Assembly: GCA_036785705.1 (NCBI GenBank)
Contig: JAWUZG010000084.1
Coordinates: forward strand, 12,723,501-12,787,500
Length of the DNA stretch: 64,000 bases
DNA from: Acanthornis magna
Lineage: Eukaryota > Chordata > Aves > Passeriformes > Acanthizidae
Direction of reading: 5' to 3'
Shown one piece after another: positions 1-64,000 of this stretch. The stretch's first letter is position 1, and each line of letters starts with the position of its first letter. The notes beneath the pieces were generated by a model. It made no database searches, was not told the DNA's origin, and was given only the letters and a program-made list of their open reading frames with translations. Position numbers and translations under genes: made by a program.

Positions 1-106
1 GTGGTGGTGGGGGTGGTGGTGGGGGTGGTGGAAGTCTCAGGTGTTGAGGGAGTGGTTGGCGATTCTGGTGTAGAGGATGCTGTGCTTGGTTTGCTTGTAG
101 TTGTGC
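1..106 (-). CDS. MUC2: MUC2 exon 39: PTS exon, cut by the window edge
   Basis: This exon begins at 106 after a TAACAG acceptor and reads [17 protein letters not shown] PTS codons to the window edge without a stop. It follows exon 38 directly with no CysD between, so the local period is about 1.2 kb. Its true end and all later exons are outside the window. Confidence 0.8.
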
Positions 107-3100
107 CTGTTAGAAACAGCAGGGACAGAGGAAACAGACAAAGGCACAAAGACATGAGTGGGACTCAACAGCAACTGAACAGAGGCTGCACATGAGGCAG
201 CTGCCACACACCTACACAGGTCAGCCCATCCTGAGCACAGCAAAGCTCCCTAGCACCAGCCCTTCCTTTCTGGCCCCAGAAAGAAGACTCCTTGAAATCC
301 ATGCACACACACACACAGGGTCACGGCCCTCCCTTACTAGAGAAGAGACTGGGGATGGTGCTGGAAGGTGCTTCTCACAAAATCAGGAAGACCTACCAAT
401 AGGGAAGAGATGAGAAAGAGCAATCCTTTCGATCTGGCTGGGGCTTTCTGTCTCTTTGTCATTATCTAGAACACCTCACTATATTGTGGGGCAAGAGCTG
501 AGAGGGGAAGCTATGATCAGGGAAGGAAGCATGCACAGGAATATGCTCCTTCCTGATTGGCACGTGGCTTCCCGATGTCAGGAGTTCCTAGAGTGGTTGT
601 GAATCTCCTCAGCCAAAGAACACACTTCACAGAAAGTCTCTGTCTGCAGAATGAAACTGGTTCCAAAAGCATGGCAGAGGAATATTTCCTTCCTACATCT
701 AAAACAGCTGACAAGCATTAGCACTGATAGAGCAAAGGATCAGGAGAAAGAGAAAAAAGTCTATGCATCTGTGCCTAAAGAGCACTTGAAATGAAAGTGT
801 CACAAAATCAAGCCCCACAACAATACACTCCATATGTCCAGTGACTCCATTCTGGCCAACTGAAGGACAAGGTCCAACAGTAGCAAAATCAACTAAATCT
901 TGTTCCTTCTGAAAGAGAGCTGAAGGGACAGCAATGGGCAAAGACTGTTTCAGGGGGATGTCCAGAAGTTAAACCCATTTTCAATCCCATACAGAGGCAA
1001 AAAAGGATGTGTTCACAGACTCTCACTACTCCCAAAGGCAAAGAACATACACCAGTACAAAACATAGAAGTACCTGGAGTTGGTACGGTGGTGGTGTATG
1101 TTGGTGTGGGCGAGGATGTGCTTGAAGTACTTGAGGTGGGTGTTGGTGATCCAGTAACAGTTGTGGTTGTGGTCGGAGGGCTGGTGGTGGTGGTGGTGGT
1201 GGTGGGGGTGGTGGTGGTCCTGGTGGTGGTGCTGGTGGGAGTCTCGGGTGGTGAGGGAGTGGTTGGCGATTCTGGTGTAGGGGATGCTGTGCTTGGTGTG
1301 CTCGTAGTTGTGCCTGTTAGAAACAGCAGGGACAGAGAAAACAGACAAAGGCACAAAGACATGAGTGGGACTCAACAGCAACTGAACAGAGGCTGCACAT
1401 GAGGCAGCTGCCACACACCTACACAGGTCAGCCCATCCTGAGCACAGCAAAGCTCCCTAGCGCCCGCCCTTCCTTCCCTTCTGGCCCCAGAAAGCACAAT
1501 CCTTGCAATCCATTCACAGAGATGGTCATGGCCCTCCCTTCCTAGCAAAGAGACTGGGGATGGTGCTGGAAGATGCTTCTCACAAAATCAGAATGATCTA
1601 CCAATAGGGAAGAAATGTGGCGGAGTAATGCTTTCAACCTGGCTGGGGCTTTCTATCTCTGCCTCATTACCTGAACACCTCACTAACTCATGGAGCAAGA
1701 GCTGAGATGGGAATCTGTGGTCAGGGAAGGATGTATGCACAGTACCAAGAGGATCAATATCTCAACAGGAGAGGGGGACATAGACCACTGTATCCTTGGT
1801 GCTTCTGAAACAACCAGACGAAGGGAGAGCTTTGGGCAAAGGCCATCACAGGGGACACATGGCAATTAATCCAATCTCAGACGCCATACAGAGGCACAAA
1901 TGGAGGTGTTCACAGACCTTCAATTCCCCACAGCAAGGAAACACATGAGAGCACAGATCAGAGAAGTACCTGGAGTTGATACGGTAGTGGTGTATGTTGG
2001 TGTGGGCTTGGATGTGCTTGAAGTAGTTGAAATGGGTGTTGTTGAGACAGGAACAGTCGTTGTTGTCTTTGGCGTGCTGCTGCTGGTGGTGCTGCTGGGG
2101 GGCATCGTGGTGGTGGTGGTGGTGGTGGTAGTAGGGGAGGCAGTGCTGGGAGTCTCCTCTGGCCGTGTTGGAGTGGTTGTTGATGGTGTTGTAGGGGACA
2201 CACTGGTCGTTGTGGAAAAAGGTGTGGAAGTTGTGGTGCTCGTGGTGCTTGGAGGTGAAAGACACTCTGGACGGTTGGGGGTGCAGCAGACACTGATCTC
2301 GTAGTTGAGGCAGACTGGCATTGGTATTATACCTCCTATCTGCTGATCTTTATTGTTACAGATGAGCCCTACGTCCACATCACATTCCACTTTCTGCCCT
2401 AAATCTGCAATGGGAGTGGTAGGGAATTTCTCTGCTCGGCATGAAATATTCTCAACTTTCGCACAGACCCAGGAGGAGTCGCTCTTCACAATGTTGTCAA
2501 AGGTTTCGTAGTCACCACTGTTTCTGTCAGAAGCATTTGGGTAACTCACATCAATCCAGTCCGTCCAGATGCAGTCACAGTCTGGGAGGTGACAAGAAGT
2601 CAGAAAATTAGAAACAGGTAGGACACAGACAACAATTCAGGGCACCAGCTCACACAGGTGGTGCTCTGGGCAGCCCCCGCATTCAACAGTGCCCCTCAGG
2701 CATTGCTACTGCACTCAGACAACAATGGCCACAACAAAGCTCAGTGCGGTGGCCAGGCCTCCCCTTCTTGGCCCAACAAACCACTCCTGGCCCAAATCAG
2801 GACACTGGGGGGCACACACATGAGTTATGTGTGTGCCCCCCACAGCCAGGTCACGTTGCTTTGTATGGAAACTCACGTGCAAAAAAACATGCACATAAGA
2901 CCCCACAGGAGGCAGAGCAGGACTAAGCAGAGCCCTGCCACTCGCTCAGCTTCTTGGGCCATGCACAACACCTCACTATCTCAGGCAGAAACCAACCACT
3001 GGGAAGGTGCCCAACCATGGGGAAAGCAGGCACAGGACACACACTGCTGACAAACCCACAGTGCTTCCCCAAAGCACAGATAGCTGGAGATAAGCAACAA

Positions 3101-6100
3101 CGGGAATGCAAGTAGAATCCAGCTGCCCACAGCTTGTGTCTGTGGAAAGGGGCAATCTGTGTTCTGAAATCTTTCCAGAAACTCTGCCAGGGAAAGCCTT
3201 GGAAGCTTCCTGCAGCACAAACAGCTGGTAAGTAGCAGCAACGGCCACAGAGACAATGCAGGAGAGAAATGGAAGAACATCTGCACAGCTGAGCCCAAAC
3301 AGAGCTTCAAATGCCACTGCCACAAACTTTAGCCCCACAACAATTGCACACCATGGGTCCAGTGACTGCATGCTGGCCAGCTGAAGGACACGGTCCAACA
3401 GCAGCAAAAGCAATGTTTCCTATCACTTAAGCATCTGTCTAAGCTGGGCACAAGCATGAAACACCTCCTTGGAGACCTGCGGAGTCAGGGAAGACAAGAC
3501 CTTCTCCTCAGGACCCCTTAATCCTTGTTCCTTTTAAACAGCCACCCCAAAGACCACTTTGGGCACAGTAATTTCCTGTGTGCCCAGAAGTTATACCCAT
3601 CGCTGACACCATCCAGAGCCACATGTGGAGGTGCTCATGGACTTTCACTACTCCCACAGCAAGGCCAGCAATGTCAACAGAACCAGAGAATTATTGGTTG
3701 GTACTGTGGTCAGAGGCACAGGGGTTTTGGAGGGAATTATTTGGTTTTGGAACATACTTGGTGGTCCACCTGTGGTTGTTGTTGGTCTGGAGGTGGTGGG
3801 GGTGGTGGTGGTGGTAGTGGTGGTGGGGGTGGTGGTGGTGCTGGTGGTGGTGCTGGTGGGAGTCTCGGGTGGTGAGGGAGTGGTTGGCGATTCTGGTGTA
3901 GGGGATGCTGTGCTTGGTGTGCTCGTAGTTGTGCCTGTTAGAAACAGCAGGGACAGAGAAAACAGACAAAGGCACAAAGACATGAGTGGGACTCAACAGC
4001 AACTGAACAGAGGCTGCACATGAGGCAGCTGCCACACACCTACACAGGTCAGCCCATCCTGAGCACAGCAAAGCTCCCTAGCGCCCGCCCTTCCTTCCCT
4101 TCTGGCCCCAGAAAGCACAATCCTTGCAATCCATTCACAGAGATGGTCATGGCCCTCCCTTCCTAGCAAAGAGACTGGGGATGGTGCTGGAAGATGCTTC
4201 TCACAAAATCAGAATGATCTACCAATAGGGAAGAAATGTGGCGGAGTAATGCTTTCAACCTGGCTGGGGCTTTCTATCTCTGCCTCATTACCTGAACACC
4301 TCACTAACTCATGGAGCAAGAGCTGAGATGGGAATCTGTGGTCAGGGAAGGATGTATGCACAGTACCAAGAGGATCAATATCTCAACAGGAGAGGGGGAC
4401 ATAGACCACTGTATCCTTGGTGCTTCTGAAACAACCAGACCAAGGGAGAGCTTTGGGCAAAGGCCATCACAGGCGACACATGGCAATTAATCCAATCTCA
4501 GATGCCATACAGAGGCACAAATGGAGGTGTTCACAGACCTTCAATTCCCCACAGCAAGGAAACACATGAGAGCACAGATCAGAGAAGTACCTGGAGTTGA
4601 TACAGTAGTGGTGTATGTTGGTGTGGGCTTGGATGTGCTTGAAGTAGTTGAAATGGGTGTTGTTGAGACAGGAACAGTCGTTGTTGTCTTTGGCGTGCTG
4701 CTGCTGGTGGTGCTGCTGGGGGGCATCGTGGTGGTGGTGGTGGTGGTGGTAGTAGGGGAGGCAGTGCTGGGAGTCTCCTCTGGCCGTGTTGGAGTGGTTG
4801 TTGATGGTGTTGTAGGGGACACACTGGTCGTTGTGGAAAAAGGTGTGGAAGTTGTGGTGCTCGTGGTGCTTGGAGGTGAAAGACACTCTGGACGGTTGGG
4901 GGTGCAGCAGACACTGATCTCGTAGTTGAGGCAGACTGGCATTGGTATTATACCTCCTATCTGCTGATCTTTATTGTTACAGATGAGCCCTACGTCCACA
5001 TCACATTCCACTTTCTGCCCTAAATCTGCAATGGGAGTGGTAGGGAATTTCTCTGCTCGGCATGAAATATTCTCAACTTTCGCACAGACCCAGGAGGAGT
5101 CGCTCTTCACAATGTTGTCAAAGGTTTCGTAGTCACCACTGTTTCTGTCAGAAGCATTTGGGTAACTCACATCAATCCAGTCCGTCCAGATGCAGTCACA
5201 GTCTGGGAGGTGACAAGAAGTCAGAAAATTAGAAACAGGTAGGACACAGACAACAATTCAGGGCACCAGCTCACACAGGTGGTGCTCTGGGCAGCCCCCG
5301 CATTCAACAGTGCCCCTCAGGCATTGCTACTGCACTCAGACAACAATGGCCACAACAAAGCTCAGTGCGGTGGCCAGGCCTCCCCTTCTTGGCCCTACAA
5401 ACCACTCCTGGCCCAAATCAGGACACTGGGGGGCACACACATGAGTTATGTGTGTGCCCCCCACAGCCAGGTCACGTTGCTTTGTATGGAAACTCACGTG
5501 CAAAAAAACATGCACATAAGACCCCACAGGAGGCAGAGCAGGACTAAGCAGAGCCCTGCCACTCGCTCAGCTTCTTGGGCCATGCACAACACCTCACTAT
5601 CTCAGGCAGAAACCAACCACTGGGAAGGTGCCCAACCATGGGGAAAGCAGGCACAGGACACACACTGCTGACAAACCCACAGTGCTTCCCCAAAGCACAG
5701 ATAGCTGGAGATAAGCAACAACGGGAATGCAAGTAGAATCCAGCTGCCCACAGCTTGTGTCTGTGGAAAGGGGCAATCTGTGTTCTGAAAGCTTTCCAAA
5801 AATTCTGCCAGGGAAAGCCTTGGAAGCTTCCTGCAGCACAAACATCTGGTAAGTAGCAGCAATGGCCACAGAGACAATGCAGGAGAGAAATGGAAGAACA
5901 TCTGCACAGCTGAGCCCAAACAGAGCTTCAAATGCCACTGCCACAAACTTTAGCCCCACAACAATTGCACACCATGGGTCCAGTGACTGCATGCTGGCCA
6001 GCTGAAGGACACGGTCCAACAGCAGCAAAAGCAATGTTTCCTATCACTTAAGCATCTGTCTAAGCTGGGCACAAGCATGAAACACCTCCTTGGAGACCTG

Positions 6101-9100
6101 CGGAGTCAGGGAAGACAAGACCTTCTCCTCAGGACCCCTTAATCCTTGTTCCTTTTAAACAGCCACCCCAAAGACCACTTTGGGCACAGTAATTTCCTGT
6201 GTGCCCAGAAGTTATACCCATCGCTGACACCATCCAGAGCCACATGTGGAGGTGCTCATGGACTTTCACTACTCCCACAGCAAGGCCAGCAATGTCAACA
6301 GAACCAGAGAATTATTGGTTGGTACTGTGGTCAGAGGCACAGGGGTTTTGGAGGGAATTATTTGGTTTTGGAACATACTTGGTGGTCCACCTGTGGTTGT
6401 TGTTGGTCTGGAGGTGGTGGTGGTGGTGGGGGTGGTGGTGGTGGTAGTGGTGGTGGGGGTGGTGGTGGTGCTGGTGGTGGTGCTGGTGGGAGTCTCAGGT
6501 GGTGAGGGAGTGGTTGGCGATTCTGGTGTAGGGGATGCTGTGCTTGGTGTGCTCGTAGTTGTGCCTGTTAGAAACAGCAGGGACAGAGAAAACAGACAAA
6601 GGCACAAAGACATGAGTGGGACTCAACAGCAACTGAACAGAGGCTGCACATGAGGCAGCTGCCACACACCTACACAGGTCAGCCCATCCTGAGCACAGCA
6701 AAGCTCCCTAGCGCCCGCCCTTCCTTCCCTTCTGGCCCCAGAAAGCACAATCCTTGCAATCCATTCACAGAGATGGTCATGGCCCTCCCTTCCTAGCAAA
6801 GAGACTGGGGATGGTGCTGGAAGATGCTTCTCACAAAATCAGAATGATCTACCAATAGGGAAGAAATGCGGCGGAGTAATGCTTTCAACCTGGCTGGGGC
6901 TTTCTATCTCTGCCTCATTACCTGAACACCTCACTAACTCATGGAGCAAGAGCTGAGATGGGAATCTGTGGTCAGGGAAGGATGTATGCACAGTACCAAG
7001 AGGATCAATATCTCAACAGGAGAGGGGGACATAGACCACTGTATCCTTGGTGCTTCTGAAACAACCAGACGAAGGGAGAGCTTTGGGCAAAGGCCATCAC
7101 AGGGGACACATGGCAATTAATCCAATCTCAGACGCCATACAGAGGCACAAATGGAGGTGTTCACAGACCTTCAATTCCCCACAGCAAGGAAACACATGAG
7201 AGCACAGATCAGAGAAGTACCTGGAGTTGATACGGTAGTGGTGTATGTTGGTGTGGGCTTGGATGTGCTTGAAGTAGTTGAAATGGGTGTTGTTGAGACA
7301 GGAACAGTCGTTGTTGTCTTTGGCGTGCTGCTGCTGGTGGTGCTGCTGGGGGGCATCGTGGTGGTGGTGGTGGTGGTGGTAGTAGGGGAGGCAGTGCTGG
7401 GAGTCTCCTCTGGCCGTGTTGGAGTGGTTGTTGATGGTGTTGTAGGGGACACACTGGTCGTTGTGGAAAAAGGTGTGGAAGTTGTGGTGCTCGTGGTGCT
7501 TGGAGGTGAAAGACACTCTGGACGGTTGGGGGTGCAGCAGACACTGATCTCGTAGTTGAGGCAGACTGGCATTGGTATTATACCTCCTATCTGCTGATCT
7601 TTATTGTTACAGATGAGCCCTACGTCCACATCACATTCCACTTTCTGCCCTAAATCTGCAATGGGAGTGGTAGGGAATTTCTCTGCTCGGCATGAAATAT
7701 TCTCAACTTTCGCACAGACCCAGGAGGAGTCGCTCTTCACAATGTTGTCAAAGGTTTCGTAGTCACCACTGTTTCTGTCAGAAGCATTTGGGTAACTCAC
7801 ATCAATCCAGTCCGTCCAGATGCAGTCACAGTCTGGGAGGTGACAAGAAGTCAGAAAATTAGAAACAGGTAGGACACAGACAACAATTCAGGGCACCAGC
7901 TCACACAGGTGGTGCTCTGGGCAGCCCCCGCATTCAACAGTGCCCCTCAGGCATTGCTACTGCACTCAGACAACAATGGCCACAACAAAGCTCAGTGCGG
8001 TGGCCAGGCCTCCCCTTCTTGGCCCTACAAACCACTCCTGGCCCAAATCAGGACACTGGGGGGCACACACATGAGTTATGTGTGTGCCCCCCACAGCCAG
8101 GTCACGTTGCTTTGTATGGAAACTCACGTGCAAAAAAACATGCACATAAGACCCCACAGGAGGCAGAGCAGGACTAAGCAGAGCCCTGCCACTCGCTCAG
8201 CTTCTTGGGCCATGCACAACACCTCACTATCTCAGGCAGAAACCAACCACTGGGAAGGTGCCCAACCATGGGGAAAGCAGGCACAGGACACACACTGCTG
8301 ACAAACCCACAGTGCTTCCCCAAAGCACAGATAGCTGGAGATAAGCAACAACGGGAATGCAAGTAGAATCCAGCTGCCCACAGCTTGTGTCTGTGGAAAG
8401 GGGCAATCTGTGTTCTGAAAGCTTTCCAAAAATTCTGCCAGGGAAAGCCTTGGAAGCTTCCTGCAGCACAAACATCTGGTAAGTAGCAGCAATGGCCACA
8501 GAGACAATGCAGGAGAGAAATGGAAGAACATCTGCACAGCTGAGCCCAAACAGAGCTTCAAATGCCACTGCCACAAACTTTAGCCCCACAACAATTGCAC
8601 ACCATGGGTCCAGTGACCGCATGCTGGCCAGCTGAAGGACACGGTCCAACAGCAGCAAAAGCAATGTTTCCTATCACTTAAGCATCTGTCTAAGCTGGGC
8701 ACAAGCATGAAACACCTCCTTGGAGACCTGCGGAGTCAGGGAAGACAAGACCTTCTCCTCAGGACCCCTTAATCCTTGTTCCTTTTAAACAGCCACCCCA
8801 AAGACCACTTTGGGCACAGTAATTTCCTGCGTGCCCAGAAGTTATACCCATCGCTGACACCATCCAGAGCCACATGTGGAGGTGCTCATGGACTTTCACT
8901 ACTCCCACAGCAAGGCCAGCAATGTCAACAGAACCAGAGAATTATTGGTTGGTACTGTGGTCAGAGGCACAGGGGTTTTGGAGGGAATTATTTGGTTTTG
9001 GAACATACTTGGTGGTCCACCTGTGGTTGTTGTTGGTCTGGAGGTGGTGGTGGTGGTGGGGGTGGTGGTGGTGGTAGTGGTGGTGGGGGTGGTGGTGGTG

Positions 9101-12100
9101 CTGGTGGTGGTGCTGGTGGGAGTCTCGGGTGGTGAGGGAGTGGTTGGCGATTCTGGTGTAGGGGATGCTGTGCTTGGTGTGCTCGTAGTTGTGCCTGTTA
9201 GAAACAGCAGGGACAGAGAAAACAGACAAAGGCACAAAGACATGAGTGGGACTCAACAGCAACTGAACAGAGGCTGCACATGAGGCAGCTGCCACACACC
9301 TACACAGGTCAGCCCATCCTGAGCACAGCAAAGCTCCCTAGCGCCCGCCCTTCCTTCCCTTCTGGCCCCAGAAAGCACAATCCTTGCAATCCTTGCACAG
9401 AGACAGTCATGTCCCACCTTGCCTAGTGAATATACTGGGGATAGTGCTGGAATATGCCTTTCAATAAATCAGAGACCTAACAATAGGGAAGAGATGAGGA
9501 GGAGTAATGCTTTTGATTTGGCTTGAGCTTTCCATCTCTGCCTCATTTCCTTAACACCACGGAAATCCCTGGAGTATGAGTTGTGAAGCAAATCCATGAG
9601 ATGGAATTGTGAAGTTCCTGCCTGTCTGTCATGAAATTTGCCTCTGGTGGACTGTCAGTCCTCTGAAGGGCTTCCCAAAGCTCTAGTGAATGGCATCAGC
9701 AAAAGGCTACAGTTCACCGCAAGCAGCATTCTTCAGTGCAAAACTGTTTCCAAAAGTCTCCCAGGTAAAGCCTTGCTTCTAAGCTCTAGAACCACTGCCT
9801 TCCACTTGCACTGACATGCCAGAGGAGGAGGTGAAAGGGAAGAAAGTCTGCACAGGTGTGCCTGTAATGAGAGTGTCACAACTTAAAGCTCCAGTCCCAT
9901 CGGACTCCTTGCATGGGTCCAGTGACCACATTCTGGCCAGCTGAAGGATACAATCCAACAGCAGGAAAATTAAGATTTCCCGTCAGTTCACCATCTCTCT
10001 AAGCTGGGTACCAGCACGCAATTTCTCCCTGGAGCCTTGGTCAGTCAGGGGAACCAAGACCTCCATCCTAGGACCCCTAAATCCTTGTTCTTCTAAACCA
10101 GCCAGCCAAAAGGCCAGCTTTGGCCTTTTGCCTTTTTGCCTTTGAGCACAGGCCACTTCAGGGGATGCACAGTATTTACTCCAATCTGCAATCCCACACA
10201 CTACAGGAGGTGCTAAGGCACCTTCATTTCTCCCATAGCAAAGGAACACATCAGAGTACAGGACAGAGAATTACCTGGAGTTGGTAGGGTGGTGGTGTAT
10301 GTTGGTGTTGGTGAGGATGTGCTGGAAATAGTTGTGGTGGGTGTTGATGATCCAGTAACAGTCGTTGTCGGAGTGGTGGTGGTGGTGGTGGGAGTCTCTG
10401 GTGTTGAGGGAGTGGTTGTTGATTTTGGTGTGCTCGGTGTGCTCGTAGTTGTGCCTGTTAGAAACAGCAGGGACAGAGGAAACAGACAATGGCACAAAGG
10501 CATGAGTGGGACTCAACAGCAACTGAACAGAAGCTGCATATGAGGCAGCTGCCACACACCTACACAGGTCAGCCCATCCTGAGCACAGCAAAGCTCCCTA
10601 GCACCAGCCCTTCCTTTCTGGCCCCAGAAAAAAGGCTCCTTGAAATCCATGCACAGAGATGGTCATGGCCCCCCTTTCATAGTGAGGAGATTAGACATGA
10701 TGCTGGAAGGTGCTCATCACAAACCAGAAAGACCATGTCAGCCTTCTGAAGGAAGCTTGTACAGTCCCACCCAGAAAATGCCTCTAGCCACAGGAGTTTG
10801 CAGCACAGCCTACTCTCTTCTCACACAGCAGGTCTTCCTGGGAATATTGTCTCCAGTAGAAATTTAAAAATCCAAACCCTACTAAGTAAAGACTTCCTTC
10901 TAGCTCAACATTTTCTATGATTGTGACCTGCCTTTAGTAGCCAAAAGCCCTTTATTTCTCCAATGGCAAAGTAAGATCATAGAATATTTTTCTGTTAAAT
11001 ACCTGTAGATGTTGAAGTGGGGACTGATGGTGTATGCTCACTTGTAGTGGAATGGATGGATGTGGGCATGGTGGTAATTTCTGTTGAAATCCTGGTTGTA
11101 GTGCTGATGGGTATTGTTGTCTGGGTGGTGGTTGAAGCTCCACCATGTGGTGTAGTAGGTATAGTTGTAGGCCCACAAGGAATTTCTTGCCACTCACAAC
11201 AGTTTACTCTGATTTCATAATTATAGCAAAGTGGCCACATAGTTACATCTTGCTCCTCATTTTTACAGATTAGTCCATATTTAACATCACACTCTACTTT
11301 CTGACCAAGCTCTTCCAAGCTCATATCCGGTTTATCCTTAGCCCTGCATTCAATCTTTTCAGGAGCTTCACATATTTTGTTTCCATGTTCTCTTATTTCA
11401 TCGTATGTTTCATAGTCACCATCACCTTCTTCAGGTTTACTAACATCAAACCACTCAGTCCAATCACAGATTAGTCCAAAGCATGGAGCTGCAAGAAAAG
11501 ACAGAGATTTCAGAGTTTACAGAGAACATCCTGAGAAGATCAATTTTTTATCTTCTTCCACTAAGGACTAGAGGAGTGCATTGCAATTAGTCATCTTTCC
11601 AAAGAAAAGAGTTCTCAAATCGTTTCTATATTACCAGGTCTTTAAACTGGAAGTTTTGCATCAAAATAAAATCACCAAGCAGAAGCCTTTAAAGGTCCTT
11701 CTTCTCTCTATACTAATGACACTTTTGAAATTACAAAAGAATTACTAATTTTTCTTTAAAACATATTTTTCTGTAGTGATTGTCTTTAATTTTCTTTTAA
11801 ATATTCCTTTGACATTTTTAACAACTTTGTTTTGTATTCATAACTTACTTGTAGTTACTGGACGGCTTGTAGTGGTAACTGAAATAGAACAAAAAGAGAT
11901 TAGTCTATCATTTCAAAAGAAATATAACAGTATATTTTTTTTGCTGACACTTCTGAGAATATTTCTACTATCCCATTAGAATATTGAAAAGCTAACATGT
12001 TTTTTCAGAAATAGGAAGTTACCCCATACATTTATACTTAAAATTTCTTTCATAAGAAATAAATCAACTCAAAAGGTTAAAAGTCTTTCTAAGTCTGGTG

Positions 12101-15100
12101 TGATAAAATTGTCCATAAATATTGCTCTGTGTCAACTATAATCCCATATAATTGTACATTCTATATTTAAAATACCTTCCTTAGAGAAAACAATTCTTTT
12201 TATCACATCTGTGTTGATGATTTACCTGTGGTGGTGGTAAGAGTACTGGTAGGAAAGGAGGTTGAAATGGTTGTAGGTGAAGATGTTGGACAAGGATAGA
12301 CTACACCAGGAACCACAGAACCATTTTCAGCACAAATGTATGTTATACAGATGTCACCATCCTGTATTTCTGCCACAATACCACCCACTTCATAACTTGT
12401 TCCATTGATGACACAAGGACACCCTGTGAAAGAGAAAGAGTTTTACTGTGCAACTGTTCTATTACCATGCAAGAGGCAAAGACAAAATACTTATGGACAA
12501 GAGAGCATTTACATGAGTCATGCATATTTTTCAGAGCTGTACCTGGAGCTTAGATCCAATTATATTGTGCTAATTTATTTTTATTTAAAGCAACATTAGA
12601 ACATATATAATCAAGTCCTGCTTAAAATGCCTGGTGGTACAGACTTAGAAAGTAGGTTTAAAATGTTCTGAGAGAAATAATAATTGCAATTTACTATCTG
12701 ACACTTTTATATAATAACTAACTACGTGTTCAGGAAGTGCAAACTCTTGTAGTGAAATCCATTACTTTGGATATAGGACATGGGGAGAAAGAATGAAGGG
12801 ACATGAGAAAAAGGCTGAACCAGAAGTACTAACAGCAAGGTTCAATGAGAGTGCTGCTAAATTTTCTTTAGTCACAACTTTCACTAGCACTGGAAAGAAT
12901 TATTCTAAATCAATACTAAGTTTTGCAGAGTCAGACACGGCAGTTCTATGCTTTTTTTTTGTTGTTGCTGCTGTTTCTAGAAAAACCCAAATGTTATTTA
13001 CCTGGGACTGGTTTACATTGTATGGATCCTGAAGGGCCACAGACACTAAAAGAAAAATTTTTGAAAATTAAAATGTTGCTGATGTTTTATGATACCTGTT
13101 AGCAGAGTCAAGAGCACAGAAACATAGATATTTGTCACTTGAGCTTCATTGACACCACTGGATATTTTTCTGGGTATATTTTCTAGTGTTGCCTATCATT
13201 TTTTCTTTCAAACTAAGTCACCACTTTCAGTACAACATCTTAAAACTATCATGTAATGCTTTGTGTTGCAAGTTGCAATACTGCAATAACAACTCTTTTG
13301 CAGAGTGAACTCACAGGTAGAGCAGGGTATTCTCTGGTCACCATGTGGAGCCAGAGGTGTAAGTGCTGTCATTGCTAAGGCTCTAAGAATGAGCAGTTAG
13401 GACTCAGCTATCTCCTTCAGGGCTAATCCAGAGTATTTCACATTACAGTGATTTTGAAGTTCCAGTTTTAAGTGAGAATGCAAGGCAGAATAGTCCCTCT
13501 CTTCCCAAAGAGTCATGAGAATCAAAAGGTTGTTTTAGAAGTTCACCCAGGTCTCATGCCATTATATAATTTATGACGGTTGACAGGTATAATTAGTGAA
13601 TTTGCTAATACACTTATTATAACAAAATTACCAACCTGAAATCTGCATTATTATGGGTTTGGAAAATTATGAAATGCAAGAATATACCAGCTCTTCAGCT
13701 GAAGTTGCATCTCTATTTGAGGCCCAGGAAAGTAAATGTGGGACTCAGCATACACAAATTATTTCCCAAATTACTTCAAGTAATTTTTATATACCATATT
13801 GTACAGTTTTCTTCTGTGGGTATTTCTTGACCAGGGGGTACATGGATTCCACCTTCGATGTAACACCAACATTGATCTTCAGTCACACATTCCTTTGTCG
13901 CTTCATTATAAATAGGCCTGTCCTTAGGGCATCTGGGGTAGCAACCTATTGATGACAGGCAGAACAGAATACAGGAATGAAGAAAGCATATAAAAGTTAA
14001 CTCAGCAATCTACTACCTTCTGAAGGTAAATTATTCTCAGTGAATCGGGTGTAGTGAACGAAATCAAAAACTTCCCATTCAAATCAATCCTTGGACAATT
14101 AGTCTTTCCGAAAGAGTTAAACAGTTCACATTGATAATACTGGGGTGAGAAGGATTATGTAAGAGGTTTTTTATGAAAACTAGAGAATTTATTTTTCCTT
14201 GATTCAATACCTTGGAGAAATCCCTAATTTTATGAAGAAACATCCCAATTTTTGTATAGATCACTGTATCAAGAATACTTTTGTGAGGAATATGGAAGCA
14301 TATTCACTAACAAACAGGTTTTACACTACAGTTATTGGACCATTAGACCTTGTTTATGTGCCTTTAATACACCAGGTATCTCTACCTCAAACAGATAATT
14401 TATCTGTGTTTTTCCTTACCCTTGGGCAGTGATCCAAACTTCACTGCAAGGGATTTATTGACTGTCAATCCTCATTCCATTTTTCATGTAAATACACTTA
14501 AAAATATTATTCTATTATTATTATTGTATCTCCTTCCTCCAAATAAACTCTTACTAAGTCCAATTATTAATGACATGAAGTCCTCTTTATACTGTACTGG
14601 AGTTCTAATAGCCTTTTAACTGAAACACCATGTAATTAACTGGCACTTAAAAGTCACTTTACACTGCCAGACTTTACTTCAGATGTCCTAACAAAAATAG
14701 GTGTGCTCTATATTTCTATTGAAATCAAACAATAAAAATAATTCAGAAAGATAATTGGATATATAATCATCTACCTTCTGACACTTTTCAAGTCTTTCTA
14801 ATAATATAAGACAATTTATTTTAAAACACAGAGGTTTGTTGGGTTTTTAAAAAATATTTTGGTTAGGGATTTTTGTTGATTTTTAGTGGGGTTTTTTGTG
14901 TGTTTTGTTTTGTTTTTCTTGGGTTTTGGTTTGTTTGATTTTTTTTATTTTCATTTTTTTACCAGCAATTCAAAACAAAGTCAAACTCAAGGCATTTCTT
15001 GCCAATCCCTAAACTGGAGATAAGTGCTTCGAGTCCAGACCAAAAAGACTATGTGGCTAAAAATAAGGCTTTTATCTCCAGCTTTACCATGAGGTAAATT

Positions 15101-18100
15101 AGAAGATATTTGTAAAGTCTTTCACATTCTTGGATTATTGCAGTCCCTTTAATGTGAAATTCCTGTTCCATTATCAACCACAAGGACTGTCACCTACTAA
15201 TTTCACATCTACAAATGAAATAGAATCTCTGTTAAGAATCCAATATATAGCAGCATCAGTGTGTCTGCTATGAAAGACACTTGTTTTCCAGTGTAAATGT
15301 AGGTGAATGCTGCACATTAATCTAGTAAAGGCAAGATGATCTGATGCATAAAAAACAATAAGGTCAAAACACCCCAAATATCAGTCACTCGCTTCTTTGC
15401 CATATCAAAGATTTTTCTTCTTTTGAAACACTTTAGCATGGGATTCAAAAGAACCACGATGTAATTATATTGCTTGTTTCAGGATATTATCCAAGCAGAG
15501 ACCTAGTTTTATGGTTGACAGCAATGTAACTATCACCCATTGATGTTAATAAACTACATTATAGGAAACATTTATGTAAGACTGGAGGCAAATTCAACAG
15601 AGCAGATTTAGGAACATCTCATCAAGTTGACTGACTATTCCATAATTGTTAAAAGATACCTGAAGAAATTTATACAAAACACAATACAAAATGGCAAGGA
15701 ATTTATTACCTTCCAGTAATGGTACTGTAATGTTGGTGCTGACATTGTTGATCATCCTGCAGGTTGTGATGTTACTGCCACAAGGCTCATAGTGCCACTC
15801 ACACTCATCACGAGGGTTGTAGTAGTCACAGAATATCGCTGATGAGAAAAAAGAGATACTCATTAAAAACAAGGTTGCCAGAATGCAGTTCTGAGTAGGC
15901 CTTTAAAGGTACAAGGTACATAAATCTACAAGTTAAGCCAGTCAAATTTCTCTTGAGGTACAAGACCTGGACTTTCTTGCTACTCTGCTTAAACTTAGGA
16001 TACATCAAAATCTGGTGCCCAAGATTTTAGTTTTAAATATTCAAGCCACTGGGTAAAAATTCTCCAAACCATAAAGGAAAAAAAAATTTTAAATTATTTT
16101 AGTTTAAAATTAAGGGTATATTTCTGAGAGTATTTTTCTTCCATAGCTACTAGCAAACTCCTAAATATTTTTGCATTTTACACAAAATAGTTCCATCTTG
16201 CTGTATCACATAGGTTGACAGTCCATGAAGAAGCATATGAGACATTATTAATACAACTTAAATTCAGCTTAGATGACTACAGACAGAGGAAGGAGCTTTT
16301 ATTAACTTATATATCAGAGCTGAATGTAACTTATAATTTTTGTTTCACTGGCTTCTTACCCTTAAAAATTCCAATCTGAATGAATTTTAAAATTAAAAAA
16401 AATTATAAATTTCTGCTACTTATAATCTCAAAATTTTGATTTGAGCACTTTTTGGTAATATTAATTTAAGTACTGTTTTACATTAATTTATTGTGTACTG
16501 GTATAAGTACTAGCACCACTAATGGACACTGCTTAATATAGACAACACTGAGGCTCAGTGCTAAAGCACGGGAATGTTATATACTTTTTGCTAAAATCAG
16601 ATTTGGAATAATTTGAAGAACTGAAAGAGGAGAGAGATGACAGAGGAAGAGAAGAGAAAAGAGAGAGAGAAGAGAAGAGAAGAGAAGAGAGAGAAGAGAA
16701 GAGAAGAGAAGAGAAGAGAAGAGAAGAGAAGAGAAGAGAAGAGAAGAGAAGAGAAGAGAAGAGAAGAGAAGAGAAGAAGAAGAGAAGAGAAGAGAAGAGA
16801 AGAGAAGAGAAGAGAAGAGAAGAGAAGAGAAGAGAAGAGAAGAGAAGAGAAGAGGAGAAAAAAGCCATGCTGAATAAAAGACAACTGAAAAATATAAATT
16901 TACTAGTCCTCTTTGTTCCCTGATATGCTGAGAAAATAGATTTCATCAAGTAGCCAGCATGCCCTTGCAGTGACAGTACTAATGATTCATTTGACTGCCT
17001 ATCTGACAGCCACTAGAAAAATACAGTTGTGTTTATCTGTTACTCACGGCAGATATCAGGAGTTCTCCAGAAAACACAGGCCTCAGCCTTGGTACACTCT
17101 TGGGCATATGCAGCCACTGCAGAACAGAAGCACTCGCAATCTCCACCGCTGTCACATGAGCAAGCATCATGAACACAAGCTTCATAGAAAGGATGTGGAT
17201 CCACCTGTCAGGGAAAGAAATGATGCCCCAGTTCATCTCCAAATTAGTTTTCAAACTAATAGTTTTGAGAGCTCTTGATATATGGAAATTGAGCTGGGCA
17301 GGAATGAAACTGTGTCTAAGAGTTACTAAATCACAAACAAACATTTACAGGCTTGAAGCTGCTCAATATATTTTGGGAAATAATAGACTTAAAATAATAT
17401 AGCTCCTTCACAATTTGCTATAACTGAAAAAACAAAGTAAGAGTCCTTGGCAGTGCCCACATATTCTATGCTCCATTTTAGTGCTCTCAAAATCAAGTTG
17501 AATTGATGCCAGTAAAGTCTTATCTTTCAGTAAGCTTTGCCAATCGAATGGGTGAACAATATCAGAAAGGCTGCATTCACAGCAAATATGAAGCACATAA
17601 TTTTGTGCCTGTCAGTTTTTGTAGTTTATCCAATGACACATTAAAAAAAGGGTTTTTTTTTTGCTTGAGACTGCAAGAGGAGAAACTTAGACTGGATTTT
17701 TGCTGCTGAAGTAAACCACGTGGAAACATATAACTAATTAATTAAATTAATAATTGTTTGTGATTTTTCCACTGTGAGTTAAGAACAAACTGTTGTTAAT
17801 ATTACCATACTTCAGGACAGAGATGAGACATAAAGAGGCGTGCTCTCTGTGCACTGTACTCTGGTAGTTGCGGGCTGTCATAATGTTTGCTGTGGCAATT
17901 TGGAGGCACAGTACCAGCAGCTATCTGTCTAAACTATGTGATGTTGGTGAAGGAGATCCAAGACCCAAGAAGATCCTTCTATGGGTTGAATACTACAAGA
18001 AGTAGTAGCCTCTTCAACAGCCAGCTTTCAAGTTTTGTATGAATTTCCATCAGGAGATGGGTCTGATGATCGTAAGGTCCTTCAGAACTTGCAATACTGA

Positions 18101-21100
18101 CTGTCTCTCAACAAGAGATGGTGCAGCTGCAGTAAACACAAACCTATTCAGGCTAGATTTCTGAAGCTAACTTGCAAAGCAGTAACAGTGAAATCGTGGT
18201 GATGACGCAGTGCCATTGCCACAGAGACTCAGACTGCTTTGACTATGGCCACATGAAAAGTGCTGACATCTGCTGTACTGAAGACTTAATTGAAGATCAC
18301 TCTATTTAACCATCTCTTCATTCATTTCTGATGGTCTTTTTGGTTCTGCATTATCAGAAATGCACTGCATTGTCCCATCACCTACTGCCTTCTACAAACC
18401 TTGGAGTGACAGATTTCGAAGACTTCACTCTGGATGATGCTGCATTCTTTCTCTGCCCAGGACTTCCGGTGTGGTTTCAGATCACAAGGCTTAATCTCTT
18501 GTGTGACATCTGGGCACATGGGAGACTGTTTCCAGGAATTTCCAAACTTCAGGGAATTAGCATCCTGCAGTCCACTCCTTGTTGTAAAGTCATTGTTTGA
18601 CTTGTCATCAAAGTTACCACACAGACCACACACTTTGCCCTGGTAAAGAAAATTGAGTTTTTAAATATACCATGAAAGTGAGAAACAGGCTCTGGTAAAG
18701 TAAGAGCAAAACATTGACATGAAAAATGACAAATTACTGTCTGTGTAAATCATGATTTTCATCTTTACTGTCAAATAATTTATACAAAAAATAAATCTTT
18801 GTCTGTCCTCAGCAAACTCTTCAGCTGCCATGTCTTCCTTCCTTGAAATCAACTGTATCTAGTGTATTTCCATCTCTCTGTCTCCATATCCAACTTAAAA
18901 CATTAAAGGATGGCCAAGCCTCTTACAGCTGAGAAGAATTAATTTATTCTCCATTCTTCTCAATTTATCGTAACTCATCTATTAATATAAACCTGAGGTA
19001 ATTAATTTCTGCTCAAAGCTCTTTTTAATAAAAGTTTTTAACATAATGAGCACTACTTCATTCATGGAAAAGAAATGGCAGGAAATTCTTGAAAGAAAAA
19101 CGTATCAATCTACCCTCAATAATGAATTTTTTGTAGTGCTATTTAAGGTACACCAGCCCCCTCAAGAAACAGTATGTCCCTGTTTGTAGAATGCCTCAAT
19201 GCTCTCCAATTCAGCATGCTGATTTTCAGGAAGCAGAACTATGGCCATACATTGCATAGGGAGCTTGGTTTTAACACAGGGCTGAGATTACATGTAGGTT
19301 TCCAAGCGCATGTGAGATCAGTCCACATCCCCTAAATTACTTTGGATGATTGGCTATCAATACTCTCAAACTCAGGAATGCCTGAGATGTTTATCTCTAT
19401 TGCAATAACATCCTGTGCTTTCTCTGCAATGCATTGTGATAGACTAAGGAACCCCAGAAGCACTTCTGCAAGCTGTGATGGTAATAATGGAAGCTAATCA
19501 TCAGTCCAGTGAGGATATAGTAATTAGACACAAAATCAGAATAAAAGAACATTTGTTTTTCCTGTTAATAATACTACTTCAGAAAAAGACAGGCAGGCAC
19601 TCACTTTGTAATCAGGGCTCAGCTTGATGAAAACAGTAGTTTTCTTGTCCCAGATCAGCATCACACCGTTGCTAGCCTCGATAACCAGGTACAGGCCGAC
19701 TGTCCTGTTCCAATACTGCACATCACCACCAACATCTCGTTGAATTTCTCTGTATTCTTTGTTCTCCAATTTCAGTTCCGTTTTCTGAAAGATAAAAAGA
19801 GAAATATTGTAACACTAACTTCTATGATGAGATAAAATATTAGACACTCTTAACAATACAACTCATACTGAAACCAATAGCTCAGACTCTGGGATGACTT
19901 CCAAGATGGCAGGGAGTGGTGTAGCACTTCTGTTTGAGAGAGTTTTCATCACCTGAGAATCTACACTTTTACAGAATAATTTGATAGGGCCTCTAATGCT
20001 TGTTACAGCTGCTTTTAGGGGCGTGACTTTGGAGCATTACTTTTTTGATAACACTTGATTACTGACATGTACTGACTGAGTATCATCACTCACCCCTAGA
20101 AACATTTTGATAGCCTTTGAGCAAGTGACTCCTGTAGTTCCACAAGGGACATTCTCTGTGATGATACTGAATGAGCCACTGGATTTTTTGTCACCACAGA
20201 AGTCCTATTGAAAAAGAAAAAAAAAGAACATGAGAAAATTAGGTAGAAAATTTCATTTTAGTTCAATCTCATAATAATTGCAATCGTTTAAATCTTCACA
20301 ATGTATAAATAGTTACCGCTTCTTCAAATGTGAGATCCTACATACACATATTTTTACAGATGCACAGTCATATATGCATATTTCTATGCTTACATATAAG
20401 CCTGGGAAAAGGAGTAGGACAATAAAACAAAATGAGAAATATATCTTTAAATATAAGTTTCAAGTTGCTAAGCTTAGAATTTGGTTTTTTCACAAATGAT
20501 AGTTAGCTCTCACTATAACATAGTTCTGTTATATATAATTTATTGTATTTATATCTTTTAAAAAAGCCACATTCACACAGCTTGCCTCCACTGAAAATAC
20601 ACAATTTATCCTGGCAAAATGTGTGAACACCTCAAAAATAGTGATGACAGGCAATAAGGAATGATAAAACTAAAAAGAAAAGTAGATCTTCAAGGCAATC
20701 AAATTCCATTTCAGCCCTCCTGCTGAGCATTACCTGAGCAGCCACATATTCACAGCTCCCATCAAAGTCATAGAATTTCCCATCAAAAGTGTTGTAATGG
20801 CCACTTCCATATATCATACAAGTTCCATAGCACACTTCATTAGTGCATTTCCAAACCCCCTTTTGGCAGGTACTGGAAAAGAGCAGAAAAGTTGAATTTT
20901 CAGATCTCACCAAGACTGCGCAGTTTCAAAAACTGCAGAACAAACCAAGCAGCTGTCTGATATAATGTGATAATGTGCAAGATATCCAAGCCTCAACTTC
21001 AATTGTTTAGCCTGTTTTTAACCCTATAACATGATTTTTACTCTGTTCAGCTATAATCTTTAGATCTGATAGCATTTATATTTTAAAAATGAGTGAGTTT

Positions 21101-24100
21101 TCCAACAAGAGATGACTGCTGAAAACCGAGGTAACTACTAACCCCATATTTTTAGCAGAATCTGTATTTTCTCAGATAGCAGTAAGAATTCCTGAAAATT
21201 AAGGATGATACCTCCAGCTTTTGCAGCCACTGTAGTACATAAGTCTAGACATGACTATTAATATACTGCATAGCATATATTCTAGAAGAGTATAAAATTA
21301 TAATTCACCAGGTGTTGCAGTCCACTTTTATCTTCTCTCCAGAAGAATACCACTCATTGTTATGAATGCATGGGCAGTCCTTTTCCTTAACACAGCCCCC
21401 TCTGCCATCATCAAACAGACCTTCGGGACACACACAGCCTGAGACACACTCTGTCTGGAACTAAGGAATATAAGGAAAAAGGTTACCTTATGACAAAGCA
21501 CTGCATTTTAATTCCACTTCTTCACAAGCACTCTTTAAAAACTGCACTTACAACCCAACAGCCTAATATTGATTAGTATTATAAGGTTCTTTTTTTCTGG
21601 GTTTCTAATGTTTTTTCTTTTCTTTTTGATTGTCTAAGAACCCAAATTCTTTTTCACTTGGAAATCATGACTCTACTGAAAACACAATAAAAAGATAGAG
21701 GAGAGGGAAACCATAAAGGGAATCATAATGAAAATGTCAACAGATTAATATCATTGGGGGGAAAAAAAGTGAAGATTAAACCAAATAGAAATAAATTGTT
21801 AGTTACAACTGTATTTGCTGTGTAGCACCAGGTCATTTAAAGAATACAGAATAAAGAAAGCATGACACAAAGAGAAATTGAATACATACATGATCAGTTT
21901 GAGGAGTATGACAGCTAAGTTGTATAGGTGTTTGGGAAGTCCACTTTGAGGACGCATTGCAGTCAAAGTATGTCTTGTTAGAAGAACATTCTCTTTCACC
22001 TGAAAGGTACATTGTGGGCTTAGATCAATCAAGAAAAGGCAAAAGAAATGTGAGTGAAAGGTGGTAGCTTCTGAGACAGAAGTCTCAGTCTATCCTTACG
22101 AAAAAAATAGGCTCAGTGAAGAGAGAATGAAGTGAAAATGTGTTACTATTTTACATAAAGAGAAAAAAACACTCAAAACAACTAAGTGGAAAATTCAAAA
22201 GGGAAGTAGGTTTGGGTTGGGAGGTTGGTTATGGGTTTTATTCTAGTTTAGTTTATAGAATGTCACTTACTTTTCACTCTTATTTTCACTGAAGTGCACT
22301 GGACCTTTGCATTCCGGCAAACACTAGAAAAGTGAAATAAGTAGAAATTTAAAAGGAAAAAAAGCACCAAGCTCAATATCTTCAATTTAAGTCTGACGAT
22401 TTGTTTATATAAATTTGAGAGTATTTATCAAAGATGTCCTGCATAATTTCTACTGAAATTTCAAGGTCAATTCTATTAAATCACACACATGACATTTTAG
22501 TTGGAGAAAAAGTGAAGCAAGATTTTAGGCATAATGCACAGAAAGGTTATGTTTTAAGGAATGACAGCTATACTATTAATCATTAATACTATGTTTTATG
22601 ATAACACAGGAAATAGATAACAATGAAACAGATAATAAAGATACTTTAAATCAAAGCCTCCATTTGGAAACACAGTGTATTTTCATGCCTATCCAATTCA
22701 TACGCTGCATATTTGTTGACATATATGCCGCTTCTGCTGCATGAAAGAAGGTATTTCACAATTTGCACTGACAACTCAGGTAACAAACAGTTGCCAGAGT
22801 TCATGGCAAAATATAACAGAATCATGAAAGTTGTTTACAAAAGCCTATAAGTAAATACTTATCAAGGGGACTTTCCTCAAGTGGAAAACACAAGAAATCT
22901 GTGTCTGTTAGAAAAGGAAACATAATGTATAGTTGGCCTTTTATCTTTCTTTCACCCTTCTGTTTAACAAGTCCTTATTAACAGTGCAGCTTCAGAATAA
23001 CATTTATCTGTGAAGGCCAGTACTCACACCTCAAAGCAAGCTGCTCTTCTCAATTATTGATAAATTGCATTGCAACAGGATAATGCTTGGCTCAACACGA
23101 AGACGTTGTGAAATGCATTACAAATGCTCATTAAAGTACCAAAAAAGCTAAGCACCTTACACCTAATAAGTAATTTTTGTAAGATTTTTTCCCCCATAAA
23201 CAAGAAGCCAAAATAAAACATACCAGCGTTCTCCATCTTTTGTGAAATATTCCCCAGGTTCCAGGTAAGATCCCTTGTAATAACATGGGCACTGGGAGAT
23301 GGGCACACAGTTATCCTGGTTGTCCAAGTATGTGTTTTGTGGGCAGCCACAGCCATCCACAGGAGCAAAGTCCTGCAAGCAGTACTTTTCACCATCAGCA
23401 ACAGAACGACAGGTTTGCTGGCACATGGTCAAATTGTAAAGGAAGACTTGATTTCCTGGGCAAGAAGACGCTTCGCTACCTGGAGGGAAAATAAACAAAC
23501 TGATAAATAAGAGATGCAGGATAGTCAATTCGGTCCTGACATTTCCATTTTGGTTTCTTTGGCTGTGCCGAATGTAATGATGAAAACATTCCCTTAGATC
23601 TTACTAAAGTACAAAATATCAGAAGTCACAAGCAACACTAACCTAACTTTAACAGTTGAAGACTTTTTTTAACTGCTACTAACAGTTTCTACTTTCATAC
23701 CCCTATTTGTTTCACATACTGATAATCAAATAGAAAGCACACTACAATAGTGTGTAGTGTGCTTAGGGGACTAGGACTAGTGTCCCTAGACTCAACCACA
23801 CTAAATTGCTGATGAAAAGCAAGTACAATGAGAAACAAAGACACTGATAAACAAATGCATGGTAAAAGCCCTGATGGCTGGGATTCCATTAGTAAATGAA
23901 ATTATATTAGCTAAACTGGGGAAAGAAGGTGAAAGTTAAAAATACTGTTTTCTACTTTTAAATATGTCATGATCAAATTACATCTGAAGAATACAACATG
24001 AATTATGAGTCATGAATGAATTATAAGTCAACATTAATTATGTTGACATGAATTATAAGTCAACATTATAAGTAAACATTATAAGCAGTGTCTCTTTTAG

Positions 24101-27100
24101 GTCCATTAGACATTTCTAAGATACTCCAGATCTCTTAGCACTGAGATCACCAACAACCAAATTCAGGGAGAGCCTGCTCATTTCTCATGGTTAATTAATT
24201 CCACAGGGATTACTTTTCCACTACTTACTGCAGACACTCTCTCTCCAGCCTCCCAGTATGATCCCTTTGAAAGCACAGGCTCTTGAGTAAGAGGACAGGG
24301 CAGCGCACAAGCATTCTTCATTGTCTTCACAGAGGCAGGTGTCATATTTACATTTCTGAAAAAAAGATCAGAGGGTTAATAAGTCCACAGGAAACCAAAG
24401 GGCAATTGTAAGTTGGCTGCTACAAAATGTCCTGTCTGCTTTTTCTGATGTTGTTTATATTAATTTCCCATGACTAGAGAAAATGGAAGGAACAGACAAA
24501 GACCAGAGACTTGAAGTGCTGCTTCATTTCATACACAATGAAAATATTTGGATGCTTATTCTAACCTAAGACAAGCCACCTGAACCTTTAAAAAGCAACC
24601 AGCCTCCTAAGAACACCGTTTTCAAAGGGTATTGATACCATTCATTCTCAGTGACTAATTAGAAATGCAGAGATCCACAAAAACTAGAAATCATAAAGGC
24701 AAGATATCAACTAGATCTCTGAATATCTTTATCTCTATTTGAACTCACACTGACTTCCAAGTATAAGCAATTATTTTGGAATTCCTTTTCCTCAGGTAAG
24801 CCTCACTTACTGCCCAACAGAGATGAGCATGGGGGGAAAAAATTCATGAAGATTCTGGCATGGAAATGATTTGGTGTTACATTCCAACCAACATATGGAA
24901 ATTTTTTTCCCCGACTTTATAGAAACTAATGTTTAAGGGTAGACTTAAACTGTCTGTGCATCTCTTGAATCTTCTCTTGATATATCAACATCTCTTGAAT
25001 CTTCTTTTCAGTCCAAATATCCCCGCCAATAAAAATGTACATTAAACACAAAACATAAGAAAGCAAAAAACCAAATGTACATTTTTCTTCAGCAGCAGCC
25101 CAAAAGGATCACATCATGGGAGATATTTTGGATGCTATGCTGCTTGAGTCAGCAGCAGAAACTTCAGTAGCTCTTATGGACAAACTACTCAGAGATATCT
25201 CAAATGCTCAAACAATGATAAATGTCTACAGTTAACCATCTGAAATAATGCAGTACTAAAAGAGTGCAAAGTTACAATACCTTATAGTATTCTGAAGGAT
25301 CAATGACCAAGTGACATCTTGCAAAAGGACCCTTGGGGTTTTTCAGCAAAGAACACCAATGCTCAGCATAATTTGCTGGAAAAAAAAAAAAGATAAATTA
25401 ATCCCATTTCCTTATCTTTCTTGTGCCATGTCTAGTTATGTCGACACATAAATGCAGTGCAACAATACAAATGAGAGAACTGTGTGCATTTGGGAGAGTG
25501 GAGAAACTACATGCAATCACTGTATATGTATTTCTACTCCTTGATTCAGAGACGTGCAATCATAAAATCAAAAATTGCATCTTCTTGTTGCAACTCGTTT
25601 ACATGGAATTATGACAGCTCTTTCCATTTGAGGACCATAAAGCTAAGTTAAACATAAGGCTAAATAATACTATTACATATACTAAATACAAGCTGTCTTT
25701 GCAGATAATGCAAATTAATGACTGTTTTTCCCAATCTTCCAGCTTATGACTCTTTTACAATCATGCCCTAAACTTTCACTTCAATTTGATGGGAAATCAG
25801 TGCTTGTATGTATACCTACTTGCAGATATTAATTATTAATTTGACAGTCCTGTAAAAAATCTTCAGTGCCACAGTACAAGTCTTACATGCCTGTTGCAGT
25901 GTAAGCAGATACTACTCAGCCAGGCAGAAGCCAACCATCTGGCTCATTAACATGCTTACCACTTTCAATGCTGAGACTGCAGGGGTCTTCAAGGTTTTCT
26001 GCTCGATCTATGCAGGTGGACTGAGCTTTCCACGTGTTGGCAAAAGCAGATCCTGTAGCCTCTATCAGCCCACTGGTTGTTCTAAAGTCATCACCTTCCA
26101 TTCCATTGAAGTTTCCACAAAGACCTATTCAAAAACAAGGTAGAAAATTTGACTTAATCATTACTTATTCTCATATTAAAAGGTCAAAAGAAAGGGACAA
26201 ATGATCACAAACACTAGAAACAGCTGATTATTCCACCTCAATATTAATGCATACTATAAATACTGAAGATTTAGAAGCCCTGTTTTAAATATTCAGCATC
26301 TTCAAGAATAGTCATCATGAAGATATCCATGCTTCAGGAAACATCTAACCTGTATTTTTTATGCTTTCTGATGATATTGAAACCATAAAATGCACCAAAA
26401 ACCTGGTTTTGTGGATAGTTAAAAATTAAACTGAATACAAAAGTAAGGAATATCCTAAGAAACATATATGTATTGGCACCAGAGTGATAGGTCATTTCAA
26501 TATCAAAAAATAAAAACACATTTCTAGTTTGCTTGAGTTGATTTTCATTCAATTTTCTCTTCCTGAATCAACAAGAAGCATGAGTTATCACTCATATAAA
26601 GAATATAGGACTATTCAGCTGTGGAACAGCATGGCTTTGCTTCCCATTTGCATAGACACTTGCCTTGAAGTTTTCCTTTAACTGATTGATCCACAGTCAC
26701 AAACAGCTGCATGACTCGAAACAGCTGGATCTGCATCTGAAGCCCAAAAGAAGTTTGTACAACAAAGTAGTTGGAAGATGGCTTGAACACTGAGAAGCTG
26801 GCTGGAAAACAAAACATGAACTGTTGCAGTAGACACACACACACAGGCTGCCAAAAGAAACACTTCTTATTAGATTCTAATGTACCACCTGTCATGAAAA
26901 CTCTGAGACCAGGATCAAATGAATATATTTTTCCTTTAAAAATTACTGACCCACTAGATAGGATGCTGATCCTCACTAACTTATTATATTGATTACTTGT
27001 AATGGCTCATCTCTGGGATCAGAACCAAATGGACATGCCCACACCATGTAGGCAGATTTGGAAAGTGCTCTTTACAGGCAAGTTAAATTATCTGCTTTAA

Positions 27101-30100
27101 ATTTAGGCCAAAACAACTCCCCTTTCCTAAGTTAAATGCCAAAGTATATTCAAGAGGTATGAAAAAAGGACATTTTTTTCAATCATCCACTGTATACACA
27201 GTCAGTCTGCCCATGAATACTCAGATGACTATTAAACCACATTCTTCCCCAATTTGTTGTTCCTAAATCTGAATAAATTTGCTATGCCTCTCTTCAATTT
27301 TTGCGTCTAAAAAAGTACATCCCTACATGAGAAGTCAGGTGTGTGACACTTTACATACAAGGCTGTGCCCCTTACCTGACACATGAGGCACATTCACTGT
27401 CATCTCATTCAGGAGCACACTGCCATCTGATCTGAAAACCACCACCTGCATAATGACAAATGGAATCAGTGAGGTGCCAGGGACTGAGATGAAAAGGAAC
27501 TAATACAACAAAAATCATCAGCAAGGACATTTTACACATTTAGACTGAGTCTAGAAGTCCAAATTTTTGAAAGGAAGAATCTAGCTGAAAATTGAATACA
27601 GCAGCAGCTCTATAGGGTACAATTAAGGTTTTGTCTTGCTATTCAGTGTTTCTCTTACACCTGCCTACAAGAATTCATAGCAGTAATGAAATGCAAAACT
27701 CATTAATACTGGGCACTTTGGTTTCAGCAAGTAGAAGAAAATGTTAGGTCTTCAGGATCTTTAGCAAGTTCTTATTCCTTATTAAAGCATGTTCCACAGG
27801 TTCTGTGTAATGGTTTAGTATGATTCTGACATGGTAAGAAAGCAGTTTATTAGACTTCCTCATAAAATGCTAGTCTGTACATACAGAACAATAAAATTAT
27901 TGGTTTCTGATTTGGTTTTCTTATATCCTAGTTATGCTGGCAAGGACATGGAAGTCCAGGAATGTGGGAAAAATCATGTGTATATGTATGTAAACTATGT
28001 ATAGATATAGTCTGTATATTCTCATAAACAAACAGAATACTAAAGTAAATATTTGAGAAGGTTGGGTTGCATCAATATACAAAGAAGGGATTTTTTCTGA
28101 AAAAGACTCAGTTAGATCTATAAAATTTTTTCTGAATTAAGTAAGATACTATGAGGGGAAGAAGAATGGTACTCATGTCTCCAAACACCTGGAATCCTGT
28201 GAGAATAATCATATTGCACAGAGCAGAGGAAAAAAGAGGGGGAAATATCAGCTGTCTTGAATCCCATCTTTTGTTAAGTTTAGGTCTACTTTGCATTCTT
28301 AAGGCAGAAACCTGAGTTGTTTTTCAGCCTGAGGTGCCTTATCTATCCACAATAATGACTCCAGAAGAAATAAGCATTCACCCACATTAAGGGAAATATG
28401 CTAATTTTCAACACAGCTAGCAGAATGCACAGAACAACACTTACATTTTTCTTGTTATCCACTAACAGCACAACAGCCTTCAAGCAGGTCTGCTTGTCTG
28501 TGGAGCCACAGGGAGCCAGCTCTGCCAGGAGAGCATAACTCTCATTTGCAGTACCCTACAATCACAGGGAAATGAATGTCCATTAGTCAAATTAAAAAAT
28601 CTCATGAGATGATCTCCAGAACAAAGACTAAATTCATCAGTTACAATAATGCTCCTGGCTCAACAATATTTTCATCATTCTCTAGAAGAGCAGACATCAG
28701 ATATTTTACAGACAGATGAACGAAACAGCTGTCTACCTCTTTTCTCTATCTGACTTTGACACTCAGAAATAGCTATTACAGAAGTGGCCAAGAACTTCTA
28801 ATCCTTAGACCTTTTGATTTCTTATATACAAAGGACTCCACTGGATAATGACAGCATAGGCAGTCTTCTGTCTCACTGAGTTAATCGCCCATTGAGATAA
28901 GTCCCCAGATTCCCCCTAGGGCTATTACAGCAAATCCTGAATTTTCTAGTACAACTTTCAGCATTTCTGCTTCTGTCATCCCATGGAAGTGGAATAGAAC
29001 AATAATTCCCAGCTGATACATATCAGCCCACAGACACTTGTTTCACTCAGCCCCACAGTACACAGTACCTTAGCCAACACATAGTAACAGTCTCCATGGA
29101 AGGTGTATTTCTTCCCATCAAAGGTGGTAATATGGGAACCTCCTTCCACTGAGCATGTGCCTGGACAGGGTAAATCTTTGCAGGTCCATCTGCCTGAATT
29201 GCAGGTGCTATAAACAGACAAATACAAAAAGTGCTTGAAGTTATTACAGGAGCTGAGAGCACTGAAAGTATCCGTATATCTAGCAAACAGCAAGATATCC
29301 CCAAGTGTTTTAAAACAGTATCCTTGACCATTTCCTTGAGATTTTCCCTGTGACATACCATAGATTCATGAAAACTTTTCTGAAATTTTCTTCTATAGAC
29401 ATGCAACATAAGCATTAAATTCAGAGTGTTTTCAGGACATCTCCTGTGACCAAGTGGAAATTTGAAAAATGCAGACCCATTTACAATCATTCAAACACAT
29501 ATCCTGTTGTGTATAACAGCCAGGATCCTTACCATTCTTCGCATTCATTGGAAATGCTTTCTCCAGGTGCATATGACTTTCCACCGAGTTTGCAGTGGCA
29601 CTGGCTAACAGGGATGCAGCCTTTTTCACTGATGTCATCATACACAGTTCCTATAAAACACAGCATTAACTATTCCAGCTCTTTTTGAAATAAGCAATTT
29701 CCACACAGGAAAACCTCTAACTTGCCACACAGTCTGAGCTTAACAAAACTGTGAGGAATACTGTTTCTACTTCTTGTAATATAAGATACACGGAAAACAC
29801 TTTTCTTCAGCTTTGAAAATCCAAGTCTTTTCATTTATATAACTATACACAGATAAAATGGTTATTGCAAGCATGTAAGAGCAACCTCAGAATGTTACAT
29901 GTGTAGATTTTTAGTCCTTTTGGCATAATGTGAAGACTAGCAGGGTAATCTTCTTTCCTAAGATTGGCAGTAAGCCTGGGAATTTCACTCACTGTCCCTC
30001 ATTGCTACTCTCTGGGCAAATGATGTCCTTTGCCTCAGAATTATTCAACCTAAAAAGCATGAATTACTATATAATATCAGAAGCCCACTTGTTGAGGATT

Positions 30101-33100
30101 AAAAAGAAGGTTTATTACCTGTCATTGTGTTAATATGTTTGAATTATAAAATAATTGATTAATTAATCAGTTATAACCTCCTTAGAAAATTTTCAAGTTA
30201 TGTTCCTCTAGGGGGGAAAATAATGAGTAGCAGTACTCGTTTCTAAGATATAATTTGACTACACGTAGTATTTGAGTATGACTTCCTTAGCTAGGGCTCT
30301 TGGTTTCATCCCACATGCAACAGCTAGAATAACACTTGCCTTCAGGGCAGAAACAACCATCCATGTAGTGTTCCTCACAGAGGCTGCTGATCTCCAAGTG
30401 TGAGCATGTATCCATGCAGGGTGAGCTGCTTTCTCTGTAGACCATGGTAGGAGGACAGGTCTTGGCTGAAAGGATAAGAAAGACACTAGGAGTTATTTGT
30501 GTATTAAGCTCATAATTCTCGAGAAACCATAGATCATATACCCTACTCCCTTCAAGTCAATTGTGTCTCAAGCCAGACTCCACAAGGCAAAGCATGTTCA
30601 TCTGTTTCTGAAGAGCTTTCCCTGGATTTTATATTTACTTTATATTTACTCCTTTTGGTTTCAAATAGATCAAATTATTCCCATCACCTGCAGCACCAGA
30701 TCTCAGTTCTTTAATGGGAACAGAATTTCTACTTGCTGAAAAAGATTTCTTAATAGCAATAGTAATAGAAGAAGAAAACAGGGAGAACATAGTATTTTTT
30801 TGCACTACTGGTATGAAATTTACAATACATGCAAACAGTTTTGTAAAGAAGTAATGAATTTAAATTTCATGGTGCTACATCCATGAAGCATTTGGATCTT
30901 TGTAAAATTTACGTAGCTGCTTACGGCAAAAGTTTTGTGTCCTCCATTCTCCGGGGCGGCCTCCTGCATGCGAACACTGGCGGGAATACTCAGAGATGGT
31001 GCTGCAGAGGCAGAAGGAGTCCACCTTCCCATTACAGGCACACTTGTCCTGCATGCAGGCTTGGATGTACATTTCCAAATTCAGACGCAGCCGACAATCA
31101 GCAAATGCAGGGGAAGTCAGCAACTTTTGACACTCGTCACGCTAAGAAGGAAGAGGAATAATGCTTAAGAAATTTGCAAGTATCTGAGCTTCTGGACATT
31201 TCCTATCTTGCAAAAAACCCCCTGTTGTCTTCTAAACAGTTATTCAGGAAAGAAAAAAGTAACCATGTATCCTGGAAGGGACAGTCTTCCCAGATCCTTG
31301 CAACTAACTCTCTGTAGCACAGGGACATCTCCATGTGTCCATGCAAGTGAAGTTCACCACTAGGAATACTTACATGCTCGTTACAGCTTGGAAGAGCTTG
31401 AGTTTCATCTGGATCTTCACATTTGGCATTGGGTTTGCTGATCTTCTGCAAATTCCCATATGTAATTGAGTTGTAGCTTGTATCTATGAGAAAAAACAAA
31501 TGGAAAACTTGCTGAGACCCAAAAATTGACAACAAGGAGCATGTGACTCCTGGGACTCTACCGATCACAGGAAATAGGTACTATGGTATCAAATATGCCT
31601 CTTGGACACAGGTATCTGCTCTGAATGATGTCTAACTGTGCTTAAAAATGTAAAGGGGAAACAAGAAAAGAAGGCTACTAAAGAACAAAAAGATTAATCT
31701 GGAATAGAATAAATTTAGATCAGGAACGCAGCACTGGAACTTAATGTTTAGTCTGGGGCCATCAGAGAAACCTCTCAAGTGATATTTGCACTCCCGTGAT
31801 GTTTCTATGCACAGCCCTCGTCAGCCTATCTTCTGTGACAACTGTCAGTATGGTGGGATGGCTCACCTCCATTGATGAACTCATTGTAGATTGGAATTCC
31901 ATTGTAATCCCCACAGAGACCACAGGTATGGTTATTAAATTTGTTGTCCAGCTCCACCTAAGTAATGAAAAGGAAAAGGAAAAACATAAAAGAATTATCT
32001 TTCTTTTATCCTCCTTTTCTCCATTTTTTTTCCTACTGAGATAGAGAAGTATCACAGGAAATGCAGGAAATACCAATAAAAAATATTTTGATCATACATA
32101 CCATCAGGGCATCCTGCTGGTTCCACATCAGAGTCATGCCTAATTTGGCATAAATCTTGGTGTAAATGTCATTGCTCTCAATGAGGACACCAGAGCTGTA
32201 GTAAGGTGTCTTCACACTAGGAAGAAAATCAGAGACTTTGCATTAGTTAGGAGACATAATGGCTTACATGGATGTCTGTAATAAGCCAAATACCCTAAGG
32301 AATAAGCAGTAGAGAGAGAAAGTAGTCTGATTACTTCATCCTAACTGCACAGGATGTCTTGTTTTAATGAGGGATAAAGTCCTCTCTCTCTCTGACACTT
32401 GGGATGATAACTCACTGCAAAAACTTATTTAAAAGGCAAAGCAAAATCAGAAAAAAAGCCTACCCAGCACTTTGGGGCCCTTTAATTTAAAAAAACCCAA
32501 AATGTCAGATGTCTTCAACTTAATCAAAGGAAAATCCATCATCATTGTTGCATTAACAGCGGATATTCAAACACTCACTAATAATTTACATCACTGAAAG
32601 AAGCTACAGCATAAATGAAAGCTCTTCTTTACCAAAATATCTCATAGCCATTTCAGAGAGAATGAATGTCCCATTGCAAGGAACTGCCTCCTCAAGAGAG
32701 AGCTCAGAAAGCACAGGCAGAAACAGGGACTGCCGAGGAAATTTTGAAAAGAAAGGAGCATGTTAAGAGGAATTCAGTAGTTCTTTCAGTAGTTCTTTCA
32801 GTAGTTAGTGATTTCGCTTATAGTGGACAGGACTGGGCTTGTTAATGGCGACAGAAGATACTTTGCAGAGGGCTCAGCATACATATTTTTTGTGGTAACA
32901 ATTCAATTCAGTCAGATCTCTTCCCTGTTCTTTTATGTCTGTCTTAACAGTCAAACCGAACTGCTGAATTTCATTCTGCAATAAAGGGATTGTGACAGGC
33001 ATCCAATAAAATCTAGAGAACTAGAGTCTGTCAAACAGAAGTAATGTAAACTGGAATCCAGTCAAGATAACTGGTTCATTTTCTACAGATTTGTCAATGT

Positions 33101-34574
33101 AATTGCCATCCAGCAGGATTCATGCACGTGTATGCACATCTCTTAACTAGCCTCTTGACTGGGAGAGTTTTATCTCCTAATTTTCTGTCACAACTATTTA
33201 CCTCAGGCATTTTTAACATGGCCAAATGATTTACATATCTAAATACCAGATGCAAACTCAGAGATCATTATTTCTACTTTTGACTGTATTGTTCATCAAT
33301 GAACAATGAAGTCCTGAGAGATTATATTTTTCAAGAGGGATTATAAAATGTTGGGTGTCTTTTCAGCTTTTAGATATCACAGCATGGAATATTTATCTTT
33401 TTTTCTAATAGTAGGACATTCAATCATTCAGTGGATCAGGTACAGTAAGGCTAATCCATACACTTTTCTACTTTACAGTTTTCACTTCAATGTGAAATGC
33501 TATTTTACACGACAATTGATCATCTATTATTTGGAACATAACATGGAAAATTAAGTTCTACAAAAAACTAAATTCCCCATGGAGCAAAAAACTATTCAGA
33601 AGGGATCTATTGTTTTATGACCACTATTTAAGACCAAAAAAGGCTCAGTTTAAGAGAAACCATTTTTAAAGGATTTCTAACTTGTTTTTCATGAAGTTTT
33701 CCAGTTTCAGGGAATTATTTTTAAGACTTGAGTACACAATAAAAAGCTTCTTCATTGGGGCAAGAATGCATTTTTTATAACTGTCTGGATTTTTTTTAAC
33801 AACAGAATGTATATACATCTTTGGAAAACTGAATGTTCCTTTCAATCTTTGAACATACTTTCATTGCAGTGGCTTCCAAACTTTAGAGCAAAAGCTGAAT
33901 TCTGGGCAAAACCACGTCCTACAATGATAATTGAAAGATTCCATTTTTTTTTCAATTGTGCTAAAACATACTAACGAACTCATGAGTTGCTTCACTTGTT
34001 TCAGAGACTATAAATGCACACATTTGAAAGGACAAGCTAATGATAAGGAAGACTAGGTTAAGACACTACTTAGCATCAGTAATGATGCCAGACTAATTTC
34101 TTGTGTAATCATGTTACAGGAGGAGAAAAATATCACTGCTTACTCTGGAAAGGTACATATTGCCACACATAAATTAGTGTAAATTTTGACATGAGTTATA
34201 TCTCTAAAATCCCTTGAGGAATGGCCATCACATATTAAATAATTATTTATGAAGATCAGAAAAAAAACCTCTTTCTTCTGTCACAAAATAAGAGGAAAAG
34301 ACCCCAGAGAAATGCACTTAATTTTCAAGGATTTGTGAGACCATCTGCTCAGGTAAACTCAAGGTGGTTCCATGAAACAAATGAAGCTCTGTCATTTTAA
34401 GCCAGTGAAAACTCTGGCTCATGAGCTGCACTGCTTTCTGCACAACTGGAAGAACAATTCACTCAAACCTATTCCTGACTCACATTTAAATAATTTCGTA
34501 TGCCAGTGTAGAAATGACAATTAATACTAAAGCCACTCCCCAAAGCAATTTTAATGCTGAATTTCAAAAGGCTT

Positions 34575-34618
<44 letters not shown>

Positions 34619-36705
34619 GTTTGTTTGTTTGTTTGTGGAAATGCTTTGCAGTAGTTTCTATAATGGTACATAGACAGTTGTGTAAAGAATCAACCCTGCT
34701 TTTGTCTTCCCAGCACATTTCTCTGAAATACCATTATATTAAAGGAACTTACATCCGCCCATCCACCACAACCAGGTTTGGTTTGAGGTAGACCATAATA
34801 TCCTTGATTTTCATCAGAATATACTGGATTTCAGGGTGGCCATTGCTGTTGAGAGCACGCTGGATGTGGACAGAGAACTCCTTGTAAGCCTCTCGGCAGT
34901 CGGAAACAAAATTATACTCGCAAATGCCAGGGAATTGGTAGACATCTCCATCAAAGGTTTTGAAATGATGGTTTCCCCAAGTGCTGCAGACATAGTTGCC
35001 ATGGCTTCTTGTCCTTCCTGTTAAGTGAGGAAAAGGAAACAGAGATGAAAATAAGTGTAGTAAAATATCCACTGTGAAAAGAGGTAAGTATTCAATTTTA
35101 CAGTAGAAAACACTTGCAATTTCGTGCATAGCAATTCCATAGATTCCAAGCCTGATCAAGTATCTGCCAGTTCAGCAGAAAATATGCAAATCTCTAATGG
35201 AAAACAAGATATTAATAAATAATTCTGAGACCAGGGAATATCCTATAATCCTCACTGAGGTGAAGGAAGTTACCTGCAGGAGGTGGGGAAACATAACACT
35301 GACATCTTACAAGATGGTGCACCAGTGCAATGGAACTTCTGTGCCAAGCATATAATTTTGTTCTGAATCACAGTACTATTTTTATCAATATTAAATATTT
35401 CCAAGAACTATCTTCTCCCCTGATGCAACATGTACTAGAAACAAAACAGCTAGGAAACCAAGAAAGTACTACCTACTCTGGAAGACAAATAGTTTAAGTG
35501 TTATGAAAAGGCTTGTGAACAACAGGTTATTTCAGGGAATTATTTCTTTTCCTAAAAGCAGTAGTGATTTCTATTACCACAGGATAGAAATTCTTCAGAA
35601 GATAGGTCATAAAATAACCATGACACGAGGGAAAAAAAGTTTTTGCAATAGCAAAATATAAAGATGATTTGTTCCTTTCCCTGCCATCTGTACCAACAAA
35701 TAATATAAATTAACACAGTATCTCGTAAATCTCCAGATACTGTAGATTAGGGGTGAACCATAAAAGCTGAGCAACCTTGGGAATCTTGACATGTCTCTCA
35801 TCACAAGATTTTCTTGCAGAATTTAATATAAGAAAGCAAAACTGCTACAAAAACCTCTAGGTTACTGTACTTTGATGGTATCAGTCATACTAGATACATC
35901 CAGCTGAGTTGGAATGCTTCCCTCCCCAGAAGGAAGGCTGCACAGAGGTCCTCCCACAGCTTACAGCTGGGAGACCAAATGCAAGGTAATGCTTTCCTCC
36001 CACTGCTGAATTCAAGACACAGCAGACCAAGTTCAATAGCCCAGACCTGATCACTGGATAAAATCATCACCTATTCCTCTAAAAAACAGTTTTCAGTATG
36101 AATGCTCCATTTCATCACTTCAAAGTTGATAGCAAATACAGTAAGTTAGAACTTTTGCAAAAGGATTAATAATGTCCTAAATGACAAAATTAGCTTTGTT
36201 CGATGTTATTATGTTCATTTTTGAAGAATAATTTATGTCATTCCAAAGTAACAGAAGACACAATTATCCACTTTCTTCATAGCTGTAACAATGAACCTCT
36301 CAAACTCCTATAGTTGCTTTTTGCCAAGTAGCTGTCGTAGCTAGGAAAGACTCAATGCACAGAAAGAAAAGTCACATTGAAAATATTTTCCAAACACATC
36401 AAACTAGAAATCAATGCAGTAGATATAGGCACTAATCTCTTCAAAGAAAGAAGAATCTACCTATTTTGGCTGAGCCATGAAGCCTCAGTATTTGAAAATG
36501 TAAGAAATTTAAAGCATCTTAAAACTCCAGACCATTATTTAAATGCACTGCATCCTTCTAGCTCCGCAGCAGTATTTTGATTCTCTCCCTTTTTTTCCGG
36601 AGGCAATCTGCTACCATTTAATCTCTAGAGCTTACCTTTCTTTATTTCATTAGCAGAGGAAAGAGCCAGCCAGAGTAGGAAGAGGCTGGCCGCTCTTAGC
36701 CCCAT
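1..36705 (-). CDS. MUC2: MUC2, gel-forming secreted mucin (5' part; continues past left edge)
   Basis: This gene encodes an oligomerising secreted mucin of intestinal goblet cells. I read 39 coding exons (minus strand, listed 5' to 3'): 36636-36705, 34753-35017, 32102-32216, 31867-31957, 31374-31483, 30925-31141, 30340-30465, 29533-29650, 29069-29207, 28445-28555, 27376-27445, 26664-26801, 25960-26124, 25281-25375, 24229-24355, 23224-23479, 22271-22323, 21890-21999, 21309-21460, 20734-20872, 20094-20204, 19605-19784, 18400-18639, 17048-17204, 15710-15838, 13795-13945, 13002-13045, 12226-12423, 11849-11878, 11003-11488, 10275-10454, 9009-9194, 7221-7832, 6379-6564, 4591-5202, 3758-3934, 1970-2581, 1074-1313, 1-106 (partial). 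The frame closes at every junction. MUC2 is favoured over MUC5AC/5B/6 by near-identity to mammalian MUC2 in segments such as [25 protein letters not shown] and [10 protein letters not shown]. The C-terminus lies outside the window. The start follows a TATA box and opens a signal peptide. Confidence 0.93.
107..1180 (-). repeat. Short unit (about 1.2 kb) downstream of the array, no CysD exon
   Basis: Positions 110-480 align with 1320-1680 of the array, and 620-960 align with about 3140-3600, but the 612-base CysD exon and its flanks are absent. The two halves that flank the CysD exon in the long unit are therefore joined directly here. The spacing of exon 38 and exon 39 starts is 1207 bases. 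Confidence 0.75.
1074..1313 (-). CDS. MUC2: MUC2 exon 38: PTS exon at the array edge
   Basis: This 240-base exon has a 5' half that matches exons 32, 34 and 36 ([20 protein letters not shown]), but its 3' half switches to [18 protein letters not shown] and ends [12 protein letters not shown] like exon 31. The switch at about 1180 marks the left edge of the recent 2.62-kb array. The donor is GTACTT and the phase is 1-1. Confidence 0.85.
1970..2581 (-). CDS. MUC2: MUC2 exon 37: CysD domain plus PTS (array copy 3)
   Basis: This exon lies 2621 bases left of exon 35, with the same 612-base length, splice sites and predicted protein. It is the last CysD copy visible in the window. Confidence 0.9.
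3758..3934 (-). CDS. MUC2: MUC2 exon 36: short PTS exon (array copy 3, 9 bases shorter)
   Basis: This exon is the same as exons 32 and 34 except that the Thr run is 9 bases (three codons) shorter, giving 177 bases. The difference lies within the GGT/ACC repeat at about 3790-3800. Frame and phase are kept. Confidence 0.75.
4591..5202 (-). CDS. MUC2: MUC2 exon 35: CysD domain plus PTS (array copy 2)
   Basis: This exon sits exactly 2630 bases left of exon 33 and encodes an identical protein segment across the CysD and PTS parts. Splice sites and phase are also identical. A silent A-for-G change on the plus strand near 4603 is one of the few differences. Confidence 0.9.
6379..6564 (-). CDS. MUC2: MUC2 exon 34: short PTS exon (array copy 2)
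   Basis: This 186-base exon is near-identical to exon 32, has the same acceptor, donor and phase, and encodes the same Thr-rich peptide. The complementary strand shows long GGT runs at 6411-6490. It lies between two identical CysD exons. Confidence 0.75.
7221..7832 (-). CDS. MUC2: MUC2 exon 33: CysD domain plus PTS (array copy 1)
   Basis: This 612-base exon encodes a CysD domain of about 105 residues ([30 protein letters not shown], ending [10 protein letters not shown]) followed by about 100 PTS residues ending [12 protein letters not shown]. It has a CCCAG acceptor and a GTACTT donor, phase 1 at both ends. WxxW is the site reported to be C-mannosylated in mucin CysD domains. Two Asn sequons (NAS and NIS) lie inside the CysD. 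Confidence 0.9.
9009..9194 (-). CDS. MUC2: MUC2 exon 32: short PTS exon (first array copy)
   Basis: This exon encodes 62 residues beginning [20 protein letters not shown], then Thr runs from tandem ACC codons, and [11 protein letters not shown] at the end. I place the donor at CAA|GTATGT. An upstream CACAG|GTGGAC is possible and would shorten the exon by 12 bases in the same phase. The acceptor is TAACAG. It is the first of three near-identical copies (with 6379-6564 and 3758-3934). Confidence 0.75.
9395..10454 (-). repeat. Older diverged short unit (about 1.2 kb) upstream of the array
   Basis: The intron between exons 31 and 32 matches the array introns with many substitutions. For example, the block CCAGTGACNNCATNCTGGCCAG at about 9918-9940 matches about 3358-3380. 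The unit has no CysD exon. The spacing between the starts of exon 31 and exon 32 is 1260 bases. I see no other coding signal in this interval. Confidence 0.75.
10275..10454 (-). CDS. MUC2: MUC2 exon 31: short PTS exon
   Basis: This exon encodes 60 residues rich in Thr/Ser/Pro, starting [15 protein letters not shown] and ending [12 protein letters not shown]. It has an AACAG acceptor and a GTAATT donor, phase 1 at both ends. It resembles exon 38 in its 5' and 3' parts and belongs to the older short-unit (no CysD) layer of the tandem structure. Confidence 0.85.
11003..11488 (-). CDS. MUC2: MUC2 exon 30: first CysD domain plus PTS tail
   Basis: This 486-base exon encodes about residues 1303-1464. 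It opens with a CysD domain: [12 protein letters not shown] with the WxxW motif, [20 protein letters not shown], and the closing [11 protein letters not shown] Thr/Ser/Pro tail of about 55 residues follows. CysD domains of gel-forming mucins form non-covalent contacts between mucin chains. This copy is clearly diverged from the three array CysD copies to its left and is the closest to human CysD1 in position and sequence. Confidence 0.9.
11849..11878 (-). CDS. MUC2: MUC2 exon 29: 30-base PTS micro-exon
   Basis: This 30-base segment encodes [10 protein letters not shown] in frame. It has a TTTCAG acceptor on its right and a GTAAGT donor on its left, with phase-1 ends that match exon 28 and exon 30. 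Because it is a multiple of three, skipping it would leave the frame intact. Coding status rests on splice sites, phase and PTS-like composition only. Confidence 0.7.
12226..15838 (-). CDS. MUC2: MUC2 exons 25-28: Cys-rich linker and first PTS residues
   Basis: Exons 25-28 encode residues about 1119-1292. Exon 25 carries [18 protein letters not shown] and two Asn sequons. Exon 26 is a TIL-like module ([19 protein letters not shown]) in which the usual CGCY is CWCY. Exon 27 has 44 bases ([14 protein letters not shown]). Exon 28 starts as a VWC-like segment ([14 protein letters not shown]) and ends in a Thr/Ser/Pro run that begins the O-glycosylated region. In human MUC2 the same order precedes the first CysD. 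The introns here reach about 1.8 kb and I see no other coding signal in them. Confidence 0.87.
16622..16858. repeat. Long purine-only GAGAA-type microsatellite in MUC2 intron 24
   Basis: About 235 bases are nearly pure (GAGAA)n on the plus strand, with small interruptions (for example GAAGAAGAAG near 16775). On the transcribed-sense minus strand it is a polypyrimidine TTCTC tract. The long open frames across it are repeat artefacts. Confidence 0.95.
17048..22323 (-). CDS. MUC2: MUC2 exons 17-24: D' and D3 assembly (TIL', VWD3, C8-3)
   Basis: These exons encode residues about 738-1118. Exons 17-19 form the E' and TIL' part ([21 protein letters not shown]). Exon 20 opens VWD3 ([21 protein letters not shown]). 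Exons 21-23 complete VWD3 with [19 protein letters not shown]. Exons 23-24 are C8-3 ([11 protein letters not shown], then [15 protein letters not shown]). D3 cysteines form the intermolecular disulfides that link MUC2 N-termini. Exon 17 is only 53 bases. Exon 24 is followed by a 1.2-kb intron that carries a long GAGAA-type simple repeat. Confidence 0.9.
23224..29650 (-). CDS. MUC2: MUC2 exons 8-16: end of TIL1, D2 assembly (VWD2, C8-2, TIL2)
   Basis: These exons encode residues about 332-737. Exon 8 completes TIL1 (CIPVSQCHC). Exons 9-13 form VWD2: the [18 protein letters not shown] opening is in exon 9 and the [14 protein letters not shown] motif in exon 13. Exons 13-15 form C8-2 ([19 protein letters not shown]). 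Exon 16 is TIL2 ([18 protein letters not shown] to CVPISQCPC) and contains an Asn-Leu-Thr sequon. All cysteines I compared with human MUC2 are kept. Exon 12 ends at a second GC donor (CAAG|GCAAGT); using the nearby GT instead would shift the frame and destroy the GLCGNFNG motif. Confidence 0.9.
24000..24090. repeat. Short imperfect AT-rich tandem repeat in MUC2 intron 15
   Basis: The phrase ATGAATTATAAGTCAACATTA and variants recur three to four times at irregular spacing. It lies in the intron between exons 15 and 16, upstream of the exon 16 splice donor region and away from both splice sites. Confidence 0.6.
30340..35017 (-). CDS. MUC2: MUC2 exons 2-7: D1 assembly (VWD1, C8-1, start of TIL1)
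   Basis: Exons 2-7 encode residues about 24-331. Exons 2-4 form VWD1, with the [13 protein letters not shown] start motif and the CGLCGDYNG motif (exon 4). Exons 5-6 form C8-1, ending [12 protein letters not shown]. Exon 7 starts TIL1 ([22 protein letters not shown]). D1 and D2 of MUC2 pack together during N-terminal assembly in the secretory pathway. Residues matching those reported for the copper site of human MUC2 D1 are present (Met142, Met150, His275, His322, Met324 by my count). Exon 7 ends at a non-canonical GC donor (AAG|GCAAGT). Intron 2 (34752 down to 32217, about 2.5 kb) holds no further coding signal, only a short TTAG/TTTG microsatellite. Confidence 0.9.
34575..34635. repeat. (TTAG)n-(TTTG)n microsatellite in MUC2 intron 2
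   Basis: About 10 tandem TTAG units pass directly into four to five TTTG units. This is a simple tetranucleotide repeat, probably TTAG derived from TTTG or the reverse by substitution. Confidence 0.95.
36636..36705 (-). CDS. MUC2: MUC2 exon 1: start codon and signal peptide
   Basis: The ATG at 36703-36705 opens a 23-codon segment that begins [18 protein letters not shown], a typical signal peptide with a Leu-rich core and likely cleavage after Ala near residue 19. The exon ends after one base of codon 24 (phase 1) at a GTAAGC donor. Mammalian MUC2 also starts with MGL and a similar hydrophobic run. The 5' UTR appears short, about 20 bases if transcription starts 25-30 bases downstream of the TATA box. 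Confidence 0.9.
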
Positions 36706-36749
36706 GGTGGCTAAGGTGGGTGAATGGAAACTCCACTGAAAACTTGGCT

Positions 36750-36756
36750 TTTTATA
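36750..36756 (-). promoter_or_regulatory. TATA box of MUC2
   Basis: The minus strand reads TATAAAA about 45 bases upstream of the ATG. This places the likely transcription start near 36720-36728 and gives a very short 5' UTR. The region just upstream on the minus strand is rich in CCTCC/CCTCCC runs of the Sp1/KLF type. Confidence 0.8.
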
Positions 36757-36840
36757 ATGCCCACTGATGCAATTGATTCTATCACAGGGGAGGAGATTCC
36801 AAGGGAGGAGGCAAGAGGAGGGGTAAGAAAACAGGTGTGT

Positions 36841-36888
36841 TGTTTACAGAAGATAAGAAGTAAACAGACAATCATTTTTCACCATAAA
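36841..36888. promoter_or_regulatory. Promoter-proximal FOX, GATA and CDX-like motif cluster
   Basis: Within 50 bases on the plus strand are TGTTTAC (36841-36847), AGATAAG (36851-36857), GTAAACA (36860-36866) and CATAAA (36883-36888, TTTATG on the minus strand). These match FOX, GATA, inverted FOX and CDX consensus motifs. FOXA, GATA4 and CDX2 are known regulators of mammalian MUC2. The cluster is about 130-180 bases upstream of the ATG. The motif matches are direct; function is inferred. Confidence 0.5.
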
Positions 36889-36889
36889 T

Positions 36890-39800
36890 GAAGGAATTCA
36901 GCATACAGGAAACAGTATAATATTGATTCAGTAATCATGCAACTTTTATTGCTCTATTTCATCTACAGGATGCTCTGCTTTTAAATCCTTCAAATGCTCA
37001 TGCCAAGTTTAACCTCCAGTAACTCCTATAAAAAACAATGAATTTTGGGGTGGCTGAGAAAAGAGATTCCTTGCAGAAATTTTAAGGGGAGACCCCCAAA
37101 CAATGGCTTCAAAACCAACAAATTTTTCGTTTTTCATCATCACACAGAATGATTTCTGTAAAACTGAAGTGATGGTTGTGAATCTCCTTGTAGTTAACAA
37201 TAACCCTTACAAATAAAAATGGTACACCACGCATTGTAAAATTATTTTGCAGGCAGTTACTGGATACCTTTAATTTGTAAAGCTCTGGGGAACATCTAAA
37301 CCAAAATACTGCCCATACTGCATATTGTGCCCAAAACATAATTGAGGCATGGTGATAAGGTAAGTTTGAGAAATTTACAGTAAAAGAGGTGCTCTTTCAA
37401 ATATTGTTATGGTGCAACAGACAGTCCATCAAAGTTGTTGAGATTCTCACATCATACCAAGCTTTAGACAAAAAGAAATAAAAAAAAAAGAATGCCTTCA
37501 TTTCTACCTGAACATCTTCCTGTTTTCCCTCAATACATCTAGAAAGGTTTTAGATTTTCCCCTTTCTCTATTTGAGAATACAGATTTGCACTTCACTTAC
37601 CCTTACATAGTGTATCACTCAACAATCCTGACTGCAATTAAGTACTAGTCCTATTCCCCTTTATGAATCTATCACCGGAAGAATTTTTATTTTCCTTCTT
37701 GGAAAATAAAAATAAACCCAGCAATAACCACTTAGAACCAGCTATTTAGAGAATAAAAGAAGAAACACTGTCTACGGAGACCTTTCCTCAATGGTTACTT
37801 CAGCAGACCTAACTTCTTATGACACCTCAGAGACATCTCCCAACTTGACATTTTCTGTCTTTTATGCCACCAAAGTTCTTAGTTTGGAAGTGTTTTCTAA
37901 AATGCTTAGGAGATTCTTAAAGGACTGTATTTTGCTCTTTTCTTTTCCTCCCTGTGTTTTCCTAGGTAGTCTCCTGGCTAGAATTATTGCCTCAGAAAAA
38001 AAGAGTCTCAATGACTTAATTCCTATACAGTCTTTGCAAACTGCAATAGCAGCTCCATGTACACAGCAAACCTGACCCCTTTTTAGATTAAACTGTATGC
38101 GTGCCTTCACAGGTGTAAGTTGGAAATGTGCATATTTTCCATTCCAGTTTCCTTGTCACAAACTTCTAATCTGGAAACAGTCTCATTCATTTCTTGGAAC
38201 TGGGAAATGTAATCACCCTTCGACTAAAGTTGCACCATCCCTCAGTTCAATATGCTGGTATTTTTATAATTTTAATATATTCTGTGCAAGAGAAGAGCTA
38301 TTTTTAGCCAAGAACCTCTAAATTTTAGTGACTGATTTACCCTGCTCCAGCTTTGTCCTGCCTGTACAGGAAGCATGATTCCTTCTTGAGCTATGAACTT
38401 AAACAGGGCTATTTACATTCTCCAGTCTTTGCTTCTCAGAATGAACAACAAGCTCCCATTGTCCCTTTTTCTGACACATATGTGGCTCACTGTGACATCC
38501 CAAGCTGGAGAACAAGGGACATCAACATGCCTTTAAGCACTGAGACCACTCTTACAGAATTTGCACTTGAGCTTACATGGCTGTGAGGATCTGAAGAGAA
38601 GTAAATACAGATCCTTATCTTCAAAAGTCCTAGATATTTGTACTTTTGCTAGCATAAAAAAGCGTCCTAAACTATACTGTCTGTTTCCTTATTGCCAGAA
38701 TGGTAATGATCCTGTCTACCAGCTGCTTTATATGTCTTTCAGAAATAATCAATCTTTGAGGTAGACATCACAGCCTGTTTTATTTCTTGTTCAGCTACCT
38801 TAAAGCTTTTTGGACTACACATTTTAATCCAGAAGAATCTTACTGGTAATGCACAGATAACATCCATGTGTATGCATTAATTTTTTTACTACAAATTGTT
38901 TGAGAACCTGAAATAATCTACCGTTTTGCAATAAAATTAATTCTTCTTTATCATTAGCATCTCTACCCTAAGCTTACATCTGTTATCTGTATCCAAGTTG
39001 ACCTTTCTGTGGAACTTCATTCCATTCCTTGCTTCTAGTCCCCTTAATCAGAAGTCACCTTCCTCTTTCCAATATGAGGTATTCAAGTGCCTTTATTACC
39101 AAAGATACGACTAATAATTCTGCATGCTATCACTGTGCAAGTGGCTCAGAACTAGCAACGAGAAGAAGGATTTTCATATTTAGGTTCCACAGCTGAGTAT
39201 TAACAGAGATTTTTTTTAAAGTTCCTGAAGTCCATGAGTAGCAATACAACTTCCCACAATCTTTCACTCTATGTCTGCCCTAGGAGCTCCAACACCACTG
39301 CTACAGAAGTCACTGCTAAAATCCAAAGCTTTAAAAAGAAAAATTGGTTGCATGGCAAGTGTGTTTGTTATAGCAGCAGATGCAGAAGTAGAGATAAAAA
39401 ATGTTTTGAGTCATAGTTATGTACCAATGCATTGTTTCCCTACCCTTAAACTTTTATGAGACTATTTTCAATCATTCCATCAGCATAGCTAACCTTTAAT
39501 GTTCATTTAGTTACAGTGTAAATTTATTTTGCAATATACTTGTTGTTAAAAAGAGAATCTACATGGAAGATTATCTTCATTCTGAATCATACTGCAGAGG
39601 AAAATGGTGTATATGTATAATTTATATAAGTTTAAGATAAAATTCAGCAGAGACTTGTCTGGTCTTATTGTATTAGGAAGAATAAATAATTTTTCAAAAA
39701 TGTGGGGTCTGTTTCTATTGGTTAACATATCAAGAGGAAATCTAATTGCAGTCTTGCCACAGCAATCATTGGATGACCACTGTACAAATACCTCAGAAAG

Positions 39801-42800
39801 TACAATTACACTTGGTGACTGAGTTCTTTTCCATACCTGCTTTTGTATTCCTGATTGGTTGGTCACAGGTAGCCAAACCAAGAAGCAATGTTCTATCTAC
39901 CAATGTTCTATCTAAGCAATGCTGTTCTCCAGAAGTAGCCATAGGATTTTGTTCTGCTACTCTTCCACCTGCCAGAATTGCACCAGAGCACACAGAGCCT
40001 TACACATGACCATACAGCTGCACAATATACACATCATTCCTTTTGTTTGAAGCACAGAGATGCACTGTCTGAACTCCCTTGGCAGCCATTCTAAAACAGA
40101 CCTGGTAAAAACTAGTCAGATTATGAATTAAGAGATCTATCATACACAATCACTGTACTTCCTTGACTGAGACACTTAAGCCCTCTATAGTACACCTTGA
40201 CAAAAACTTAACAAGCAATAGAGACAAGCAGCAGAAGGCTGAACAATGCATGAAAGTGTTACAGCAATGACATAAGAGTAATGGGGCTGAATTTCATTTA
40301 GACATGCATGCTGCCAACATATTAATCCAAAATTATCAACACAAAAATGGTCAGTATTTAGATGGATGTAAAAATTGGTATAAATTACTGAAATTATTAA
40401 TTATTTTTATATTATTAAAGAATTAGAAACAAGTGGCCAAAAGCATGCCTATAACAAATTCATTGCTCTCCCAAACTTCCTAATGGGGAGTCACTACTTA
40501 CTATTTTTATGGAAAGAACTTTAATACACAGAACATTCATTTAAATGTATTCAACAGTCAAGGCTTTACTTAAGGCAGTGTTACAAAACCCCACATATTT
40601 TTGATTAATCCTGGGTTCCTTCTGGAATCAGGTTAGTATCACGCAATTAATTAATTAATCCTATCAGTTTACCCCAAGGGATTTGATTTCTGATTGGACT
40701 AATCTCCGTTCTACTGCTAATTTCATCACTGTGACCTTGAGCAGCCTTTGGGTTGAGGGTATTAGTTTTCATTTCAACAAATACAATAGTGAAAGGTATC
40801 TGCTGATGCTGGCTGGAATATAACATTCTCACATGCCCTTCCTGAAGTGGTTTCACATAGAAATTTTAAGAATCACATCAGTTTTCCACTCATACTACTT
40901 TCTTTGGAAGCCCATCCTCTGAGACTAAAGTTGCAAAAGATTTCCTTCTCTTCCAGTTAGGTACAAGCAGGGATACACACATGACACACAATTACCGAAG
41001 ATTAGGAAGGGATGTAGGAAATAGTAACTTCAACTAGTAAGCTTTCCTACCAACACTTTGCTTGTAGAAAATTTTAGTCTGCAAAAAGCCTCAGCACAGC
41101 AACTTCTACATAAATACCCAAGGAAAAACACTTGATGATTTAAAATAATATTAGAACAGTTCTCCTTTGCTCAGGCATCTGTGGGATTTACTACAGGGAA
41201 ATGGATTGAGCCCAGAAGAAATGTCATGGAAAAGGCATCAAGAGAATTACACTTCACATACCTTTCACTCTGGTAATTTTACCCCAGGGGAGTGTGATTT
41301 TTGAAATCTTTTATTTTCTCTGTAGGAAAAATTGGGAAAAAAAATATTGGCAGAATGTGCTTTTCTTCCTCTGTCCTCTGGAGAGGATTTTTTCTGAAAA
41401 TACATCTCACTAAATTGCTGGGAAATATTCCAGACAAAACCCGAGTACCTAAACCTGTGCTCTCTCAATGAAGCTCACTTACCAAGGAGAGGTTAGAGAG
41501 AATTTAAACAAGAAATGAAGCGAGCATACTTCAATTGCAAACTTCCTTTACTAATATTTTCTATCACCTCCTTGTCTCAAAATTCCTATGGACACTGAAG
41601 GTGGAACTGAAGTAAATTTGCATTTATTTAATATTTTTATATGGGAAATCAGACCCACTGTCACAAAAAACTGGAGAGCAAACCCTACACTCTCCTTTTT
41701 GCAGCAGCATATCAATATTGCCTCCAAGTCAACATCTACTATGAGTTATTTTTTAGCTTTCAAAACAAGAATTTTTGAAAGACACTCCAAATATTACTGC
41801 TGAATACAGTATATTCTTGTATTTTTCAGCATGGCCAGCCCAGTCATGTGGCTGATAGGTGAAACTTTTCCCATTTTTCTCAACTGCTAATGCAGTAGCT
41901 TTGTTTATGGCACATAGTCAACAGCTCTACTGAACTGACAGAATTTTGTAAGTTTACTATTTAATATCAAATAGCTGAGATAAAAAATATCCTGAGCCAC
42001 ATTATAACTATGTTGATGGTTCCACAGAACACTATGAAAAGTTGAGTTCATTTGAAGTAAGAATTGCTAAGAATCTTTAGTCTTATTCTTCTCACCACCA
42101 AATATTACAATCCTGCTGGTTTAATTTGCTGTGTTTGCAAAAGTATAGCAAACTTGCCAGAGTTATGGTAAACTTTAACTTTTTTCTTTTATGTAAGTCA
42201 GCAGTTACGTAGTTAATAGTGCCTTCTGTATTATAGGACGGGGAATTACTACGTCAAATGCAAGAACACATCTGACTCGTATCCAAGTCTTCCAGCTGCC
42301 ATGCACATTTCCTAACAGCATTGCTTTATAACTAACATTTGAATCATCAAAAAGACAATATTGTCAATACAGCACTTTATCACAGCAACATTGTGAATAT
42401 AACAGTGTATATTGCAGAACACTTTGAGAGCTGATGAATTAGACAACCTGAGAAAAAATTTCCTTTACACACTTCCATGATATTTTGCACTATTTGTGTT
42501 TATTTTCCATGTGCTTTCAAAATTTGAATCAGATTAATTCTCAAGGTGTCTTTTGAAAGGGAAGAAAAAGAAAGCAAAACTAAAAAATACTTTTGAGCAT
42601 TCCTTGATGCTTGTCCTTTCCAGCTGTTGCTTTTTCAAATGTCTATTCTCAGAAGTCAATCATCTGCACTATAAAACACCAGTAGTGAGACTGACAGTCC
42701 ATGCCTTCCAGTCCATTACATCTACTAGGTCTACCTACATTCAAATTTTGTAAGGGCTAAAAAATGTTTGGAAAATAGATCTAATCATAACTTCAAATTA

Positions 42801-42964
42801 ATTAATTAATGTTCAAAAGAACTGTTACCCAGAGCATCAGAATATCTCAGAGTTTTGATATATGAACCTCCACAAAACTCCTGTCCCAACATGTATAACA
42901 TATCCAGCATTCTGAACAAGGAGATGCCTGCATCAGGCAAGAGGAAAATCCTTTAAAAAAAAAA
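36890..42964. other. Upstream flank of MUC2, no gene recognised
   Basis: AT-rich single-copy-looking sequence. The open frames are all short (under about 115 codons), lack splice context or family resemblance, and overlap on both strands. Distal MUC2 enhancers could lie here but I cannot point to one. Confidence 0.6.
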
Positions 42965-43350
42965 TCAGCCTGGGGAAGAGAAAATTCTGGCAAGACCTTA
43001 ATGAACCTTCCAGTACTGAAAGAGGGCCTACAAGAAAGCTGGAGAGTGACTTTTTCCAAGGGCAAGGATGGGGCAAGAGGGAAAGGCTTTAAGATCAAGG
43101 AGGGTACATTTGGATATTAGAAAGAAATTCATTACTTCAAGGGGGGGGTGAGAAACTGGGCCAGGTTGCCCAGATAAGCTGTGGATGCCCCATGTCTGTA
43201 CGTGTTTAAAGCCAGGTTAAATGGCAACCTTTGAGCAACCTGGTCTAGTGGGAGCTGTCCCTGCTCATGGTAGGGGGGTTGTAAGTAAATGATCTCTGAG
43301 GTCCCTTCCAACCCAAACCATTATATAATTATATAATTATATAATTTCCT
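42965..43350 (+). mobile_element. CR1 LINE fragment, 3' end, plus orientation
   Basis: From about GCCTGGGGAAGAGAA to the end, the block follows the avian CR1 3' region: GGCCTACAAGAAAGCTGG, GCCCAGATAAGCTGTGGATG, and the tail GAGGTCCCTTCCAACCCAAACC. It ends in a short tandem repeat (ATTATATA units, 43319-43347), the degenerate counterpart of the ATTCTATG-type repeat that ends CR1. It is non-coding and 5'-truncated, as most CR1 copies are. Confidence 0.85.
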
Positions 43351-44214
43351 GTGAGAATACAGACAGACTAGATGTTTGTTGTAGGTCCCTTATAAGTGAT
43401 CAATTCTATATTAATACCTGAATCCCTGGGCTCTAAGGCTCTCTCCTAATTTCAAAACATTTCCGTTTTGCAGAGAATACTTTTTTTTTTCATTTTTCCA
43501 AAGACCAGGAAAGCAGGAGTGAGCATGACTCTACAATGCAGAAATTAGAGGGAATTACAGATGAAAAGAGGGAGGAGAGACATGATCTCATTTAATCCAA
43601 ACATTTGATATAAAATATAGCTCATGGGAATAGAAACTTTGGTATGGATATAAAACCAAATTTGCTAAAGTTACTTACAAAGATGTTTCTCAGATTATGC
43701 AAAGAGAAAGATTACTAAAAAAAAAAAAAAGTTGAATTCTTATCTTGACCTGGAAATTAAGACTTAGCTTAGAACATACCACAACAGAATGTTGCTGATG
43801 TGAAAGAGTATGAAGAACATGGATAACAGAGTACAATTCCCTTTCTCTGCCCAGTCTGAATAACAGTTATTCTTCTGGCAATGCTTACGTAGGTTAGAAA
43901 CATTATAGAGGTAAAAGTATTTCATAAAAGCTCTGTAAGAGATGTTTGCTGTAGGCAAATAGCTTAATAAAAATGTTAAATCAAAAGCAAGTTCACAAGA
44001 AAAGTGATAATATCTTCTCTGTACTTTCCCAAGACAGAGACCAGAGTAAAGTTTACAGTTCAGAACAGTGCTGCATCAATGTTTCATTAAGCTGTGAACC
44101 CACAGCCAGCAGCTCTCTCACTCCTGCTCCTCAATAGGATATTTCTCCCTCCTCTCTGCTACACAGCATTTTAGCCTTTCTTAAATATATTTCCAAATAC
44201 ATAAATGTATTTCC

Positions 44215-44370
44215 AAGCCACCAGTGTGGCTGATGGGCTCAGCTGTGTGCTGCGGTAGGTCTGAAGCCAGCTGTGTCTGTGGGGCACAGGGCTGTCCAAG
44301 TCTCCTTCTACAGAGGCCCCCCTGCAGCTCCCCTGCTACCAAAATCTTACCATGTAAATCCACATACATC
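44215..44370. mobile_element. Possible dispersed repeat fragment
   Basis: A locally GC-rich block (CCAGTGTGGCTGATGGGCTC to CCCTGCAGCTCCCCTGCTAC) stands out from AT-rich surroundings and resembles avian dispersed repeats I have seen in other bird sequences. Family and orientation are not certain. Confidence 0.35.
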
Positions 44371-45009
44371 TGTACACAAATTATTACTAAAACATCTCTT
44401 CACCATCTCAGAGGGCCATATAACTATTAAAAAACCCTTTCGAGTATTTTAGGCCTGTCTGAACATGCTTGTCTGTAAACTAGCAATGCAAATGGGCATT
44501 TACTCTGAAAGTAACCCAAGTGCTAAGACTGACAAGGGGGAGACATTCTTCTGTATATCACCCATCATTCAAAAACAATGCTTAAAACAACACAAAACAT
44601 TAAAAAAATGTTCAGACTTTAACATAGAATCATTACAAAGTGCCCAACATGTCTTAGATTACAGAAGTTGAAAGACTGAGACAGGCACGTGAGCTTGTGA
44701 AGAAGACAATTGTAATAAAACAAAATGTAAATCACACTTATAGACATCACCTGATAAATTATTGTTTTCTGTTAGTGTTACATGCATTTGGGAGTAAACT
44801 TCCCTTTCATTTCAAGAAATTTATGGGAATACAGATATGTCAAAGAAAAGCCTGTTTTCCCACTCTTTCATTTCCTAAATTTGTTTTTTAATTTTGTCAT
44901 CACAGGAATGTTTTTCAATTGAGTCATCCAAATCAAAGCAAAAAATACCCCTGAACTGACTGATGTTGTATTAGATTTTGATTTGCTACTACTTATACAA
45001 ATGACAGTA

Positions 45010-45219
45010 TTTATTATACACAAATCTGTACCAAACACACAAGAATGTGAACAGAAATACAGATTACAAAATGTGGATTATCTGAGTTTTAATAGGAGCT
45101 ACTTTTAGCTGTTGTAGAAAAACTTCCTCTTTGGATGAAACTGCCATTTTCATGTTGTGACCCTGGACTTGTAAGGTCTCTCTCATGTAAGCCAGTATGT
45201 GGAACTGAGCCAAAATAAA
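45010..45219 (-). other. Candidate terminal exon with polyadenylation signal
   Basis: On the minus strand a TTTGTGTTTGCAG acceptor precedes position 45219. The sequence is then open for about 43 codons to a stop at 45089-45091, and AATAAA follows at 45010-45015. Two frames are open here, so coding status is unclear. It lies about 9 kb downstream of the candidate exon at 54423-54484 on the same strand; linkage is only a guess. Confidence 0.25.
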
Positions 45220-46230
45220 CTGCAAACACAAAAAGAATATTTTTTAACTGAGGGGACTGTGTACTTGAAAAGAGCAATTCTCCTCATCCTATGTTGGGAT
45301 GACTAGATGACATTTTCATGAAAAGTGAAGGCAATAATTCAGTACTTTTTAACTAACAGAATTTGGTTTTATGAAGCTAAACAGTATTTATATGATCCTG
45401 TATGTTATCTTGACTGCGATTATATAAATAATATTAAAGTAGGCCAGCAAACAAAGCACACCTGGATGAACTTGGAAGTGATTGATGCTTAACTTATGGC
45501 ATTTACCTTCATAATACACACTCTAATTGACTAAGGAGGTGTATCCCCTTTGTGTGATTACTGAGAAACTCCCATACAATCTGGCAACTCCCATTTCACA
45601 AAGTAAACGTAAAAAATGTGAAAGGAGTCTGATGTGAACAGAAGATTAGTGCATACTACTGAGTCGTGAACATGAGTTGGGCAAGAGTACATGCACAGAC
45701 TACATGAGACTTCAGCGAAAGCTTTCTTGCTTGATTAGCTGGAAGAGAGCAAAATAGTGACAAGGATACATAGTGATAATTAAAAGAATAGAAGACTTCA
45801 GTATCTAACTCTCTACACAATTGATGTCAGATATTTGCATTCAGTCCAAGACTGGTATGTCAGAATAAGACTTGCCTACTTGCTTATTGTCATTTGGATT
45901 TTTAAAAAAAAAGCAGTTCATATCTTTCATTGCCACCATTTACATTCTCATTTAACATTACCCCATGTAGTAATCAAATGCATCTCACAAAAGCTACTTT
46001 CTGTCTGGATCTGTGTCAATTCGAAAATCACCAAACATGAATAAAAACTTGCCAAAGTACAATAAAAAAACCCAAAAGTTATTAAAAAAAAAAAAAAGAA
46101 AAAGAAGGTCTTCAGTACTGTAAGACGTCATGAATCAACAGGAAAGCAGGACTGACATTACATGTAATGGTTACTTGGCAAGACAAAATGCCAGCACTTC
46201 AAATGTGTTCTTCCCTTTCTTCTTCCTCCC

Positions 46231-46512
46231 CCAGCTTTATATTGCTGAGCACAAAGCCATATGGTCTGAAATATCCCTTTGGTCAGCTGGGGTCAGCTGT
46301 GCTGGCTGTGTCCCCTCACAACTCCTTGTGCACCCCCAGCCTCCTCCCTGATGGGGTGAGGAGCAGAAAAACCTCAGCTCTGTGTAACGCCTGTTCAGTG
46401 ACAACTAAACGTCCCCGTGCTATCAACATTGTTTTCAGCACAAATCTTAAACAAAGCCCCATATCAGCTACTATGAAAAAAACTAACTCTATCCCAGCCA
46501 AAACCAGCACAA
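46231..46512 (+). mobile_element. Dispersed avian repeat, probably LTR-type fragment
   Basis: The block from about CAGCTTTATATTGCTGAGCA through TCAGCTGTGCTGGCTGTGTC to TCTATCCCAGCCAAAACCAG resembles a repeat I recognise as common in bird introns and intergenic DNA. It ends in CA, as expected for an LTR 3' end. The class is from memory and uncertain. The open frame across it (46167-46535) is not supported as a gene. Confidence 0.5.
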
Positions 46513-49500
46513 TTTCCCAGGAACTTATTTCTTAATTCTGTGGAAAACCTAATGAAAATATTCACAAGATCATGAGCATTGCCAGTCACAAACATATTTC
46601 TGTGAGGCACATCCTGATCTCTCTATATCTCCCCAGTTCCATGACTGAGTTTGCAACCTCCTCTGTAATACATCCCTGAGACACAGTATTAGAAAGGACA
46701 ATTAGTCCTAGAGCACCTACAGGCCCAATACCTCTATCCATACATTACACACCAATTTCAGAAAGCTGGCACAGCTTTCTGGTACAAGTCAAAGGCTTAT
46801 CCTTGTGGGATGTAAATTGTATAGCTACTGAAACAGCAGGGTCAAGGAGGTATTTTTAGCCAAATTAACAACATTTTTTTAAAGTTACTTTTTTTGCTGG
46901 GTAGATTCTCAAATTCTACGGCAATACATTTACTAAAATGACAATTTATTTTTCTTTAATTGCTAGGGGGTGGGTTTGTTTGTGGAGATTTTTTTCATTT
47001 GTTTTTCTTGTGCCCATGGACATCAGCTAAGAACATGATTTTCAATAAGGCAGAGACTACCAGAGCTAAATGTTGGAATTCTGAGTATCAAGCACAGAGA
47101 ACTGGGTTTGCAATGTGTTTTTGTGGACACTTGCCTGCTATAGATAGGAATGGAGATATGAGATGATTTAATAATACTTTAATGTGCATAATTCATCACC
47201 TATAGGAGTAATAAAGCCATTAATAGCAGATAAATATTTAACTTTAAAAATGGGAAATGCCCATGAAGAAATCAATCAAAATAAGGAGTGATCTCTCTCT
47301 CATAGCTGTTTGCAGGCAGCATATTAAAAGTTCAAATAGGTGAATAGTACAAACCAAAACAGATCTAAAAGGACTAGGAATGTGAAAAAAATCAGCATGG
47401 CCAAGCATAGCACTAATAGTGGCAAAATAACATATTAGTACAAACAAAAGAAAAAGGAGATTTTAGAATAAATAGATAAACCGAACAGTAAACAAACTTC
47501 CAAGACTGGATGTCATTCCTTAAGTGCTCTAAAGAAGCTCAAGTACAAAACTGCTGTATTTCAACAGTAGCTGAAGGACAAGCTCCCACAGGTAGTCACC
47601 TCCTGGATTATCAATTTTTCTAGATATTTAAACAAGCTGTAGGAAAGTCAGTTGTTACAACAGACAGAAATAACTGATAGGCTCTGTCAACATTTAAGAC
47701 TGGTAAACTGAAGTTACACCATTTGTTAAATTCCAAGATTATCCAGGAGAGCCAAAACTAAACTGAAAGAGAACTGCAGAACTAGCCTACCATGCTGAGA
47801 GGGAAAAAAACAACAGATGAAAGTCAGTGTCTACCTGTATAAAATGTGAATTCAAAAAAAGAATTCCAGTGTGTCCAAGCTGTCTTCCCATCCTTCCTTC
47901 TATAGACTGTCTTCCCTCCTACAGACACACAAAGGGCACAGTGTTAGGTACCAACTCTCAGGAAAAATATCTTGTAACCAATGTGACAAGTATCAGAAAA
48001 ATATAATCTAAGTGACCAGTGACATTCAAAATGCTCATATAGTGTTATTAAAGGCATAGAGAACATAACACAAAGTAACAGGAATATTCTATATGCATTC
48101 ATGGAGGGACCACATTTAAAAATAAAATTACCTCTTATTCTGGTCATTCCATTCCAAGAAGCATATTTTCTTACTGTAAAAGGTCAGAATGCTCACCTGT
48201 AAAGGTCTAGTGATGATCTATTAATTACTTATAAGGACTTTGGATGTCTTCAGATGCCTCTCATTGATTGAATATGAACAGCTATGGACATGGATGACTG
48301 AGGCTGTCTGTATTCTCCTACACCACTTTTTCCAATGCTAAGTGTTTATCTTACATATGAAGTGCCACTGAGCATGGGTTACACCATTAAAAATCAGTGA
48401 CTTTCAGAACCAGACCCGGAACTAGATGATGGTGGTAGGAATGTGAATGTATATGAAAAGAAATGTGTATGTGTGTATGTATTGGAAGAAGCAGCAGAAC
48501 CGGGATTGAAAGAACAGCCAAAAATTATTATTAAGAACACTGTCTCCAAAGTCACTGCTACCAGGGATAAAGTGGAATTGTGTTGTTTACATCCAGAAAA
48601 AAAAGACCTGAACTCTAAGACCACAGAACAGATGACTTGACAGAGGAAAACCTGCATCCTGAGATCAGAAGGATGGAAATAAAGAGTACCATGTCGCATA
48701 TTCAATTTATTTTCCATTAGTTCACCAAGAAAACAGATTTAAGATGTATAATTTAAATGGGGGAAAACAGACAACAAGCAGTAATCAGAACTAAGATTTC
48801 AGAAAGCTGAAATAAGCCATATTTTGTGACAAATGATCATGTCTTAACAGTCAAAGACTACAAAAGGATATACAGATTTGTACAAAGTAGTTTGTCACCA
48901 CCAATCAAGGAAAAATAATAAATGCAATGGGAATTGACAGCAATGTTTCTTCTCCTTAACTTTGCACACCAAAAATCCTTGCCAAACCTGGTAAAATTTG
49001 GCAACCAAGCTCAATGTTTCCAAATATGTGGGGGTGCAAGGGCAACTGAGGGAAATTCAGGAGAGAAGGAATGAAGAGGATAAAATAAACTAATTTAGAA
49101 TTTTTGTAAAGAAGAATTCTTCTCATTTTCCAAAAGATTCCACACTTAGTTTTATTACTAAAGTTTCCTTACAGAGAGGTATGACACCAACTACTGTTTG
49201 GGTGGGATGAGGAAGGACATGAGTTATGAAGATAATTTTTATATTTGTGGTACTGAGAAAGATGAAGAGAAGTATAATTATGCACATTCTTCATATTCTT
49301 TATTCATTACCTAAAGCTAAACTACACCTTCAGATTCAGTTTCGAGTTTCTGTGTTTTTCTCATACTTGGAATATGCTTCCTAGAATAAACATTTGAACT
49401 CCTTACTTGAGGTGCTGAAGAAGCAGCTAGGTAAGGCACTTTTGAAGGGGACATGACCATCATTCCCTTTGAGCATTACTGTCCTTCATTTCTGATTAAG

Positions 49501-49764
49501 AGTTTATAAATATGGTGCAATTTACCTTACTAGCAGTTCTGACTTACAGGAGAAACAAACATACAGCTAATGACTATCAGGAAGAGGAGGAAATCAAGCA
49601 GTTTTATGCCTGGTAAATCTCGCTGATCATATGCTAGTGATGATCCACTGAACACACAGCCAGCAACACATCCATGGAAAAGTTACTTTTTATTATAATA
49701 TACCCCCTACCTTTTGCCCTGGCCATGGTGCTGAACACGAAAACGAGTTTGGGCAAATCATGGG
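46513..49764. other. Intergenic stretch, no gene recognised
   Basis: AT-rich sequence without recognisable exons, RNA genes or mobile elements. A 65-codon frame at 48443-48640 has mixed composition but no recognisable match or splice context. Confidence 0.55.
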
Positions 49765-50115
49765 CTCACAGAATGGGTGGGTTGGAAGGGACCACAAAGA
49801 TTATGTATTTCTAATCCCCCTGCCTTGGACAGGAATACCTTTCACTAAACCAGGTTATTTAGAGCCCCATCCAGCCTGGCGTTTAACATCTTCAGGGATA
49901 GGATGCCCACAAATTGTCTAAGCAGCCTGTTCCAGTGCCTCACCGCCCTCACAGTAAAAAATTCTTTCATAGTATCTAATCTAAACCTACCCTCCTTCAG
50001 TTTAAGGTCCTTCCCTCTTGCTCTGTCACTGCACGCCCTTGTGAAAAGTCCCACTCCAGTCTTCTTGTAAGCCTCCTTTACATACTGGAAGGCTGCTATC
50101 AGGGGAGTGCACTCC
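49765..50115 (-). mobile_element. CR1 LINE fragment, minus orientation
   Basis: Read on the plus strand the block shows the reverse-complement hallmarks of CR1: GGGTTGGAAGGGACCACAAAG, then CCAGCCTGGCGTTTAAC, CTGTTCCAGTGCCTCACC and GTACTGGAAGGCTGC-like sequence. The 101-codon open frame on the minus strand at 49845-50150 lies inside it and is not a host gene. Confidence 0.88.
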
Positions 50116-53100
50116 AGTCCCACAGTCGTCTGACTGTCTTGAGAACTCACAGACTAGATGAATAATCTCCAAAAAGAATGTCGGGTCAGAAATCCATTTT
50201 TTCAAACTACTTTAAAAGGTTTTTGCATTTGGCGGGGGGGGGAGGTGTTACATCCCAGGTGTATGTTTTCAAGAGTCCATTTCACTATCTTTGAAAAAAA
50301 ATTTTGTGAAAAAGAACCCTTTTGAGCATCTAACTGCTGTGCATGTACACCTCTAAGCAGACACACACTCTGCTCTCGCAGCCTTATCTTCTTTCTCTAC
50401 TTCTCCTGACTCCTTCCTCCACTTCTGCCTTTTTCTGTGTTGCATGAATAATCAAAAGTGCACTGACCTCCGCCCAACATGTAACCAACCTCTTCCCCAA
50501 AGTCAGATGGGGTTTTGTGTCTACAGCTACTACAACGATTCCTGCTAATACAGTGATTTCTGTTCAGTTGTAGACACTGTTCAGTGCAGGGAAAAAAAAT
50601 CCTCTTTAGGATTTAAAGAAAAAAATGTATTATGTTGGAAGGAAAAAATACACCAATATTCTCCACTTTCTCCCAGGATTGGACTTGTGAAATAAAAGCC
50701 CCAGTTTTCCCCATAATTACTAATAAAAATAACTAATCCTCTCATGCTGCAGGCTTGATTTCTTATTCCTGTCTCTTCCACCTTTGCAGTGAGATGTTAT
50801 GTAAGACATGGGTACTTGGTAGGCTTCTTTTACAGGGTTTGTTTCTTAGACATGTCCTCTCACCTCTATTTACCTACTGTAATTAAATGCGTCCTTTTTA
50901 CAAACTAAACTGCTTATGTATACAATCATTTTATAGACACTGGTGCTAGCTCCTTCTTACATAAGAGTTATTTCAAACAACTGGAAAAAAAGACTGTCTG
51001 ACAAATAAAAGCCACATTAAGAAAGACTGAGTATAAAGCTATATTTGATTAATCAAGCACATATTGTTTTTTCTCGTCAAAGAATATAGTCAAATTGAAT
51101 GGTATTCTGTAATTTATCTGAATGCGGAGGCACACAGCTCTTTTTATCATCTCTGCTTTTTGCAGACATAGTTACTTTCTGAAGTATACTTTTTATTTTC
51201 TTTAATCTACATGTAAGTTACTCAAATGATGGTACTTCTAGGAGCTTCCACTGCATAGTCTCTTTCTCTTATTTTTGAACTCCAGAGAAAATTTGTATTC
51301 CATTTCTTGATATCTATAGGCTTTGGGTAAGTGTGAGCAAGTGTTAAATTTCCCTTGGTAGCTACCTACAGCTCTAATTTTTCCTTATTCATGAGTTAAT
51401 CACAGTGGTACAATGAATAGCTATGCCTTTCTTAAATGCATCTTCATCTTTAGGATGTAATAAACACACGTTTTGGCAGTAGTAAATAACATACATTGTT
51501 AATACTTGCAGTGCATTAGATTGTCAAGGGCAATCTAATATTCCCCATCAAAAGGAAGAGGAAATATGACAATGAGTGAACTACAACAGGATAATTATTA
51601 TTAGAAAAAACTCCAAACATAGATGACATAAACTGACCCATCCCTTCACATTCGGTACCTTTAGTACCAAGTGTCTTTTAGCACTTTGTATGGATCTCAA
51701 TTTTTAAAGAAATAATTGAGTGGAAGGCAGACTTTAGGAGGTAATAAATAAGAGCTTGTCATTACAGCTTAGTCTTTTCCTCTTACATGCCATCTTAAAG
51801 TCATAGTTAATTCACCACACATCCAGTTTGAAAAGAAACCTTCAAAAATAACTGCAGCTTTTCTAGTGATTAGACAAAAGTAAAAATGACTGGGAAAAGG
51901 GTAAAAGAATAATACTGAGAAGGGGAAAAGGGTAAAAGATAAATATTTAATAAGCAAAAGCATAAAGACTGAAAGAGATGCCATGATTGGCATAGTACCA
52001 TACACTTCAGACCATCAATTTTCTTAACTGTAAATGGGATTTAGATCTTTTTTATATCTTGGCCAAAAATTGGAAAACAACTGAGATAATGGCACTGAGG
52101 TTAAATCCCTACAGCTTTAGTAGCACGCATATGAAAGTACTGTGGTCTTTCTAGAGTCTATAGGCAGGCATTCATCTGACTCAAATAATAATGAAATGCA
52201 TCAATAATTCATACATTTTTTCATTAGTGCCAGTGGTCACTCTGAAACAGTAAAGCTCAGATGAGACAGGGTGTTGAAGCCCAAACTGGCACTGACTGCA
52301 TTATATCAACTATGTGGTTATATTAAATGCTTTATAACACCAGCTGTAGACATTTATTCTACTCCTTAAGTACTGAAGTAATTTTTCAAACAACAAATGC
52401 ATACTCCACACCATGTTTCACTGCACACACTAGTTTTTGGAACAGTGAAAATTAGAAAGTAATTACCAGCTCTGTGCACAATTCTTCTAATCTCACAGAT
52501 ACAGCCCACTGCTTGTACAACTATCTCACCAAACACCGTAACTCTATCCTAAAAAAAGGATTTCTGCCTTTCAGAACTGCATTGTAGTAAGCTGTGCTAC
52601 CATGCAGCTCAAGTGAATGATATTTTATTCATCGCAACGCAGATACACACTTTCAATTTATTGGACATAACACGCTTATTTTTCATTTACTGGATTTGTG
52701 GAGGAAAGCATCTCTAAAATTGGATCACTTTGGTACAGAAAACTCAAACTAGCTTTGGGGAAGAAGAGAGAAGCTGAATGTTCTGAAGAACTAGTTTCAA
52801 ATTCTCCAGATGCCGTAGTAATTCTGAGCTTTTGAAAATGAAAACTCTTTTTACAACAGAGAAAGAACAGCACTCATTAAAAAGCTGCCTGGCCCAAGAT
52901 AAACACCCAATAAGGACACTCATTATTTAATCTCCGCCCAGTTTCCAAAAGGAACAAATAATACACGTTCCAGGAGGAGCTGAAGAATTAACAACAGCTG
53001 CTTGCTACAGCTGATAAAAAAATTACAATTATGAGAGTGCATGTATGTGGAGTTTGCACCCATCTTTACGTTTGTGACCTGACTTATGGCAAGTTCCTGG

Positions 53101-54422
53101 TTCAAGGGAAGGAAGTTCCGGTTTTGTAAACAAATGTTCTACTTATAACTCTATGAATATAGGATTTTACTAACCATTTCCTAAGAAAATTATTCTCTTC
53201 CTGTAACTTTAATAAAGACAGTCCTCATACATGCTACTGTGTCATGTTCGTATGCAGCAGAGCAGATCAATGAATTTTGACTGTGACTGTAGGTAAAATG
53301 CCACATATTCTGTTGCACATGTATTTCATTACAATCATCACACTGAAATGATGCGACTTTTAAAGCACCTGGATTGAATGCAGGGCTACAAACACAATTT
53401 TAAAATGCCGGGGGAAAAAAAAATGCCCAAACATCATCATTTGCTTTATGTTCAACAGTACAATGAATTGACCACTTAAATATATTTTACTTTAATGCTT
53501 AAGTATATTTTATTTCTCAACATAAGTATATTTTTTCCCAACATTTTAATCTATGTGTCTTATTGCTATTAATTTCAAATACTTTATATTCTTAAGTTTC
53601 TGGGAGATTTGACATTATTTTTCTGTGAATGTTTTGTAACTACATCTGCTATGGGCAGATTTAGACCATGACAAAGAACATTCAGAGATCCAGCTCTCCT
53701 ATTTTGTAGCAGTAGCATAGATCAGTCCACCCACACATGAACCTATTGTGCTAAGAACTGAATTACCTCTCCTTCAATTACATTCTTCAACTCAAAGATT
53801 TTTTAATTCAATGTTAAAGTCAATGGCTTTCACACAGGAGTAACATTTTCATTAAAAACTTTTGGAATGAAGGTGAATTTAACCTTATGGTAACTATCAC
53901 CACTATGTAAAAAATAACTGTACATTCCAAATAATGGAGAAAAATCTTATCTTTTTAGAACAAACTAACTCGCCCAAAACTGGAGTGCATGCTGTATTTT
54001 GGTTAGATCTAGCTGATGCAGTTTAACTGTTGCGGCCAATACTGGCTGGTGGAAAACTGCATAAAAGATTCAGGATGAATACAGCAAGAAAAGAAAACTA
54101 GAAATCTAAGGCCAAGTAAGGAGCTGTGGTAGAAATCTCCATAACAAAATTATAACATATTTTGAAACTGCTCACCTTAATACAAAAGAGCATTTGTCAT
54201 TTGGAGTAGTAACTTTTTTGACAACAGATTATCTTGACAACCCATACACTGATACTACCACTCTGTTTCACCACTTTCAAGAAAACCAAAACTGTTTGTG
54301 TCCATTTCAAATTATTCTTCAATAGAACATGGCTTGAGATAACAGAGAATTCAAATTCTGAGTGTTTGCATGCAATGTAATGAAATACCCACAAAAAAGG
54401 GCCAGAATAAAGTAAAACTTAC
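50116..54422. other. Intergenic stretch, no gene recognised
   Basis: AT-rich sequence with short homopolymer runs only. I found no splice-flanked open frame or repeat that I could name. Confidence 0.55.
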
Positions 54423-54484
54423 TGCTCCACAGCTATGGTTCTCTTGAAGTCCCACTCAGGTGGACCACAATTGTTTTTAACCAT
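54423..54484 (-). other. Candidate cryptic exon upstream of MUC2
   Basis: A 62-base segment starts with ATG right after a TTTTCAG acceptor and ends at a strong GTAAGT donor. It is open in that frame for 20 codons (MVKNNCGPPEW...). I do not recognise the peptide. It could be an exon of a non-coding or lineage-specific transcript on the same strand as MUC2, or a chance arrangement. Confidence 0.3.
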
Positions 54485-57400
54485 CTGAAAATTTAATGGT
54501 AAACACGAAGATTTAATATTATTAAGAAATGCATTCAAGTTTGCATAGAAACGAAAAAAGTTATTTCAAATTAGTTTTCAGAAATCACAGTATTGATGGG
54601 TTTGTGATTAATTGCAATAATCTGAAGGCATTAGATACAATAAACAAGGTAAGCCTTGCGGTCAGGGTCCCTCACTTCCCAGTTAACTGGGATTCCCCTT
54701 TCCTATCAGAGCTCCCTCTGGGTTAACTCACAGTCATTCACAGTTATTCAGCCTCAGCAGTAATGGAGAGATATCCATCACCCCATTCCCACAATTTTGG
54801 TGGTGAAGACACTCTCAAAGTTTATGTTTAAACCTTCTCAGACTGCAGCAGAAAATAGGAGTATTGGCTATGCAGGGATTTCAATTGCAGTATCAGTTCA
54901 CAGAGCTGACCTATTGAAAATCCAAATCACAGAAAGTTAATGGATAGGGTATTTAATAACTCTTTTGTTCTATCTTTATTTTCCCAAGTTCCCAAGTACA
55001 CAAACTTAACATGGCAGAACAAAAGACTGTCCAAAACATAGAGAAATAAGGGGATTTGTGTTTTAATAAAAGAGCCCTTAAAATAAAATTAAGTTAAAGG
55101 AAGTAACCTAGATTACAGAAAAGTCTGCCCTAGAATTCAGGGCATCCAACTTCCAATTAGTCCACTCCCTCTTAACTTCCTGTTCATTATTTTTCTGCTC
55201 ACTCTATGCCACTTCTTCCTCCCCCCCAAATTAATTATACATGCTTTAGCTTCCATCTTCAACTCCAATGTATGCTGCTATTATGGTCCTCCAACCTCAA
55301 AGATCATCCACCTTCCTCCAGGGCCAAAATATGAAATAGTGAGAGACAACTTTGTCCCTCAACTCGATCCAAGGAATCTCCTCTTCAGCTTTTGCTCCCT
55401 GCTGCTACACAACTGAGCATATGAAGAAGCAATGGGGATTCTGACCCAGTTTCAACCATGTGGGGCAGGGAGGATTAGCTTTAATTTTCTGCATTAATCC
55501 TGGTTTTTTCCTCAGGAGGTTTGACAAATACTTTCTCTGCAGGATACACTTGTTTAAAGACCAGTCTGTTCATGAGAAGCATGTCAGATATGCTCTGGCA
55601 CATGCAGCAACCCTAACCGGTTGCTTCTCCTGGGAGACAAGGAAGGAGGAAAGCTTTCAATTCAAACAACGCCTGCAAGTCACTCAATGGCTGAGATCTA
55701 ATTTCTTTCAAGACCTGTCCACACTGGCATCAACATAGGCCTAGACTAGAGAGGGCTCTTTGCAAATTCTTGCCATGTTTCCTTTCTTATCCTTCCTTGA
55801 GCTTAAGCAGAATTCACTACAACTTGGCCTTTAATTGCCAAAATCCCAGGAAGTTGGAATGATTTCTCTCTAGACGCCTGTGTTATTCACATTCACCACC
55901 CTAAGACAACCTGATCATACAGACGAGGTTGAAAAGCAACTGCTTCCTCTAGCCCACAGCATTTGATATCCAACACTTAATAGTCTGGGCATTAGACATA
56001 GCATTTGCTTGCACAGAGAAGAGATTTGTAACATTCCATTTCCAACCAAAATGCACCTTGTTTCATCCTGCAGTTGGTGAAGACGAGCAACATCAGAAAT
56101 ACTCTTCTCTTTCAGAGGGAATGGTGCAGCATGACACACCCTTCAGAGCCCCTCTGTGGTTACTTATTAAAAAGCATTCCCATAGCCTTCAAAAGGCCTG
56201 GGCTTTTAACTATCTGCGTCCTGCAACATACATGAAGTCTGCAAAATTAAGCAAGGTCAAAATAGGAAATTTCTTACATCTGACACCTCAGGATCAGCAG
56301 TTTCATGAAATGAGGAAAAAGAGTATCATTTATTTCGTGTTCAGAAAACAAAAAGCAACAAAGCCAAATGGTACTGTATTTAAGCAAAATGTATTTCAGA
56401 TAAGGAGAAAAGGCTGTTTGATCTAATTTATCCTTTTCTTTTGAATACAGGTATTACACGTTTTCCTTTCAATGTTTCTCAGCATCTTCTAGTCATCTGT
56501 GAACAGAATTCTGGAAGTCCTCAGGTGAAACAGTTCTCTGGTTCATTCACAGTTGGTGGGGGTTTGGGGATTAGTTTTGATTTTTTGCTTTGTTTTGGTT
56601 TTGCTTTGGGTTTTTTATTTTTTTACTTTTCCTGCATTGCCAGGAGTTGCACTGAGTTAACAGCTATTATCTGGGGAAATGAGCAAAATAGGTTATAAAA
56701 TTGATCCAAGAAGTGAGTTATTTTACAAAGTTATTTTACAAAGGGGCAGTGGCTTGAGAGAAAATATTTAAAATCTGAGTCTTGTGAATTAAAGTGAAGC
56801 CAGTCTCAAGAAGTTTCCCTCAAACTGAGAAGAGGAATATGAATTGCTAAGAGAAGTTCTAGGAATAACCTTCCAGATATGGCAACAGACTATTAGAAGT
56901 GTCAGAGAGACATTAGTGTTTTTTCTGTGTCTTTCTAGACAATGTTTCAGGTCAGGGGTATCTAAGACACATTTCAAGAGCAAAGAAGAATGTGCCAACT
57001 GGCACTGAATTAGTATCTTGTTCTGGTATCCCCATCCTTGCAAAGCAGCAACATAGTCCCGACATTCCTAGAGAGTATTTTACAACATTCATTCATGAAC
57101 TAGGCGTTAATAGAGAGATGAGCAGGGTCTGAGGGACCAGTTGTCTCTTCCTATTGGCTCTCCTGTTGAAACCTCTGAGATTAGAGGACCTGAAAATTTT
57201 GTTTATTAGGAAGGTGGCAATGAAAAGGACCTCCTGGTTTACAGCAAAAGCACCAATTTATTCCCTTTTTCATAGGAAAAAAAATAGTATTAACACTTTT
57301 TCACCTATTAATTAAATTATAATGAGGATCATATCATTAATGTTTTATTAAACTCCTTTATTAAGGCAAGGCCAATGGGTACTTGAAAGGGAAACTTTCT

Positions 57401-58154
57401 ATGTAGATGGTTTTCTGAGTCAAGCCTTCATAAATAACTCATGGACCTCACACAGAAATAATTGCCTCGGTGTGGTATATAAATGGCCAAGATCAATGAA
57501 TCGAACATGGTGCTGGGGGGGAAGGATTTGTAACTCATCAAAGGAACACACTAGCTTTATGAAGAAAGCATGAGAAGTAGCCTGTCCTCGTCCTCTGCCA
57601 GCAGATGGCAACATTACCTCTCATTAGGGAAAGGGATCAAGGGAAAAGATCTGTGTCATCAACAAAAGCTGTGGCCACTGCGTAGATATTTTTGCTCTTT
57701 TATTTTCGCATAAAAATAGAATGCTTTGCCTAAGGTGCCATGTTTATGTTCCAGTGGACAGCGACAGATAAAAGCAACCATCTGACCATACCAGGAGGCT
57801 GAGAGAAAGAGACAGAAAATACTGAATCTCCCTGTAACAGCATACTATGGATCTGGCAGCTTGTGCCTGTGAAAGAGGTGCATAGAGAGAATTTACAGAG
57901 AGAGTTCTGCATCTAATTCAAACCCTATATAAATTGTTAGATACTGAATAATTATTTATGGCTTTTTGTATACAGAAACTATTTTGAATACTTTTTTCTT
58001 TAAATTCCAAATTTAAATGCAAATGGACTCAGGCACTGAATCACATATTTTTAAACAATTCTTCTATTTCTGCAAATAGATGGCAAGTGATGCAAAAATT
58101 CACGCATAATCCTATTAAACATAACTACAACCCCTGATAATACATAATGGTATG
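54485..58154. other. Intergenic stretch, no gene recognised
   Basis: No gene is recognised. The 122-codon plus-strand frame at 56058-56426 has no family resemblance and no splice or promoter context. A short direct repeat (GTTATTTTACAAAG, twice) is present near 56715-56742. Confidence 0.55.
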
Positions 58155-58245
58155 AAGCTGTGTCAAGGGAAGTTCAGATGGACATTAGGAAAAGGCTCTT
58201 CACTCAGAGGGTAGTTGGGCACTGGAACAGATTCCCCATAATGAC
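58155..58245 (+). mobile_element. Short CR1 LINE fragment, plus orientation
   Basis: The segment GTTCAGATGGACATTAGGAA followed by TTCACTCAGAGGGTAGTTGG and GCACTGGAACAG matches a conserved part of CR1 3' sequence. About 90 bases survive. Confidence 0.7.
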
Positions 58246-59635
58246 AGAGAAAGAGTAAGAAATATATTATTATCCTTGTAACCAGTGGTTAGACAAAAAA
58301 AGAATTATCTGTGATTAGGGAAAAAACAAATTATCTGTGAGTTAGCATCCATTAAAAAAAAAAAAAAAAGCTCCTTTCTTTGCTCGTATCGCCACAAATT
58401 TTGCATCCAGATTTTAAAATCCAGTGCCTTAGCTGCTTTATTTATTTTCAGTAGCTACCACATCTAGACACCATCAGATGACATTTTTTCCTGAGATCCT
58501 TACAGTTTCAATGCTTTACCCTATATCTCAGTAATGACAACATAGGTTTACCAAGTCAAACATTGGGAATAACTGATGTCTTGCTAGAGATGTAGCCTCA
58601 CACCATTCCTGCAGTACACAGGAGCTGTTCCACTGCATTGCTTAAATACCAAACATACATTTTTGCTTCTTAGTCCCCTCCATTTCCAGGAACAGAATCC
58701 AGTGGAGATCAACACCCCTTTCACTACCTTATGTTTAGTTTTTGTCTATCACAGGCTGATGAGAGAAATAACTGGAACCAAGCCTGTGAAAATACTCAAG
58801 GTCATCCTAAAACAACTGATTAACAACACTGTTATGGATTTGTTCAAATGCTTGGCTAAGAGGTGTTAAGATCTCAGCCTTCCAAATTCTCTGAACAACA
58901 GAGTAAAAGCAAATTAGTGAGCCAAGAAAAAGGACATGGGAGAACTATGATTTTATGTCACTCTTCAGAAAAGCACTTTATAATAAAGCTCGCATCTAAT
59001 TTGATCTGATACAAACTAACAGGGAGCTCTGTTTTTCAGCACTGAAATAATTTCCCAACTGTACAACAGAGAAAAAGTCACATTCATGCAATTGCAGCTG
59101 AAGTACTGTGCTTCCACAGCTGGATGCACACAGCTGCAATGAATCTTTTGTTTACTATGTCTCAGTATTGGGTGGGGCCAATAAATTAAGCTAATACCAG
59201 GGAAATCATACGTCTTTTTTTTCCTATTATCTTCTAAATTACCTTTTTTTTTTTTGCATTGAAAGTATGTTTATGCATATACATACACATTTTCCTGCAG
59301 AGGTGTTCAACAAAACCAATTCACATACTTTTACCCATATATCTTGAATTTGTCCAATAGTACTACAGCCACTACTTTCACTTCAAAATATTAGGATAAC
59401 TATCAAGAAGACAGAAAAAAAAATTAAAAGTATACTTCTTTCTAGGAATAATTCTTGTATTCTAAGATTATTATTTACCCACCACAGAAGCACAGTTAGA
59501 CCTGTTATGAAGTGTAGAAGCTATTTAAGCAAGAATATAAAACAGTTCTGGCAACAACATGAAATATACAGTCATCTGCAGAAAATTAGCCTGACTGAAG
59601 AACATAATGCCCCAGAAGACAGAACCTTATCAGGC

Positions 59636-59637
<2 letters not shown>

Positions 59638-59674
<37 letters not shown>

Positions 59675-60207
59675 CCCACTGCACTGGACACTGGGACATT
59701 AATTTACTACTCAGAGAGACAACATATTATTTGTGATGTTTAAAGATCATCCCAGGCCAAAGGTGCTTGAGCAATCAGTTCCATCTGTCTCCGCATACCA
59801 GAACGGGAGATCTGCAGCTGTTCCACAGACTCCCGGCTGCAGAGACCCTCCCAGACTCCCAGCCTGAGCTCTCCCGCAGCCACCCTGGTTTCTCTCGGCA
59901 AACGGAGAGGACCCGTTCTGCGGATGGGGACGGGAGCTGGGGCTTCCAGTTCTGCTGAATAGAAACTCGAAGTCCCTCAGCGGCGGCGCAGAGAGCAGGG
60001 ATCTTCAGGCGTAGCCCATAGCCACGGTGATTCACTGGGACGAGCTGTGCTCGGCTCCCTGACTCACTGCGGCACCGGCTCTGCTGCGGCAGCCGCTTCC
60101 AGCTCCCTCTGCGACAGGGATCGCTCCACAGGCAGCTTTTCAGTCACGACTTCTCCATTGTGCTCTTTCACTTCTCCCACCCCCACGCCATTGGCAAAGT
60201 ACAGATG
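59638..60207 (-). pseudogene. GC-rich block with minus-strand poly-A tail: possible 5'-truncated retrocopy
   Basis: On the minus strand a 47-codon open stretch (ends LEAAAAAEPVPQ, stop at 60064-60066) is followed by about 390 bases without coding signal and then by 37 consecutive A. The block is GC- and CpG-rich against AT-rich neighbours, and there are no introns. This is the shape of a processed, 5'-truncated mRNA copy. I do not recognise the parent gene. I found no clear target-site duplication and no AATAAA just before the poly-A. It could instead be a small CpG island with an unrelated poly-A microsatellite. Confidence 0.4.
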
Positions 60208-60469
60208 CTAGATGGCAGGATAAATTGAATTGGTGAAGCTGCAGTATCTGAATGATGGAAAGGGCAGGTAAACCACAGTAATTTATACAGTATAGTAATT
60301 TATATAGTATTTTAATTTTTACAGTAATTCCTCCAATTTATGTGTTATTTTATGCTAATCTGTTTTAGATCGCATTGCCTACGAACATGATTTTCAAAGA
60401 TCATTTGATGTTGGCAAATGCACTGAATTGCTAAAATTCCAATCTTATTTCTAAACTGTAAAATTAAGA

Positions 60470-60492
60470 AGCTCTTAATTTTAAGAGCTCTT
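60470..60492. repeat. Small perfect inverted repeat
   Basis: AGCTCTTAA and its inverse TTAAGAGCT are separated by two bases, and an overlapping palindrome AAGAGCTCTT follows. It could form a short hairpin. There is no following T-run or gene context, so no function is proposed. Confidence 0.6.
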
Positions 60493-62092
60493 AAGCTCTT
60501 CTCAGCTTGGCACCTAGTCTCCAAGAACCCAGTGTCACCAGTGACACCCAGTGAAGCACCAGTGTCATCTAATTCACTTCAGGACTCGGACTTGTCAGCT
60601 ACCTACTTTGCTTTGCACATTTCTGTCTCAATAGATATGAAGAAAGTGAGCACATGGAGTGAATGAAGATGGATGAAAAGGTTGACTGGAAGATGACAAA
60701 TAGCAAATGAATCACTGTAGACAGAAGCCTGTGCCACAGCACAGGATTAGCCACAGCAGCCATCTGGGGATGAAGCTGGTTAGTGGAAAGAGGAGGAGCT
60801 TGAAAAGGTTATTCTAAGTGACTCTGATCAGAATATCTCCACTTTTCTAATGAAAAGAGAAATTGCTTTCCTAGGAACCATTTCGAGAGACAGCTTAGTA
60901 CAGAGCTCTCTCTCTCTCTAGCAGTAATGCCAACAAACTTTGCAATCATGGATGAGTCACTTCTCCATTTTCTTCTGCAGCAAAACTAACACCATTTGCC
61001 GCCCCAGCCTTGTGAGAAATTACAAGTAGCAGACGGCCTTTATACTGTGTTCCAAAGATTAAACTATTTGAATAAACATCAAGCAGTAGTATTCTGTCAA
61101 AATTCACTGGCAGCATATGGTGGGGCTGAAAAAATAGAGACATTGCATATGAAATAGAAAATAGTAAGGACCTCTCCCTGATAGGAATTCATTGACCAAA
61201 AGGGGGGAAAGGACAGGAAGCCTGCAAACAGTAATAACAGTCTCTCTTCATTATCGTGTTTGCTCCCTTTATTCCTGGGCAAGCCCAAAGAATACAGACC
61301 CAAACTTGTTCCCATAGGAGGGTGACAGTTGCCAGTCTCATGCCCTGTGTGACCTCTAATTAGATCCTCTATCAGCCAACTGTACTGTCCAAATTCCAGA
61401 ATACAGGGGGAAAAAATAGCAATAGACCAGTCTGTGACCTCTGAAAGTTTGCTATTTACTTTTCTGCATTAATGTGCTCTTCTACATGAGCTGCTGGTTT
61501 CCCACTGGCTTTTCACTGCATATATTCTAACACACTTCAAAGTGGGCACTCCAAACAAGACACTGCAAACTACTTCATTGTAAAGCACACACCATGATCC
61601 AGGTCACTCACAATAAACCAACCTGAGGGCACTGTAACTTATTAACCAACTTTCTCTTCTGGCATTGTTCGCAGTTCTACAGCCACAGAACTGCCAGGAG
61701 CCTGTTGCAATCCCCAGCAACCAGCCTATCTCAGGAAGTTACTCATGGGTATTACCAGAAGGGAAAGCAGGTTTATTGAAAAGCCTAGTAACAGAATGGG
61801 TTAAAATATGGCCTGTTATTGATCCAAAATTAAGCTTTGCAGATGCTTCCCCAAATAATAATTTATCTTTCATATTCAGTGCCATGAGACACCTCATTGG
61901 TGTTCATTGAGAATTCATGATATATTTTTTTTTCTTTAAACTGTAGTATTTAAGTCAATCCAGTGCATTTTTGCCCTAGATCTATGGAAGAATAATGACT
62001 GCAAGATTTTAAATTTCTCCTTCTACCTGACACAGTGGGCAGAAATACAGAAGAACTGTTTCCCTGCAGAGGAAAATACATCTCAGTAAAAC

Positions 62093-62113
62093 AAAAAAAA
62101 AAAAAAAAAAAAA
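62093..62113. repeat. Poly-A tract of 21 bases
   Basis: This is an uninterrupted A run on the plus strand, preceded by ordinary AT-rich sequence. No retrocopy-like or gene-like sequence is recognisable on either side. Confidence 0.9.
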
Positions 62114-64000
62114 GGAGCCATCAAAATTTAAAAGCTAATAATCCTGGCTGTGAAACTCTTGGGATGCTACCATAGTAGTTAAAGATGAGACTGACTTTGC
62201 TCCAAAACAGGAAAGAACTGCTGCTCCCAGAGGGAAGCGAGCACAGTGTTTGCTCTCTGGAATCATGACATGCCTGTAACAGCAACACAATGACAATTCC
62301 AAAAGGGCAGGAACTCTACTTCCAGCCAATGAAGTTATAATTAATACCCATGAGAAAATGAGAAGCAATGCGAGCACACAAAACTAGCTCAGAGAGTGAG
62401 CTGTAGAAGGCAGCCACACAGCTGATCTTGAATGAAGATGGAAAGAAAATGACATAAAGGCAATTTTCTACCACACTTCTGCGTGTGTTGCTTTCCCTGG
62501 CATGTAACAGGTGGAAGTCACAGATATCAGGACTATTTAAATAACACAGAACGAGATAATCTATTACACACAACAATCTGGAATCAGTTTTCCATTTCTT
62601 TTTGTCAGCCAGTAAAATCTGCCATGGCAGAAAAACCAGCAAGATAACTGCATTGATTTGATTACACAAGCCATTTCTTAAAATGTAGCTCTGAGAAACC
62701 TGACATTTCAGGTTAGGATTGGGAGGGGGGAAAATGCACATAGAAGTAAACACTGCCTCCATTTAGATTAGTTCACAGTGGAAAAAAAAACAGTGTAAAT
62801 ACACCTTTCAAGCGATTCGCTTCAGGTTTTTAGCACTGAGATCTGTAAGCATTTAGTACTTCTGTTTTTGCAAAGGTCTGTAATGAAAACAGCATTACAG
62901 CCATGAACCTCCTAGTCTACTGTTATGCTAAATCCGCTGGGACATACAACTTAATCCTTTTTAAACTGCACCGAAGTATGTGTGAAATAATAATAATGCT
63001 GGTGACAGCGTAACACAGGTAATTCCAGAATCACTCCTGGGTTTAAATGACAGCATAACATAAAATTACTGAGCTAGGGTTTTTCCAGAGCCTAACACAG
63101 ATATATTTTCAAGCCCCCAGATGAATGCCCTATCCCAGAAGCTAGAGGGCCGTGATCCTTCTCATCTGCTTTATTTCCTTTCCATGAATCTTGCTGCACT
63201 GTGCCACAGCATCAACAAGACTGCAAAAAGGAGCATTGCTGCACAGACTAGGAGGCAGTTTAATGGTAATCAGTGCACCCTGGTGAAACATAAGAGTTAC
63301 GGGTTTGTACTCCCATAGACTGAGGAGGGAACAGAGCTCTCTGATTAGCTTATTAGAGAAAACAGGGGTTCCTCAGATTTGTTTTCAGCCACAAATCATT
63401 TGGTAGGCAGAAAATATTCAAGAAGCATACTGAGAATTTATCTAATGCCAACATATGTACAGTCTGGCAATTGCAAATGACAAATGTTCCCATCAGTAAA
63501 AAGAAACCAGAGTTATTCCATGCCCCAGAACAGATTGTCTGGTATTGCTTGACACTATGAATAGTCATTCTGCTCATCTATTAGGGGTAGTTATAGTGAC
63601 AGGAGAAAATAATCTTTTCTATCTATTCCTGCATTCTTTTCATTATTCCTAAATTTCCATCACACAGAAAATAAGACATGGTGTGGTTTACTGATGCTAT
63701 TAAGCAACAAACAGGAACCACAGAATATTATTACTTCTATTATTCAGAATTAAAATATTGTTTAGCTGAGCTGAAGTTAACATCAAAATGGTTTCTAGTC
63801 AATAGGTAAAGCACAGTTCTTAGTAGCTGAAGGAAAGCTACAGTCTACACATTCCATAAGCAGTAAACTACCTTTTTTTAGAAATGCCAAGAATGCAGAG
63901 CATCCTGCTTGATTCAAACTAAACTTTCCCATTTATTCCATGCACATGCTACAGACTGAGAAAAGTGTTTAACACCCATCTGTGATCTGTCTTCTAGGTG

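What the first reader, a model, noticed from the sequence alone, without database searches (positions are those of the whole stretch)
1180..9395. Recent head-to-tail array of 2.62-kb MUC2 modules, each with a CysD and a PTS exon
Three full units and part of a fourth are near-identical through exons and introns. Mammalian MUC2 has only two CysD domains; this locus has at least four (one diverged plus three array copies), so the number of gel cross-link modules has been raised by segmental duplication. Such an array is likely to vary in copy number between individuals and species.
Basis: partly seen in the sequence, partly recalled or inferred. Interest (0 to 1): 0.75.

Follow-up and report, generated by a model that had tools for sequence, protein, structure and literature searches.

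The report
Songbird MUC2 gut-mucin CysD module array
In this bird's gut-mucin gene a 2.6-kb block carrying a cross-linking domain is repeated three times almost letter for letter; many other birds' proteins carry such copies too, usually alike within a species but different between species, so the block seems to be kept uniform and its number changed over evolution.

Summary
Three full units of 2621-2630 bp (1235-3855, 3856-6485, 6486-9115) plus part of a fourth are 99.6-99.7% identical through exons and introns. They lie on the minus strand of a passerine MUC2 gene whose D1-D3 exons precede them in order. Each unit holds a 612-nt CysD-PTS exon and a 177/186-nt PTS exon; the exons are phase 1-1 and join into a stop-free 1096-aa frame. 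The reading needs two changes. Mammalian MUC2 is the wrong yardstick: chicken MUC2 was already reported with four CysD domains (PMC3549977). And the array is probably not simply new: of 33 birds with two or more such copies (32 of 70 named species, plus this window), 26 have copies at least 98% identical within the bird, while the best match between birds has median 74.5%. Annotated copy number runs from 0 to 9, but 38 of 70 species show 0 or 1, many from truncated models. Best explanation: an old CysD-PTS module array under concerted evolution. Tighter mucus mesh is inferred; variation between individuals is untested.

The parts
11003..11488 (-). CysD1 + PTS exon (486 nt), the diverged first CysD; counterpart of chicken MUC2 exon 30
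   Evidence: PF13330 E 7.7e-30; acceptor cttgcag|CTCCATGC and donor CTACAG|gtattta resemble the chicken exon 30 sites in PMC3549977 Table 2
10275..10454 (-). PTS exon (180 nt) upstream of the array, diverged copy
   Evidence: AG/GT sites, length divisible by three; 86% to array copies
9009..9194 (-). PTS exon of the partial fourth unit (186 nt), first in transcription order
   Evidence: phase-1 donor CAA|GTATGT scoring 7.8; the 45 chicken MUC2 donors that trained the matrix score 5.1 to 11.5, median 9.5
6486..9115 (-). full array unit of 2630 bp (boundaries are arbitrary register points)
7221..7832 (-). CysD-PTS exon (612 nt), array copy 1
6379..6564 (-). PTS exon (186 nt), array
3856..6485 (-). 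full array unit of 2630 bp
4591..5202 (-). CysD-PTS exon (612 nt), array copy 2
3758..3934 (-). PTS exon (177 nt; 9 nt shorter in the ACC run, in frame), array
1235..3855 (-). full array unit of 2621 bp
1970..2581 (-). CysD-PTS exon (612 nt), array copy 3
1074..1313 (-). hybrid PTS exon (240 nt): array-like 5' part, other-type 3' part; the array edge lies in its ACC run
1..106 (-). further PTS exon, cut by the window edge, beyond the array
   Evidence: acceptor at 107/106; 88% to array copies
12290..36705 (-). D1-D2-D'-D3 exons of the same MUC2 gene, in order, from signal peptide to the last match before CysD1
   Evidence: tblastn of crow, fairy-wren and cowbird mucin-2 (the 36.7-kb end from the cowbird); VWD, C8, TIL Pfam hits; D3 exon closest to human MUC2 among solved structures

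Best explanation
This is the central part of a passerine MUC2 gene in which a two-exon module (a CysD-PTS exon plus a PTS exon, with both introns) is repeated head to tail. Shown: three near-identical full units; exons of phase 1-1 with lengths divisible by three, so adding or losing a unit keeps the frame; blocked differences among units. Inferred: out-of-register crossing-over and gene conversion between units keep changing the number and homogenising the copies, so that copies are alike within each bird and differ between birds (concerted evolution). Inferred from work on other mucins: each extra CysD adds an association and cross-link point on the MUC2 polymer, so copy number would tune mesh size and stiffness of gut mucus.
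For: Units 99.62-99.70% identical, introns included. The 14 substitution sites fall in 4 runs by which unit differs (permutation p about 0.0003), as tract exchange predicts. Nine exons with AG/GT ends, all divisible by three, joined ORF of 1096 aa without stops; the two exonic substitutions leave the protein unchanged. Across 70 bird species (one protein each, from 100 mucin-2 rows), 32 have two or more array-type CysD copies; with the window, 26 of 33 have every copy at least 98% identical, against a between-bird best match of median 74.5% (57.3-100, 528 pairs); the first CysD has median 82.2% over the same pairs. In New Caledonian crow mucin-2 three successive array CysD copies are spaced 259 and 259 aa apart, with a CysD-PTS plus PTS make-up like the window's (exon borders there inferred from protein). 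A recombinant 12-CYS protein stiffens mucus and lowers mesh size (PMC6861317, abstract and passages).
Against: One haplotype and one region were read; no long reads, RNA or read depth. Copy numbers elsewhere come from automated gene models, and 38 of 70 species show 0 or 1 array-type copy, probably in part assembly collapse or truncated models (Corvus cornix 0, C. moneduloides 4). Recent independent duplication in each lineage would also give within-species identity. Galloanserae break the pattern: chicken, two quails, prairie chicken and swan carry copies only 49-54% identical to one another; rhea (93%) and pelican (96%) are less uniform. The run test has only 14 sites. Nothing here tests the effect on mucus.
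Confidence: 0.8

Rival explanations
1. The array is an assembly artefact: a shorter locus with allelic or repeated reads laid end to end.
For: Unit divergence (0.3-0.4%) is within what two alleles of a songbird could show (recalled). Such loci are hard to assemble: the same exon lies on contigs under 3 kb in 70 of 119 bird hits read off.
Against: The three copies differ by blocked sites and a 9-bp in-frame change. Crow and eagle mucin-2 on chromosome-scale sequences show repeated identical CysD modules. A public chicken Mucin 2 entry (P0139, L7XFH1) has two copies at 99%.
Confidence: 0.09
2. A lineage-specific, very recent amplification in this bird's ancestors, unrelated to arrays in other birds (no long-term homogenisation).
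For: Very low divergence between units; CysD spacing differs between groups (196 aa in accipitrids, 259 in crow, 266 here); 38 of 70 bird species show 0 or 1 copy as annotated.
Against: Would need separate recent amplifications in most of the 32 named species with two or more copies; blocked sites point to exchange between copies.
Confidence: 0.2
3. The gene is a MUC5AC/MUC5B-type mucin, in which many CysD domains are normal.
For: Bird records name this exon MUC2, MUC5A or MUC5B without consistency.
Against: D3 exon scores human MUC2 181 bits, MUC5B 154, MUC5AC 142; array CysD best matches MUC2 8s03; the best full-length hits are bird mucin-2; CysD1 exon splice sites resemble chicken MUC2 exon 30.
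Confidence: 0.03

Closest known systems
Chicken MUC2 (PMC3549977; PMC1552070)
   Same: Same gene, same D1-D3 plan and a CysD1 exon with similar splice sites, more than two CysD domains, repeated exons in the centre that broke the assembly
   Different: Chicken is reported with four CysD domains; in the entries counted here two array-type copies are 99-100% alike and a third is only 54%; I saw no 2.62-kb triple unit in the passages and sections read
New Caledonian crow mucin-2 (P0244)
   Same: CysD-PTS plus PTS make-up, array CysD copies 100% identical
   Different: Four array copies, spaced 259, 259 and 507 aa; CysD 87% identical to the window's; protein only, introns not seen
Crested eagle, golden eagle and buzzard mucin-2 (P0256, P0251, P0248)
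   Same: CysD copies 100% identical within the protein
   Different: 196-aa spacing, apparently without the extra PTS exon; nine, five and five array-type copies annotated
Human MUC5AC CysD/VNTR copy-number variants (PMC11344006)
   Same: CysD and PTS copy number vary in a gel-forming mucin
   Different: Variation described within one large central exon (passages), not by two-exon units with introns

Membership tests
MUC2 gel-forming mucin | D1-D2-D'-D3 N-terminal assemblies, closest to MUC2 | tested here: met
MUC2 gel-forming mucin | PTS regions interrupted by CysD after D3 | tested here: met
MUC2 gel-forming mucin | C-terminal D4, VWC and cystine knot | not testable with these tools
   would lie left of the window; own-genome search unanswered
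MUC2 gel-forming mucin | Synteny beside MUC6, opposite direction | tested here: inconclusive
   by eye, no mucin-like frame among the cysteine-rich plus-strand frames at 36-64 kb, a crude look only
CysD (PF13330, WxxW) domain | Pfam model match, WxxW motif, ten cysteines | tested here: met
   PF13330 at E 2.5e-24; WTDW output; ten Cys
Concertedly evolving tandem array | Copies within a species more alike than copies between species | tested here: met
   26 of 33 birds (window included) with all copies at least 98%; nearest copy strictly same-bird for 69 of 95 copies, 19 ties at 100% between close relatives, 7 failures, all Galloanserae
Concertedly evolving tandem array | Copy-number variation among haplotypes | not testable with these tools
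   one haplotype only

The most novel reading that the evidence does not exclude
Across birds, the number of MUC2 CysD cross-link modules is a fast-changing trait run by concerted evolution of a frame-neutral exon cassette, from one to about nine, giving a natural dosage series in which CysD number sets gut-mucus mesh size and may follow diet or microbes.
Probability: 0.3. Interest if true: 0.65.

Novelty: new member of a known kind. Interest (0 to 1): 0.42.

Why it matters
What CysD domains do in mucus is still being worked out; the tests I saw add an engineered CysD protein or compare different mucins. Birds may offer one gut mucin with a natural range of near-identical CysD copies. The locus also warns that assemblies and gene models can undercount these domains, so comparative statements on mucin architecture need long reads.

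Tried and rejected
Donor site: I first took GTGGAC (score 0.5) as the donor of the array PTS exons and suspected them weak, because the site that is a donor in the other copies reads AT in the array. A scan found a strong phase-1 donor CAA|GTATGT 12 nt further downstream (7.8), so the exons look sound. The notebook entry carries the wrong donor and one search corrects it; the entry says 73 proteins where one search has 72.

Selection: searches used 53 bird rows (49 species) and left out many shorter or repeated bird mucin-2 entries. On checking, I recounted all the bird mucin-2 rows I could name in the two listings (100 rows, 70 species). The 21 added species all have 0 or 1 array-type copy, so the count of such species rose from 17 of 49 to 38 of 70. 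The within/between figures did not change. 'Array-type' means closer to the window's array CysD than to its CysD1, at least 102 aa; four shorter matches (Numida, Colinus, two in Grus) were dropped.

Short contigs as proof of collapsed arrays: 70 of 119 hits read off lie on contigs under 3 kb, but I ran no matched single-copy control, so this is only suggestive. RNA families and tRNAs: none. No structure prediction was run: CysD structures are already solved. MUC5-type identity and artefact were considered and set aside as above.

Full report
The array is real. Self-comparison shows 5.8 kb of the window matching itself one unit away at 98.8%. Cut at a common point, the three full units differ at 10, 10 and 8 positions, and one is 9 bp shorter in a TGG run. 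Two of the 14 substitution sites are exonic; the three CysD-PTS exons encode the same protein, and the array PTS exons differ only by three threonines in length. The sites are blocked: four runs by which unit is the odd one out, and shuffles reach four or fewer in about 0.03% of cases. That is what exchange of tracts between copies leaves behind; with three copies and 14 sites it is a modest test.

What it belongs to. Reading leftwards on the minus strand, exons matching bird mucin-2 run in order from a signal peptide at 36.7 kb (cowbird match) through D1, D2, D' and D3 to 12.3 kb, then the diverged CysD1 exon, a PTS exon, and the array. The D3 exon scores 181 bits to human MUC2, 154 to MUC5B and 142 to MUC5AC. 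The CysD1 exon has splice sites much like chicken MUC2 exon 30 (Table 2 of PMC3549977). The organism is a bird, most likely a passerine: the closest named CysD is from Origma solitaria, 94.4%, then Pardalotus, Struthidea and others near 90%. That points weakly to the Australasian Meliphagoidea (placement recalled).

Exons. Each unit carries a 612-nt exon (CysD of about 106 aa, then about 98 aa of PTS) and a 186-nt PTS exon (177 in one). All nine exons from CysD1 to 1074 have AG/GT ends, lengths divisible by three and phase-1 borders; joined, they read 1096 aa without a stop. Gain or loss of any of these exons or of a unit is therefore frame-neutral. The left array edge lies inside the coding ACC run of a PTS exon, a plausible place for unequal exchange. 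Diverged copies at 80-88% on both sides point to earlier rounds of duplication. None of this shows that the exons are spliced as modelled; no RNA was available.

Other birds. From the 173 distinct proteins listed I first counted CysD domains in 72, then in every bird mucin-2 row that I could name, 100 rows from 70 species, one protein per species. MUC5-type entries were left out. Array-type copies number 9 in one species, 5 in three, 4 in three, 3 in six, 2 in nineteen, 1 in fourteen and 0 in twenty-four. Many of the lowest are truncated models of about 1300-2900 aa. Including the window, 33 have two or more; in 26 every copy is at least 98% identical. Between birds the best match has median 74.5% (range 57.3-100, 528 pairs), and the first CysD has median 82.2% (69.3-100). 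For 69 of 95 copies the nearest copy is strictly from the same bird; 19 are ties at 100% between close relatives; the 7 failures are in chicken, two quails, prairie chicken and swan, which carry a distinct second class of CysD. In those birds the copy counts above include that class. Rhea (93%) and pelican (96%) are less uniform. These are automated models, limited by the search tool to about 3990 aa and 6890 aa, so larger proteins may be missed.

Reading. Within birds, more than two CysD domains was reported in 2006 (at least three in chicken, PMC1552070, passages) and 2013 (four, PMC3549977, passages and sections). The 2013 paper also notes that DNA flanking these exons is repeated and that a 21-kb gap sits there, and suggests that chicken mucus may have smaller pores. 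Predicted MUC2 of horse, bilby, pig and cheetah has 7, 4, 3 and 3; the other five mammals counted have one or two. That CysD domains evolve in concert is in the title of a 2009 paper (Desseyn; seen only in a reference list). So the kind is known. The near-identical two-exon unit with introns, and the pattern of identity within and divergence between bird species, I did not see in the listings. These cover open-licence papers only, and some show a part (20 of 49, 10 of 209, 8 of 72).

Function. CYS domains have been studied as non-covalent dimers and in transglutaminase-dependent association (PMC6861317, passage); the first one of human MUC2 takes part in filament assembly, and isopeptide cross-links are proposed (PMC11912381, passages). 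A secreted protein of 12 CYS domains reduces mucus permeability and mesh size (PMC6861317, abstract and passages). From this I infer that extra CysD domains per MUC2 chain raise association points. No measurement here bears on it.

Age. Taking a bird substitution rate near 2e-9 per site per year (recalled), 0.3-0.4% between units corresponds to about one million years or less since last exchange. This dates homogenisation, not the origin of the array.

Noticed in passing
window 8944-9009, 6314-6379, 3693-3758: In the three array PTS exons the position aligned by eye with the donor of the other PTS exons reads AT instead of GT, and a strong donor (CAA|GTATGT) lies about 65 nt upstream of it, so the exon end seems to have shifted before the copies spread.
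   Followed up: partly
window 16625-16858: (AAGAG)n microsatellite of 47 units in the MUC2 intron after the third C8 exon.
   Followed up: no
window 37000-64000: About 27 kb upstream of MUC2 shows no evident coding exons in a crude look for cysteine-rich or long frames; MUC6, expected as neighbour in the opposite direction, was not seen.
   Followed up: partly
P0139, P0147, P0152, P0259, P0260, P0267: Chicken, two quails, swan and prairie chicken MUC2 carry a second CysD class (102 aa), about 49-54% identical to their other array-type copy or copies.
   Followed up: partly
P0207, P0283: Predicted horse MUC2 has seven CysD domains and bilby MUC2 four, more than the two usually quoted for human and mouse.
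   Followed up: no
and listings: Public names are unreliable: the same bird exon is called MUC2, MUC5A or MUC5B, and a turtle gel-forming mucin (P0241) is named antigen KI-67.
   Followed up: no
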